Origin: an uncultured Clostridia bacterium | GTDB taxonomy: Bacteria > Bacillota > Clostridia > Christensenellales > Borkfalkiaceae | Reading direction: 5' to 3' | Assembly (NCBI GenBank): GCA_947627565.1 | Contig: CANQWO010000002.1 | Location: 1-64,000, forward strand | Length of the DNA: 64,000 nucleotides | Shown here: positions 1 through 64,000 of the stretch, one piece after another | Position numbering within the stretch: position 1 is the stretch's first letter | Layout: every line of letters begins with the position of its first letter | Position numbers and translations under genes: made by a program | Notes under the pieces: generated by a model | What the model was told of the DNA's origin: nothing | Seen by the model: only the letters and a program-made list of their open reading frames with translations | The model's database searches: none

Positions 1-53
1 GAAGATTGCTTCACAGACTGTTTTGCCATAACTTCCCGCTTTTGATTTTTCCC

Positions 54-668
54 TTAAAGCACTTGTTCTGTGGGGCCGGTGGGACCCGTTGCGCCATCAG
101 CACCGGTAGGACCCGTGGGGCCGGTGGCGCCTGTTGCGCTGGCCGAACCTGCGGGGCCGGTGGCACCCGTCGGACCCGTGGGGCCGGTGGGACCCGTTGC
201 GCCATCAGCACCGGTAGGGCCGGTGGCGCCCGTTGCGCTGGCCGAACCTGCGGGGCCGGTGGCACCCGTCGGACCCGTCGCACCGGTGGGACCCGTCGCA
301 CCCGTAACGCCCGCCGTACCGGCGATCCCCTGCGGGCCCTGAGGTCCCTGCGGACCCTGTACGCCCTGGAGCCCCTGAACGCCCTGGGGGCCGGTCGCGC
401 CCATTGCGCCCGTCGCGCCCGTCGCGCCGCGGGGAATGGTGAAGGTGAGCACGGCGTTGGCGCCGCCCGTCGAGGTGACGGAGGCCGCAGTCCCGGGCTC
501 GCCGGTGATCGTCTGACCGACCGTGATCGTCGCGGGGCCCTGCGGGCCGGTCGCGCCCGTCGCGCCCGTCGCACCCGTTGCGCCGCGCATGACGACGCCT
601 CCGCCGCAGTTCGTGCCGCAAGTGCAAGGACAATTGCCGCATGTCTGGCAACGTCTGTAAATCATCAT
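54..668 (-). CDS. Collagen-like (GXY-repeat) surface/exosporium-type protein with Cys-rich N-terminus
   Basis: Translation [24 protein letters not shown]... followed by long [10 protein letters not shown] repeats; start chosen at 668 because GGGAGGT lies just upstream; ORF given as 54..713. Confidence 0.8.
70..290. repeat. Near-identical ~120-bp tandem repeat units within the collagen-like gene
   Basis: gggacccgttgcgccatcagcaccggtagg...ctggccgaacctgcggggccggtggcacccgtcggaccc occurs twice in a row. Confidence 0.75.
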
Positions 669-759
669 AGTTGTTACCTCCCAAAATGCCCCAATCGGGG
701 CCGGACGAAACAATCCGTCCTACTCTATCATATCTTAAATTGAGAAAAGAGGTGACAAA

Positions 760-1797
760 ATGACCATATCGCTCTGCATGATCGTCAAAAATGAGGAGGC
801 GGTGCTCGCGCGCTGTCTCGAGAGTGCACGCGGGCTCGTCGACGAGATCGCGATCGTGGACACGGGCTCGGAGGACGGAACGGTCGCGATCGCGAAAAAC
901 TATACGGAAAACGTCACTTTTGAAGCATGGCGCGACGACTTTGCCCATGCGCGCAACGCCGCGTTTTCCAGAGCGCACGGCGACTACCTCCTATGGCTGG
1001 ACGCCGACGACGTCATTCCCGCAGCATCCCGAGAAATTTTCCCGAAAATTAAGAAAATACTGGAAGAGGAAAACCCGGATACGGTCATGTGTCCCTACGA
1101 GACGGGCGACGTGATTTTTCGGCGCGAGCGCATCGTAAGGAACTGCGAACAGGCAAAATGGCAGGGACATGTCCATGAATGTATCCCACCGTTCGGGAAA
1201 ATCGTCAATGCGGACTTCGCCGTCATACACATGGGCGCGCATAAGGAGCGGGGCGCAAGAAATCTCGATATTTACCGAAAATGGGCGCAGGAGGGGACGC
1301 TCGGCGGGCGCGATCTCTTCTACTACGGGCGCGAACTCTACTACCACAAACTGTATGTCGAGGCGGAGGCGATCCTCGAAAAAATGCTGGACGGAGCGGG
1401 CTGGGCCGTCAACAAGATCGAGGCTTGCAAAATTCTGGCGGCCTGCTATTGGGAGAGCGGCGAACGGGAAAAGGCGCTCCCCGCGCTCTTCCGAAGTTTT
1501 CTATACGGCGAACCACGCGCCGCGGTCCTCTGCGAAATCGGCGCGATCTTCAAAGAACAGGGCATGCGGCGCGAGGCGGTCTATTGGTATGAAAGCGCCC
1601 TCGCCTGCCGCGACCATACCGCCGACGGCGACTTCGAGCTCCCCGCCTGCCGCTCCATCATTCCGACTTTAGAGCTCGTTGCCCTATACCATGCCCTCAA
1701 CGAGCCCGCGAAATCGCTCGAATACCATAAAAAATCGGAGGCAATCGCCCCCGATCATCCTTCGGTTCTTTACAATCAAAAATTCTTCGGGGAATGA
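760..1797 (+). CDS. Family 2 glycosyltransferase with TPR-like C-terminus (SunS-like)
   Basis: MTISLCMIVKNEEAVLARCLESARGLVDEIAIVDTGSEDGT... and DADD motif (LLWLDADDVI), typical of GT2. Confidence 0.85.
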   Translation: MTISLCMIVKNEEAVLARCLESARGLVDEIAIVDTGSEDGTVAIAKNYTENVTFEAWRDDFAHARNAAFSRAHGDYLLWLDADDVIPAASREIFPKIKKILEEENPDTVMCPYETGDVIFRRERIVRNCEQAKWQGHVHECIPPFGKIVNADFAVIHMGAHKERGARNLDIYRKWAQEGTLGGRDLFYYGRELYYHKLYVEAEAILEKMLDGAGWAVNKIEACKILAACYWESGEREKALPALFRSFLYGEPRAAVLCEIGAIFKEQGMRREAVYWYESALACRDHTADGDFELPACRSIIPTLELVALYHALNEPAKSLEYHKKSEAIAPDHPSVLYNQKFFGE

Positions 1798-1800
1798 CGC

Positions 1801-3336
1801 TCACTCCCATTCGATGGTTGCGGGGGGCTTCGAAGTGATATCGTAGACGACGCGGTTGGCGTGCTTCACTTCGTTGGTGATCCGCGTGGAGACCTTTTCG
1901 AGAACTTCAAACGGGATCCGCGCCCAATCGGCCGTCATCGCGTCTACGCTCGTGATGGCGCGAAGCGCAATGACGTTTTCATAGGTCCTGAAATCGCCCT
2001 GTACGCCCACCGTCTTGCTGTCCGTCAGGACGGCGAAATACTGCCAGATCTCCCGTTCGAGCCCCGCCTTTGCGATCTCGTCGCGGAAGATGAAATCGGC
2101 CTCGCGAAGCGTTTCGAGTTTTTCCCGCGTGACCTCGCCCATGATGCGAATGGCGAGGGCAGGTCCCGGACATGGTTGCCTCCAAACGACTCTCTCGGGC
2201 AGTCCGAGCGCGAGCCCGACCCGACGGACTTCATCCTTGAAGAGGTCGCGGAGGGGCTCGACGATCCCCTGAAAGTTCACCTTCTCGGGAAGGCCGCCCA
2301 CGTTGTGATGGGACTTGATGACCGCGCTCTTCCCCTTCCCGCTCTCGATCACGTCGGGATAGATGGTGCCCTGCACCAAAAAATCCGCCGCGCCGATCTT
2401 CTTCGCCTCCCTTTCAAAGACGTCGATGAACAGTTTTCCGATGATGTGCCGCTTCTTCTCGGGATCGGAGACGCCGCGCAGGGCGTCGAGAAAGAGGTCG
2501 GCGGCATCCGCCTTCACGAGGTCCATGCCGAGCCCGTCGCGGAAGACGGACATGACCTCCTCCGCTTCATTCTTGCGCAGGAGCCCGTTGTCGACAAAGA
2601 CGCAGGTGAGGCGATCCCCCACCGCTCTGTGCACGAGCGTGGCGGCGACGGCGGAATCCACGCCGCCCGACATGGCGCAAATGACCCTCCCCGTGCCGAC
2701 GCGCGCCCGGATGGCCGCGATCTGCTCCTCGGCAAAGCCCGCCATGGTCCAATCGCCCCGCGCGCCGCAGACGCGGTAGAGAAAATTCTTCAGAAACGCA
2801 TTGCCGTACTCCGAGTGCACGACCTCGGGATGGAATTGGATCCCGTAGATCTTTTCGCCGATGTTGCCGTAGACGGCGACGGGGCAATCGTCCGTCGCGG
2901 CGAGCACTTCATAGCCCGCGGGAACGGCCGAAATGTAGTCGGTATGGCTCATCCAGCAGACGCTTTCCGAAGGGATCCCCTCGGACATGGGGGCCTCGTT
3001 TTTGATGTGGAGGGTGCATTTGCCGTATTCGCTTTTCGGGGCGCGGCCGACGGCGCCGCCCAAAGTCGCCGCGATGAGTTGGGCGCCGTAGCAGATGCCG
3101 AGAACGGGAATGCCGAGCCTTAAAACCTCCTCGCCGACGCGGGGCGCGCCCTCCTCATAGACGCTGTTCGGCCCGCCCGTGAAGATGATGCCGATGGGCG
3201 CGTAGGCCCGAATGGCTTCTGCCGTCATGTCGCAGGGTTTGAGGTCGCAATAGACGCCGAGATCGCGCACCCTTCTTGCGATCAACTGATTGTACTGCCC
3301 GCCGAAATCGAGCACGAGCACGCGCTGGTGGTTCAT
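1801..3336 (-). CDS. guaA: GMP synthase (glutamine-hydrolysing)
   Basis: [44 protein letters not shown]-terminal [12 protein letters not shown]; start with RBS ggaggg. Confidence 0.98.
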
Positions 3337-3360
3337 AGACCCTCCCGGTTTTTGATATTG

Positions 3361-3385
3361 AAAAAGCCCCATCGGGAGGCTTTTT
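3361..3385 (-). terminator. Rho-independent terminator/attenuator between guaB and guaA
   Basis: AAAAAGCC-ccatcggga-GGCTTTTT inverted repeat with T-run. Confidence 0.6.
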
Positions 3386-3402
3386 TCTTACGAAATGTGG
3401 AT

Positions 3403-5483
<2,081 letters not shown>

Positions 5484-5589
5484 CGATAGTGTTCCGATAT
5501 TTTATCCATTTTAACACACACGGAAAAAAAATGCAACCGAATCCATGTAAAATGTCATGAAGAAAAATACATTTTCATAATCCTATATT

Positions 5590-6246
5590 ATGAAAAAAAC
5601 AGCTTTTGTACTCATACTGCTTCCGCTGCTCATGCTATTCGGCGCATGCGGCAGGACCTACGACTACACCGCGCATCTCTCCGAGGTCCGGCGCGACATC
5701 TTCCGCGCGGAGACCGAGGCGTTTACGCTCACGCTCTCCTGCATCGAACGCGAACATCCCTATGCCTCCGACGGCGTCACCTGCCCGATCTCCCGCTCCA
5801 TGGAGGTCGTTCTCGTGCCGGCGGACCGCGGCGACGCGTCGTATCGCGTCTTCCTCGCGGGCGACGCGGCCTGGGGCGGCGAAATGTCCAAACGCAACAT
5901 CGAGGACGATTGGTACTACTCCGAGAGCATCGAGGTATTCCCCGAAACGAGCGTGTCTCTAAGCGTGGAGCGGAACGGCGAAACGACGGAAATTTCGGCG
6001 ACCTCCGTCAAAAACGAGGATACCATGTCCGCGGAGGAGGCGTTGAAAATCGCCGTCGAGCACGAAAAGGAGGCCATCAAACGGATGACGGCCGACGGCG
6101 CATTTCAGGGAGAATTTCGCGTCCGTCTTCTGAGGCGGGAAGTCAACTATTACTATGTCGGCATCGTCTCCAAAGACGGCAAGACCATCTCGCTGCTCCT
6201 CGGCGCCGAGAGCGGAGAAGTCCTCGCAAGGCGCGAAGCCTCTTGA
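5590..6246 (+). CDS. Hypothetical lipoprotein
   Basis: MKKTAFVLILLPLLMLFGACGR lipobox. Confidence 0.7.
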   Translation: MKKTAFVLILLPLLMLFGACGRTYDYTAHLSEVRRDIFRAETEAFTLTLSCIEREHPYASDGVTCPISRSMEVVLVPADRGDASYRVFLAGDAAWGGEMSKRNIEDDWYYSESIEVFPETSVSLSVERNGETTEISATSVKNEDTMSAEEALKIAVEHEKEAIKRMTADGAFQGEFRVRLLRREVNYYYVGIVSKDGKTISLLLGAESGEVLARREAS

Positions 6247-6251
6247 TTCTC

Positions 6252-6280
6252 TTGACAAAGAGCCGAAGATTTGCTATACT
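6252..6280 (+). promoter_or_regulatory. Sigma-A type promoter, TTGACA-17 bp-TATACT
   Basis: ttgacaaagagccgaagatttgctatact, directly upstream of the 6301 ORF. Confidence 0.75.
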
Positions 6281-6300
6281 GATTTCGAAATACGGAAGAG

Positions 6301-7191
6301 GTGCTTTCGGTGCGATTGAAAACCATTCGGCGGTTGCGCGTCGCGACCGCCGTCCTGCTTGCGATCTTCATCTTTTTGTTTGCATGCGATCTGCTCTTCG
6401 TCTGCGCCGCGCTCACGGTGGACCGGACGGCAAGGGTCACGCCTTCGTATGAAAAAATCGACCTCGAACCCATCCTCGAAAAGCCGCGCGCGGAGTGGTC
6501 GGACGACGATTTTGCCGTTCTCTCCCGCCAGACGGGGATCCTGCTCCGCGAGGCGTTCGACGGACTTGAAGCCGACGAGATCCGCGCCTTCCAGGACGCA
6601 TTTTTCTTCGAGGGCGACGTGGAACACGAGGAGGTCGCGGCGGGGCTCGTCTATCACGATATCCTCATCGATCCCGCGGACGGACGCACGTTCTATGCCC
6701 CCATCGTCGCGCTGGAGCCGGGCGACGTTTTGATCAGCTCGACGAGCCATCTCTTCGGGTGGCGCCACGGACATGCCGCCCTCGTTCTGACTTACGAGCG
6801 GCTGTTGCAGTCGGCCGTCATCGGCACCAACTCCTCGATCTCGAATTTCGTCGACGGCAACGGCATCGGTTGGTTTACGAGCGCCTCCAACTTTATGGTC
6901 CTCAGGCTCAAGGGCGCGGACGCCGATGCGCGCCGGGCCATCGCGGAGGAAGCGGAAAAGGATCTCGTCGGCGTGCCCTACCACTTCACGGCGGGTATCT
7001 TCACGCCGAAGGATCAAGGCACCTCGCCCACCGATACGTATTGCTCGCATCTCGTCTGGCAGGCCTTCAAGAACGCGGGCTACGATCTCGACGCCGACGG
7101 CGGCCCGTGCTGCACGCCGCGCGACATCGCGAACTCCTCCCATCTCGAAGTCGTGCAGACTTACGGCTTCGACATCGACAAGGGGTGGTGA
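6301..7191 (+). CDS. YiiX/permuted NlpC-P60-like cysteine hydrolase with N-terminal TM
   Basis: GWRHGHAALVL ... TYCSHLVWQAFKNAGYDLDADGGPCCTPRDI resembles permuted papain-fold His/Cys motifs; start is GTG, with an alternative GTG at 6310. Confidence 0.65.
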   Translation: MLSVRLKTIRRLRVATAVLLAIFIFLFACDLLFVCAALTVDRTARVTPSYEKIDLEPILEKPRAEWSDDDFAVLSRQTGILLREAFDGLEADEIRAFQDAFFFEGDVEHEEVAAGLVYHDILIDPADGRTFYAPIVALEPGDVLISSTSHLFGWRHGHAALVLTYERLLQSAVIGTNSSISNFVDGNGIGWFTSASNFMVLRLKGADADARRAIAEEAEKDLVGVPYHFTAGIFTPKDQGTSPTDTYCSHLVWQAFKNAGYDLDADGGPCCTPRDIANSSHLEVVQTYGFDIDKGW

Positions 7192-7227
7192 TCGCAGACA
7201 TGGTATGGGCAAATGACGTCAATGGCA

Positions 7228-7263
7228 AACGGCGCGGCCGCATGAAAATGCGGCCGCGCCGTT
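7228..7263 (+). terminator. Strong terminator hairpin with GAAA tetraloop
   Basis: AACGGCGCGGCCGCAT-GAAA-ATGCGGCCGCGCCGTT, 16-bp perfect stem between convergent genes. Confidence 0.8.
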
Positions 7264-7298
7264 CTCGTTTTCTCGATCTTCTCGCCGTGTTCTCCCAT

Positions 7299-8408
7299 TC
7301 ACGCCATAAACTCGGTCAAAATCCGGTTCTGGACGTAAAGATACTCGTCCTTGATGCGCGTGGCGTCGCCGAGCTCCTCGAAATATTGCGCGGTGCGGGC
7401 GTAGGCCTCCCTGAAATCCTCCTTCCAATCGCTCCCGAACGCCTTCTTGTACGCCGAGGCCGAGACGCCGAAGACGGTGCGCAGGGCCAGCATCACAAAT
7501 TCGAATTTGGCGTCTTGCTCGCCCACCTCCTCGCTCTCGACGACGGGAAAATAGCCCGACAAAATGCACTTCATATATTCGTCGAGGTCAAACGTGTTGG
7601 TGAATCGCTTGCCGTCCATGAAGGAGCTCGCGGAGACGCCCAGCCCGATGTATTCGCCGCGCTTCCAATAGTTGAGATTGTGGCGGCTGCCGTAGCCATT
7701 TCGAGTGAAATTGGAGACCTCGTAGCGAAGATAACCGTAGTCCCGAAGAAGCGCGCGGCCGTAGTCGTAGAGCGCGGCGACCTCGTCCCCGTCGGGAAGC
7801 TCGCCGTTCAGATAATCGGTATAGATCGGCGTTCCGTCCTCGGGCGTCAGGGCATACATTGAGACATGGGTGGCTCCGTTTTCGTGAACGAGGTCGATCG
7901 TCGCCTTGACGTCCTCCTTCGTCTGCCCCTTGAGACCGAGCATGACGTCGGCGGAAAAGTTGCAGCCCTTCAACAGCTTGCATGCGGAGACGAAGTCGGC
8001 TTTGGTGTGGATGCGGCCGAGGTCTCTGAGCTGTTCGTCGTTGGCCGTCTGCAGTCCCACCGAAAAGCGGTTGATGCCAGCATTCCGATAGATGGCGATC
8101 TTGCGCGCGTCCACCGTGCCCGGATTCATCTCGATGGTGACCTCCGGATCGGCGCTCAGGCGGAAACACTGCCTGATCTGCTTCATGAGCCCCGCAATGT
8201 AGGTCGGATCGACGACGGAGGGCGTCCCGCCGCCGATGTAGACGGTATCGAACGTGCGCCCCGCATACATCTTTCCGCGCTCGGCGACCTCCTTATAGAG
8301 GCAGGCCATATACGCCTCGGCGAAGTTCAGACGGTTGGGAAAGGACGTGAAATCGCAATAGGTGCATTTGTGCTTACAGAACGGAATGTGAAGATAGATC
8401 CCGGACAT
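7299..8408 (-). CDS. hemW: HemW-like radical SAM protein (coproporphyrinogen III oxidase family)
   Basis: MSGIYLHIPFCKHKCTYCDFTSFPN (CxxxCxxC), YIGGGTPS, SVGLQTANDEQLRDLGRIH. Confidence 0.92.
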   Translation of the reverse strand: MSGIYLHIPFCKHKCTYCDFTSFPNRLNFAEAYMACLYKEVAERGKMYAGRTFDTVYIGGGTPSVVDPTYIAGLMKQIRQCFRLSADPEVTIEMNPGTVDARKIAIYRNAGINRFSVGLQTANDEQLRDLGRIHTKADFVSACKLLKGCNFSADVMLGLKGQTKEDVKATIDLVHENGATHVSMYALTPEDGTPIYTDYLNGELPDGDEVAALYDYGRALLRDYGYLRYEVSNFTRNGYGSRHNLNYWKRGEYIGLGVSASSFMDGKRFTNTFDLDEYMKCILSGYFPVVESEEVGEQDAKFEFVMLALRTVFGVSASAYKKAFGSDWKEDFREAYARTAQYFEELGDATRIKDEYLYVQNRILTEFMA

Positions 8409-8420
8409 GGGGTGCTCCTT

Positions 8421-8738
8421 TTATGTGCGGGACGCGCCGTCCCAGAAATATTTTTGTAGATCGACGCGGCCGTCTTCGACCTCGACGCCCTCGGCGCGAA
8501 GCAATGCGGCCTGGATCTCCATGCCGCCGAAGGCAAAGGCGGGCGCGAGCCGCCCCTCGCGGTTGACGACCCTGTGGCAGGGGATGACGACGGGCGTGGG
8601 ATTGCGGTGCAGGGCGTTTCCGACCTGCCGCGACGCCTTCGGATGGCCGATGGCGCGCGCAATCATGCCATACGTCGTGACCTTCCCCTTGGGCACGCGG
8701 GAGACGACTTCATACACGGCTTCATAGAAATTGCTCAT
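8421..8738 (-). CDS. MGMT/Ogt-family (methylated-DNA cysteine methyltransferase-like) protein
   Basis: VPKGKVTTYGMIARAIGHPKASRQVGNALHRNPTPVVIPCHRVVNREG; PCHRV active-site motif; RBS AGGAGG before MSNF. Confidence 0.9.
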   Translation of the reverse strand: MSNFYEAVYEVVSRVPKGKVTTYGMIARAIGHPKASRQVGNALHRNPTPVVIPCHRVVNREGRLAPAFAFGGMEIQAALLRAEGVEVEDGRVDLQKYFWDGASRT

Positions 8739-8834
8739 AAAATCCTCCTTTTCCACCTTAACCTTTCATGAAAAAGTGTGCAGCAAAGGATATTCCCCGC
8801 ATTCATTTCATGATACAATGTAGCACTTCCCACC

Positions 8835-9347
8835 TCAACCATCTTGAAGAATTATTACTTGATTGTAAGCAGGAGAATATGCTATCAAAATTTGCTTCCC
8901 GCAATAGTTTTCCAAATATTTATGATAGCCTAATACTATATTCGGCCGCTGTGTTTGCTCCTTTTCTGCTCCGTTGTATTCAAAACGAACGGCAACTTGA
9001 TGGGGACTATAATACGAGGATAATAAATCTAACCTGCGCACGGTTGCTTTTACTAAAACTGCATCTTGCATCCATTTTTTTATTTCTTTGATATTCCGCT
9101 TATGATACAGTAACAAACTCGCCGCAATACATATCAGTAAAAATGCAAAAGCATTTATTAAGATCAAGGTAGTTACGATCTCGCTCTCTAAAACCAAAAT
9201 TCCTCCGAGTGCACTCATGACGATCGCTAGCGTAACGATAGGTATCAGCAGAGCGCTTATAAGTAAAAAATACAAACCTATAAGGCCACTGCGACCTACA
9301 TATTTTCCATATTTTACTGTGGCAGCGATTTGGGATTCCGATATCAT
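8835..9347 (-). CDS. Hypothetical two-TM membrane protein (AT-rich gene)
   Basis: Two hydrophobic segments; visibly lower GC than the flanks. Confidence 0.55.
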   Translation of the reverse strand: MISESQIAATVKYGKYVGRSGLIGLYFLLISALLIPIVTLAIVMSALGGILVLESEIVTTLILINAFAFLLICIAASLLLYHKRNIKEIKKWMQDAVLVKATVRRLDLLSSYYSPHQVAVRFEYNGAEKEQTQRPNIVLGYHKYLENYCGKQILIAYSPAYNQVIILQDG

Positions 9348-9351
9348 ACCA

Positions 9352-11163
9352 TCACTTATCCTTATTGGTCTTCAAGATCTGCATAAAGACTTCGGAGGGG
9401 ACCTCCACCGTGCCGATCTTACGCATGCGCTTTTTGCCCTCTTTTTGCTTTTCGAGCAGCTTCTTCTTGCGCGTGATGTCGCCGCCGTAACACTTGGCGA
9501 GCACGTCTTTGCGCACGGCTTTGACCGTCTCGCGCGCGATGATCTTGCCGCCGATGGCCGCCTGAACGGGCACCTCGAAGAGCTGGCGCGGAATGGCGTC
9601 TTTGAGGTTTTCGCACAGCATCCGGCCGCGCGGATAGGCGCGGTCCTCGTGCACGATGATCGAGAGCGCGTCGCAGAGTTCCCCGTTCAGGAGGATGTCC
9701 AGCTTGACCAATTTGCTCTTTTCGTACCCCGCGATCTCATAGTCGAAGCTCGCATAGCCCTTGGTGCGCGATTTGAGCTCGTCAAAGAAATCATAGACGA
9801 TCTCATTGAGGGGGAGCCGGTATTCGAGCCTGACCCGCCGCGTATCGAGATAGGTCATGTCCTTGAAGACGCCCCGCTTGTCCCGGCACAGATCCATGAC
9901 GGGGCCGAGGTAATCGGGCGGGGTATAGACCTCCGCCTTGACGATGGGCTCCTCCATCCACTCGATCTCGGAGACGGCCGGCAGGTGCGACGGGTTGTCC
10001 ACAAACAATTCCTCGCCGTTTGTCTTGTGTACCTTATAGGAGACGGAGGGCGCCGTCGTGATGATGTCGAGATTAAATTCCCGCTCGATGCGCTCCTGCA
10101 CGATCTCCATATGCAGGAGGCCCAAAAATCCGCAACGGAACCCGAATCCGAGCGCGACGGAATTATCGGGCTCGAACGTGAGCGAAGCGTCGTTGAGTTT
10201 GAGCTTCAGAATGGCCTCTTTGAGATCGAGAAATTTGCTCCCGTCGAGGGGGTAAATGCCGCAAAAGACGACGGGCCGCACCGCTTTATAGCCCGGAAGC
10301 GGCTCCGCGGCAGGCCGCAGGGCGCCCGTTACGGTGTCGCCCACCGCAACGTCTTCGATGGATTTGATGGAGGCCGCGATGTAGCCGACTTCCCCCGCGG
10401 ACAAGACGTCCTTGGGCTGGAGCCGCGGCGCAAACGCCCCCACTTCGGTCACGTCATAGGTCTTTTCGGAGAGGAAGGTCCTGACGGTATCCCCCACCTT
10501 GACGCTCCCGTCCTTGATGCGGACAAAGAGGATGACGCCCTTATAATTATCGTAGTAGCTATCGAAGATGAGCGCTTTGAGGGGGGCGTCGGTGTCTCCC
10601 GCGGGCGGGGGGATGAATTTGACGACGGCCTCTAAAATGTCGCGGATGTTGGTGCCCTCCTTCGCGGAGACGCAGGGGGCGCCGCTCGCGTCCAAGCCGA
10701 TGACGTCTTCGATCTCCGCCTTGGTCTCCTCGATGCGGGCGGAGGCAAGATCGATCTTATTGATGACGGGCACGATCTCGAGATTGTTGTCAAGCGCGAG
10801 GTAGACGTTGGCGAGCGTCTGGGCCTCCACGCCCTGTGTGGCGTCCACGACGAGAAGCGCCCCCTCGCAGGCCGCGAGCGAACGGGAGACCTCGTAGGTG
10901 AAGTCCACATGGCCGGGCGTATCGATGAGGTTCAATTCATACTCCTCGCCGTCGAGCGCGGTATAATACATGCGGACGGGCGCCAGCTTGATGGTGATGC
11001 CGCGCTCCCGCTCGATGTCCATGGAATCGAGCAGTTGGTCCTCCATGTCCCGCTTCGAAACTTGCCCCGTCAGCTCCATGATGCGGTCGGCAATGGTGCT
11101 CTTGCCGTGGTCGATGTGCGCGATGATACAGAAATTGCGCAGATTTTTGTTGGGGTTTGCCAT
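9352..11163 (-). CDS. lepA: Elongation factor 4
   Basis: [39 protein letters not shown], full-length LepA C-terminus. Confidence 0.97.
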
Positions 11164-11225
11164 AGCTCCTATTATACCTGTTTCCTCGGAAGATTGCAAG
11201 TATTTTGCGGAATTTGAAGAGAGAA

Positions 11226-11258
11226 GCGCCGCGCCCGAGGAAACCTCGGGCGCGGCGC
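11226..11258 (-). terminator. Terminator-like GC-rich hairpin downstream of the LRR lipoprotein ORF
   Basis: GCGCCGCGCCCGAGG-AAA-CCTCGGGCGCGGCGC, 15-bp perfect stem. Confidence 0.7.
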
Positions 11259-11303
11259 GCTTCACAATTTTTATTTTCTTGTCTCGGCGGCGACCTTTGC
11301 GCG

Positions 11304-12071
11304 TTACTTTGTTGTCTCGGTGCCGTCCGCCGCGATCGTCCCGTCCGTGCAAACGACCGTGTAGTTGCTCACTTGGGGCTCCAATTCGTCAGTCTTCTTG
11401 ATCTCCTTCCATTCGTCGATCGTGCCGGCATAATGAATTTCCGTAAGCTCGACGCAATAAGAGAACGCCCCAGATCCGATCTCGGTCACGCTCTTGGGGA
11501 TCTCAATGCTCGTAAGCTCGACGCAATAAGAGAACGCCGCAGATCCGATCTCGGTCACTCCGTCGGGGAGCGTGATGCTCGTAAGCTCGACGCAATAAGA
11601 GAACGCCGCAGATCCGATCTCGGTCACACTCTTGGGGAGTTCGATGCTCGTAAGTGCGTTGCAACACGCAAATGCTCTGGTTCCAATCGTCTTCACGCTG
11701 CCGGGGATCGTAACACTCGTCAGCTTGCTATATTCCTCGGCCATGGAGTTATTGAAGGCATCCCCGCGGATCGCAGTCACGAACTTTCCCTGATAGCCAT
11801 AGGGAATGACGAGCGCAAGCTCTTCCACGCCGTCCAAAGCCGTATTGACGCCCGTCACCATGTAGGTATCCGTTTCCGTATCCAACATGTAGGAAAGGCC
11901 TTCCGTGTATTCCCACTTGTCTCCGCAACCGGAGCATACGTTCTCCACGGTATAGGTGTGGACATGCCCCACGGGGCCGCCGTTTTCGCCGCCGCAGGCG
12001 GCAAGGCCGAGCGAAAGGCAGAGCGCGGGAAGCAGCGCAATCAGCGCGATCCCAAATTTTTTGTTCATCAT
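11304..12071 (-). CDS. BspA-like LRR_5 lipoprotein
   Basis: [28 protein letters not shown] lipobox; [21 protein letters not shown] repeats; RBS ggaggtacc. Confidence 0.85.
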
Positions 12072-12316
12072 GGTACCTCCAAAAATTTTGTAAAAAATAA
12101 GGACGCTCCAATATGGAACGCCCGCAGAGAGTATCCCATATTGTTGCGTCACAATTGAATTTTCCCGGTTTTGTAAGCGGAAAAAAGGATACACCTATGC
12201 TTAGGTTGTAGCCGCCTACAAAAACCTATTCAATTATGACGCATGTTCAGTATACCACGTTTGAGGGCAATTTGCAAGCATTCCGCGGGAAAAACAGAAA
12301 ATTTCCGCGAGACGGG

Positions 12317-12345
12317 TTGCATTCCCCGAAAAAAGGGTGTATACT
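12317..12345 (+). promoter_or_regulatory. Sigma-A type promoter, TTGCAT-17 bp-TATACT
   Basis: ttgcattccccgaaaaaagggtgtatact, 7 bp upstream of ATG 12353. Confidence 0.55.
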
Positions 12346-12352
12346 TAGAGCC

Positions 12353-13093
12353 ATGAAAACTTTTTTAACGCGCCTCCCCGTCGCGCATCGGGGACTGCAT
12401 GACAGCGAAAAACCCGAGAACTCCCTCTCCGCCTTCCGCGCGGCCGTAGAGCACGGCTATGCCATCGAGACGGACGTCCGCTTTACCAAAGATAAGCGGC
12501 TCGTCGTCATGCACGACGACAATTTGCAGCGCATGACGGGTGACCCGCGGACGGTATCGGAGTGTACCATGTCCGAGATCAAAGCTCTCAAATTCGTCGG
12601 AAGCGACGAAACAATCCCCACCGTTGCGGAATTTTTGGAGGCGGTGAACGGGACCTCGCCGCTGCTCATCGAGATCAAGGATATGCCGGGCGTCAAGGGC
12701 AAAGAAGTTGCGAAAGCGCTCTCGGAGGCGATGAAGGGTTATGGCGGCGAGTATGCCGTGCAGTCCTTCAATCCGCTCTATGTGAAGGCCTACAAAAAAT
12801 TGCATCCCGCAGTGATGTGCGGCGTGCTCGCCTCGACGGGGATGTATCAAAAGAGCGATCCCCTCATCTGGCGGACGAAAATGTATCTCGTTTCCCGCCT
12901 CAAGCTGAATTTCTATATCAAGCCCGACTTTGTCAGCTACGACATCTGGTCGCTGCCGCAAAAATGGGTGACGAAATTCAAGGGGATCAAGCTCGCGTGG
13001 ACCATCGGGTCGCCGGAGCTGGAAGAGAAAGCGCGGAAGTATGTCGACAACATCATTTTCGAAAATTATTGCGCGGAAATTCCCAAACCGTGA
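12353..13093 (+). CDS. Glycerophosphodiester phosphodiesterase
   Basis: LPVAHRGLHDSEKPENSLSAFRAAVEHGYAIETDVRFTKDKRLVVMHDD, canonical GDPD. Confidence 0.95.
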   Translation: MKTFLTRLPVAHRGLHDSEKPENSLSAFRAAVEHGYAIETDVRFTKDKRLVVMHDDNLQRMTGDPRTVSECTMSEIKALKFVGSDETIPTVAEFLEAVNGTSPLLIEIKDMPGVKGKEVAKALSEAMKGYGGEYAVQSFNPLYVKAYKKLHPAVMCGVLASTGMYQKSDPLIWRTKMYLVSRLKLNFYIKPDFVSYDIWSLPQKWVTKFKGIKLAWTIGSPELEEKARKYVDNIIFENYCAEIPKP

Positions 13094-13095
13094 AC

Positions 13096-13136
13096 CGTGC
13101 GCCGTGCCCCCATGTGCCATGGGGGCACGGCGCACG
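13096..13136 (+). terminator. Perfect 19-bp stem hairpin directly after the GDPD stop
   Basis: CGTGCGCCGTGCCCCCATG-TGC-CATGGGGGCACGGCGCACG. Confidence 0.6.
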
Positions 13137-13189
13137 CGAGCTTTCGGCAAAAACGGGCATACCATGTCCGCGATCGTCCGTTCAAAATG

Positions 13190-13222
13190 AAAACCGCACA
13201 GACAAATCGTCTGTGCGGTTTT
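13190..13222. terminator. Bidirectional terminator hairpin
   Basis: AAAACCGCACAGAC-aaatc-GTCTGTGCGGTTTT between convergent genes. Confidence 0.8.
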
Positions 13223-13237
13223 GTATTCGATAAAATG

Positions 13238-16200
13238 TCATTCCGTGACAAGCGCGATGCTGTGTTTCTCCTCATCGATCGTGAAGTGGCGCCCGGATTT
13301 CGTTGTCACATTCAACAAACCGTCTACCTCTTCCGTCGATTCGGCGAAGTATGCGGCGCCTTGGAAGACAACCAGCTCGACCGTCTTCTTCCCGTCCGCC
13401 ACGGAATAATCCGCATAGGTATTCTCCTCTGCGCCGTTTATGGTGAACACGGTCTTCTCGGTGACGGTGGCCGTATCGAGGAACGGCACTTCGAGCACTT
13501 CCTCCGCGCCCTCCGTCGTCTTTTCCGTCAGTTGGATCACATAATAGGTGGCTCCGGTTCTGATCTGCTGATCGTCGTAGGTGCGGACAATGTGCGTGAT
13601 GACCAAATTTTCGCTGTCGAAATAGGCCTCGGTGGACGCAATATCCTCGCCGTTCTTCTTGAGTTTTACATCGTAGACGCCGCCGACTCTGACTCTTTGG
13701 CTGTCGGTGGCGATCACGCGCTCGATCTCCATCTCATAGCCGCCGTCCGCCGTCAATGTCTCCGCACGGGTGAAGGCAAAGGCGCTATAACCGTATAAGC
13801 CGAAGATGCTTGCAAATGTGCCGTCGATGGTGAAGTGGAGCCGATAGATCGCCTGATCGCTGCCCGTGACTTCCACGGTATAGAGCCCGTTTTCCGCAGT
13901 GTATTTTGCGTCCTTGAAGCCGATGACCTCGCCCTTGGAATCAACAAACCCGGAATAGGCTCCGAACTCGCCCGTGGCCGTTTGGGAAGTGACTTCGCCG
14001 GCTTCGTTGTAGGTATCCAGGATCGTGATCAAACCGAATACATTCTGCGGTTGCGTGAGCCCCTGCATCGCATAGATGTAGACGCTGGCCAGATAGAGAA
14101 CGGACGGAAGCTGCCGTTGAAGGTACATCGAACGCAGCGTGTAGGTATTGTTGGAGACGCCGTCGGCCGTCTCGCCCGAATACTCCACTTCGAGCGCAAA
14201 GCGATATGAGCCCAAGATGAGGGTCATCGTCGTCGTTTCATCCTCATTCAACGTGCGTTCGACATAGCAAGAAGTCGATCTCCCGTTGAAGACGACGCTC
14301 CCGCTCACTCTGAACTCCGTTGCGCCCGTGGGGGTGAAGGTGAGATTTTCGAGCTTCGCCGTGCTGCCGTCGCTCATCGGGATGGGATAGGCGTCCTGAT
14401 TCCCCTCGGCGCGCGTGAACATCAGTTGATAGCCGTTGGTGAGGTAATACGTCTTATCCTTCCAGGTGATCGAGGAACCGAAGGCGCCGAACTCCTCCTC
14501 AACAAATCCGTATTCGTTGGCATCGGGATCGCTGCTATCGCGATGATACAGATAGACCTTCTGATTCTTGACATTATAATAGTATTGCGTCTCTCCGCCG
14601 TAGATCATGAAGCCGTAGCTGTAGAAGACCATCGCATCGAGATCCTTGGTAAAGTAGCTGCGGGGCGTGAAGTCGCTCGGAACGGCAGTGCCCTTTTCGA
14701 GATCGTAGGTATAGATGCAGGCATCCGACCCCTCACGATTCGCATAATAGAGCAAGCTATCGTTGATTAACACATACCGGCCGAGTTCGGGAATCCCATA
14801 TTCGTCATAGCGGATGGCATTGCCGAAGCCGTCGAACGCAATCACCGAGAGTTCCGCTTCGTTGACGAGAATGGTGACGATCTCCTCGTTGTATACAATG
14901 AACGTGTTGTAGAGGGTGGTGGAATCGGAACCGATCGTAATGGTGCTCCGGATCCCGCGGATGGTGTGTTCTTCCGATCCTACTTTGTAAACAAGGGTGA
15001 AGAGCTGCGTATTCCCGGACACCTCATAGGTATAGGTGCCGTGATAGACTTCCTCACGTTCGCCATCCTTGATCGTAAAGACGGTGAAATTGCCATGGCC
15101 GTCGAGTTCAAGGGACTCATCCCCGATGCTCTGATTGCGCATGAGAAGATAGGAGGCGAACTCGCTGCCGCGCCGCGCATAGGTTCTGTCCTCGGCGATG
15201 TCGAAATACATCGAACCTTCACTCGTGAGGAAGCAGATCACCTTCTTTTCCTTGTCGCGGACATAGTAGACGCCGTTCAGAATGTTGCCGCCGACGGAGA
15301 GGCTCGCATTGTACCCGAAGCCATCGAGTGTGAGCGTGCCGAAGCCCGTCTCCGTGCTACTGTATTCGCCCTCAAAGTCGCCGTTGTGCTTCGTGAAGAG
15401 TCTGGTGTTGTTGATTTGGATGAGAAGGAAATCGAACTCCTTCTTTTCGCCGCTCTCGTCCCCGTTCAGCGTCCCCGTGAAGTGATAGATGACGCCATCG
15501 AAGGCCGTTTTTCTGCCTGTGTTTTCAAAGGTCCCGTAATAGCTCGTGACGACGGCGTCCTCGCCCTCGGTTTCGGCGGGCGTGACGATGGTGTAGACTG
15601 CGCCGTCCTTGCCGTCGAAGTCGATGTATTCGAGCCGATCCGCAGCGCCGTTCTCGTTCATGCAATACACGGTGCCGAGCAGTGTGCTGAGAATGATGAA
15701 GGTCTGATCCTCATCGTTCATCTCGAGAGAGAGCGTTCCCGAAGAAGTGACGATCACAAGGATGTTCCCGCTGCGCGTGTAGGAGCCGACGATCTCCTGC
15801 CTCACGCCGCCTGCATCATAGGTGAGCACCGCAAACCCGGCGATCAAGGAGAGTTCGGCGGAGAGGCTCGTCTCCCCCTCTTGCTCGTGATAGACGGTAT
15901 CGTAGGTCTCCGCTTCGCCCTCTTTGGGGGTCACGGAATACCAATAGGCGATGGGGTAGGTGCCGGAACTTGATATCGAGATGTACGCGGTATCGAAGAC
16001 GATCTCCGCAAGATCAGAGATGTCGATGGGCGTACTCAGATAGGAGACGTCGTCGAAATACTTGGAAACGGTGGCATGCCGCCTTCCGTCCTCCTCGGTA
16101 TAGGTGCCTTCGGCGACCTTCACAAAGACGCGCGTAGTCGTGCTGGCGGTGCTGATCGCATAGAGGGAGAAGTCCCCTTCCTCGCTCTCGTTGAGCACGA

Positions 16201-18277
16201 TGAGAGGCGCATAGTGGAAGTAGACGCCCTCCTGATCGTCCTTATAATAATATTCGCTGTAACCGAGAGCCTTCTTGTCGAAGTGATACTCGACGACAAC
16301 TTGATTTTCCACCAACGTCTGCGTAGCATAGACGTGGAACATCAACGTCTGCGTGGAGGTGTAGACGGTGACGATATATCCGCCGAACGCAGAGGACGTG
16401 TAGGTATAAGATCCGTTTACGATGGAATCGCCCGAATATGTGGCATTGTAGAGGCCGTCAAGCGTGAGCGTCTCCGCGCCCGAGGTGAAGGTGTTGTCGA
16501 ACGACGCATTATAGCTGGTATATGCCCTCCGGCCCGAAACATTTACGATCTTGCAGGTATCGAGAAGTCTGCCCGTGCTGGTATCGTAAAGATAGAACGT
16601 ATCGGCCTGCTCGGCGAAACGGTAGTAGTAATTCGCAATCGAGGTCCCCATATTCATGGCCGCGACGCCGTATCCGTTGAACGTGAGCGCATTGAGATTT
16701 TGCGGGTAGACCATGGGCGCACCGCGATACATCGCGGCATATTCGAGAATGCCGATCGAATAAGACGCTTCGTCGCGGATGCTGAAGACGGGGGTGTTCA
16801 CATTGTTGACGGTGGCGATCCCCTGCATGAACACGAAGGATGTGCCGGCGAGCTCGCCGCTCGTAAACGTTGCCTCGTATTCTGCGCCCTCACGGTAGGC
16901 ATACGTTCCCTTGGATTCGGCAATGACTGTCTTGCCGCCCTGCCCGTTGTCTTCATTTCTGGTATATGTGACGTTGTTGAGCTCGTCGAGGATGAGCACG
17001 GTATTGGAATCCAGCCCGGTCCCCATCACATAGAGCGAAAGATTGTGCTGACGGGCCGTCACATAATAGGCGAAGGTCCCATTCTCATCGTTGAAAACCC
17101 CTTCTAAGATGACCTTCTGCGCATCGTCATAGAAGAGGAAACCGTTGGTGATCGCGTCGTACTCGCCCTTGAAGAAGACGCCCGCACGTTCGAGATAGAC
17201 CTCCTCGGCGTCTGCCGAGAAGTGATAGATGTAGTCGATGCTCTCGAAATTATCGATGTACCCCTTGGTCCAGATGCCATAGAGGAACACGTCCTCTTCG
17301 AGCGGGAAATAATAGAGGTCCTCATCCTCCCCGCCGAAGAGGAAGGTGTTCAGATAGTTGGAGGGGATGAGCTCCTCGTCCGCGGCATCGCCCGTGGCGC
17401 TCTTGCTCCATCCCGTCAGGCAATACCCGCTCGCATAGAAGTTGCTTTCGGGAAGAAGCACTTCCGCGCCGTATAGGCCGCTGATCTCGGCCGTCTCCTC
17501 CTCGCCGTCCGGATAGTTGGCATAGAGGAGGACGCGGATCTCCGCGCGGTCGAAATACATCCTGAACAGGTTCTCGGAGGGAGTTTCGCTGAGCACTTTT
17601 TCCGTGAGATCTCCCTCGTGCTCTGTGGCATTGAACCCCGCGGGTGCGACTTCTTCGGGATCGAGCACAAAGGCAGAGCTACTCCCATACGCATACCCAA
17701 CATAGTTTTCCTCTCCCTTCTCGTAGGTAGCGAGATCGTCGAGGCTCTGGAGATAGCGCTCCACGGTATAGCCGACCATGTAATGCGCAGTAAGCGTGAT
17801 GTCCTCGGCGGGCATCGTATCCGTGGCGCCGAGCGCCTTGCCGGAATAGAGCCACTCCCCGAACCGGAAGTTCTCCTTGACGGGTACATAATTCTCGAGC
17901 GTAGTGCTCAGATTCGTCCCCGGTTTCAGATAGAAAGACGCGGAGGAGACGGAGCCGCCCGCAACATCGAGGGTGACAAGGTACATCTTCTCCCATTTGG
18001 CATAGAACGTGCGGCTTTTCTCGACCGTCTGCTTCTCCGAAACGGGATCCCCGGTGCATTCTGCGTCTTCGAACCAGCCTTCGAAGCTGTATCCTTCGCG
18101 CTCGGGAACGGGGAGCGTGACCTCCTCTCCCTTTGTCACTTTCATGCTTGCGATCGCATTGCCGCCGTTCGTCTCGAATTTGAACGTGATGCCTCCCGCG
18201 CATGCCGCAATGGCAAAGCACAGGACTGCGAGCGCTGTCATCAAGACAAGGGCAAGACCTTTTCTCATCTTTTTCAT
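13238..18277 (-). CDS. Giant (1679 aa) lipoprotein with Listeria-Bacteroides (InlB B-) repeats and many beta-rich repeat units
   Basis: MKKMRKGLALVLMTALAVLCFAIAACAGG lipobox; FETNGGNAIASMKVTKGEEVTLPVPEREGYSFEGWFEDAECTG; RBS AAGGAG. Confidence 0.85.
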   Translation of the reverse strand: MKKMRKGLALVLMTALAVLCFAIAACAGGITFKFETNGGNAIASMKVTKGEEVTLPVPEREGYSFEGWFEDAECTGDPVSEKQTVEKSRTFYAKWEKMYLVTLDVAGGSVSSASFYLKPGTNLSTTLENYVPVKENFRFGEWLYSGKALGATDTMPAEDITLTAHYMVGYTVERYLQSLDDLATYEKGEENYVGYAYGSSSAFVLDPEEVAPAGFNATEHEGDLTEKVLSETPSENLFRMYFDRAEIRVLLYANYPDGEEETAEISGLYGAEVLLPESNFYASGYCLTGWSKSATGDAADEELIPSNYLNTFLFGGEDEDLYYFPLEEDVFLYGIWTKGYIDNFESIDYIYHFSADAEEVYLERAGVFFKGEYDAITNGFLFYDDAQKVILEGVFNDENGTFAYYVTARQHNLSLYVMGTGLDSNTVLILDELNNVTYTRNEDNGQGGKTVIAESKGTYAYREGAEYEATFTSGELAGTSFVFMQGIATVNNVNTPVFSIRDEASYSIGILEYAAMYRGAPMVYPQNLNALTFNGYGVAAMNMGTSIANYYYRFAEQADTFYLYDTSTGRLLDTCKIVNVSGRRAYTSYNASFDNTFTSGAETLTLDGLYNATYSGDSIVNGSYTYTSSAFGGYIVTVYTSTQTLMFHVYATQTLVENQVVVEYHFDKKALGYSEYYYKDDQEGVYFHYAPLIVLNESEEGDFSLYAISTASTTTRVFVKVAEGTYTEEDGRRHATVSKYFDDVSYLSTPIDISDLAEIVFDTAYISISSSGTYPIAYWYSVTPKEGEAETYDTVYHEQEGETSLSAELSLIAGFAVLTYDAGGVRQEIVGSYTRSGNILVIVTSSGTLSLEMNDEDQTFIILSTLLGTVYCMNENGAADRLEYIDFDGKDGAVYTIVTPAETEGEDAVVTSYYGTFENTGRKTAFDGVIYHFTGTLNGDESGEKKEFDFLLIQINNTRLFTKHNGDFEGEYSSTETGFGTLTLDGFGYNASLSVGGNILNGVYYVRDKEKKVICFLTSEGSMYFDIAEDRTYARRGSEFASYLLMRNQSIGDESLELDGHGNFTVFTIKDGEREEVYHGTYTYEVSGNTQLFTLVYKVGSEEHTIRGIRSTITIGSDSTTLYNTFIVYNEEIVTILVNEAELSVIAFDGFGNAIRYDEYGIPELGRYVLINDSLLYYANREGSDACIYTYDLEKGTAVPSDFTPRSYFTKDLDAMVFYSYGFMIYGGETQYYYNVKNQKVYLYHRDSSDPDANEYGFVEEEFGAFGSSITWKDKTYYLTNGYQLMFTRAEGNQDAYPIPMSDGSTAKLENLTFTPTGATEFRVSGSVVFNGRSTSCYVERTLNEDETTTMTLILGSYRFALEVEYSGETADGVSNNTYTLRSMYLQRQLPSVLYLASVYIYAMQGLTQPQNVFGLITILDTYNEAGEVTSQTATGEFGAYSGFVDSKGEVIGFKDAKYTAENGLYTVEVTGSDQAIYRLHFTIDGTFASIFGLYGYSAFAFTRAETLTADGGYEMEIERVIATDSQRVRVGGVYDVKLKKNGEDIASTEAYFDSENLVITHIVRTYDDQQIRTGATYYVIQLTEKTTEGAEEVLEVPFLDTATVTEKTVFTINGAEENTYADYSVADGKKTVELVVFQGAAYFAESTEEVDGLLNVTTKSGRHFTIDEEKHSIALVTE

Positions 18278-18298
18278 AACGGATATCTCCTTTCGACC

Positions 18299-21106
18299 TT
18301 ACTGATTTTCCGGATGCTCGTCGTAGAGGGCATAGAGCACGGTGCCCTCCGCGGCATCTCTCCAACTCTGCACGTCGTATTCCGCTTCCCCGTCCTCGGA
18401 GGTCGCCCATCCGGCGAACGCGAAGCCATCCCTGTGGGGCGCGACCGCCCCGAAACGCGCATAGGGATTGGATACCTGCCCCACCGTTACGCTGAGAACA
18501 TTCCCCGTTTCATCCAATGTGCAACCCCAGAAAACGGGGCGGAAGGAGGAGTTCCACAGGCCGTCCCATGCCGCAGAGGCGGTCATGGGCGCGGCGGAAT
18601 AGACAGTCATATTGAAACATTTATAGAACGCGTGCGGCCCGATGTAGCCGATCGCTCCGCGCATGACAACGGAGCCGAGCTGCACACAGTCGCGAAACGC
18701 ATTTTCACCGATATATTCGAGGCTTGCGGGCAGCGACAGCGAGGACAATCCCTCGAGCCTATAAAACGCGCATGTCCCGATCCTCTCGAGCCCCTCCGAG
18801 AAGTTGATCTTTTCGATCCCCGCTCGGAAGAACGCGTAATCCCCCACCTCTTTGACGGTAGCGGGAAGCGTGAGCTCTTTCAGGGAGATACATTTGCTGA
18901 ACGCAAGGGCCCCGATGACCTCCGCGCTCCCGAGATCGAGTTCGGCGAGCGAATCGCAGTTGCTGAAAGCGCGATCCCCCACATAGGTGACGGAGGCGGG
19001 CAGTTTGACGGAGGTAACGGCCGCGCACTGGCAGAAGGCATAGGCCCCGACTGTCTCCAACGCATTGCCGAAAACCAAGCTGTTGAGGCTGCTGCACCCC
19101 CAGAAGGCGCCTACATCAAGGGTCTTGAGCGAGGTGACGGAAAAATCAAGCGATGTGAGCGCCGAACATCCCGCAAAGGCGAGGGCTCCCACCTCTTCCA
19201 ACGAACGGGGAAGCGAAGTTCCCAGCGAGATCAGAGAGGTACAGCCGAAGAACGTCTGCGCTCCGATGCTCTGCAGATTCCGGCTGAGCGAGACGGAGGT
19301 AAGAGCAGTACAGCCGGAGAATGCGGCGACGCCGATGTGTCCGACGCGGTTGAGATTCTGCACACCCGTGATGATCTCACAGTTTGCAAACGCAGCGTCT
19401 GCAATCCCCTCCACGTTTTCGGAAAGCGCCACTTCGCTCTGCGTGATATCCGCATATCCCACGACCCAGTTTCCCGCATAGATGACGCCTTCCGCCGTGG
19501 GATTGTTCCAGAGCGCGGTGCCGTAATAGGCGCGCTGCCCGATGGCCTCCACCGTCTCGGGGACGAGAAGGTAGGAATTATCCCTGTTGTTGCTCACGCT
19601 GAGGCAATTCGCGAAAGCGCCGTTGCCGATGCGCTTTAAGCCCCTTCTCTGGAAGACGATATTGCTGAGCGTGCCGCAATTATAGAAGGCATAGTTGCCG
19701 ATCTCCTCGAGCGCGCTCCCTTCGTCGGTGATCAGACTGCGGAGTTTGGGAGAATCCGCAAAGGCATAGGCTCCCACATATTTCACGCTCACGGGGAGCC
19801 TGACCGTGCCGAGTTCGGGGCAGGACTGAAATACTCTCGAGGCGATGCCGACCGTATTTTCTTTGAAACTCGCCACTGTGAAATCGGAGACGGCCTTACT
19901 TTCCGCCGTGGCGCCCACGAGCCAATCCCCTGCGTAGACGAAACCGCCGTGGGTATTGTCGGCGACCTGCTTCCGGTAGAGTTCCGTCCCGAGAAATACG
20001 TCGCGGCCGATCGCATTGACCGATCCGGGAAGCGTGATTTCCTCCAACGCCTCACACCCGGAAAAGACATAATTGCCGAGGGAGGCAAGTCCCTCCGCAA
20101 GCCCGACTTGCTCCAGCTTTTTGCACCCGGAAAAGGCATAATTGCCGATGGAGAGCCCATCGGTCTCTGCAAATGTCGCCTTTGCGAGGTTCAGACGGTT
20201 GGAGAAGGCGTTCTCGCCGATGGAGAGCAATCCCTCGCCGAAGGAAACCGAGGTGAGCGCGTCCTCCGATGAAGAGGAGGCGGAGAAGGCGTCCGTGCCG
20301 ATAGTCTGCAACGAATCGGGAAATTCGAGCGAAGCGATGCCCGTACAGGAATAGAACGCCGTATCGCCGATGGAAAGGAGATCTTCACCGAATGCGATCT
20401 CCTTGAGATTTCTGCAATAGGCAAAGGTCGTAGGGGCGATCTCCTGCAGATGGGCGGGAAGTTTGACGGATGTGAGACTGCTGCAGCCCTGGAAAGCGCT
20501 CTCGCCGATGGAGACAACGCTGTCCGGAAGTTCGACGGACACAAGGCGCGGGCACTGATAGAACGCATTGGCCCCGACGGTGCGCACGTTGGCGCCCACA
20601 ATGAGGTTTTCGATCCTGCCCGAGGCGCGGAATGCCGCATCGAGGATGGCGGTGACGGGTTTCCCGCGGTAGACGTCCTCGATCCGCACCGTCCCCTGCG
20701 CCGTCCCCGATTGAGAGATGGCGTACTCCGTATCCCCGTTGATGAGGGTATAGATGAGCCCCGTTTCGTAATTTTTGTGGAAGTTCTGGACGGCGGACCA
20801 TTCGGAGCGGAGGCTGTTTTGGCTGCCCCCCACGGCCATCACCTTGATCTCATAGTCCCCTTCCGCGAGATCGGAAAGGGTATAGGAGGTCCTGCGGGTA
20901 GTCGCCTCCGATTCGGTCTCCGTCTGGAGATCGCGGATATTCAGGGTGTAACTGCGAGCCCCCTCCACTTCCTCCCAAGAGAGCACGTTGTTCTCATCGA
21001 TCGAAAAGCCCGCGGGCGCGTCCAACTGCGCACCCGAGCATGCCGTAAATATAAACGCTACAAAGAGCGCGACGATGAGAGCAAGCGTCGAGTTGAATTT
21101 TTTCAT
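18299..21106 (-). CDS. BspA-like LRR_5 lipoprotein (~935 aa)
   Basis: MKKFNSTLALIVALFVAFIFTACSG; many IGENAFxxCxxLxSVxLP repeats; C-terminal FAGWATSEDGEAEY. Confidence 0.88.
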   Translation of the reverse strand: MKKFNSTLALIVALFVAFIFTACSGAQLDAPAGFSIDENNVLSWEEVEGARSYTLNIRDLQTETESEATTRRTSYTLSDLAEGDYEIKVMAVGGSQNSLRSEWSAVQNFHKNYETGLIYTLINGDTEYAISQSGTAQGTVRIEDVYRGKPVTAILDAAFRASGRIENLIVGANVRTVGANAFYQCPRLVSVELPDSVVSIGESAFQGCSSLTSVKLPAHLQEIAPTTFAYCRNLKEIAFGEDLLSIGDTAFYSCTGIASLEFPDSLQTIGTDAFSASSSSEDALTSVSFGEGLLSIGENAFSNRLNLAKATFAETDGLSIGNYAFSGCKKLEQVGLAEGLASLGNYVFSGCEALEEITLPGSVNAIGRDVFLGTELYRKQVADNTHGGFVYAGDWLVGATAESKAVSDFTVASFKENTVGIASRVFQSCPELGTVRLPVSVKYVGAYAFADSPKLRSLITDEGSALEEIGNYAFYNCGTLSNIVFQRRGLKRIGNGAFANCLSVSNNRDNSYLLVPETVEAIGQRAYYGTALWNNPTAEGVIYAGNWVVGYADITQSEVALSENVEGIADAAFANCEIITGVQNLNRVGHIGVAAFSGCTALTSVSLSRNLQSIGAQTFFGCTSLISLGTSLPRSLEEVGALAFAGCSALTSLDFSVTSLKTLDVGAFWGCSSLNSLVFGNALETVGAYAFCQCAAVTSVKLPASVTYVGDRAFSNCDSLAELDLGSAEVIGALAFSKCISLKELTLPATVKEVGDYAFFRAGIEKINFSEGLERIGTCAFYRLEGLSSLSLPASLEYIGENAFRDCVQLGSVVMRGAIGYIGPHAFYKCFNMTVYSAAPMTASAAWDGLWNSSFRPVFWGCTLDETGNVLSVTVGQVSNPYARFGAVAPHRDGFAFAGWATSEDGEAEYDVQSWRDAAEGTVLYALYDEHPENQ

Positions 21107-21132
21107 GGATTCCTCCTTGCAGGGGGCGTGTC

Positions 21133-23949
21133 TCAGCCGTGCGTCTTCTTTGCCTTGTATTCGCGGTAGAGCTCGTGCGGCCACTTGAACTTGAACTTCC
21201 TGACGACGATGTCGAGCAGGAACAGCACCATGGCCAAAATCATAAAGAGCATGGTGGGATCGAATTGCCGCTCGAGTGTGATGTCGAAGCCTTCGAAGAT
21301 ATCAAAGCGGTCCTCGATGGCCTCGATGAGTTTGCCGCCGCCCCTTGCCGCAAGGGACGAAAGCGAATCGCGGGCCGGAGCGTCCTCCGCTTCGGCGAAC
21401 AGATCGTATTCCTTCGAGAAGGAGAAGGATTTATAGGTCTCGAGGGTTTCAATGACAGTGCCGTCGGCCGCGCACTTTTCGAGGACGATGCGGTATGTTC
21501 CGCTTCGCTTGATCACAAAGGAGCATCCGCTGTATCCGTTCTCCTTCGTGAGGTATTCGGTAGCGTAAAAAGCCTTATCCGCCGTCGCCGGCGCCGTATT
21601 CAGAGAGAGGGCGTCCCCGCCCGCGACGGGCACGATCTCCGCCCGCACATACTCTCCTTCCTTCAGTTTGGCGTCCACGCTGAGCCGGTTGATATAGTTC
21701 CCCTCCGTGAGCGTGTATGTGATGTCCCGAGGATGGATGTTGTCCGTGGGCATCAGCCCTCCCACCAGATTGAGGAGGAACTTGCGGCCGTCGTCGTCGT
21801 GCATGAACTCCGAGGACCACCGCCCGTTGAGATCGCACATGAAGGAGCCGACGCTCCCCGCGCCGTATTTCCACTGCGCATAGATGGGAACGGAATACTG
21901 CCCCTCGAGAAGAAGGTAATCGCTGTCGCGGACCTTTACGCCGTAGAAGCCTCCGAGCTGGGCACGCATCTCGTCTCTGTCGTTGTCCGTGCCGTATTCA
22001 ACGCCGTTGAAGACGTTGGAGTGGGAATTGGTGACGATGGGATGGAAGGGCTCGGGCACGACCTCCTGAAGGGCGTGTTCGAGAAGATCCCCGCGGATCG
22101 TTTCGGCAACGTCGCTGAGCCTGCCGCTCGTTGCATACACTGTGCCGTGGCCGTGGTTTTCATCGGTAAGTTCTTGCATGGCTTGATAGGGCCCGCTTCC
22201 CTCGCTGAAAAATCCGATCACGGAGAGCGTCGTTCCGTTGGTTTCCCAGCAATTCTTCGCCTCGTCGAGATAGGACACCCTGTCGTTGCCCGCGGGTTCG
22301 CCGTCGGTGATGATCACGATGTGGCGGCGCTCCACCTCTTTGAGTTCGAAGAGGAGCTGTCTTGCACGCGCAATGGCCTGCGAATACAGCGTGCCGCCCG
22401 TGCTGTCGACGCTGTTGATGGCGTTGACAATGACGTCCTGCTGGGTAAATCTCGTCAGAGGGAGCACCACGCTGTAAGTGGTATCGAGGGTCATCAGGCC
22501 GAAGTAATCCCTGTCGGTAAGCACCTGGTTGCGCACAAGGTCGATGAGGCCCTCCTTGGACGCCGTGCGCCTGCTGACCCCGAATCCCGTGTTCGAATCC
22601 ATGGAACTCGAGGTATCGAGGATGAAAATCACGCCGACGGGCGGGGTATAGTTGATCGCCTGCACGGGCAGCATCTGTTGATAGAGCGTACCGCCCATAT
22701 CGTCGCGGTTGTATGCGTGCGCCGTATCCGGGTCGTCTTTCTCGCTTCCGCCCACCGTGAGCAGGCCGCCGCCGTACTCGCTTACATAGGTATTCAGAAG
22801 TCTGTCGAGCCCTTCATGGATCTGAAGGTCGGCATTGGAGACATTGTTGAGGATGACCTGGTCGTATTTTCTGAGCGTCTCGATATCGGACGGGATGTCG
22901 TCGCTCGCGACAAGGTTTTTGACGTCGATCTCATACTCCGCACCGTTGGTCGTGAGGAGGGAGACGAGCTCATTCGATTCCCCTTCAAAGCGCTCGAGGA
23001 TGAGCACCTTATTGAAGACTTCAAGATAGATATAGGCGAAATATTCGTCGTTGTCTTCGAGATTATCCCCCTGCTGACGGATGCGCACTTTGAGTTCATG
23101 GAGCCCCTGCGTCTCGAAGGTACAGCGGAAATTCACGAGCTGGCTCCCCTGAGGGAGATCCAGCGTCTGGGACGCCGTATCCTCGTTCAAAACGTTGTTG
23201 TCGTAGAGCTCGATGACGGTGTTCTTTGTGGCCGCTCTGCTCTTGAGCGAAACGCCGACGGTGCACTCCTCCCCCACGTTGACGTGATAATCGGGGAGCG
23301 CCACATCCACGACTTGCACGGTGTCATCGTACTCGGAGGAAACGCAGACGGCGTCCACGCGCACTCCCTGCGCGGCGATGGTGCCGATGACGGACGAGGC
23401 CGCTTCATCGGTCTCCTTTCCGTCGGTGATGAGCACGATCTTCGAGGTGCCCTTCCCCGAAAAGAGAGAGGCCGTATAATTGAGGGCGGCCGCGATGTTC
23501 GTGGCGCTCGTATCGGGCAGATCCGCCTTCCGATAGGCTTCGAACATGCCCGAAGTATCGTAGCCGAAGGGCACGGCATACACCTGATCGAAGCCGAAGG
23601 TGACGACCCCCGTCTTAAATCCGTCGTAGCCGCAGTCCTCGAGAATGGCCTGTACAAATTCATCGCGCCGCTCTGCGGACTCCTCCTCCGTATCGGAAAC
23701 ATCGACAAGCAGGAGAATTTCGTTATCGGGATTATCTACATGGTATGTGAAGATCATTCCCGAAAGGGCGCAAACGGAGAGGACCATCACCGCAAGGTGC
23801 AGCACGAGAGAGATGATGCGATTGCGCGTGCGGCGATATCGTTTCGCCACCCTGAAGTGGAGGATGAGAGGCACGACGATCGCGGGAATGAGCAACAAAA
23901 GCAACCAGCCCGACCACGGGTAGGCAAATTGGATCCGGAATTGACTCAC
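21133..23949 (-). CDS. VWA-domain membrane protein, N-terminal BatA-like TMs and VWA MIDAS
   Basis: MSQFRIQFAYPWSGWLLLLLIPAIVVPLILHF; VIFILDTSSSMDSNTGFG; C-terminal TM. Confidence 0.88.
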   Translation of the reverse strand: MSQFRIQFAYPWSGWLLLLLIPAIVVPLILHFRVAKRYRRTRNRIISLVLHLAVMVLSVCALSGMIFTYHVDNPDNEILLLVDVSDTEEESAERRDEFVQAILEDCGYDGFKTGVVTFGFDQVYAVPFGYDTSGMFEAYRKADLPDTSATNIAAALNYTASLFSGKGTSKIVLITDGKETDEAASSVIGTIAAQGVRVDAVCVSSEYDDTVQVVDVALPDYHVNVGEECTVGVSLKSRAATKNTVIELYDNNVLNEDTASQTLDLPQGSQLVNFRCTFETQGLHELKVRIRQQGDNLEDNDEYFAYIYLEVFNKVLILERFEGESNELVSLLTTNGAEYEIDVKNLVASDDIPSDIETLRKYDQVILNNVSNADLQIHEGLDRLLNTYVSEYGGGLLTVGGSEKDDPDTAHAYNRDDMGGTLYQQMLPVQAINYTPPVGVIFILDTSSSMDSNTGFGVSRRTASKEGLIDLVRNQVLTDRDYFGLMTLDTTYSVVLPLTRFTQQDVIVNAINSVDSTGGTLYSQAIARARQLLFELKEVERRHIVIITDGEPAGNDRVSYLDEAKNCWETNGTTLSVIGFFSEGSGPYQAMQELTDENHGHGTVYATSGRLSDVAETIRGDLLEHALQEVVPEPFHPIVTNSHSNVFNGVEYGTDNDRDEMRAQLGGFYGVKVRDSDYLLLEGQYSVPIYAQWKYGAGSVGSFMCDLNGRWSSEFMHDDDGRKFLLNLVGGLMPTDNIHPRDITYTLTEGNYINRLSVDAKLKEGEYVRAEIVPVAGGDALSLNTAPATADKAFYATEYLTKENGYSGCSFVIKRSGTYRIVLEKCAADGTVIETLETYKSFSFSKEYDLFAEAEDAPARDSLSSLAARGGGKLIEAIEDRFDIFEGFDITLERQFDPTMLFMILAMVLFLLDIVVRKFKFKWPHELYREYKAKKTHG

Positions 23950-23955
23950 TGCTCC

Positions 23956-26004
23956 TTACCTCCCCTCATGCGTGTGGAGCCACCACTCCGCAAATGCCAG
24001 CGCGACGAGCGCCGTCGCAAGATAGATGATGAGATCGGTGGCGATGTCTCCCTCCGCGAGCTTCTTATCGGGCTCGGCAAGGGAATCGCGGGACTTGAAA
24101 ATATCGCTTTCCTCGGCGGGCATCTTCACAAACACCTGCGCGGTGAGCGTCTGGTCATACCACGTCGTACATGTAAAGGTATACGTTCCGGGGAGGGTGA
24201 AGGCGATCTCGCCCGGAAATTCGGTGATCTCCTCCGAGAACGCCGCGGGCCCTGTCGCGGAGAGCGTTTCCCCGCGGGAATTGACTTCCACGCTGCCCCC
24301 CACTTCCGCGGAGAAATCCGAGACGATCCCGGGGAAGTAGTAATCGAAGAGGTTGAAGAAGAGTGCGCCCATCTCGATCTCGCGGGGAAGCGTCGAATTG
24401 TGCACGCTGAACGAAAGCACGGCCACCTGGTTCTTCTCATCCTTCCTCACCAAAAGAACGGGATCGGAATCGCACGTCATGAGGACGTCGTAGGAGGGAT
24501 CGCAGGTGAGCACTTTGTAGCTCGATACTCCGATCCTGTCCGGGACGAGTTTGAACCCGTTCGGATCGTTCATCACAAAGTGATTTTCGTTGTCCACGTC
24601 GGCCATGCACGACGTGAGCGTCTTGTTGAAGTCGTTGACGGAGATCACGCTGATGCCTGCCCCCGCCCAACCGACATTCGGATCGAGCAGGAAGACGACG
24701 CCGTCGCTCGGAAGAACTTCGGGCATGTCGTGTTCAAACACATAGAAATCAAAGCCGGTGAGCGCGGGTTCCTTGCCCTGCTGGACTTCCGTGATCTGCA
24801 CATCATAGCGTTGCAGACGGGAGAACGCGTTCTTCACCATGCCGAGGGCGCCGTTCACAAAGGGATTGGGGCCCGGATTGTCTCTATCGCTGCCGCTTGC
24901 GGGAATGCGCCGCGAACTTGCATACTGCACCTTCAAAACGGGCAGTCTGCCCCCGTAGAGATTGAAGCTGTCGTCCGCGCTGAGCGAATCGCCGCCCGTT
25001 CTCAGCGAGATATTGATGGATTGGAAGGTCTGGAAACGTTCCTCGATGCCCAACTCATGGTAGATCACGCCGGCGTCGTCCCCGCCGCTGCCGTAGCGGA
25101 AGACGATCTTCTTCACCGTATCCTTCTCACAGAAGACGGGTTTTAAGATGACGATGGGCTTTCTGTCGGGGTTGAGCTCCGTGACGTCGGGCCCCGAGAC
25201 CTCCACATAGAGATCGAGCTCGCGCGTCTTATTATAAGACGCGATCTCCACGGTGAGCTCGCAGTAGGTATCCACGATCTCGACCGAAGCGCCGAGCACC
25301 GCACCGTTCCATTCGGAAGCGTCGTTGACGTTCCTGATATGGATGTTCCGCCGCTCTTCAAGCTGTTCCGCATACGTCTCATCGTAGACCTCATCGGTAA
25401 AGAGATAGATGTCTGCGGACGGATTTTCTTCGAGCACTTTCTCGGTCAGTTTCATCGCGGCGTCGATCTCGGAAGTGCCGTAGTAGCAGGCTTGTTCGTT
25501 GTCGCGGAGCGCCCTGAGCTCCGAAAGAAGTTGCGCGCTTGCCTCGGGCGCCACACGGCGGCTCAGATAATCATCGGGCGAATCGTCCGCCACGATCACG
25601 GAGACCATGCCGCCCTTCGAGAACGTATCCGTTGCGAGGTCGATCACGGAATCCACAGCCCGCTGAAAACGCGTTTCGCCGTTCGTTTCGGCATACATGC
25701 TCGCCGAGGAATCAATGATGGCGATGACGTCGTTGCGGTCGGAGGCGTTGTGCTTCACCAAAGCGGGCTGTGCGAGAATGCCCGCAATGAAGGCGAGAAT
25801 GAGTACCTGAAAGATAAAGAGCAGGATATTCCTCAGTTTGCTGGTGGGAAGGCGGCGCTTTTTATAGCGCAGACTGAGCCTCCACACATAGGTGGTAGGG
25901 ATATGCTGCACGAGATAGTTGGGGCGGATGATATAGATGATAATGAGCGCCACGATGCCCAGGAGCCCCAAAAGCCCGAGGGGAAGCAAAAATTCAAAAC
26001 TCAT
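23956..26004 (-). CDS. BatA/VWA-domain membrane protein
   Basis: MSFEFLLPLGLLGLLGIVALIIIYIIRPN; DVIAIIDSSASMYAE MIDAS motif. Confidence 0.88.
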   Translation of the reverse strand: MSFEFLLPLGLLGLLGIVALIIIYIIRPNYLVQHIPTTYVWRLSLRYKKRRLPTSKLRNILLFIFQVLILAFIAGILAQPALVKHNASDRNDVIAIIDSSASMYAETNGETRFQRAVDSVIDLATDTFSKGGMVSVIVADDSPDDYLSRRVAPEASAQLLSELRALRDNEQACYYGTSEIDAAMKLTEKVLEENPSADIYLFTDEVYDETYAEQLEERRNIHIRNVNDASEWNGAVLGASVEIVDTYCELTVEIASYNKTRELDLYVEVSGPDVTELNPDRKPIVILKPVFCEKDTVKKIVFRYGSGGDDAGVIYHELGIEERFQTFQSINISLRTGGDSLSADDSFNLYGGRLPVLKVQYASSRRIPASGSDRDNPGPNPFVNGALGMVKNAFSRLQRYDVQITEVQQGKEPALTGFDFYVFEHDMPEVLPSDGVVFLLDPNVGWAGAGISVISVNDFNKTLTSCMADVDNENHFVMNDPNGFKLVPDRIGVSSYKVLTCDPSYDVLMTCDSDPVLLVRKDEKNQVAVLSFSVHNSTLPREIEMGALFFNLFDYYFPGIVSDFSAEVGGSVEVNSRGETLSATGPAAFSEEITEFPGEIAFTLPGTYTFTCTTWYDQTLTAQVFVKMPAEESDIFKSRDSLAEPDKKLAEGDIATDLIIYLATALVALAFAEWWLHTHEGR

Positions 26005-26900
26005 GATATCACACCTGCCTTCAGGAGTTCGCCGAAGAGCACCCGCTCGATGGGCGCGTCCGTGGAAACAGACATAAATCCGGCCCCTCTCTTCCTGCAA
26101 AACTGTTTCGCGTCCTCAATGAAGTCGTTGAGCGCTTCCCGGTATGCCTCCTGCATCGCACGGTTGATCCTCAGTTTCATGTTCTTCCCATCCGAGATGT
26201 CGGGAGCTTCGGAGTCCATCAGGTGCACTCTTCCGTCGTAGAGAGGATCGCGCTCCTCAGGCGTAAGCACTTGGATGACGAGCACCTGCCGCTTTTTATA
26301 GCACAGGAAATCCACTGCCTTTTTCCAATCATAGTCTGTGCAGAGATCGGAAATGATCACGGAGAGCCCGTTGTTTTCCGTCACGTTGGGACAGCCGGTC
26401 ACGCAGGCCTCGATGTCGACGTCTCCGTCAAATTCGAGATCGGAGAAGGAACCCATTGCCTTGAAGAAAGAATTTTTGCCCACAATGGTGCCGAAGGGGT
26501 TTTCCGCCCCTCCTTCCTTCATGAAGTGGAATGTGAGTTTATCCATATTCTGCACGGCGAGAAACCCGAGCGCGGCCGCCGCCATCACGGCATATTCCCC
26601 CTTCGCGGGGCAATCCAACCCCATCGAAGCGGAGCAGTCGAGAAAGATCTGCACGTGCATCTGGCGCTCATCCGTGAACAGGCGAAGATAGTACTTCTCA
26701 AAGCGGCTGAAAAGATTCCAGTCGATCCTGCGGATGTCGTCTCCCAACTGATACTCGCGGAAATCGGAAAATTCCACCGTCTGTCCGTAAGAGTTGACGA
26801 GGTGTTTTCCTCCGAAATATCCCGCGAGGTTGGATCTTAAATTCAATGACAACGTCTCCAGCCTGCTGAAGAAATTATCATTCAGTTTCTCAAGTTTCAT
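26001..26900 (-). CDS. DUF58 (VWA-like) protein
   Basis: GKHLVNSYGQTVEFSDFREYQLGDDIRRIDWNLFSRFEKYYLRLFTDERQMHVQIFLDCSASM, canonical DUF58. Confidence 0.93.
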   Translation of the reverse strand: MKLEKLNDNFFSRLETLSLNLRSNLAGYFGGKHLVNSYGQTVEFSDFREYQLGDDIRRIDWNLFSRFEKYYLRLFTDERQMHVQIFLDCSASMGLDCPAKGEYAVMAAAALGFLAVQNMDKLTFHFMKEGGAENPFGTIVGKNSFFKAMGSFSDLEFDGDVDIEACVTGCPNVTENNGLSVIISDLCTDYDWKKAVDFLCYKKRQVLVIQVLTPEERDPLYDGRVHLMDSEAPDISDGKNMKLRINRAMQEAYREALNDFIEDAKQFCRKRGAGFMSVSTDAPIERVLFGELLKAGVIS

Positions 26901-26980
26901 GCTTTTTGTGTTCTTATCGGCTGCGGGAGGGCTCTCGGCGAGTCCCCCTCTTCATAACGTGATGTCGCGGTGTAAAAGGC

Positions 26981-28039
26981 TTATTTCTTCGCAAAGAGGC
27001 CACGCTTTTTCTTGCCGTCCGCCTCGTCGGAGGGTTCCTCCGCGGCAGGCGACTTCATGCGCTTTCCGACCTCGCCGATGATCATCGTGATGATCTCGTC
27101 GGGCGTGACGCGCTCGGCGACCGCCTCGAAGTTCAGCTTGATGCGGTGACGGAGCACGGGATAGGCGAGCTCGTTGATATCCGAATAGGCCACGTTGAAT
27201 CTGCCCTTGATGAGCGCCATGACCTTGGCCGCCGAGATGAGCGCCTGTCCGGCACGAGGGCTCGCGCCAACGCGGACATACTTCTTCGCCGTCTCCGTTG
27301 CGCACTCGCTGTCGGGATGCGTGGCGGAGGTGAGCACCATGGCATAGCGGAGGACCTCCTGCGCCACGGGGATCTGGTTGGCCGTCTCGCGCATCCTGAG
27401 GAGCTGTTCGCCCGTGCAGGCCTTTTCGGCGACTTCCGCCATCGTCTTTTGGGTCAGCGTGACGATGTCCATCAGCTCGTTGAGGCTGGGATTGGGCACG
27501 AGGATCTTGAACATGAAGCGGTCCATCTGCGCCTCGGGGAGCGGATACGTACCGTCTTGCTCGATGGGGTTCTGCGTGGCGAGCACGAAGAAGGGCTCGG
27601 GAAGTTTTCTCGAAACGCCCATGACGGTAACGGTGTGCTCCTGCATCGCTTCGAGGAGGGCCGACTGCGTCTTGGGGGTCGCGCGGTTGATTTCATCCGC
27701 AAGGATGATGTTGTTGAACACGGGACCGGGTTGGAAGGAGAACTGCGAATTTCCGTCGTCGTCCTTCACGATGATGTTGGTACCCGTCACATCGGCGGGC
27801 ATGAGGTCGGGCGTGAACTGGATGCGCGCGAAGGGAAGGTCGAAGACCCTGCCGAGGCTTCTTACAAGTCTCGTTTTGCCGACGCCGGGCACGCCCTCCA
27901 AAAGCACGTTGCCGCCCGCGATCATTGCGATCACCGTACCCTGCACCACCTTTTCCTGGCCGATGATGTCCCGCGCGATCTGCGCAAAGATCATGTTGCA
28001 TTGGGTGCTAAATTCCTTGATGTCCTGTTCCGTTACCAT
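26981..28039 (-). CDS. MoxR-family AAA+ ATPase
   Basis: GGNVLLEGVPGVGKTRLVRSLG (Walker A), FNNIILADEINRATPKTQSALLEAMQE (Walker B). Confidence 0.96.
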   Translation of the reverse strand: MVTEQDIKEFSTQCNMIFAQIARDIIGQEKVVQGTVIAMIAGGNVLLEGVPGVGKTRLVRSLGRVFDLPFARIQFTPDLMPADVTGTNIIVKDDDGNSQFSFQPGPVFNNIILADEINRATPKTQSALLEAMQEHTVTVMGVSRKLPEPFFVLATQNPIEQDGTYPLPEAQMDRFMFKILVPNPSLNELMDIVTLTQKTMAEVAEKACTGEQLLRMRETANQIPVAQEVLRYAMVLTSATHPDSECATETAKKYVRVGASPRAGQALISAAKVMALIKGRFNVAYSDINELAYPVLRHRIKLNFEAVAERVTPDEIITMIIGEVGKRMKSPAAEEPSDEADGKKKRGLFAKK

Positions 28040-28069
28040 AATCTATTCACCTTTTCCTGGATTTTCCTT

Positions 28070-29191
28070 TTACGGGGTCTGTTCTCCCGATCCGCTTCCG
28101 CCCTTTTCGATGGACCCAAAATAGTCGTCGATCCATCCCTTGCGGTCGTCGTCGAGGCTGTCGTCGGAATCGAGCCGGCCGTTCGCCTCGTCCACGGCGT
28201 TGTCGTAATCGTCGCCGTAGTAGTGTTCGCCATCATAGATCTGTTGGTTGGCGTCGTTGCGGGAGCCGCCGCCCTGATTGCCTGCACCATCCCCGCTGCC
28301 GTTTTCCCCGGGATCCGCAGACTGCGACTGGTCGCCCTCATCGCCTTCGCCCTCATCGCCCGGCCCGCCTTCGCCGTTGGACGGAAGCTGCGGATCGGGC
28401 ACATCGATATCGTCGAGCTGTGCAAAGACGGCGTTCACGTTGAGATTGCCCGAGACGCCGACGTCCTTCCTGTAAGGGCTCATCACGCCGTCGGACCAAC
28501 GCACGAACACCCAATTCTCATCGGTATCGGGCAGCGCGTATACGGCGGGCGCGTCCTCCCCCTCTTTCACGGAGACGGGGCCCTCAAAGGGCGTTTCGGC
28601 CGTGAGGTCCTCGGTATAACACACGATCGTCCCCTCGCCTTCGAGCACGCCGTAGGAGACGGTATAGACGTTCTCCTTCGCGGTTACGTTCTCCGCGATT
28701 TTGATGGCGCTCGGGATGACGCCCGCGACGTGCAGGGCCTCCGTTGTGACGGAGCCGACGCCGAAAACGGCACACACGCAGAGCGCGACGATGAGCGACG
28801 TGGAGATCGCGATTTTGATGAGCGATTGGTCGACGCTCTTCACCGCTTTTTCGGTATCTTCGCGCTGCAAAAGGGCGATGTACGACTCATCGGCTTCGAG
28901 TTCGGCCATGGTGATCATGCGTTCCTCGAGGCCGAGCGCATCGACCCTGCGGGCGATGGCCTTTGCCGTGGGACGGTATTTTTTGAAATAAAAGAGCGGC
29001 GTGAGCGCGGCTATGACCGCGGCAAACGCAAGAAATCCGATCCAAAGCCCGGCTTTGAATCCGAAGATCCACGAGATCAATTCGATGAGAGCGAGAACGA
29101 CGCTTCCCGCGGCAAGGGAAATGAAGAGCGCTTTCAAAATTCCTTCGCTCGCGATGCGGCGATAATATTTTTTATAGAGCTCTTTCGCCAT
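28070..29191 (-). CDS. Hypothetical membrane protein with InlB-like extracytoplasmic segment, first gene of the MoxR/VWA operon
   Basis: Three N-terminal hydrophobic segments; NWVFVRWSDGVMSPYRKDVGVSGNLNVNAVF; acidic C-terminus. Confidence 0.7.
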   Translation of the reverse strand: MAKELYKKYYRRIASEGILKALFISLAAGSVVLALIELISWIFGFKAGLWIGFLAFAAVIAALTPLFYFKKYRPTAKAIARRVDALGLEERMITMAELEADESYIALLQREDTEKAVKSVDQSLIKIAISTSLIVALCVCAVFGVGSVTTEALHVAGVIPSAIKIAENVTAKENVYTVSYGVLEGEGTIVCYTEDLTAETPFEGPVSVKEGEDAPAVYALPDTDENWVFVRWSDGVMSPYRKDVGVSGNLNVNAVFAQLDDIDVPDPQLPSNGEGGPGDEGEGDEGDQSQSADPGENGSGDGAGNQGGGSRNDANQQIYDGEHYYGDDYDNAVDEANGRLDSDDSLDDDRKGWIDDYFGSIEKGGSGSGEQTP

Positions 29192-29496
29192 GATATGCCC
29201 TCCTTTTTATGAAAAATGATTATATACAGAGATTATACATACCCTTATAACAATTATATTATATAGGGGCAAATTTATCAAGTAAATACGGGCGCGAAAA
29301 TATCAAACGACAAGTTTTTATCTCATTTTCACTTTTCCTACAAATTTTTCAAAAAACACTCGCATTCTGAAAAAATCTTACAAACGAAAAATCCACGGAA
29401 ATCGCTCGCCGCCGCCCTCGGAAAATGTGCTCTCTGCGCCTCGCCAACGCCCGGAAGCGCCCCGCAAGAGCGCCCCAAACGCGGGCAAATAAAAGA

Positions 29497-29518
29497 GAGC
29501 CGCGCGTTGGCGCGGCTC
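29497..29518 (-). terminator. Terminator of the giant LRR gene
   Basis: GAGCCGCGC-GTTG-GCGCGGCTC; on the minus strand followed by TCTTTTATTT. Confidence 0.75.
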
Positions 29519-29566
29519 CCCGTTGGGTGATTTTGATGCTGTTTTCGCCCCAGAGAGGCGGCAGGA

Positions 29567-32500
29567 TCACGCTACGGTCCCCTCTTCGGCTCCCTCTTCG
29601 GTCCCCTCTTTGGGTCCCTCTTTGGGTTCCTCGGCCTCCTCCGTCTTGGGGAGCAGGGCCTTATAGTCGTCGAGGTTCTTGTAGTCTTCGAGCGTGGTGT
29701 CGCCGACAACGGTGAGGTTCTTGAGCGCAGCCCAGTTCTTTTGGACATCCGCAACTTTGCCGTCCGTGTAGACGGTGAAGCCCTTGCAGTTCGTGAACAC
29801 GTTGGCATTGAAGCCGGAAGTCGTCTTGGCGACCTGCATATCCTTGGGGATATACACGAGCTTGAGGTCGGCGCAATCCTTGAAGACATTCGTGCCGAGA
29901 GTCTTGAGCGCCGCGGGAAGTTCGATGTGCGTGATACCCGACCCCTCAAAGGCATTGTTGCCGATGACGGTGAGGGTTGCGGGCAGTTCCACAGACTTGA
30001 GCTTCGTGCAGCCCTTAAACAGTTCCTTACCGAATCCAACGAGATCGGTGGGCAGTTTCACAGAGGTGAGCTCGGCGCAGTTCGCGAACACAGAGCAAGC
30101 AGTAGTTGCGCTCGTCACTTTAGTGGTCGCAGACGAAGTTCCGAGATACAGAAGATTCTTGCAAGCGCTCATATCGATTGACGTGATGTGCGACCCATCA
30201 AAAGCCTGCGTTGCAACGATCTTCACGGTCTCCGGAAGCACGATGTCGCCGCTGAGTGGCATGCAGAATTGGGTACCGATCGCCTGCAATTTCGCAGGGA
30301 GCACAAAACCCTCGAGCTGCGTGCAGCCGTCAAAGAGGTGACCGCTGAGCCAGACGACGGTCTCGGGCAGCTTCACTTCGGTAAGCGCGGTACAGTTCTG
30401 GAACAGATATCCGTTCGCAACACTTGTAGGAAGCGTCGCCGAAGAAGTTCCGAGAGCCTGCAAGTTCGTCATGTTGCTCCAATCGACCTTCGAAAGTTTG
30501 GTGCCGACAAAGGTGTAGGACCCCGTATACTTCATGCTGGTGGGAAGCGTGATGTTCGCAAGCTCGGTGCACCCGTCGAAGGTATGAGAGCTTGTAAATC
30601 CTTCAAACACGGTATTGCCGTTGAAGTCGACCTCGGTAAGCGCAACGCACTTCGAGAAGGCATACTCGGCGATCTGTTTCAGGCCCTTCGGCAGTTTCAC
30701 GCTCTGGAGCGCATCGCATTCGGCGAACGCATATTTTTCGAGCAATTCGAGTTTGCACGCGTCTTCAAACACGACTTTCGTAAGCTGTTTGCATTGAGAG
30801 AACTGATGTCCGCCCTGTGTGGTACCTTCATTCCCCGCAAACGCCTCGATCTGCGCGGGGATCGTAACCTGTTTGATCGGAGTCTTTTCGAACGCGTGCC
30901 GTCCGATGGTAGTGACTTTGTTAAAGTTGATCGTGGTGATCCCGCTTCCGGAGAGGATGCCGGAACCCGTATCCTTCACGCAGTTCGGGAAGGTAAAGCT
31001 CGTGATCGCCGTGCAGTTCTGAAGCATGTAGTTCGGAAGTCTCTCCAAGTTGAAATCATCTGCGAAGGTCACGTTCTTCAGCTTTGCGTTGTTCGCAAGG
31101 AAGTAGGTGCCGATCGATTTTGCGTTGGGAACTTCGAAGTTCACAAACTGGCATCCGTCGAACACGTTGTTTCCGAAGGTGATATCGCTCGTGTTCTCGG
31201 GGAAATCGACCTCGGTGAGACCGCTGTTTTGGAACGCATAGTTGCCGATCGAGACATGCTCAGACTTGATCGTAAGTTTTGTGAGCGTTGTGATGTTCGC
31301 AAACACGCTTGCGTCAACGGTTTCGGTGCTTGCTCCGATGGTGAAGGAGGTGAGCGCCGTTCCCTTGAACGCATTGCTCTTGATCGCATGGACGTCGTTA
31401 AAATCGACGGTGGCGAGGCTTTCGCATCCGGAGAACATGTCGGACGGGATCGCATCCAATTCCGGCGCCTTGAAAGTGACCTTCTTGAGCGCGGTGCAGC
31501 CCGAGAACATGCCCGAGTATCCGCTGTAAGCGCTGGACGTCGCGACGTCGCTCATTCTGAAGCTCACGGGGAAGACGACTTCTTGCAGCGCGGTGCAGCC
31601 CTTGAACGCTTGCTTATAGAGTGCGTTCACGCCTTCGGGAATGGTGAGGCTGGTGAGCTGGGTGTTGTTCTCAAAGACGTTATCCCCCATGTTGGTGTAG
31701 GTATAGGAGGAGCTGTATCCCGTTACTTTGATGACAGGAAGGGTGAGCGACTTCAAGCCGCAGCCCGAGAATGCCTGTTTGCCGAAGACGGCGATGTTAT
31801 CGAGATTGATGGTCGTGAGCGCGGAGCAGCCCTCAAAGGCATTTGCGCCGATCGCGCCGACGGATGCGGGCAGCCGCACCGTGGTGAGAGACTTGCAATT
31901 CTTGAAGGTATTCTCAGCGCTGCTGTTCGCGCTGATTGCGAGCGTCCCGCCGATGCCCGTCATATCGGTCATCTGCGAGAGATCGAGGGTGGTGAGTGCG
32001 GTGCCTTCGAAGCCGCTCGTGCCGAGCGTAGTGATCGACTTCGGAAGTTTCACGGTCTCGAGCGCCCCATCGTTCTGGAACAGGAATCCGGCAGCCCCGC
32101 TCCCCGAGGAGATACCCAAATTCGTGCCGAGGATCTGCAGATTCTCGTTGCGGCTCAGATCGACGGAAGTGAGGCCGGGGCAGTTCTTGAACGCGGAAGC
32201 GCCGAGGTGCGTGAGGTGGCTCGTCGCCTCGAGGTTGATGGAGGCAAGATTGGTGCAGCCTGCGAAGGCCTTCCCTGCGATGCTCTCGAGCGCACTGCTC
32301 GCCTGAATGGTGACTTTTACAAGGTTCGTGCATCCCTCAAAGGCAGACTTGTTGATCGTCACGACGCTTGCGGGGATATAGACGGAGGTGATGCCCGTCT
32401 GATTTGCAAAGGCGCTTGCGCCGATCTCGAACGCGCCGAGCCCGATCGTGAGATCGCCCTCAATCGCGCCGAAGACCATCATGACGGAACCGTCTGCATC

Positions 32501-35500
32501 GTAGAGGATGGGCTGCTCTTCGTCCACGCTGAAGTAGATGCTGTCCTCATCCACCGTGATGTCCTCGATGGCGCATCCCGCAAAGGTATTGTTGATGGAC
32601 TTCACGGAAGCGGAGAGGTGATAGGTAACAGCCGTTGTGTTTTTGTTGAACAGGGTCTGCCCGAGTTCGATGCCGTTCTCCGATTCGGGGAAGGTAATCT
32701 CGGTGATCGCGGTGTTCTGGAACGCATTTGCGCCGACGGATTCGAGCTTGGTCATGCCGCTCGCAAAGTTCACCGTCTTGAGGCCAGTGCAAGAGAGGAA
32801 CGCGGAGCTCGCGATCGTCTTGAGGGTGGCGGGAAGCGTGATGCTCTCGAGCGCGATGCAGTTCTCGAATACGTTCTCGCCGATCTCGAAGGGATTGACG
32901 GGATTCCCGAAGTTGACAGTTGCGAGTTTGGTGAGGTTGGGATCGTTTGGTTTGTCAGGATTAAAGGCAAACGCGCTCTTGCCGATGTATTCGATCTGGC
33001 TGTTCGGCGCGAAGGTGACCTTCGTGAGGTTGACAAGGGGCTGCCAAGACGCCACGGAGCTGAGCGCATTTCCGTAACCGAATGCCGAGCCTTCGATGCG
33101 CTTCACGGAGGCGGGAATGGTGAGTTCGCTGACGCGAAGCCCCATGAATGCGGCGACGCCGATGGTCTCAAGCCCTTCGTTCAGGGTGAGGGACTCAAGG
33201 TTGCCCCCCTTCAAATTATAGGTGAACGCCTGGTCCCCGATCGTGCGCATGCTTGCGGGAAGTTTGAGTTCGGTGAGCGCCGTAAGATCATAGAAGGCGC
33301 GGTAACCCACTTCACGCAGGGCGCTGTCCGCGGGGAATACGAGTTCCGCGAGCGCGGTGCAACCCGCGAAAGACCCGATGCCGACCGTCTCCACGCTCTT
33401 AGGAAGCGTGAGAGACTCGAGTTTCAACATGCCGGAGAATACGAAATCATCGATGTGCGTAATACGTTCGGGAAGTTCGAGCGCGGTGATGGGCGCCGAG
33501 CCGGAGAACAGGCTGAAACCGCTTCTGAGGCTCGCCCAAATGGTCGAGGGATTGTAGCCGCCCTCGATCATGAGTTCGGCGTCGCCGCCCTTCTCGAAGG
33601 TGACCGTCTTCAGCTTGGTGCAACCGTTAAAGGCTTTGAAGCCGATCTTCGTCACCGTGTTGGGAATGAAAACAGAGGTAAGGGTCGACGTGGAGCCGAG
33701 CGCAACCCGTCCGATCTCGGTCGTCCCTTTGGGGAGATGGAGATCGGTGATATTCGCCTGGCCGAACGCATACGGTTCGAGAACGAGTTCGTCCACTTCT
33801 TCCGCAAATTTCACTTCGGTGACTTTGGACGCAGATACGGAGGTGCCGCCGAACGCATAGGAGCAGATGACTTTGACGGTTTCGGGAACGGTGACCGTGC
33901 CCGTCTTTGCGCCGGGGCAGAAGATGAGGCTGGTGGGAACGCTCTCTTCCAGTCCATAGAGCACGCCGTCAATTGCCTTAAAGTGCGTGTTGCCGTCTTT
34001 CACCGTGATCGTAGTGAGCGAATTGCACGAAAGGAATACATCCATCGTTTCGTAGTTCACCGTGGCTCCATCTGTGCCGGACGACAGGCTGCCAACGCCG
34101 AGTTCTTCGAGGGAAGCGGGCAATTCCACGGTTGTGAGGGAGGTCTTGGCGAACGCTTGCGTGCCGATGGTCTTGAGCCCTTCGTTGAGGGTCACGGTCT
34201 TGAGTTTGCTCGTGCCGCTCGAGGAAAAGCTGCTTGCCCCGATGGAGACGGTGCGTTCGGGCAGCTCGAGGGTGAGAAGCTCATTGCAGTTATAGAAGGC
34301 GCTGTCGCCGATGGTGAGGCTCGTCGCCTTTTGGAGCCCCTTTTCGGCGCTGTCCGCATCGAGGTCTTTGCGGAACGTGACGGTCGCGAGCTTGGTGCAG
34401 CCGGAGAAGGCGCCCGAGCCGATGGACGTGAGCGTGGCGGGAAGCGAGATGGCGGTCAGCGTGGTGCGGTTCGCAAAGAGGTTGTCGCCGATTTGGGTGA
34501 CGGTATCGGGCACGTCATACTTCGTGACGTCTGCGGGATAGAACAGGATCTCCGTCATTTCATGGTTGAAGAGAACGCCGTTCGCATCCGTGATCTGCTG
34601 GTTAGCCGGATCCACTTTGACATCCGCGACCTTGGCGCCGAAGACGGCGGCGATGTTCACGCCGTGCACATACTGCCCGAGGCGGACAATCGTGATCGTA
34701 GAGGTGTGCGTCGTCCCTTCGTCGGAGGCAAACGCATTCACCGAGAAGTTGAGCGTCCGATTGTTGCTGCCGCAGTTGACGACGGCCTCTTTGAATCCAC
34801 TCGCATAATACGATCCAAACGCATAGGAGCCGAGATTGACGAGGTTTTCGGGAAGAACGTAGATAAGTTTCTCCTGCGTAGAGGGACCATTGGCGGTTTC
34901 CACGGTGATCTTGAGATCCTTATTCGGGAATCGGTAGAACGCCCTCGCTCCGATCGTGAGATCGGGGTCTGCCGCCGTGGACTTGAAGATGAGCTCGGTC
35001 ACGTTCTTGAAGCCGTCGGGTATGTTATAAGGCTGTGCCTTCGTATCGAACGCACCCGCGCCGATGTTGGTGACGGTGCGCGCGATCTCGATCTTCTTGA
35101 CATTGTTGATGGGCGATGTCATCTTCACCCCCTTGGGAATGGCGTCGGAGGGAATGGAGGTGACGCCTTCGGGAATGATGATTTCGCTCACAGTGAGGGC
35201 ACTCGTGCTCGGGGCAGGCTGCTTGTAGGGAAGCGGATAGAGCACAAGCTCTCTGCCGTTATCCGCCGTCTTGCGGCAGACAAGGCCTTCGATCATCACG
35301 AAGTGCTTGGCATTATCGGGGACCGTGAGGGTGGTGAGTCGGCCAAGCCCGTAGCTGCTCTCTTCCGTGAAATCGAACGCGGAGCCCGAGAAGCTCGAGG
35401 CAAGGCGCGCGGGAAGATTGACCGTCTGCAAGGAGTTGACCTTGTGGAACGCGCCGTTCTCGAAGGTGAGTTCTTCGCCCTCCCCTTCTTCGGGATCGAG

Positions 35501-38494
35501 GAAGGTGATCTCGCGGAGGATGTTGTGGTTGTAGAACGCATCGGCAGACACATGGGTCACGCTCGCGGGGACCACGATCTTGTGGATCGTCCACGGGTTC
35601 ACCGTGCTCAAAGCGCTGCTATCCTGCGGGAGCCAACCGGAAGTGAGGCGGGTGACCACGTCGGGGACATAGAACGTATTCTCCTCGAGCACATGATGCC
35701 CGGGATAGTAGTAGATCTCCACGTCGCCCGTGATTTCGTTGTGCGTGAGCAGAATGCCGTCGACGCTGAAGAAACGACGGGTGTGGTTGCCCTCGGCCTG
35801 CAACACGTTGATGCTATCGAGGTTGTTGCAGCCTTCAAACGCGATGCCCACCGAACCGACGGTGATTGTGTTGATCGTGTCGTAGAAATTGACGGTTTTG
35901 AGAGTGGCCGTCGAGGAGAAATCGCTGATCGCCACGACCGGCTCGCCCAAGTGGGTCTGCGGGATGGTGATCTCCTCCACAAAGCCGATGCCGACGCCCT
36001 TGGAGACCGCATAGCCGCCCTCTACCTTGGAGAACGTGAACAGTTCTACCCAATAGGCATAGAGCGAACGCGCTTCATCCGTCCAAGGGCGGAGCGCAAC
36101 GCCGTCTTTATCGGTATATTGCGTGCCTGCGCCGTTGGGCTGGGAATACCAGCCGGCAAAGGCCATCTCTTCGGTCTTCGCCTCGGGCACGGGAAGGGTA
36201 TACTCTTCGTTAAACTCTACGAGTACGTCGTCAACGGGCTCGCCGTTGCTGCCCTCGTTGAGCGTCGCCTGATACTTGTTTGCAAGCCAATTGGCATAGA
36301 GTGTGAGATCGTTGTCGTCGGAATAGAGCGTGTCCTCGAACTTGACGCCGCCCTTCGCCGCACCGGCGGGATCGGTGTACCAGCCGGCAAACGTATAGCC
36401 ATAGCGCTCGGTGACCGCCGCGGGCACGGGATCGCCCTTGGCAAGATACACGGTGCCGACCGGTTCGCCGAACTGCGCGTCGAACGCAAGCCGATATACA
36501 TGCACACTGATCGACTGCAACGGAGAAAGCGTTCCGTCGGTGAATTTCGCTCTGAGCGTGATGGTGGTGTCGCCGGTCTCGGTGAACTCCACATTGAGGC
36601 ACTGCTCGGCGGATTCATACGTCGTCACGCCGACGGTGACGAGATATTTTTCGACGTTGAGCGCGGGTTCCCACGAGAGAACGCCCGCGTAATACTTCAG
36701 CGTCTTGGGAAATTCGTTCGCGTCCTGCAAGCTGTGGACCGTGAGAGGTTCGCTGGGAAGAGACTCCGCGGCGGGGTTCGCATTGCATGCACTCACGGAC
36801 ACGGTATACTCCGAAACGCCCTCCACGAGGTGCAAAGCAAATTCAAAGGAGGTCGCTCCCGCTTCGGTTTCGAACTTGGTATCACCGATGGTGACGCTGT
36901 AGTGATCGGCGCCCGGGACTGCCGTCCACGAAACGGTGCCGCCGCTGAGTTTGAGCCCGGAAGGCGTGGAGAGACGGACTTTCTCATAGCCGAGTTCCGC
37001 CTCTGCGGGAGAGGTCCAGCCGCGCGCAACGGGGAAGACTCTCAGCGTGTATTTGCCAGCGCCGTAATTTTCGAGCGACAGGCTCTCGTCGTAGACATAG
37101 CCCTTCCAGACCTCTTTCGTGTCGAGCAGGAGGGTGACGTAATAAGAGGTAGCGTGATCGACGGGCGACCAGGTTGCGACGTCTTCGGCGGTGACGGTAA
37201 GATCCTTGACCGTTTCGAGTTTGCGGTCGAAGACGAGCTCGGAGGTGGCGGAGAGCCAGCCCTCGTTCTTCGCGGTAACCGTGAACGTGAAGCCGCCCTT
37301 CGGCATCTCGCACGCGCTGAAATCATAGCTCGTTCTGTTGCCGAGCTCGATGGAGGTGTGGGAATGGCCGAGCGTACCGCAGGTCATGGAAAGCGTATAG
37401 GACGTGGCGTTTTCCACGGGGTTGAACAGCAGCGTGGACTCGGAGACGCGGAGCGCAGTGGGCTTCGCAAGCTGCTTATTGCGGAAATAAGCGTTCGTGG
37501 TGTTTGTCCCCAGCGAGACGGAGACGACATAGTCCCCCGCCGCCTGTGCGGAGAAATCGAAATCCGTCTTCGTGAGCGACGTCTTATCGGACGTGAGGCG
37601 GAAAACCTCGTCTCCGTTGGGGCCCGTGATCACGACCGTGTAGTTGTTCAGCGTGCCGGACGCGGACCACGTGATGTCGTCCTGTTCCACGGAGACAACG
37701 GGCGCCTCGCTCTTCCACACCGCGTATAAGGTGGTGTCGCCGGAGAGCTTCTGTTCATTATACTTATAGGTAAGTTTGGAGGCTTCGCCATAGTGGCTGA
37801 CCCACCAACCGACAAATTCCGCCCCTTCCTTCTCGGGTGCGGGTGCGGCATAGAGCACGCCGCCGATCGTCTGCTTCGCGGCAATCTCCGTGGCGCCTTC
37901 ACCGGAGACGAACGTCACGGTGTACTCTTCGCCGACCACTGCGTCGACATAGCGCGCATGGAGCGTGAGGTCGGAGGTAATGGGACGATTGAAATTAAAG
38001 AGGTTTTTGTGCTCCGTATCGGTATACCAGCCGACAAAGACCTTGTTTGCCAAGGTGGGGCCCTGTTCCGGTGCCTCCGCCGTCTTGCCGTTGAGCACGC
38101 TGAGCGCCGGAACCGCGCTTCCGCCCTCTGTATCGAAAGTGACCGTATAGTTCACCTTTCTGAGGAAACGGAGGGCGACGTTGTTATATGTCATCGTAAT
38201 GACGTGGTCCGCATACGAGGCGCTGTAGGTCTGCTCGCCAAAGGTGACGGTGAGGACGCCCCCGTTCGGAACATAACTTCCGATGACGGGTTCGCCGCTC
38301 ATATTGAGGGTGATCGAGCAGTCCTCGGTGAGCGTGAGAGTATATTCCGCGCTGCCGACTTCGCAGTAGTATTCCCCTGCTTCGTCGCCGGCTTGGTATT
38401 TACTCTCCTTCTCCTTGTTACAGGCCGTGATGATCGCCATGCCTGTGACAAGCGTGAAAAGAATCACCATGAAAACCAATAGCTTTCGTTTCAT
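29567..38494 (-). CDS. Giant (2975 aa) lipoprotein: InlB B-repeats, Fn3-like modules, very long BspA-like LRR_5 array
   Basis: MKRKLLVFMVILFTLVTGMAIITACNKEKES lipobox; VTFDTEGGSAVPALSVLNG...VGWYTDTEH; dozens of IGxxAFxxCxxLxTVxLP repeats. Confidence 0.9.
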   Translation of the reverse strand: MKRKLLVFMVILFTLVTGMAIITACNKEKESKYQAGDEAGEYYCEVGSAEYTLTLTEDCSITLNMSGEPVIGSYVPNGGVLTVTFGEQTYSASYADHVITMTYNNVALRFLRKVNYTVTFDTEGGSAVPALSVLNGKTAEAPEQGPTLANKVFVGWYTDTEHKNLFNFNRPITSDLTLHARYVDAVVGEEYTVTFVSGEGATEIAAKQTIGGVLYAAPAPEKEGAEFVGWWVSHYGEASKLTYKYNEQKLSGDTTLYAVWKSEAPVVSVEQDDITWSASGTLNNYTVVITGPNGDEVFRLTSDKTSLTKTDFDFSAQAAGDYVVSVSLGTNTTNAYFRNKQLAKPTALRVSESTLLFNPVENATSYTLSMTCGTLGHSHTSIELGNRTSYDFSACEMPKGGFTFTVTAKNEGWLSATSELVFDRKLETVKDLTVTAEDVATWSPVDHATSYYVTLLLDTKEVWKGYVYDESLSLENYGAGKYTLRVFPVARGWTSPAEAELGYEKVRLSTPSGLKLSGGTVSWTAVPGADHYSVTIGDTKFETEAGATSFEFALHLVEGVSEYTVSVSACNANPAAESLPSEPLTVHSLQDANEFPKTLKYYAGVLSWEPALNVEKYLVTVGVTTYESAEQCLNVEFTETGDTTITLRAKFTDGTLSPLQSISVHVYRLAFDAQFGEPVGTVYLAKGDPVPAAVTERYGYTFAGWYTDPAGAAKGGVKFEDTLYSDDNDLTLYANWLANKYQATLNEGSNGEPVDDVLVEFNEEYTLPVPEAKTEEMAFAGWYSQPNGAGTQYTDKDGVALRPWTDEARSLYAYWVELFTFSKVEGGYAVSKGVGIGFVEEITIPQTHLGEPVVAISDFSSTATLKTVNFYDTINTITVGSVGIAFEGCNNLDSINVLQAEGNHTRRFFSVDGILLTHNEITGDVEIYYYPGHHVLEENTFYVPDVVTRLTSGWLPQDSSALSTVNPWTIHKIVVPASVTHVSADAFYNHNILREITFLDPEEGEGEELTFENGAFHKVNSLQTVNLPARLASSFSGSAFDFTEESSYGLGRLTTLTVPDNAKHFVMIEGLVCRKTADNGRELVLYPLPYKQPAPSTSALTVSEIIIPEGVTSIPSDAIPKGVKMTSPINNVKKIEIARTVTNIGAGAFDTKAQPYNIPDGFKNVTELIFKSTAADPDLTIGARAFYRFPNKDLKITVETANGPSTQEKLIYVLPENLVNLGSYAFGSYYASGFKEAVVNCGSNNRTLNFSVNAFASDEGTTHTSTITIVRLGQYVHGVNIAAVFGAKVADVKVDPANQQITDANGVLFNHEMTEILFYPADVTKYDVPDTVTQIGDNLFANRTTLTAISLPATLTSIGSGAFSGCTKLATVTFRKDLDADSAEKGLQKATSLTIGDSAFYNCNELLTLELPERTVSIGASSFSSSGTSKLKTVTLNEGLKTIGTQAFAKTSLTTVELPASLEELGVGSLSSGTDGATVNYETMDVFLSCNSLTTITVKDGNTHFKAIDGVLYGLEESVPTSLIFCPGAKTGTVTVPETVKVICSYAFGGTSVSASKVTEVKFAEEVDELVLEPYAFGQANITDLHLPKGTTEIGRVALGSTSTLTSVFIPNTVTKIGFKAFNGCTKLKTVTFEKGGDAELMIEGGYNPSTIWASLRSGFSLFSGSAPITALELPERITHIDDFVFSGMLKLESLTLPKSVETVGIGSFAGCTALAELVFPADSALREVGYRAFYDLTALTELKLPASMRTIGDQAFTYNLKGGNLESLTLNEGLETIGVAAFMGLRVSELTIPASVKRIEGSAFGYGNALSSVASWQPLVNLTKVTFAPNSQIEYIGKSAFAFNPDKPNDPNLTKLATVNFGNPVNPFEIGENVFENCIALESITLPATLKTIASSAFLSCTGLKTVNFASGMTKLESVGANAFQNTAITEITFPESENGIELGQTLFNKNTTAVTYHLSASVKSINNTFAGCAIEDITVDEDSIYFSVDEEQPILYDADGSVMMVFGAIEGDLTIGLGAFEIGASAFANQTGITSVYIPASVVTINKSAFEGCTNLVKVTIQASSALESIAGKAFAGCTNLASINLEATSHLTHLGASAFKNCPGLTSVDLSRNENLQILGTNLGISSGSGAAGFLFQNDGALETVKLPKSITTLGTSGFEGTALTTLDLSQMTDMTGIGGTLAISANSSAENTFKNCKSLTTVRLPASVGAIGANAFEGCSALTTINLDNIAVFGKQAFSGCGLKSLTLPVIKVTGYSSSYTYTNMGDNVFENNTQLTSLTIPEGVNALYKQAFKGCTALQEVVFPVSFRMSDVATSSAYSGYSGMFSGCTALKKVTFKAPELDAIPSDMFSGCESLATVDFNDVHAIKSNAFKGTALTSFTIGASTETVDASVFANITTLTKLTIKSEHVSIGNYAFQNSGLTEVDFPENTSDITFGNNVFDGCQFVNFEVPNAKSIGTYFLANNAKLKNVTFADDFNLERLPNYMLQNCTAITSFTFPNCVKDTGSGILSGSGITTINFNKVTTIGRHAFEKTPIKQVTIPAQIEAFAGNEGTTQGGHQFSQCKQLTKVVFEDACKLELLEKYAFAECDALQSVKLPKGLKQIAEYAFSKCVALTEVDFNGNTVFEGFTSSHTFDGCTELANITLPTSMKYTGSYTFVGTKLSKVDWSNMTNLQALGTSSATLPTSVANGYLFQNCTALTEVKLPETVVWLSGHLFDGCTQLEGFVLPAKLQAIGTQFCMPLSGDIVLPETVKIVATQAFDGSHITSIDMSACKNLLYLGTSSATTKVTSATTACSVFANCAELTSVKLPTDLVGFGKELFKGCTKLKSVELPATLTVIGNNAFEGSGITHIELPAALKTLGTNVFKDCADLKLVYIPKDMQVAKTTSGFNANVFTNCKGFTVYTDGKVADVQKNWAALKNLTVVGDTTLEDYKNLDDYKALLPKTEEAEEPKEGPKEGTEEGAEEGTVA

Positions 38495-38991
38495 AGTCTC
38501 TCTCCTTTCTGAATTTTTTATTTCACTTTATTATATCCGACCCCGCGCTCATATGTCAAGCAAAAGGGTCGGGAAACTGCATAAATATTTATTCATTTTC
38601 TATAAAGATTTATGAAGTTTGGCATAAGCGATTCTTATACAAAAAGAAAAACGACTGTTTTTTGCCGTTTTTCGGGCGAAAAAGGCCATTTTCTGAAGAA
38701 AATTGAATAGTTTCCGACAAAAAAGCCCAAAAAGAACAAAACGCACAAAATATGTGCTTCATTCAACAAAAATACAGTCAGGTTCCGCAAAAACGGGCAA
38801 CCGGGCGAGCTTGATCCCATTATAATCTTGATCCCATTATAATATTGTCGAACATGCAAGCGGCGCCGGCTAAAAGACCGGAGAGCATGCCACCCCACCG
38901 TAGCGCAGGTTGCGAGCCGCAGTGCATGAAGGACGGATTTGTGTTTTCATCGAAAACGGGCATACCATGTCCGCGATCGGCCGTTCAAAAT

Positions 38992-39027
38992 GCAAGAAAA
39001 AAGTCCCTGCAGGGACTTTTTTCTTGC
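38992..39027. terminator. Perfect 36-nt palindrome, likely terminator of the 39072 gene
   Basis: GCAAGAAAAAAGTCCCTGCAGGGACTTTTTTCTTGC. Confidence 0.7.
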
Positions 39028-39071
39028 CTTGTTTCTTTTTCTTGCCTTGTTTCTTTTTTCTTGCCTTGTTT

Positions 39072-40151
39072 TCAGAAGCGGACACGCACGCGGCGCGGCG
39101 TTTCGTCTTCCGTCGCAGTGAGTCCGGCGGGACGGGTCACGGTCGTCGTCCCGTAGTCGTAATACACCTGCGAAATCTTTGCGCTTCTGGTCGAAGGCGT
39201 CGGCTGCGTTTCGCCGCCCTGGCCGGGCGTACCGGATTCATTCTCGCCGCCTTGGCCGGGCGTGCCGGATTCATTCTCGCCGCCCTGACCGGGCGTACCG
39301 GATTCGTTCTCGCCGCCCTGACCGGGCGTGCCGGATTCGTTCTCCCCGCCCTGACCGGGCGTGCCGGATTCATTCTCGCCGCCTTGGCCGGGCGTACCGG
39401 ATTCGTTCTCCCCGCCTTGACCGGGCGTGCCGGATTCGGTCCCCTCGGTAGGTTGGCCGTCCCGCGTCTTCGCCGCCGCCTGTTCCGCGGTCACGATGCA
39501 GGCGCTGGGCTTGCCGCCGTTGATCTTGAGAATGACCTTCGAAGGCGCGCTCAGATCCTCGCCGAGCAGGCTGCCGAATGCGCCGCTGAGCTCCGTTTTC
39601 ATTTCGGTGAGGCCGGAAGCCGTCGCAAGATAGCCCTTGTCGGCGTCGCTATACGAGAAATTGGCGAAATTGTCCTTGGCGAACGTCAAGCCGCCCGCGA
39701 CGGAGAAGATCTCGGGGAGATCGCTCTTTTCGTAAGTCTCGCGGTCCCACTCCGACCAGTCCTTCTCGTCGGCCTCCTTGTAGCGCTGCCAAAAGGTGAC
39801 TTCTTTGCCGTCCACTTCGAGATAACCCTCCGCTTCGTATGCGGTCTTCCCGCCTTCGGCGACGCGCATGGTGAGGCTGATCTTATCGGCAGTAAAATGA
39901 TAAACGTAAGTGGCAACCTGAGACATGGTAGTGCCGTTTTCCGTCTCGGACATCGTGACGACGGATTTTACGCTGTAATTGGGTTCGGCGGTAAAGGCGG
40001 CATTCCACGCCGTTCTATCCACCTTCTCGCTCGTGATGGAGACGGGGTCGGTGTTTTCCGTAATGTCGGCGGTCTCATCGTTTCCGCCGCAGCCGGCGAG
40101 CGAAATGCAGAGCGCGCTCGCGACAAGCATCGGGATCAAGATTTTTTTCAT
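39072..40151 (-). CDS. Lipoprotein with C-terminal GGENESGTPGQ tandem repeats
   Basis: MKKILIPMLVASALCISLAGCGGND lipobox; (GENESGTPGQG)n near the C-terminus. Confidence 0.8.
   Translation of the reverse strand: MKKILIPMLVASALCISLAGCGGNDETADITENTDPVSITSEKVDRTAWNAAFTAEPNYSVKSVVTMSETENGTTMSQVATYVYHFTADKISLTMRVAEGGKTAYEAEGYLEVDGKEVTFWQRYKEADEKDWSEWDRETYEKSDLPEIFSVAGGLTFAKDNFANFSYSDADKGYLATASGLTEMKTELSGAFGSLLGEDLSAPSKVILKINGGKPSACIVTAEQAAAKTRDGQPTEGTESGTPGQGGENESGTPGQGGENESGTPGQGGENESGTPGQGGENESGTPGQGGENESGTPGQGGENESGTPGQGGETQPTPSTRSAKISQVYYDYGTTTVTRPAGLTATEDETPRRVRVRF
39212..39435. repeat. 33-bp tandem repeat, about 7 units, encoding GGENESGTPGQ
   Basis: Repeated ccgggcgt(a/g)ccggattc(a/g)ttctc(g/c)ccgcc(c/t)tg(a/g). 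Confidence 0.9.
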
Positions 40152-40286
40152 TGTTTTTCTCCTTTTGCCCTCAGTATGCGCAGCCGTCGGACGGTTATAC
40201 ATCCCCGGGCGCGGACATTTTTCCTGTCTATCCCAGTCAAGGAAGAAAATTTTTCGAAAGTTTCTCGCGGAATCGGCAAAATCCTG

Positions 40287-40315
40287 TTGAAATCTGTTCG
40301 GATTTATGATATAAT
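40287..40315 (+). promoter_or_regulatory. Sigma-A type promoter of the hyd operon, TTGAAA-17 bp-TATAAT
   Basis: ttgaaatctgttcggatttatgatataat upstream of 40388. Confidence 0.75.
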
Positions 40316-40387
40316 ACACAACGGTAATAGAAGTTCTGCCTGATTTCGAAGATTTTGGGGCGGGATGAGAAAGAATAGGAGGTTACT

Positions 40388-40897
40388 ATGGAACAAGAAG
40401 CAAAATGCGCTTGCGAAACGCTCGGCACGCCCGAGCAGGAAGCACAGCTTCATGCGCTCATCGAGGAATCGAAGTCGACGCCCGGCTGTCTCATGCATAT
40501 CCTGCAGGAGGCCCAGGGGATCTACGGCTACCTTCCCATGCAGGTGCAGAAAACGATCGCCGAAGGGCTCGGCATCTCCCTCTCCGAGGTGTATGGCGTG
40601 GTGACGTTCTACTCGCAGTTTTCCCTCACACCCAAGGGGAAGAACCGCATCAGCGTCTGTCTCGGGACGGCGTGCTACGTCAAGGGCTCCGACAAGATCC
40701 TCGAAGAAGTGGAAAAAGAGCTCGGCATCAAGTGCGGCGAATGCACCGCGGACGGGCTGTTCTCCATTGATAGCTGCCGTTGCGTCGGCGCCTGCGGTCT
40801 CGCGCCCGTCATGATGATCGGCGAAGAGGTCTACGGCAAGCTCACCCCCGAGAAAGTCAAGGGGATCCTCGATTCGTATAGGGAGGAAAACAAATGA
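40388..40897 (+). CDS. hydC: NuoE-like subunit of electron-bifurcating hydrogenase
   Basis: GCLMHILQEAQGIYGYLPMQVQ; CLGTACYVKGSDKILEEVEK; SCRCVGACGLAPVMMIG. Confidence 0.92.
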   Translation: MEQEAKCACETLGTPEQEAQLHALIEESKSTPGCLMHILQEAQGIYGYLPMQVQKTIAEGLGISLSEVYGVVTFYSQFSLTPKGKNRISVCLGTACYVKGSDKILEEVEKELGIKCGECTADGLFSIDSCRCVGACGLAPVMMIGEEVYGKLTPEKVKGILDSYREENK

Positions 40898-42807
40898 CAA
40901 TTCAGGAATTGGAAGCCATCCGCGCAAGTAAAAAAGAACTCATCGACGTGAGGCGGCTCGTCCAGGAGCAGGCCGCAGAGATGGCCAAACATACCGCGTA
41001 CAGAAAGCAGGTGCTCGTCTGCGGCGGGACGGGCTGCACGTCCTCGCACTCCATGCAGGTCATCGAACATCTCGAAAAGACGCTCAAGGAAGAGGGTATC
41101 GACGACGTGCTCGTCGTAAAGACGGGCTGCTTCGGGCTCTGCTCTCTCGGCCCCATCATGATCGTCTATCCCGAGGGCGCTTTCTATGCGCAAATGACCC
41201 CCGAACATGCGGAGACGGTCGTGAAACAGCACCTCGTCAAGGGCGGCGAGATCGTAAAAGACCTCCTCTATAAGGGCACCGTCCACGAAGACGGCTCCAT
41301 CATCCCCTTCGCCGAGACGCCTTTCTATAAGAAACAGATGCGTATCGCGCTCCGCAACTGCGGCGTGATCGCGGCAGAAGATATCGACGAGGCCATCGCC
41401 GCCGGCGACTACCAGGCACTCGAAAAGGTGCTCGTCTCCATGACGCCCGACGACGTCATCAAGGAAGTGCTCGACTCCGGCCTCCGCGGAAGAGGCGGCG
41501 CGGGCTTCCCCACCGGCAGAAAATGGATGTTCGCGAAGGCTTCGCAGGGCGACGTCAAGTATGTCTGCTGCAATGCCGACGAGGGCGACCCCGGCGCGTT
41601 CATGGACCGCTCCGTTCTCGAGGGCGATCCCCACTCCGTACTCGAAGCCATGACCATCGCCGGCTACGCGATCGGCGCGCATCAGGGCTACATCTATGTG
41701 CGTGCGGAATATCCCGTCGCCGTCCACCGTCTCAAGATCGCCTTGGAGCAGGCGCGCAGCTACGGCCTGCTCGGCAAGAATATCCTCGGCCTCGGGTTCG
41801 ATTTCGATATCGACATCCGTCTCGGCGCGGGCGCGTTCGTCTGCGGCGAGGAGACCGCGCTCATGACCTCCATCGAAGGCCACCGCGGCGAGCCCCGTCC
41901 CCGTCCTCCGTTCCCTGCCGTCAAGGGTCTCTTCGGCAAACCCACCATTCTCAACAACGTCGAGACGTGGGCCAACATCAATCCCATCATCGTGAAGGGC
42001 GCCAAGTGGTATTCCTCCATCGGCACCGAGAAGTCCAAGGGCACCAAGGTCTTCGCGCTCGGCGGCAAGATCACCAACGTCGGCCTCGTCGAAGTCCCCA
42101 TGGGCACGACGCTTCGCGAGATCATCGAAGAGATCGGCGGCGGCATCCCCAACGGGAAGAAGTTCAAGGCGGCCCAGACGGGCGGGCCTTCGGGCGGTTG
42201 CATCCCCGCGGAACTCATCGATACCCCCATCGACTTCGATAACCTCGTCGCCATCGGCTCCATGATGGGTTCGGGCGGCCTCATCGTCCTCGATGAGGAC
42301 TCCTGCATGGTGGATATCTCCAAGTTCTATCTCGAATTTACGGCCGACGAGAGCTGCGGCAAGTGCACGCCCTGCCGCATCGGGACCCGCCGCCTCCTCG
42401 ACATGCTCACCAAGATCACCGAGGGCAAGGGCGAAGAAGGCGATATCGAGAAGATCGAGGCGCTCGCACAGCACATGAAGGCCTCGTCGCTCTGCGCGCT
42501 CGGACAAAGCGCGCCCAACCCCGTGCTCTCCACGCTCCATCACTTCCGCAAGGAATATGAGGACCACATCAAGGAACATCACTGCGAGGCGGGCGTCTGC
42601 AAGGCCCTTCTGAGCTTCTCCATCGACAAAGAGAAGTGCATCGGCTGCGGTCTCTGCGCCAAGAACTGCCCCGTCTCCGCCATCTCGCGGACGGACTATG
42701 TCGCGCCCGGCCACAAGCTCGCGTCGTTTGCGATCGACTCCTCCAAGTGCATCAAGTGCGGCGTCTGCCAGAGCAACTGCAAGTTCAAGGCAGTTGAGAG
42801 AAAGTGA
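40894..42807 (+). CDS. hydB: NuoF-like NADH-binding subunit of electron-bifurcating hydrogenase with C-terminal 4Fe-4S domain
   Basis: GLRGRGGAGFPTGRKWMFAKA; ESCGKCTPCRIGTRR; CIGCGLCAKNCPVSAI. Confidence 0.95.
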   Translation: MTIQELEAIRASKKELIDVRRLVQEQAAEMAKHTAYRKQVLVCGGTGCTSSHSMQVIEHLEKTLKEEGIDDVLVVKTGCFGLCSLGPIMIVYPEGAFYAQMTPEHAETVVKQHLVKGGEIVKDLLYKGTVHEDGSIIPFAETPFYKKQMRIALRNCGVIAAEDIDEAIAAGDYQALEKVLVSMTPDDVIKEVLDSGLRGRGGAGFPTGRKWMFAKASQGDVKYVCCNADEGDPGAFMDRSVLEGDPHSVLEAMTIAGYAIGAHQGYIYVRAEYPVAVHRLKIALEQARSYGLLGKNILGLGFDFDIDIRLGAGAFVCGEETALMTSIEGHRGEPRPRPPFPAVKGLFGKPTILNNVETWANINPIIVKGAKWYSSIGTEKSKGTKVFALGGKITNVGLVEVPMGTTLREIIEEIGGGIPNGKKFKAAQTGGPSGGCIPAELIDTPIDFDNLVAIGSMMGSGGLIVLDEDSCMVDISKFYLEFTADESCGKCTPCRIGTRRLLDMLTKITEGKGEEGDIEKIEALAQHMKASSLCALGQSAPNPVLSTLHHFRKEYEDHIKEHHCEAGVCKALLSFSIDKEKCIGCGLCAKNCPVSAISRTDYVAPGHKLASFAIDSSKCIKCGVCQSNCKFKAVERK

Positions 42808-42817
42808 GGTGAATACC

Positions 42818-44542
42818 ATGGCGAATATCAATCTCAAAATCAATAATATCCCCGTGACCGTTCCCGAGGGAACGACCATTCTCGAGGCGGCGAGGCTTGC
42901 GAATATCACCATTCCCACCCTCTGCTATCTCAAGGACGTCAACTGCGTCGGGTCCTGCCGGATGTGTCTCGTCGAGGCGACGGGCGCCCGCGGCCTCGTC
43001 GCGGCGTGCGTATACCCCGTGTCCGAGGGAATGGAGGTCAAAACCAATACCGAGAAGTGCAGAACGAGCCGCAAGATGACGCTCGAACTGCTCCTCTCCA
43101 AGCACAAGAAAAAGTGCCTCTCCTGCGAGCGCAACCACAACTGCGAGCTCCAGCGTCTCTCCGCCGAATACGAGGCCGACGAGGACTACTTCGAAACCGA
43201 TCCCGGTCTCGAACATCCCATCGACGTCTCGGCGCCCTATGTCGTGCGCGACCGCGACAAGTGCATCAACTGCACCCGCTGCGTCGCCGCCTGCCAGAAG
43301 CAGTCCGTCGGCGCCATCGGCCCCATCGGCAGAGGCTATGTCTCCCACATCGGCAGCGCGTTTGAGATGACGCTCATGGAATCGGTCTGCGTCGGCTGCG
43401 GCCAGTGTATCGTGGCCTGCCCCGTCGGCGCTCTCAAGGAGAGATCGACGGTCGACGAAGTCTGGAACGCCATCGGCGATCCGCAGAAGAAGGTCGTCTT
43501 CTTCACCGCGCCCTCCGTCCGCGCGACGCTCGGCGAGGCGTTCGGCCTTCCCGTGGGCACCAACGTCGAGGGCAAGATGGTCGCTGCGATCCGCCGCCTC
43601 GGCAACGTCGAAGTCTTCAATATGGACGTCACGGCCGACCTCACCATCCTCGAGGAAGCGAACGAACTCATCGCCCGCATCCAAAACGGGGGTACCATGC
43701 CCATGTTTACCTCGTGCTGTCCCGGTTGGGTCAAGTTCGTGGAGCAGAAATATCCCGAATTTATCCCCAACCTCTCCACCTGCAAATCGCCCCAGGAAAT
43801 GTTCGGCGGGCTTCTCAAAACGTATTACTGCGAGAAGAACGGCATCGATCCCAAGGACCTCTATGTCGTCTCCGTCATTCCCTGCACGGCCAAGAAGTAT
43901 GAGTGCACCCGCGAGGAGATGAACGGCGAAGTCAACAACGCCATCACGACCCGCGAACTCGCGCGCATGATCAAGACGGCGGGCATCGACTTTGCCAACC
44001 TGCCCGACGAGAAGTTTGACGATCCGTTCGCGACCTGCTCGGGCGGCGGGACCATCTTCGGCGCGACGGGCGGCGTTATGGAAGCGGCTCTCCGCGTCGC
44101 GGCCAAGACGCTCGACGGCGATTTCAAGGTCGTTGAATTTCCCGAAGTCCGCGGCACGACGCCCATCAAGGAAGCGACGTACAGCGTAGCGGGCAGAGAG
44201 ATCCGCGTGGCGGTCGCGAGCGGCCTCGGCAATGCGGCGGAAATTCTCGCCGGCATCAAAGACGGGACGCGCCACTATGATTTCGTTGAGATCATGGCCT
44301 GCCCCGGCGGCTGCGTGAACGGCGGCGGTCAGCCCACCCTTCCCGACAGCGTCCGCAATACCGTCAACCTCAAAGATCTCCGCGCGCAGGCGCTCTATGC
44401 GAGCGACAGCAACAACGAACTCCGCCGCTCCTCCGATTCTCCCGTCATCGAGACGCTGTATCGCGACTATTTCGGCGCGCCCAACAGCGAAAAGGCGCAT
44501 GAAATCCTGCACACGCATTACCACGCAGATAAGAGAATCTAA
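42818..44542 (+). CDS. hydA: [FeFe]-hydrogenase catalytic subunit
   Basis: H-cluster motifs TSCCPGWVKFVE, VIPCTAKKYE, MACPGGCVNGGGQP; N-terminal 2Fe-2S and ferredoxin domains. Confidence 0.96.
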   Translation: MANINLKINNIPVTVPEGTTILEAARLANITIPTLCYLKDVNCVGSCRMCLVEATGARGLVAACVYPVSEGMEVKTNTEKCRTSRKMTLELLLSKHKKKCLSCERNHNCELQRLSAEYEADEDYFETDPGLEHPIDVSAPYVVRDRDKCINCTRCVAACQKQSVGAIGPIGRGYVSHIGSAFEMTLMESVCVGCGQCIVACPVGALKERSTVDEVWNAIGDPQKKVVFFTAPSVRATLGEAFGLPVGTNVEGKMVAAIRRLGNVEVFNMDVTADLTILEEANELIARIQNGGTMPMFTSCCPGWVKFVEQKYPEFIPNLSTCKSPQEMFGGLLKTYYCEKNGIDPKDLYVVSVIPCTAKKYECTREEMNGEVNNAITTRELARMIKTAGIDFANLPDEKFDDPFATCSGGGTIFGATGGVMEAALRVAAKTLDGDFKVVEFPEVRGTTPIKEATYSVAGREIRVAVASGLGNAAEILAGIKDGTRHYDFVEIMACPGGCVNGGGQPTLPDSVRNTVNLKDLRAQALYASDSNNELRRSSDSPVIETLYRDYFGAPNSEKAHEILHTHYHADKRI

Positions 44543-44564
44543 CCTCCTAAATCTTTCTCTTCTG

Positions 44565-44602
44565 AAAAAACGGGCCGTCTCCATCGAGACGGTCCGTTTT
44601 TT
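44565..44602 (+). terminator. Terminator of the hyd operon
   Basis: AAAAAACGGGCCGTCTC-catc-GAGACGGTCCGTTTTTT. Confidence 0.85.
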
Positions 44603-44662
44603 GATCTTGTCTGCGCTGCGGTGCGCACGGCGGCGAAAAAGAACACGCCGCCCGCAAAAGAT

Positions 44663-44690
44663 GCGCGGCCCTTCCGCGGAAGGGCCGCGC
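44663..44690 (-). terminator. GC-rich palindrome, likely terminator of the 44705 gene
   Basis: GCGCGGCCCTTCCGCGGAAGGGCCGCGC, perfect 28-nt palindrome. Confidence 0.65.
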
Positions 44691-44704
44691 CGACGCTTTC
44701 TGCC

Positions 44705-47700
44705 TCAGAACGATTGCGAGACGTCGAAGTAGATGCCGGCGAGCGTATCGAGCGCCTTCTTCGCGGCCTCGAAGAGCGCCGCGTCGTCCGGCTTCGCCCG
44801 GTAGGCCGCGTTCGCTTCGGTGTAGGCATTAAGGGTTTCCTCGAGCCCTTCCGCGACGCCCGTCTGTACAAGCGCTTCGACATACGCCGCGAGCTGATCG
44901 TAGACGACCTTGGCGTCCGTCGCGTCCTCGTAGATATAATCCATCACCGCCATCATCTCGGCAACGGTCATAACGGCAGTGGCTTCATCGCTCCCATAGC
45001 CCGGCTGCATAAAGCTGCTCACGAGTGTGGTCGCATCAACGGTGAGCAACGTGTAAATTATGGAGCTCTCATAGCCGCTGAAGAAATCCGCGAACATTTC
45101 CGGAAGCGTTTCATCCAGCGCGGCAAGGAGATAGATGGTCTTTGCGGAATAGCCGAACTCCGTCGTAAGTTTCTCCGCGATGGCCGCGCGCGAAGCCTCG
45201 AGCTGTTCGGGCGTGGTCGTGATCGCCGATGTGAAATTCTCGGGCATCTCTTCCATCAGCGAGAGGAAGGCGCCGTTGTCCTCTTCCGCGAGCAGTTTCT
45301 CCGCCTTTTCCACCCACGCGTTGATCTGCGTCTGATACGTTTCCTCGAACTTTAAGAACTTTTTGAGCGCTCGCGCGGCCAGTTCGACCTGATAGCGCGC
45401 CTGCAGTTCAGCCACGGCACGGTCCAAGACGGAGATATACCAACTACACGAAGAATACTGTCCGTTGGCGGAAACTTCGATATAAAGTACAATGCTGTCT
45501 TCGAGCACCTGCGTCACATTGAATGTAAACTGCAACGTGTAAGTTCCGGCGTCTTCGCTGCAATGATAGGTCAGCGTGCCCCAATCAAACGTGTTCTCCC
45601 CTTCTTGGAGCTGCTTCCCGCCCAATTGAATATCGACGATCTTCTCGAGCGAATTGAGCGTGAGCGTTTCTTCCGTCTGCTCGTTGGCATAGATCACCCA
45701 ATTGAGCGCGGGGAACTCATAGCCCGGCTGGGACTGGGGCTCCGTAACCATCCAGGATGCTTCGAGCGTGAGCGTTTTCGACGTCGTGCTCAAATATTCG
45801 ATGACGAGACGCACTTCCCCGGGCTCCATATGCGTGCAGCCTACCTCGAGCGTGATTTGCCGATCATTCATATCTGCCGTCTGGATATAAACCGTTTCGC
45901 CCGTTTCGGAAGAAAATTCAAGATAGTTATTCACAGTGGCTTCCCCGTCATCCAGGGTATACGGCGTTTCATTCACGGTCAGCGACTGAATGGAGGGATA
46001 TGCTTCCGGCTCAAAATGAAAGTCGGGGTCGAAAACATGGAAGTAGATTCGATTCTCCTCTCCCACGTTGAGTTCCCCAGACATGAGATCTGTGGACACA
46101 AGAACGGGATCGGTCATCTGATTGAGATTTTTCAAAGTGAACGTCACGGTGCAATCCTTCTGCAGATAGTCCGAGTGGACCGTAAGGACGATCTCAAGTT
46201 GGGCCTCCTCTGAATATTCGCTCAAATTCGTGCCTATCGCGACGGTTCCGCTTACACACATGAGCTCCCACCGGGAAGGCTCCTCCAAAGCGTTCTCACT
46301 GTTGACCGTAAGAGCGGTGATGTTGAGCACTTCGGGCACGGTGAAATAAAAATTTATCTGCGCGAACTCGAGGAAAGGCAGATTCGCTTCTCCTCCATTC
46401 TCGAAGAACGAATTTCCGGCCTCAATTCCGGTTGCTTCCAAATCGGCATCCTTAGGGTAGGGGGCGAGATTTACGGTAAATTCCTTACTGCCGTTGTAGG
46501 GCGTTCGGATCTCGATTTTGATGGTGCTCTCGGCCTCGCAATCATCAAACTCGACCCGATAATTATCCCCATATTCATTCGAAATTCTGAGGTTCAACGG
46601 TTTTCCGTCGGCATAGACGCTCACCTCACCATCCGAAGGCATCCGCACAAGGAAAGTGCCCCAATAGAAGTTCGTCGTCGTTTCGAGTTCCCCCTCGGTC
46701 CCATTGAAAGTATCAACCCCTTGGTTATTGATTTGTAAATCAAAGATTCCAAGCTCGCCCTGCCAATTTTGCTCCCATGCGGCGACAAGCTTCATGCTCT
46801 TCATGATCGGGGTGACGTCGGTCACCTGCCCGCGGTTTGCACCCGTGCCATAGTACCACCCGACGAAGTGATAGCCTTCGCGCGTGGGAACGGGAAGTTC
46901 GGCTACGTCGCCCTTGGTCACGGACATGGTGGGGCTCTCGAGGCTCGATTCGTCTCCGCCGTTGACGTCGAAGGTGAGCGTCAGCGTCTCGGCCCCGGCG
47001 CTCGTGCCGTCCTTTCCGGGCGCGCCTTTGATATTGCCGATCTTCTCCCAGCTCTCTTCACCCTTGACGTAGATATCGCACGTCGTCGTGTCGAGGTAGA
47101 GATCGCCCTGTGCGCCCTCCGCGTCGTCGGGCTGTCCTGCGCCATAGCTCCACGTCGCACCGTTTTTACCGGGTGCGCCCTGCGGACCCTGTTGGCCTTG
47201 CGGGCCCTTCGGACCCTGCTCGCCCTGTTCGCCGGGAACACCCTGCGGACCTTGCTGGCCGGGTTGACCCTGTTCGCCGGGTTGGCCCTGTTCACCGGGT
47301 TGGCCCTGCTCGCCCTGCGCGCCTTTGAAGTTGCCGATCTTCTCCCAGCTCTCTTCGCCCTTGACGTAGATGTCGCACGTCGTCGTGTCGAGGTAGAGAT
47401 CGCCCTGTGCGCCCTCCGCGTCGTCGGGCTGTCCTGCGCCATAGCTCCACGTCGCACCGTTTTTACCGGGTGCGCCCTGCGGACCCTGTTGGCCTTGCGG
47501 GCCCTTCGGACCCTGCTCGCCCTGTTCGCCGGGAACACCCTGCGGACCTTGCTGGCCGGGTTGACCCTGTTCGCCGGGTTGGCCCTGTTCACCGGGTTGG
47601 CCCTGCTCGCCCTGCGCGCCTTTGAAGTTGCCGATCTTCTCCCAGCTCTCTTCGCCCTTGACGTAGATGTCGCACGTCGTCGTGTCGAGGTAGAGATCGC

Positions 47701-48064
47701 CCTGTGCGCCCTTTGCGTCGTCGGGCTGTCCTGCGCCATAGCTCCACGTCGCACCGTCCTTACCGGGTACGCCCTGCTGGCCCTGCGGACCCTGCGGACC
47801 CTGCTCGCCCTGTTCTCCCTGTTCGCCTTGCTGGCCCTGCGGGCCTTGAGGACCTTGCTCGCCCTGTTCGCCCTTGATCGACTCCAGCCACGCCTCATAG
47901 GTGAGCGGTTCTTCCCCCAATTCCTCGGCGTATGCGACATACTTCTCATAGAGTTTCTGCTGATCGCTGAGCTGGGGATTGTTGTTGCCTCCGCATGCGG
48001 CGAGCGGCACGCACATCGCCGAGGCAAGCGCCAAAATCATGAAAATTTTGACTGCCCGTTTCAT
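44705..48064 (-). CDS. Lipid-anchored collagen-like/InlB-repeat protein
   Basis: [26 protein letters not shown] lipobox; [16 protein letters not shown] collagen-like repeats; [42 protein letters not shown]. Confidence 0.88.
47040..47760. repeat. 297-bp near-perfect tandem repeat in the collagen-like gene
   Basis: Antisense ORFs 47110..47328 and 47407..47625 are identical and offset by 297 bp; unit encodes [60 protein letters not shown].... Confidence 0.92.
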
Positions 48065-48266
48065 TGCATTCCTCCTTTTTCTCTCAAACGGCACCGACAG
48101 GCGCCGCCGTTGATTTTCATTGAGACCATTATACCCCCCCCCTATTTCATAAGTCAAGTAAAGAATTAATTTTTTTTCTATAATTTTTTCCAAGCGGTGC
48201 GAACGGCCCCGCGCAAAGTTTGAGGGCGTGCCGCGAAATTGGCGCGCCGATTTATGGGAAAATCGT

Positions 48267-48295
48267 TTGACGTTTCTGCGATTTCCACATATAAT
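48267..48295 (+). promoter_or_regulatory. Sigma-A type promoter, TTGACG-17 bp-TATAAT
   Basis: ttgacgtttctgcgatttccacatataat upstream of 48305. Confidence 0.75.
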
Positions 48296-48304
48296 ATTGT
48301 AGAT

Positions 48305-49210
48305 ATGAAAGCCAAACGGTCTCTCGGCATCCTGTTCATCCTCGGCGCGGCGGCATGCTTCGCGCTGATGAATTATTTCGTGAACGCGGCGGGCGAACTG
48401 CCCGTCATGCAAAAGGTCTTTTTCCGCAACCTCATCGCAACGTTCATCGTCTTTTTCCTGCTCCTGCGCGACAAACAGAAGTTCCGCATCAAGAGCAGGG
48501 AGTGCCTAATTTGGCTGTTTTTGCGCGCGGCCGTCGGATTCTTGGGCGTTGTGCTCAATTTTTACGCCATCGACCACATCGGAAGCATCTCCGACGCCTC
48601 CATCCTCAACAAACTTTCCCCATTTTTCGCCATTCTTTTTTCGGTCTTCCTCCTCCGCGAGAAGCCGAAAATCCCCGAGATCATCTTCGTCCTCATCGCC
48701 TTTGCGGGCGCCATGTGCGTCGTCAATCCGCGCTTCGACATGCAGGCCATCCCCGCGCTCGCGGGATTTCTGAGCGGCGCCGCGGCGGGATTTGCCTATA
48801 CGTGCGTCCGCGTGCTCGGGATCAAGGGCGAGCGCGGCAACATTACCGTCTTCTTCTTTTCGGCGTTCTCGACCGTCGTCTCGCTGCCCTTCTTCATCGC
48901 ATTCTACACACCCATGTCCGCGATGCAGCTTCTCTTTCTCATTTTATCGGGCGTCGCGGCCGCGGGCGGGCAGTTCTTTATCACCGCCGCCTACCGCATG
49001 GCGCCGGCCAAGGAGATCGCTGTCTTCGACTACGCGCAGGTCCTCTTCGCCGCCCTCCTCGGCTACTTCCTCCTCGACCAGATGCCCAAACCGCTCAGCA
49101 TTGCGGGATATTGCATTATCCTCGTCGCCGCGGTCGGGCGCTGGCTCTATAATCTCGTCCGCGACAGGCGGGAAAACGCCGAAAAAGTCCGTGAAAATTT
49201 CAGTCGGTAA
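48305..49210 (+). CDS. EamA/DMT-family transporter
   Basis: MKAKRSLGILFILGAAACFALMNYFVNAAGELPVMQKVFFRNLIA; ten-TM pattern. Confidence 0.92.
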   Translation: MKAKRSLGILFILGAAACFALMNYFVNAAGELPVMQKVFFRNLIATFIVFFLLLRDKQKFRIKSRECLIWLFLRAAVGFLGVVLNFYAIDHIGSISDASILNKLSPFFAILFSVFLLREKPKIPEIIFVLIAFAGAMCVVNPRFDMQAIPALAGFLSGAAAGFAYTCVRVLGIKGERGNITVFFFSAFSTVVSLPFFIAFYTPMSAMQLLFLILSGVAAAGGQFFITAAYRMAPAKEIAVFDYAQVLFAALLGYFLLDQMPKPLSIAGYCIILVAAVGRWLYNLVRDRRENAEKVRENFSR

Positions 49211-49263
49211 TTTTGTTGCAATTCCGCGCAAATTGTGGTATCATACATCTTGGAGAATTTGTG

Positions 49264-50532
49264 ATGGACGATGAAGAACGTCCCGAGGCCGGCTCCCAAG
49301 AGGCTTCGGAAGTACAATCTCAATCGAAACCGCTCCCGGACGACAGCGCAGCCGCCCGTTATCGGCGTGAAAAAGAATCGGACATGGACAAGCTCGCACG
49401 CGAGATCGAGGAGCGCCAAAAGCGCGATACGCGCGCCAAGACCATCAAGTGGTGGATCAAGACGGGGCTGCTGCTCGCCCTCATCGGGCTCTCGATCTTC
49501 CTGCTCTTCAGCATCACCGATTCGCTCACCGAGGACAGCATCAAAAGTTTCCCCGCTCTCATCCGCGGCATCAATCCGCTGTGGTTGTGCATTCTGATCG
49601 GGGTCATCCTGCTCTATATCGTATTCGAGAGCGCCAAATATTTCTACCTGCTCCGCATTTCCACGGGGAAAAATTTCTTCCGCGCGTCCGTCAAAGTGAT
49701 GTTCCTCGGGAAATACTACGACGGCATCACCCCCCTCGGCTCGGGCGGCCAGCCCTTCCAAATCTACTATCTCCACAAGAAGAACGGCATTCCCGCCGGC
49801 GTCGCGACCGCAGTGCCCCTCGTGAAATTTACGGTGACCACCGTCGTGTTCTGCATCGTCGCCACCGTGATGTTCTCGTTCGCGCCCGTCCTCCTCAAAG
49901 ACGTGAGCAACGTCACCATATCCAAGACCATCATCGGCATCGCGTGGGCCGCAATGGCGGTCAACTTCCTGCTCCCCGTGCTGATTATCGCCTTCTCTCT
50001 CTTCCCCAACTTCGGGCGAAGGGCCACTGCGTGGATCGTGAGCACGCTCGCGAAACTGCACATCGTCAGGCGGAAGTATCCCGTCATGCGCAAATATCTC
50101 TATGAGGTGCGCGAATACCGTGCGTCGCTCAAGGCCATTCTGAGCCGCTGGTGGCACTTCATCCCCCTCGCCGCGCTCGGGCTCGTGAGCACCATCATCA
50201 GTCAGTCGGTGCCCTTCTTCGTCATCGTGGCGATCGCGGACGTCACGCCCTCCTGGTGGCTCTTCTTCCAGATGCTGTGCCTCAGCATGCTCTCGTTCTA
50301 CTCGGCGTCCCTCGTTCCGACGCCCGGGAACAGCGGCGCTCTCGAGGGTGCGGCCGCCCTCATCTTCGCCACGACGCTCTCCTCGCGGGCCGGCGCCGTC
50401 GTCGGCTGGGTCATCCTCGTATGGCGGCTCCTCACCTATTACCTCTATATCTTCGCCGGCATCGGCATCAACATCTTCGAGATCATCCGCAGCGCCTATC
50501 GGAAACGCAAGGCCGCAAGGGCCGCGACATAA
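49264..50532 (+). CDS. YbhN/LPG-flippase-like (UPF0104) membrane protein
   Basis: YYDGITPLGSGGQPFQIYYLHKKNGIPAGVATAVPL; SLVPTPGNSGALEGAAA. Confidence 0.9.
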   Translation: MDDEERPEAGSQEASEVQSQSKPLPDDSAAARYRREKESDMDKLAREIEERQKRDTRAKTIKWWIKTGLLLALIGLSIFLLFSITDSLTEDSIKSFPALIRGINPLWLCILIGVILLYIVFESAKYFYLLRISTGKNFFRASVKVMFLGKYYDGITPLGSGGQPFQIYYLHKKNGIPAGVATAVPLVKFTVTTVVFCIVATVMFSFAPVLLKDVSNVTISKTIIGIAWAAMAVNFLLPVLIIAFSLFPNFGRRATAWIVSTLAKLHIVRRKYPVMRKYLYEVREYRASLKAILSRWWHFIPLAALGLVSTIISQSVPFFVIVAIADVTPSWWLFFQMLCLSMLSFYSASLVPTPGNSGALEGAAALIFATTLSSRAGAVVGWVILVWRLLTYYLYIFAGIGINIFEIIRSAYRKRKAARAAT

Positions 50533-50549
50533 TTTTTGCAAACGAAACA

Positions 50550-50581
50550 GGGTCCCCTCCGCGTCATTCGGAGGGGGCCCT
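50550..50581 (+). terminator. Hairpin between convergent genes
   Basis: gggtcccctccg-cgtcatt-cggagggggccc. Confidence 0.55.
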
Positions 50582-50645
50582 TCTCTTTTACGCCGCGCTT
50601 GAAGACGGCGGAAATTTTACGGAAACGGATCGTCTGCCCGGGCGC

Positions 50646-51113
50646 CTATGCGAGCGGGACGAGGCTCGGCGTCACCCGATCTCCGTGCACGACGAGATAG
50701 GCGTAACTCGGATCGGAATAGGCGCCCAAAGCGCCGGGGTTGACGAGCGTGATGCCACCCATGTCCGCGATGTCGGCGCGGTGCGTGTGTCCGTAGAGCG
50801 CGACCGTACACCCGAGCTCCTTGGCGCGGGCGGCAAGTTTTCCGAGCCCGCTCTTGACGCCGTAGCGGTGTCCGTGACAGCAGAAGATCCGGACGCCCTC
50901 GACTTCCAGCACGCACTCGTCTTCGCCGTAAGCGAAATCGCAGTTGCCGCGGAGCACATACGTCTTTTCGGGATATTCCGAAAAGATGGGCCGCATGTCC
51001 GCCGAACCGTCGCCGAGGTGGACAATATAATCGTTCTCCGCAAACAAGCGGCGCACGCGGTCGATGGCGCCGTAGCGGCTGTGGGAATCGGAAATGACGA
51101 CCAACGTTTTCAA
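50646..51113 (-). CDS. YfcE/MJ0936-family metallophosphoesterase
   Basis: MKTLVVISDSHSR; IVHLGDGSADM; LRGNCD; CCHGHRYG; YGHTHRADI. Confidence 0.94.
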   Translation of the reverse strand: MKTLVVISDSHSRYGAIDRVRRLFAENDYIVHLGDGSADMRPIFSEYPEKTYVLRGNCDFAYGEDECVLEVEGVRIFCCHGHRYGVKSGLGKLAARAKELGCTVALYGHTHRADIADMGGITLVNPGALGAYSDPSYAYLVVHGDRVTPSLVPLA

Positions 51114-51685
51114 AGCAACTCCTTGAGCGCCGCAAGCGCACGCGCCCTGTGCGAAACGGAATTTTTTTCCTCCTCGGTGGCCTCGGCAAAGCTCTTTCGG
51201 AGGTCGTCGGAGAGAAAGAGCGGGTCGTAGCCGAAGCCGCTCGTCCCGCGGGGCGCCTCAAGGATGGTGCCATACGTCCTCCCCTCGGCGGTAAGCGTCC
51301 TGCCGTCGGGATAGGCCAGCACGATCGCGCATTGGAAATACGCCCTTCTGTCCTTCACCCCTTCTAAGTTTTTGAGAAGAAGCGCCTTGTTCCCGCCCGT
51401 CCAATCCCGGGGTGCAAAGAGTTTGCTGTAGCGTGCGCTGTAGACGCCCGGCGCCCCGCCGAGAGCTTCGACGCACAGGCCGCTGTCATCGGCAATCGCG
51501 GGCATGCCTACCGCATTTGCTACGGCGGTCGCCTTCAGACATGCGTTTTCGAGGAACGTCTTACCCGTCTCTTCGACCTCTTCCGTGAAGCCGACGTCGG
51601 CCGCGGAGACGATTTCACAGTCGGAGAGAATCTCCCTGATTTCCCGTAATTTATGGACATTCCCGGTCGCGGCAACCAATCTCAT
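51110..51685 (-). CDS. rdgB: XTP/dITP pyrophosphatase (RdgB/HAM1 family)
   Basis: MRLVAATGNVHKLREIREIL; PAIADDSGLCVEALGGAPGVYSARY; SFAEATEEEKNSVSHRARAL. Confidence 0.96.
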   Translation of the reverse strand: MRLVAATGNVHKLREIREILSDCEIVSAADVGFTEEVEETGKTFLENACLKATAVANAVGMPAIADDSGLCVEALGGAPGVYSARYSKLFAPRDWTGGNKALLLKNLEGVKDRRAYFQCAIVLAYPDGRTLTAEGRTYGTILEAPRGTSGFGYDPLFLSDDLRKSFAEATEEEKNSVSHRARALAALKELL

Positions 51686-53406
51686 ACTTCCTCCAACGGC
51701 ACAAAGCCGAACTTCTCGAGGTCGAAGAGCCCCCTATCGAGCAATTTGAGCTTGGGAATGACGGCGAGCGATAAAAAGACGAGCGTCATAAAGGGTTCGT
51801 AGCACTCCTTCACGCCCATTTTCCGCGCCTTTTCCGCAATGGCGCCCGTGCGCGCGATGACTTCGGAGGCCTCCGCCGAGCTCATGAGTCCCGCGATGTC
51901 GAGCGCAAAGACGTCTTCCTCCGTCTCGGAGACGAGCGCCATGCCGCCGCCCGCCTTTTCGAGCAGGCCGACGACGCGGACCATGGCTTCGTCGCTGTCG
52001 CCGAGGACGACGAGGTTGTGGCTGTCGTGCGCAACGGAGATGCCGATGGCGCCGCCGTGCAGGCCATACCCCTTCACGAGCCCGAGGCCGATGTTCCCCG
52101 TGGCATGGTGCCGCTCGACGACGGCAAGTTTGCAAAGATCGGTGCCCCGCACCGTGAGTTCGCCCGCGGGCGTCTCGGCAAACGTCTCGCCCGTGTAGAG
52201 GCCGTAGGGCTGCACTTCCATGGCGCGCAATTTCCCGCCGCGGCAGACGATCCGAAAGTCCTCCGCCTTGACGGGCTTCACGCGGACGGTACTCCGAACC
52301 TCCGCGGGAAGATAGCGCGACGAAGTGCCGAAGAGCGCCTTGCCGCCCTCCGCGACGAGCACGCCGCGCTTGAAGACGGCGGAGACGTGGAACCGCTCCA
52401 TGTCGTCGATGAGCACGATATCGGCAAAATAGCGGGGCGCAATGGCACCCATGTCCGCGAGACGGTAGCAATCGGCGACGTTGATGGTCGCCATCGCAAC
52501 GGCATATTCGGCGGGCAGGCCGCTCGCGACGAGACGGCGGAGCGCGTCGTCGAGATGGCCGCGGGTCGCGAGGTCTTTGGCGTTCTTGTCGTCGGAACAG
52601 AGAATGTAGCGGCGGAAGTTGTAGCTGTCGATTGCGTCTTTGGCGTCGGCAATGTTGTTGACGGAGGAACCGCAGCGGATCTGGACATACATCCCCCGCG
52701 CGACCTTGTTCCTGCACTCCTCCGCGGAGAGCGATTCGTGGTCGGTGAGAATGCCCGCGCAGCGGTACGCATTGAAGCCGTCACCGAAAACGCCGGGGGC
52801 ATGTCCGTCAACGGGCTTTCCGAAACGGTGCGCCGCCTCGATCTTACGGAGCACATCCGCGTCCCCCGAAAGCACGGCGGGGAAGTTCATCATCTCGCCG
52901 AGACCGAAGAAGAGCCCGCGTGAAAGTTCCTTTTCCGTCTCCCTGCCGTCGATGACCGCGCCGCTCGTCTCGAAGGGCGTGGCGGGGACGCAGGACGGGA
53001 GCTGCAAAAAGACGTCGAGCGGCTGCACGCCGCCCAAGCTGAGGCGGGAAAAGGCCTCCTTGATATACTCGGCCCCCGCTACGCCACAGACATTGACGAT
53101 CTCATGCGGATCGGCGACGATGGCGGAGGTGCCGCGGGGCACGGCGAGCGAAGCGAACGCCTCGGGCGAGAGCATGGAGCTCTCGACATGGATGTGGGAA
53201 TCGATGAGCCCGGGGATGGCGATTTTGCCGCCGGCGTCGTATACCGCCGCGGCCGTATACCCCGTGCCGATCCCGACGACGCGGCCGTCCGCAATGGCGA
53301 TATCGCCCTCTTCGAGTTTGCCCGTGAACACGTTGAAGACGCGGGCGTTTTGAATGACAAGATCGCTCTTTTCGCGCTTCATGGCGCAATCAATGAGATG
53401 TTTCAT
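51682..53406 (-). CDS. ade: Adenine deaminase
   Basis: AIPGLIDSHIHVESSMLSPEAFA; SVAHDSHNLVVLGDSDEAM; start chosen at 53406 within ORF 51682..53466. Confidence 0.95.
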   Translation of the reverse strand: MKHLIDCAMKREKSDLVIQNARVFNVFTGKLEEGDIAIADGRVVGIGTGYTAAAVYDAGGKIAIPGLIDSHIHVESSMLSPEAFASLAVPRGTSAIVADPHEIVNVCGVAGAEYIKEAFSRLSLGGVQPLDVFLQLPSCVPATPFETSGAVIDGRETEKELSRGLFFGLGEMMNFPAVLSGDADVLRKIEAAHRFGKPVDGHAPGVFGDGFNAYRCAGILTDHESLSAEECRNKVARGMYVQIRCGSSVNNIADAKDAIDSYNFRRYILCSDDKNAKDLATRGHLDDALRRLVASGLPAEYAVAMATINVADCYRLADMGAIAPRYFADIVLIDDMERFHVSAVFKRGVLVAEGGKALFGTSSRYLPAEVRSTVRVKPVKAEDFRIVCRGGKLRAMEVQPYGLYTGETFAETPAGELTVRGTDLCKLAVVERHHATGNIGLGLVKGYGLHGGAIGISVAHDSHNLVVLGDSDEAMVRVVGLLEKAGGGMALVSETEEDVFALDIAGLMSSAEASEVIARTGAIAEKARKMGVKECYEPFMTLVFLSLAVIPKLKLLDRGLFDLEKFGFVPLEEV

Positions 53407-53484
53407 GCCTTGATTATAGCACAAAAGCCGCCTGCATGCAAGCGGCTCGCGGGAGATTTTCTTCACGTTTTCAAATGGCCTTGC

Positions 53485-54447
53485 TCAGGCTCTGTTTTTT
53501 CCCCGTAAGGACTTTACCCAGTCGTCCAATCTCTTGTCGCAGTAGACGCGATGGCACCACTGAACAATGATTTCCGCGGCAAGGGAAACCGCGGCAAAAA
53601 TCAGATATGGATACTGCACCGCATACGCCGAAGCGTCCCCGTATAAGATCATGGAGGCGAAAAACGATTGGAGATTTTCATGCGCGGCAAGGCCCAAGAA
53701 CAAAATGAACAATCCCCAAAGCGCCATGCGAAAAAGTTCCGCCGCGATCGCAGCCCCCTGCCTTTCCGGAAATTCGGCCCAATAGAAGGCGGACATGATC
53801 TCCTTCTCTCCGTCCTTCGCCTGCAATTCAAATCCTGTTCCCTTCTCGAACATCTCCACATTCTTTCGCTCGAGAACGGATATCGGCTGAAGGTGCTTAT
53901 CGCGGATCCACCCGCACATGCAAAATTTATGATAGCACCTTTCCGCTGTTGAAAGCGCCGTGGAAACGAAAAACGCAACGCAGGCTCCTATGATCAATCC
54001 GTCGATCGTCTTCAATTTTTCATTGGCATGAAAGAGGGCTTCGAGCGCATTCGGGCCACCCATGTCTGACTTCCACCCATTAAAAATTATGTACCCGACG
54101 ACCAAGAGGATTCCGGCCAAGGCAAATATTCCGCCGGATAACCACTCCAAAAGTTTCTTCGTCGTCTTCGCCGAAGCGTTTGCATTTGTCCATAATTTAC
54201 GGAAATTCTCGGCCTTTGGGTAGCCCAATTTCGACGTCTCGTCGGGCTTGGGCGCAGAGCCGAGCCCCATGCCGCAATTGGGGCATACCGAGAGACCGGG
54301 CGGAACTTTGGAGCCGCATTCGGGGCAAACCGTCTGCTCGGGCAACGGGACGGGAAATCCCGGGGCAGAAAATATTCTGCATCCGCAATACACGCAGTAA
54401 TTCGCATTTTCCGGAATAAAATTCCCGCAATGAGGGCATTGGATCAT
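53485..54447 (-). CDS. Double zinc-ribbon membrane protein
   Basis: MIQCPHCGNFIPENANYCVYCGCR ... VCPECGSKVPPGLSVCPNCGMG; several TM segments. Confidence 0.75.
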   Translation of the reverse strand: MIQCPHCGNFIPENANYCVYCGCRIFSAPGFPVPLPEQTVCPECGSKVPPGLSVCPNCGMGLGSAPKPDETSKLGYPKAENFRKLWTNANASAKTTKKLLEWLSGGIFALAGILLVVGYIIFNGWKSDMGGPNALEALFHANEKLKTIDGLIIGACVAFFVSTALSTAERCYHKFCMCGWIRDKHLQPISVLERKNVEMFEKGTGFELQAKDGEKEIMSAFYWAEFPERQGAAIAAELFRMALWGLFILFLGLAAHENLQSFFASMILYGDASAYAVQYPYLIFAAVSLAAEIIVQWCHRVYCDKRLDDWVKSLRGKNRA

Positions 54448-54460
54448 CGCGATTTCCTCC

Positions 54461-55003
54461 TCATAGTTTATAATTTTCCGTAGGGATCGCGTCATACATC
54501 TTTTTCACCTTTTCGGAGGCGAACTTCGGCATGTAGACGATCCCCTTTTTTTGCTTCAACCAAGTCTGAAATAATTTTTCGCCCAAAAGCGCCTTGCGCA
54601 AATACTTCCCGGAGACGGCCATCCCGACGCCGAACCCTATGATCGTCATGAGATTGAGCAGCACAAACAGCGAGAAATCCAGCGCCATGATTGCCTGCTG
54701 TTGCACCGTCATATCATCTCCCTTCGGTGCGATCACCCACATCAGCATCACGATCCAACCGAGCAGCCAAATCAAAAGACTGCCCCACGTCAGTCGGTCG
54801 CACCGGCGATGACCGGCCTCTCCATAGTCATGCGCGGGGTGAGAATGCAAAAATTCTTTCAAGAGCGCTTCCTGTTTCAAAAGGGGAAGTCCTTCATAGT
54901 TCGCCGCAGGCGGCGTAATTTTCAATTCGGCTCCGCAATGGATACAAAATTTACTTTTATCGCTCACCGCTCTCCCGCAACGCGAACAACTTACCAAAGC
55001 CAT
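54461..55003 (-). CDS. Zinc-ribbon membrane protein
   Basis: MALVSCSRCGRAVSDKSKFCIHCGAEL; two TM segments. Confidence 0.75.
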   Translation of the reverse strand: MALVSCSRCGRAVSDKSKFCIHCGAELKITPPAANYEGLPLLKQEALLKEFLHSHPAHDYGEAGHRRCDRLTWGSLLIWLLGWIVMLMWVIAPKGDDMTVQQQAIMALDFSLFVLLNLMTIIGFGVGMAVSGKYLRKALLGEKLFQTWLKQKKGIVYMPKFASEKVKKMYDAIPTENYKL

Positions 55004-55013
55004 TTTTTCCTCC

Positions 55014-55127
55014 TCACAGAACAAACACGCCCATGATCATCACGAATACATGCAACGCCGCCAAGAGCAGTAAGATCGTCATATAGACCGCGATCCACTT
55101 CTTCTTTTTCCCATTTTTATTGAGCAT
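55014..55127 (-). CDS. Small (37 aa) predicted membrane protein, absent from the ORF track
   Basis: MLNKNGKKKKWIAVYMTILLLLAALHVFVMIMGVFVL* read on the minus strand; RBS GGGAGG upstream; lysine-rich N-terminus plus one TM. Confidence 0.6.
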   Translation of the reverse strand: MLNKNGKKKKWIAVYMTILLLLAALHVFVMIMGVFVL

Positions 55128-55143
55128 GCTTCCTCCCAAATTG

Positions 55144-55158
55144 ATAGCGTATCGCTAT
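55144..55158. promoter_or_regulatory. Putative operator 1 (ATAGCG-tat-CGCTAT)
   Basis: Inverted repeat in the divergent intergenic region beside the XRE gene. Confidence 0.55.
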
Positions 55159-55169
55159 ATTTTTACATA

Positions 55170-55198
55170 ATTATATAGCAACTTGCTATACTTGTCAA
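55170..55198 (-). promoter_or_regulatory. Consensus promoter TTGACA-17 bp-TATAAT (minus strand) with operator in the spacer
   Basis: Minus-strand ttgacaagtatagcaagttgctatataat; TATAGCA-act-TGCTATA dyad at 55174-55190. Confidence 0.75.
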
Positions 55199-55206
55199 GT
55201 AGTAAT

Positions 55207-55413
55207 ATGGAAATTTTTCGAATCAGATTAAAAGAAATGCGACTCTTGCTCGGTTTTACGCAGCGGGAGATGGCGGAAAAACTGCACATCTCTCAGCCGT
55301 CTTATATCCGTTATGAAAATGGGACGGCCGAGCCGACGCTGGAAAATCTTTCGAAAATCGCAGAAATTTTTGATGTGTCAACCGATTATTTGCTCGGAAG
55401 AACGGAGTATTAA
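55207..55413 (+). CDS. XRE-family HTH regulator
   Basis: MEIFRIRLKEMRLLLGFTQREMAEKLHISQPSYIRYENGTAEPTLENLSKIAEIFDVSTDYLLGRTEY. Confidence 0.93.
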   Translation: MEIFRIRLKEMRLLLGFTQREMAEKLHISQPSYIRYENGTAEPTLENLSKIAEIFDVSTDYLLGRTEY

Positions 55414-55421
55414 ACGCAATT

Positions 55422-55452
55422 AAAAAGAGCGGGCGAACAGCCCGCTCTTTTT
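55422..55452 (+). terminator. Bidirectional terminator
   Basis: AAAAAGAGCGGGC-gaaca-GCCCGCTCTTTTT. Confidence 0.85.
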
Positions 55453-55490
55453 GTGTAAAATTTACGGGACGCAGAGCATCCCGTATGGAT

Positions 55491-57569
55491 TTATTTGAGT
55501 TTTCTTCGCATGCGGAGGGCGTTGAGAACCGCAAGGAGCATGACGCCCACGTCGCCGAAGACCGCCGCCCAAATGGGAAGCGAAAACAGCGCGGTCGCCG
55601 TCGCGACAAGAGAGACGGCCATCAACGCGACCTTGACCGCGATGGAGCAGACAATGTTTTCCGTCACGATACGGCGCGTCTTTTGGGCGCCCCGAAACGC
55701 CTTGGGAAGCGCGGTGAGGCGGTCGCTCACGAGGACGAAATCGCTCGCCTCGATCGCGGCGTCGCTCCCGAGCCCGCCCATCGCAACGGAGACATCCGCC
55801 TCCGCCATGACGGGAGTATCGTTGATGCCGTCGCCGACGTAGAGCAGCGGGCCGTAAGATTTGAGCGCCTGTGCCCGCACGGGCTTTTCCGCCGGCAAAA
55901 GCCCCGCATGGAGCTCATCGACGGGAAGTTCCCGCAGCACCGCCCGGGCGCGTTCCTCGGAATCGCCCGTGAGAACGGCAATGTGCCGGACGCCCGCCCG
56001 CTTCATCTCCCAAAGCGCGTCGGCCGCCTCTTCGCGCAATTTATCGCAAATTTTGACATATCCCAAATACGTCCCCTCTTCCGCGACGTAGATCGTGAGA
56101 TCGCTGCCCGTCTCCTCTTCGCACGCGACGCCGTAAGTTTCCATAAGGCGGTGGCTTCCGACGAGCACATGTTTTCCGTTGACAACGGACGCGATACCCA
56201 TGCCCGCAATCTCCTCGCAGGAATCGGCGGAGGGGCATACCATGTCCGCGAACGCCTGTGCGAGCGGGTGGGAAGAGAGCTTTTCGCTTGCTGCGGCGAG
56301 ATTCAAGACATGGTCCCCGCCTTTTACGTCACCGATCGTAAATCTTCCCTCGGTCAGTGTGCCCGTCTTATCGAATGCGGCGGTCTTTACGCGGGCGAGA
56401 AGGTCGAGCCCGACCGCGCCCTTCGTCAAGACGCCCTCCCGCGCGAGATTGCCGACGCCGGCAAAATAGGTGAGCGGCACGGAGATAATGAGCGCGCAAG
56501 GACAAGAAATGACAAGAAATTCAATGGCCGGCGTGAGCCATTTCACGAAGTCGAAGTTCTGGAAGAGCGGCGGCACGACGGCGATCAGCACGGCGAACAG
56601 CACGACGATGGGCGTATAGATCCTGGCGAACCGCGTGATGAATTTTTCGGGTTTCGCCTTCTTGGCGGAGGAATTTTCCACCATGTCGAGAATTTTGGCG
56701 ACGGCGCTCTCCGAGGCGGGGCGAATGACTTCGGCGCGCACGGCGTTGCCCTCGTTGACGCACCCCTCCAGCATCTCGTCTCCCGCGGCGACTTCTTTAA
56801 GATACGCTTCCCCCGTGAGAGATTTGGTATCCAAGGAAGTCGCGCCCTCCGTAAGGCGGCAATCGACGGGCACTTTGTCGCCCTTCCTGAGCAGGATGAG
56901 CGACCCCACCTCGAGCTCCTCGGGGGCGACTTCGCGTTGGTTGTCCCCCTCGATGAGAATGGCCGAACTGCTCTTGAGCGCCAAGAGGCGCGTGATCGCC
57001 CCGCGGGACGAGCCGACGGCGACGGATTGCAGCAGTTCGCCGATCTGGTAGAGCAGCATGACGGCCGCGGCCTCCATGGTCTCCCCGATGGCGATCGCAC
57101 CGATCGCGGCGACCGTCATGAGCATGTTCTCGTCGAGAAGGACCGAGGGATGAAAACCGTTTTTGAACGCGCGCGGGACGCTTAGAACGACGTTCCACAA
57201 GACACCCCACCCCGCGGCGGCAAAGGACGCGAGAAAGAAGGCGAACGAGACCCACTTGCCCACGCCGACGATCTCGAGGATGAGGGCGGGCACGAAAAAG
57301 GCCGCGGAGATCGCAATGGAGAGGAGCTCCTTGAGATGGCGCTCTCGTTTGACGGAAAGACCCGCTTCGACGATCTCCACTTCTTCGAAATGGGAGATGA
57401 CGTCGACGGCAAGGCCGAGCGCCGCGTCGCTTTCATATTCGAGCGAAACGCGCTGGTTGATGAAATCGGCATGCGCTTCCGAGATCCCCTCGAGCGCCTC
57501 GAGTTCCTCCGAGAGCTCCGCGGCACAGGCGGCGCAGTCGAGATTTTTGATACGGATTACTTTCTTCAT
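55491..57569 (-). CDS. P1B-type heavy-metal ATPase (CadA/ZntA-like)
   Basis: NLDCAACAAELSEELE HMA motif; ISCPCALIISVPL; AFDKTGTLTEG; VGDGINDTPVMAEADVSVAMG. Confidence 0.95.
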   Translation of the reverse strand: MKKVIRIKNLDCAACAAELSEELEALEGISEAHADFINQRVSLEYESDAALGLAVDVISHFEEVEIVEAGLSVKRERHLKELLSIAISAAFFVPALILEIVGVGKWVSFAFFLASFAAAGWGVLWNVVLSVPRAFKNGFHPSVLLDENMLMTVAAIGAIAIGETMEAAAVMLLYQIGELLQSVAVGSSRGAITRLLALKSSSAILIEGDNQREVAPEELEVGSLILLRKGDKVPVDCRLTEGATSLDTKSLTGEAYLKEVAAGDEMLEGCVNEGNAVRAEVIRPASESAVAKILDMVENSSAKKAKPEKFITRFARIYTPIVVLFAVLIAVVPPLFQNFDFVKWLTPAIEFLVISCPCALIISVPLTYFAGVGNLAREGVLTKGAVGLDLLARVKTAAFDKTGTLTEGRFTIGDVKGGDHVLNLAAASEKLSSHPLAQAFADMVCPSADSCEEIAGMGIASVVNGKHVLVGSHRLMETYGVACEEETGSDLTIYVAEEGTYLGYVKICDKLREEAADALWEMKRAGVRHIAVLTGDSEERARAVLRELPVDELHAGLLPAEKPVRAQALKSYGPLLYVGDGINDTPVMAEADVSVAMGGLGSDAAIEASDFVLVSDRLTALPKAFRGAQKTRRIVTENIVCSIAVKVALMAVSLVATATALFSLPIWAAVFGDVGVMLLAVLNALRMRRKLK

Positions 57570-57579
57570 ACAAAAACTC

Positions 57580-57926
57580 CTAAATTTTACAGTGAAGGTG
57601 CGTACAGGCCAGCTCCAACACGGCGACGACGTGCTCGTCGGCGAGCGAATAGGCGATGGTCTGTCCGTCGCGGCGGGCCTTGACGATGCCGGCCGCCTTC
57701 AAAATGCGAAGCTGGTGGCTGACGGCGCTCTGCGTCCCCCCCACGGCCTCGACAATGTGGTAGACGCACATCTCGCCGTGCCGAAGCGCAAAGAGAATTT
57801 TCAATCGGCTGGGCTCGGAGATGGATTTGAAGATCTCCGCGACCCGCGCGACGTCCTCCTCCGCCGGCATGTTGCGCGCCGCACGCTGCGCCGCAAGCGC
57901 ATGTTCTTCTTCGTGACCGCAGGCCA
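57580..57926 (-). CDS. ArsR/SmtB-family metalloregulator
   Basis: EIFKSISEPSRLKILFALRHGEMCVYHIVEAVGGTQSAVSHQLRILKAAGIVKARRDGQTIAYSL. Confidence 0.94.
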
Positions 57927-57944
57927 TAATTCCTCCAATATCAA

Positions 57945-57966
57945 TATATGAATAACTGTTCATATA
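57945..57966. promoter_or_regulatory. ArsR/SmtB-type operator
   Basis: TATATGAA-taactg-TTCATATA dyad just upstream of the ArsR gene. Confidence 0.75.
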
Positions 57967-58009
57967 TTAACACATTCAAAAAACGCTGTCAAGCGTTTTT
58001 GTAAATTTT

Positions 58010-58813
58010 TTATAAATTTTTCGGCGAGATGAACTTTTTGCCGTCGAGGTAGGCGAGTTCGCCGCCCGCAAAGAGCGCGAGCTCCTTGGAGAGCAGGCGC
58101 TGCCTTGTCGCGTGGAGCGCGCGGTTGCGGGCAAAGTCGCCGTATTTTTCGTCGCCGACCACGGGGAGGCCCAAGAAGGCGAGATGCGCGCGGATCTGGT
58201 GCGTCTTGCCCGTGTGCAGGGTGACGCGGAGGAGCGAAAGTTCCCCGCGGCGCTCGAGGAGATCGTATTCCGTCTCGATCGGCTCCCCTCTTCCCGCCCG
58301 GTTGACGCTTACGCGCGCACGCGCGGCGTCCTTTTCAAGGAACGCCCTCTCGACCGCGTGCGCCTTGGGTTCTCCGAAGACGAGCGCATGGTAGATCTTC
58401 TCGACGCGGCGCGTGCGAAAAGCCGTAAGTAACGCCTCACTCGCGGACATGGTATGCCCGAAAATCATCAAGCCCTCGGTGTTGCGGTCTAATCTGTGAA
58501 TAAAATAGGTCTCCCGCGTCTCGGCGAGCGCCGCATATACGGCCTCGGCGCGCACCCCGCTCTCCTTGTCGATCACGGCGACGTTTTCATCCTCATAGAG
58601 GACCGTAAACACGCGTTTTTGCGCCTGCGCGGGCGTCAAAAAGTAGCTGACCTCATCGCCCGGGTGCAAGGGGCAGTCCGCGCCCACCTTTGCGCCGTTG
58701 ACGCGCACTTCGCGGGCCTTTAAGAGCGCGGGAAGCGCGAGCGCCGCCTGTGCGTAGGCGGTCTCGGTAAATTCTTTGAGCGTGGTGTCGGTCGTGACGG
58801 TGTACTTTTTCAT
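58010..58813 (-). CDS. RluA-family pseudouridine synthase with S4-like N-terminus
   Basis: YFIHRLDRNTEGLMIFGHT; LHTGKTHQIRAHLAFLGLPVVGDEKYG. Confidence 0.93.
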   Translation of the reverse strand: MKKYTVTTDTTLKEFTETAYAQAALALPALLKAREVRVNGAKVGADCPLHPGDEVSYFLTPAQAQKRVFTVLYEDENVAVIDKESGVRAEAVYAALAETRETYFIHRLDRNTEGLMIFGHTMSASEALLTAFRTRRVEKIYHALVFGEPKAHAVERAFLEKDAARARVSVNRAGRGEPIETEYDLLERRGELSLLRVTLHTGKTHQIRAHLAFLGLPVVGDEKYGDFARNRALHATRQRLLSKELALFAGGELAYLDGKKFISPKNL

Positions 58814-60524
58814 GGATCCCATAAAATGCGGTGAAGCAGAACAGGAGGGCGGGAAGCGTAACGGCGACGCTGCCCGTCAACAGGAAGTAGACGAGGTAAC
58901 AGGCCAGGAGCGCGGAGAGCGTCTGTGCCGCCGCATAGAGCAGGGCGCGCCCGGCGCCGAGCTCGCGCGCCGTCGCGGCGATGGCCGAAACGCAGGGCGA
59001 GCAGGTGAGCATAAAGACGGAGAACGCGAACGCGCTCGCGGGCGGGTAGGGAAACGCGCCGTAGAACATGGCGATGGCGCCCGCAACGTTTTCCTTGGCG
59101 ATCAGCCCCGAGATCGCGGCATAGGCGATGCGCCAATCCCCCATCCCGACGGGCGCAAACAGGCAGCCGAGGGGTCTGCAAATGCGCGCCAGCATACTGT
59201 TTTCCACCGTGCAGAGCGCAAACGACGGGTCGAACGAGGACAGCAGCCACGAGAACAGGAAGAACGCGAGCACGACCGTCGCCACCTTTATTATAAACTG
59301 TTTTATCTGAAAGAGCAAGGATTTGAGCGTAAAAAGCGGCGCCGGAAATTGCAGCGGTGCGAGCTCCATGACGAGGGGCGGCGTCTTTTCCTTGAGATAC
59401 AGGGCGGCGATGAGGGCGAGCCAGACGCCCGCGCCGTAGAGGAGAAGCGCGGCCGCAAAGGCATTTTCAAAGAACGAGGCCGAGAGCGTCAGGTAGACGG
59501 GCAACTTTGCGCTACACGAGAGATACGGGAGGCAGAGGATGACGCGGCGCTGCATGCGCTTGTCGTCGAGCCCCTTGGTCGTGGTGACGGCGACCGCCGT
59601 ACACCCGAACCCCATGAGCAGGGAAAATACGGCGCGCCCGGAGAGCCCGATCCGCGAGAGCAGGCCGTCCGTCAAGACGGCAAGGCGGGACATGAGCCCG
59701 CTCTCCTCGAGGACGATCAAAAAGAAATGCAGCAGCGCGATCTGGGGCAAAAAGCTGAGCACGCTGCCCAAGCTCATGAGAATGCCGTCCGAGACGAGGC
59801 TGCGGACGACGGGAGACGGGATCGCCGCCGCATAGCCCGCCAAGGTCACGGTGAAAAACTCCTCCACGAGCGTCTTCAGAAGATCGCCGGGCATTCCCGA
59901 AAAGAAGGTCACGAAGAAGACGGCGAGCAGGAGCGCCACGAAGAAAAAGAGACCGAAAAATCCATTCAAAAGAAAGCGGTCGAATCTGCCGAGTTGCTCG
60001 CTCGGGAGCGAAACGAGGCCACCCATGTCCGCAAGCGGTACCTCGCGAAGCGGTCCGTCCAACAGTTTTCCGACGGCCGACGCGACGTCGTCTTCCGCGA
60101 ATAAAACGGGGATCCCGAGGCAACGCCGAAGCCCGTCCGGATCCAGCCTTCCCCCCTCTCGCTCGAAGCGGCGGCGCTTGGTGAGCACCAGCATGCATTT
60201 TCTTCTGCCCGCCGTCAGCGCATGCATGAGCGGGACCGTCCGCGAAAGGCCCGCGCATTCCGCGACGAAGACGATCGCGGCGGACGGTCTCTCCGCGACG
60301 TACCGCGCCGCAAATTTTTCCTCCATGCTTCGCCCTTCCGTCGTATAGATACCCGGAAGATCGACGAGCGTGCACGGGCGGCCGCCGATCACCGCCTGCT
60401 TTTCCAGCGCGTCGACCGTCACGCCGTGCCAATTCCCGACGTGGGCATGGCCATGGGCGAGGCGGTTGAACAGCGTCGACTTGCCCGCGTTGGGATTGCC
60501 GACGAGGAGCACTACGCCGAGCAT
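58653..60524 (-). CDS. feoB: FeoB-like ferrous iron transporter with atypical G4 motif
   Basis: MLGVVLLVGNPNAGKSTLFNRL (G1), LVDLPGIY (G3), transmembrane Gate/FeoB-C regions (MGFGCTAVAVTTTKGL). Confidence 0.88.
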   Translation of the reverse strand: MLGVVLLVGNPNAGKSTLFNRLAHGHAHVGNWHGVTVDALEKQAVIGGRPCTLVDLPGIYTTEGRSMEEKFAARYVAERPSAAIVFVAECAGLSRTVPLMHALTAGRRKCMLVLTKRRRFEREGGRLDPDGLRRCLGIPVLFAEDDVASAVGKLLDGPLREVPLADMGGLVSLPSEQLGRFDRFLLNGFFGLFFFVALLLAVFFVTFFSGMPGDLLKTLVEEFFTVTLAGYAAAIPSPVVRSLVSDGILMSLGSVLSFLPQIALLHFFLIVLEESGLMSRLAVLTDGLLSRIGLSGRAVFSLLMGFGCTAVAVTTTKGLDDKRMQRRVILCLPYLSCSAKLPVYLTLSASFFENAFAAALLLYGAGVWLALIAALYLKEKTPPLVMELAPLQFPAPLFTLKSLLFQIKQFIIKVATVVLAFFLFSWLLSSFDPSFALCTVENSMLARICRPLGCLFAPVGMGDWRIAYAAISGLIAKENVAGAIAMFYGAFPYPPASAFAFSVFMLTCSPCVSAIAATARELGAGRALLYAAAQTLSALLACYLVYFLLTGSVAVTLPALLFCFTAFYGIHEKVHRHDRHHAQRIYRDRLRTGGARASRALKGPRSARQRRKGGRGLPLAPGR

Positions 60525-60736
60525 ACTTCGATCTCCCGCGCGATCTCCCGCGCAAGGGCGACGCGGCTGGCTTCCGACGCAATGAGGTAGGTATGGCCGA
60601 GCGGCGATCTTTTCAGAAGCGTGAGCCGTGCGCCGGGATAGACGCCGAGGGCGGAAAGTCGGCCGATGAGCGTTTCGGCCCGCACCGAAAGCACCCGCGC
60701 GCGCTGTCCGCATGAAAGTTCGCAAAGATTCATCAT
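60512..60736 (-). CDS. feoA: FeoA-like SH3-domain protein
   Basis: MMNLCELSCGQRARVLSVRAETLIGRLSALGVYPGARLTLLKRSPLGHTYLI; overlaps feoB start. Confidence 0.82.
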   Translation of the reverse strand: MMNLCELSCGQRARVLSVRAETLIGRLSALGVYPGARLTLLKRSPLGHTYLIASEASRVALAREIAREIEVCSA

Positions 60737-60793
60737 AATAAAAAATGCGGAACCGACATCAATTATGCCAATCCCGCATTCCGAACGCAAAAT

Positions 60794-61039
60794 TTACGCT
60801 CTGCTCTCCTCGCGCACGACGCGATTGCCGCGCAGTTTGAGAGCGCCGTTTGTGATGATGGGCGAGATGATGAGCCAGATGGCCGCAAGCGCGATAAGCG
60901 AATAGACGATGATCGCGCCGATCGCACGCGGGCCCTGGAAAATGGCCGACACCAGGTTGAAGTTGAAGATGCCGAACAGCCCCCAGTTGAGCGCGCCCGT
61001 CAGGACAAGGATATAAGAGATCAAGTTTGCAATGACCAT
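60794..61039 (-). CDS. DUF378 membrane protein
   Basis: MVIANLISYILVLTGALNWGLFGIFNFNLVSAIFQGP...RAIGAIIVYSLIALAAIWLI. Confidence 0.85.
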   Translation of the reverse strand: MVIANLISYILVLTGALNWGLFGIFNFNLVSAIFQGPRAIGAIIVYSLIALAAIWLIISPIITNGALKLRGNRVVREESRA

Positions 61040-61384
61040 TGTGTTTCCTCCTGCAAACATCTTGTGCAGGTGGAAAAAGTTTATACGCGCTTGCCTTCAA
61101 AGTCAGCAAGCTTGCGGGGCGGCGTGGCAAATTGGGCCGCGCACGGCGGAAGTCAATTCCGCCTAACGCACATGACTTAATTCACGAATTTTTCCTTTAC
61201 GGAAAAATTCCGTGAGCGGAAAACTCCTTCGTTTTCATTTTTTCTTAGCCGCACAAACCTTGCTGTTTCATCAGACAGTAAGCGCGAAGCGCAAATCGGG
61301 GGAAAAAACAAAAAGTGTGATTTTTGTTTTTTCAGTGAAACAGGAAATCTTTGACCTCATTTCCTATACCCATGTCTGCGATCA

Positions 61385-61800
61385 TCCCTTTATGAAGCGC
61401 CCACCCCCCTACCCCCCCTCCCGAGGGAGGGGGTGGAAAAGCGCCTCCTTGGGGAGGAGCTGTCACAAAGTGACTGAGGTGGGGGTCTCTTCCCCCTTCA
61501 CCCGCTTTCGGCGGAGGGCCCCTTGGGCGAAGCGCCCCACCCCCCTGCCCCCTCCCGAGGGAGGGGGTGGGAAGAGCGTCTCCCTTGGGAGGGGGTGAAA
61601 AAAGCGCCTCCTTGGGGAGGGGGTGGGAAGAGCACCTCCTGGGGGAGGAGTTGTCACGAAGTGACTGAGGTGGGGGCCCTTCCCCCTTCACCCGCTTCGC
61701 GAGAGGACCCATTCGGGAGGGTGCCACCCCCCCTTCCCCCACTTCGGCGGGCGAACACCGAGCCCCGCCTTCGGCGGTGAGCCCTTTTGGGGGGACGCCG
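61385..61800. repeat. Clustered GC-rich intergenic repeat block built from GGGGAGG / CCTCCC palindromic units
   Basis: Repeated 'ccccctcccgagggaggggg', 'gcctccttggggagg', and two copies of 'ggaggag(c/t)tgtcac(a/g)aagtgactgaggtggggg'. Confidence 0.85.
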
Positions 61801-61850
61801 AGAACCTGCTGTCCCCCATGAATGAGGATGCCTGCTCCTGTTCGCGAAAA

Positions 61851-61874
61851 GGGCGGCCGCGTAAGCGGCCGCCC
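61851..61874. terminator. Terminator hairpin downstream of the 61913 gene
   Basis: GGGCGGCCGC-GTAA-GCGGCCGCCC. Confidence 0.7.
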
Positions 61875-61912
61875 TTTCATATCCTATCGTATCCTATCGT
61901 ATCTATGCTTTC

Positions 61913-64000
61913 TTATTCTTTTTTGTTGTTTTTGTCGTTCTTGCTGTTCTTCTTTTTCCCTTTCAGGCTCTCGAGGTCGACCTCTTCCACCGTCTTTTCC
62001 GAAGGCTTCACCACAAACAGCACGATGATTGCAACGAGCAACACGGCCGAAATGGCGAAGAGCACGATGGACGTCAGGTTGTTCTCCAGCCACTTGCTGC
62101 GGCCGGCGATGCGGTCCATCGGGTTGCGGATGTAGATGGCCTGGTACGCCGTCGTCGAAAGTCCGACGGAGACCGCGTCGACCACGGTGATCTCAACGAG
62201 ATAGAAGCCCGTCTCCTGCGGAACAAAGCTCAGCGAGGAATCGGGATCCCACGCGTAATCGTTATCGGTGTTCTCCCACTCGGCGTCGCCTTCCTCTACT
62301 TCGTTGTTGTATTTCTTGATCTCGACCAACACATTGTCCTTGCTCAGCCATTCGGGAAGCTCCTCTTTCTTGAGCCCCTTGATCGCCTCCACAAGTTCGG
62401 AATATTCGAGATTCTTCTTGTCTTCGGGAAGCGATTCCTTATCCAAACGGTAGAGCGTATATTCCGTCTCATAGCCTTGGAGCGCGATGACGTCGAATCC
62501 GGAGATGGAATATGTTCTGTCGCGATAGCCCTCGGTCTGCTTATCCATCTCTTCGATGGAGGGACCGCTGTAATCAATGTAGAACGTAAATTCGGGGATG
62601 CCCTCGATGTCCCACACGTTGGAGGAGGACAGGGTGACGAGCTCGCCGTCTTCATCGTAATACTTCATGGGGTTGCCCGCCGCATCCTGCGCAATGACGC
62701 GGAAGCGGTAGTCGCCCTTCTCCTCGACTTCGATGCGGAGGTTGTTATAGCGAAGCGACGTTGCGCTGGTCGCCGAACCGCCGGAGGAAGTGCCGGGCTT
62801 ATAGTAGTAGACGCTGAACGAAAGATTGCGATAATCGGCGTAGTCGCTGCCGATGAGATCGCGCATGGAGGGAAGATAGAGGTAGGCGCCGTCGCCCGCG
62901 CTGACCTTCTCCGCGGCCTTCGCAACTTCCGCCTGATAATTCGCCCATCTCTCTTGGGCCTCCGCGCCGTCGTTATGGGCGGGGTGATCGGCGTCTGCCG
63001 CAGGCACTTTGGCGACATCGCGGTAGTACGGGCCCTCCGCTTCGCGGTCGACGAGGATGTAGTCGCCATAGTTGCCGACGGCCTCGTAATCTTCCGCTGT
63101 GGCGGTGCAGGGGACCTTCTCCGTCACGGGCTTGCCGTTTTCATCGAGCTCGGGATCGCCCGTCTCGGTTGTCTTGGGCTGTTCCTTCTCGCCGGGGCAG
63201 GCGAAGGTCTCCGCTTTTTGAAGCTCTTCGAACTCCTCCGGGGTGCAGGTGTGCCCGCAGATTTGGCAGGTATATGCCGTCGTCACGCCTTCGTCGCCCA
63301 TCGTGCGGACAAACTTGGCGTCTGCGGCGTACCATGTGAGATAGACATAATAATCGGAATGGGTGCCGTCATCGAGGCGGAAACGGATGGAGACATAGGC
63401 GATCTCCTCCTCCTTATCGGTGGTGGGCATGAAATAGGTCGACGTCGAAAGGCTCTTATAGTCGGTGCTGCTCGCCGATTCGTCGGGCTTGTGCCACGAC
63501 GTCTCGTTGCCGTCGTCGTCCGTGTCTTTCCGGAGCATGTAGTAGCTTCTTACGAGCGTGACGGAATCTCTGCACACGTCGATGGCCTCATAGGAGAGGC
63601 TGAAGCTCTGGCCGAGGCGGAAGGAATACAGGGCCTCGTTGAGCACGAGCACGGGTTCGGCGTTATCGGTGACCTTGTCCTCATCGTCCGTTTCGAACGT
63701 CTGGCCGTTGAGCGAACGCATGAGCACCCGCTGCGGGACGGCAGCTTCGGCCTCCTGCTGGGTTTCGGGAAGTTCCGCCGTGAACGTCATGGGGATTTGG
63801 GGCGTCGTCGCCGTGCTGGAGCGGTATTCCGAGAAATAGCCGCCGACATTGGTGAAGTTCTCGAGTTTATACGTCGTCTCTCCGACTTGCAGAGAAACGG
63901 TAAAGACGCCGGCCTGCGCCTCTTCCGGTTCCGGCTCGCCGAACGTGAGCGTGAACACGTCGCCCTTGGTATAAGCGACCGGATGAGGCACCGGCTCGTC
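61913..64000 (-). CDS. Large extracytoplasmic protein with C-terminal TM anchor (partial, 5' end outside the window)
   Basis: Frame open to the window edge; C-terminal LTSIVLFAISAVLLVAIIVLFVVKP followed by Lys-rich tail; internal CQICGHTCTPEEFEELQK rubredoxin-like knuckle. Confidence 0.75.
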   Translation of the reverse strand, partial: DEPVPHPVAYTKGDVFTLTFGEPEPEEAQAGVFTVSLQVGETTYKLENFTNVGGYFSEYRSSTATTPQIPMTFTAELPETQQEAEAAVPQRVLMRSLNGQTFETDDEDKVTDNAEPVLVLNEALYSFRLGQSFSLSYEAIDVCRDSVTLVRSYYMLRKDTDDDGNETSWHKPDESASSTDYKSLSTSTYFMPTTDKEEEIAYVSIRFRLDDGTHSDYYVYLTWYAADAKFVRTMGDEGVTTAYTCQICGHTCTPEEFEELQKAETFACPGEKEQPKTTETGDPELDENGKPVTEKVPCTATAEDYEAVGNYGDYILVDREAEGPYYRDVAKVPAADADHPAHNDGAEAQERWANYQAEVAKAAEKVSAGDGAYLYLPSMRDLIGSDYADYRNLSFSVYYYKPGTSSGGSATSATSLRYNNLRIEVEEKGDYRFRVIAQDAAGNPMKYYDEDGELVTLSSSNVWDIEGIPEFTFYIDYSGPSIEEMDKQTEGYRDRTYSISGFDVIALQGYETEYTLYRLDKESLPEDKKNLEYSELVEAIKGLKKEELPEWLSKDNVLVEIKKYNNEVEEGDAEWENTDNDYAWDPDSSLSFVPQETGFYLVEITVVDAVSVGLSTTAYQAIYIRNPMDRIAGRSKWLENNLTSIVLFAISAVLLVAIIVLFVVKPSEKTVEEVDLESLKGKKKNSKNDKNNKKE

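Follow-up and report, generated by a model that had tools for sequence, protein, structure and literature searches.

The question raised by this locus is what a 40-bp sequence between two genes of an uncultured gut Clostridia bacterium represents: a discrete repeated element joined to a terminator, or one instance of a more general signal. The window, that is, the whole stretch of 64,000 nucleotides that was analysed, belongs to contig C2 of a draft genome (G000; 1.80 Mb, 63 contigs, 99.6% complete). The 40-mer (copy A, Table 1) lies between two convergent genes: 12236–13093 on the plus strand, assigned to GDPD by Pfam PF03009, and 13238–18277 on the minus strand, encoding a surface protein. 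Its partner (copy B) lies downstream of gene 39072–40151, which is on the minus strand. The original prediction described copy A as the full-length form of a dispersed motif, fused to a hairpin terminator, with trimmed versions in coding sequences.

Copies A and B were identical at 39 of 40 positions on the same strand, as had been predicted. No such match was obtained in 100 dinucleotide shuffles. The identity exceeded that of other pairs of strong sites, which averaged 19.3 positions (sd 3.2). The only other pair as alike was at ~94403–94405 and ~96166–96168 of C2; these sites lie ~1.8 kb apart in a local duplication with near-identical flanks. The sequences flanking copies A and B differ, and a third close relative of the 40-mer was found at C11:12019.

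The perfect 14-bp hairpin directly after copy A was also confirmed (AAAACCGCACAGAC-AAATC-GTCTGTGCGGTTTT). It probably terminates transcription of the minus-strand gene 13238–18277, and together with a GC-rich hairpin 3′ of the GDPD stop codon, the probable terminator of that gene, it encloses copy A. The perfect 17-bp inverted repeat adjoining copy B is likewise the probable terminator of gene 39072–40151. Since gene ends lie there, the hairpins beside A and B fit terminators of the neighbouring genes. A fusion of the motif to a terminator was not supported across the sampled part of the genome: a hairpin was present just downstream of 5 of 52 intergenic sites, compared with 8.4% of random intergenic positions. 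The hairpins beside the motif are incidental.

The 40-mer is an instance of a degenerate, asymmetric and non-palindromic motif of ~45 bp, with the consensus GAC-n3-A(A/T)A-n-G-n-GG...(A/C)CCATGTC(C/T)G(C/A)GA...C..AA. Core-anchored profiles showed conservation well beyond the core, as predicted: GAC (−19 to −17), A(A/T)A (−13 to −11), G (−9), and GG (−7/−6). The GG is followed by (A/C)CCATGTC(C/T)G(C/A)GA and then by weak positions as far as +23. The inner octamer is variable (GGCATACC, AGGCACCC, AGGGTACC, and ACGGGGGC), and the spacing is fixed. Conservation fades gradually from the CATGTCCG core in a fixed layout without edges, which does not agree with a full-length discrete element. In its graded fall-off and fixed layout, the motif resembles a site bound by a protein more than an insertion that was duplicated.

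Hundreds of copies of the motif are dispersed in the genome. The 16-bp core CATACCATGTCCGCGA with at most one mismatch had 40 matches in G000, compared with 0 for the reversed control; CCATGTCCGC occurred 161 times (control, 2), and MCCATGTCYG occurred 384 times (control, 3). Its words are more over-represented in G000 than those of any other family, and the top over-represented 10- and 12-mers in 435 kb were nearly all motif fragments. Confinement of the 40-mer to two places was thus close to the truth for its full length, which is rare (3 places; an inner 31-mer with at most 3 mismatches had 3 matches genome-wide), and wrong for the motif. An EM-refined matrix drifted to codon periodicity, and a fixed-core profile was used in its place. 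With the 48-column matrix, 807 kb yielded 228 sites that scored above 12 bits, compared with 3.0 with permuted matrices. Above 11 bits, 245 sites were found in the same 807 kb of G000, 24 of them inside the window.

Table 1. Motif sites and hairpins in the window
Feature	Position	Strand	Score or remark
Motif site, coding DNA	2963–3010	−	32.1 bits
Motif site, coding DNA	6003–6050	+	34.4 bits; arms intact
Motif site, convergent gene ends	7176–7223	−	31.7 bits
Motif site, gene start	8383–8430	−	26.4 bits
Motif site inside GDPD coding sequence	12547–12594	+	34.3 bits; arms intact
GC-rich hairpin 3′ of GDPD stop codon	13097–13135		Read in sequence
Copy A, near-ideal motif instance	13150–13189	+	38.0 bits; rank 6 of 245 sites, 807 kb
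Perfect 14-bp hairpin adjoining copy A	13190–13222		Not part of motif
Copy B, top-scoring motif instance	38953–38992	+	41.2 bits; rank 1 of 245
Perfect 17-bp inverted repeat adjoining copy B	38993–39026		Not enriched beside the motif
Motif site, coding DNA	39901–39948	−	24.7 bits
Motif site, coding DNA	48892–48939	+	27.8 bits
Motif site, coding DNA	50739–50786	+	21.7 bits
Motif site, coding, GGGGGC-ATGTCCG variant	52779–52826	+	26.4 bits; G025 orthologous site C2:46347, 12.6 bits
Motif site, coding DNA	54040–54087	+	27.8 bits
Motif site, coding	56178–56225	+	22.1 bits; G025 orthologous site C2:39354, 17.7 bits
Motif site, core GGGCATACC as in A and B	58425–58472	−	33.8 bits
Motif site, coding	60003–60050	+	26.6 bits; G025 orthologous site C2:35534, 25.0 bits
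Motif site	61350–61397	+	29.7 bits

Two further features of the window were observed. Between A and B, 25.7 kb (13230–38950) of this motif-rich contig carry no motif sites; this stretch encodes LRR/InlB-type surface proteins of 936–2975 aa and a MoxR-DUF58-VWA (Bat-like) operon. The Pro-rich gene 39072–40151 contains tandem repeats of ~33 bp at 39215–39400 (GCCGGATTC.TTCTCGCCGCCCTGACCGGGCGT).

Motif sites were found in coding DNA in every frame and both senses, and also between genes. The enrichment between genes was borne out in G000: 28 of 75 strict sites (37%) were intergenic, compared with 8.5% of the DNA (p = 6e-12). Such intergenic sites were common where genes converge and rare where they diverge. 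No intergenic excess was found in another species of the genus (G025), in which the same motif layout was recovered independently. Trimming of the coding copies was not observed; sites in genes keep the same arms, for example at 12569 (34.3 bits) and 6025 (34.4 bits). Taken as a whole, the dispersed motif of the original prediction stood, and the terminator fusion, the trimmed coding copies, and the discrete element did not.

The motif is constrained at the DNA level. For 56 coding sites, the orthologous position in G025 was available, and 26 of these positions also carry a motif site; shifts of 30–60 bp gave 0–1. Codons for the same amino acid were identical at a fraction of 0.71 under the core compared with 0.58 far away (p = 0.001), with codon bias only partly corrected for. 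Site orientation was near random (98 compared with 69 on G025 C1), and spacing was Poisson-like. Because of the near-random orientation and because sites are lost and regained, single sites seem to matter less than the total density across a domain. Four adjacent genes at G000 C1:81700–86257 had 81–89% protein identity to G025 C1:367–371 kb, where 60–70% is usual. This likeness suggests that the genes were exchanged recently; motif sites are present among them.

The density of sites differed strongly among the contigs of G000 (chi2 = 144, p = 1e-26). The genes on the contigs were identified by reading translations; the genomes are draft MAGs, and proximity to the origin was judged by the landmarks dnaA, S10/spc, and parB/parS. 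The density was 0.71 sites per kb on C10 (dnaA, recF, mnmG, and the S10 operon), 0.58 on C7 (spc/alpha operons), 0.54 on C3, 0.47 on C8, and 0.35 on the window contig C2. It was 0.01–0.1 per kb on C4, C5, C6, and C9, which carry ftsZ/mur, mutSL, polA, dnaE, and sugar-utilisation genes, with the lowest value (0.01 per kb) on C5. The pattern predicted in advance from G000 was then compared in five other species, using 20–40 kb around dnaA and 12–40 kb around polA/mutS. The dnaA regions had 67 sites in 179 kb (0.37 per kb), and the polA/mutS regions had 10 in 212 kb (0.05 per kb; p = 5e-14). The motif is therefore restricted to a chromosomal domain in six species. The dense domain has one site per 1.5–3 kb.

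The transition between dense and sparse regions is abrupt. Density was even over 440 kb on G025 C1, which has parB and canonical parS at its left end. On G025 C2, it dropped at ~95 kb, with 26 sites in the first 95 kb and then 2 in 124 kb (p = 5e-8). This edge is orthologous to the edge at ~80 kb of G000 C4; the site at the edge lies within spoIVA, at the same position in the two species. Around spoIVA in G009, the 16-mer matches agreed with such an edge: two lay within 27 kb on the side predicted to be dense, and the next was 88 kb off on the other side. In G030, one 16-mer match lay 11 kb inside the side predicted to be sparse. A smooth origin-to-terminus gradient was rejected by the flat density over 440 kb and the abrupt edge elsewhere; two-state domains fit better. 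Accessory versus core gene class was also rejected as the cause of the site-poor regions; a syntenic core block (C3:59–85 kb) is dense, and the sugar-utilisation contig C5 is empty.

The observed copy numbers of long sites, their confinement to one domain, their conserved positions, and the DNA-level constraint, all regardless of gene function, are best explained by a set of protein-bound sites labelling the domain that contains the origin. On balance, we slightly favour the reading that the 40-mer is a near-ideal 45-bp asymmetric putative protein site with a marking role like that of Noc, SlmA, or RacA sites. A sequence-specific protein would bind ~250 sites (in 807 kb) across the domain containing dnaA, the S10/spc operons, and parB/parS, and would leave nearly unbound a second, almost site-free domain (ftsZ/mur, mutSL, polA) beyond the abrupt edge in spoIVA. 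The bound protein may mark the origin-containing part of the nucleoid. The mark could spatially control a process such as Z-ring placement, as Noc and SlmA do; forespore origin anchoring, as by RacA/RefZ, or domain folding would be alternatives.

Among known systems, the Noc sites (NBS) of Bacillus subtilis are numerous on the chromosome and under-represented near the terminus (PMC4726725). The motif likewise favours the origin side, as judged by landmark genes. However, NBS are ~70 14-bp palindromes with a ParB-family reader, whereas the present sites are asymmetric, 45 bp long, and present in hundreds. The Noc-type ATTTCCCGGGAAAT was absent in the sampled DNA, and no second ParB-type protein was found, with one HTH_ParB each in G000, G009, G016, G025, G002, and G030. 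Because motif-rich species lack a second ParB-type protein and the site is non-palindromic, the motif does not belong to the Noc system. A Noc paralogue as the reader was also rejected, as the sole ParB-type protein of each motif-rich genome is ParB, which is present in motif-less species as well. The TGTTTCACGTGAAACA-type palindrome of parS was not matched; canonical parS sites are separate, at G025 C1:8005 and 8045.

The SlmA sites (SBS) of Escherichia coli are enriched near the origin and scarce in Ter (PMC4117426, PMC4726725). The origin-side enrichment is shared, but SBS are 24–52 palindromes read by a TetR-family FtsZ antagonist, and the present motif is non-palindromic. In Bacillus, RefZ binds RBM sites in the origin region at positions conserved in the genus (PMC6657595), and RacA binds multiple ram sites near oriC (PMC4949633). 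Similarly, the motif sites are concentrated on origin-landmark contigs and keep their positions within the genus, and these Clostridia encode a sigF-like operon and spoIVA. The RBMs are five near-palindromes and ram sites lie mainly within 250 kb left of oriC, whereas the motif has hundreds of sites in a domain of well over 400 kb; it is far more numerous than Noc, SlmA, or RefZ sites. The matS sites of MatP in enterobacteria are also restricted to one chromosomal domain, but they are palindromes marking the terminus, while the present motif is dense beside dnaA.

Position-marking DNA sites have been described in a few model bacteria, mostly as short palindromes numbering in the tens. The motif, from uncultured gut Clostridia, is long, asymmetric, and densely repeated, and its domain ends at a sharp edge. 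We tentatively consider, with somewhat less than even confidence, that it is a new chromosome address code: hundreds of asymmetric 45-bp sites running through genes and intergenic DNA, marking the origin-containing domain up to a sharp conserved edge, gained and lost within the genus, and recognised by a protein that has no relation to Noc, SlmA, RacA, RefZ, ParB, or MatP. A search for the reader gene by local gene content (present in G000 and G025, absent in G012 and G015, in synteny) gave no convincing candidate. If the motif marks the origin domain, it would allow a bacterial macrodomain to be mapped from sequence. Related species that have or lack it would then be a natural experiment for finding the reader protein, and chromosome-position information would constrain protein-coding DNA.

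Several other explanations were weighed. A DNA uptake sequence, a short word built up by biased uptake of kin DNA, is improbable here. DUS/USS have a dispersed core word, graded flanks, and species-variable forms (PMC3630211, PMC1852404), and those of Neisseria and Pasteurellaceae are enriched at terminators (PMC1852404). The dispersal of sites over both strands, within and between genes, A/T-rich graded arms, species-variable abundance, and a ComEC channel in nearly all species of the genus agree with uptake, which predicts species dialects and weakly conserved flanks. However, the pilus/ComG/Tad ATPase (PF00437) is absent above the cut-off in the motif-rich G000, G009, and G016 and marginal in G002. 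It is strong in G012, G001, G003, and G014, which are motif-poor or moderate; this inverse pattern may be chance or biology. Whole core-gene chromosomal blocks are almost without sites, sites are not enriched at terminator hairpins, and the copies number ~0.4k, not 1000 or more. Uptake is disfavoured because the ATPase is missing above the cut-off in motif-rich species and core-gene blocks are nearly site-free. It is similarly unlikely that the sites are operators, bound by a nucleoid-associated regulator or a global transcription factor, and that the domain pattern is a by-product; the intergenic enrichment in G000 would fit, but G025 lacks it, the domain edge is conserved, sites lie in mid-gene in all frames, and divergent (promoter) gaps with sites are rare while convergent ones are common.

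A signal for recombination or segregation that a translocase recognises, such as Chi (AddAB) or KOPS/SRS (FtsK/SpoIIIE), is very unlikely. Signals of this type are 5–8 bp long and strongly polar, whereas the motif is ~45 bp, close to unpolarised, and ends at an edge; its spacing in the dense domain and the slight orientation excess on G025 C1 would be compatible. It is highly improbable that the motif is a mobile or replicative short element (RPE/REP/MITE-like) with full-length intergenic and trimmed coding copies. The likeness of A and B and the close copy on C11 would be expected from such an element, but its discrete edges are missing, conservation is graded, and the layout is fixed around a variable inner octamer; moreover, the flanks of A and B differ, orthologous positions are kept between species, and all frames are tolerated. 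A codon or amino-acid artefact, in which ADMG, MSA, and HVRD peptides are written in preferred codons, has a negligible chance of being right. Coding sites are unequal by frame, most being in sense 0 and antisense 1, as an artefact would produce. The artefact is refuted by the intergenic sites, strongly enriched in G000; in addition, the arms are conserved across frames, and the motif is absent in G012, a sister species of the same GC content. The marking of an origin-containing domain is the preferred reading.

The abundance of the motif varies among species of the genus. The motif with its arms is missing in G012 and G015; the latter had a word count of 52, but its sites lacked arms and it was classed as negative. 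G001 and G019 also count as motif-negative, and G000, G002, G009, G016, G025, and G030 as motif-positive. The absence from related species implies that the function is dispensable or replaceable. In named contigs of a public collection, the exact 16-mer was found mostly in rabbit-gut Clostridia MAGs, where the mean arm score around it was +6.3, compared with −6.3 in unrelated bacteria (p = 3e-10).

Other repeated sequences were noticed in these genomes. The motif-lacking G012 has other dispersed repeats, with CCACCCCCCTACCCC, CCCTCCGTGGGAGG, and TACGTCATTCCG words in 20–60 copies in 316 kb. The palindrome GGCATATGCC occurred 12 times (both strands) in the 180 kb of G015 C2:100–280 kb, compared with 0.7 expected; it was not in the top word list of G015 C1. 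A motif site is located shortly upstream of a T-box-like GGTGGTACCGCG antiterminator at the same place in G000 C27 (L037:1001–1016) and G016 (L061:1501–1516).
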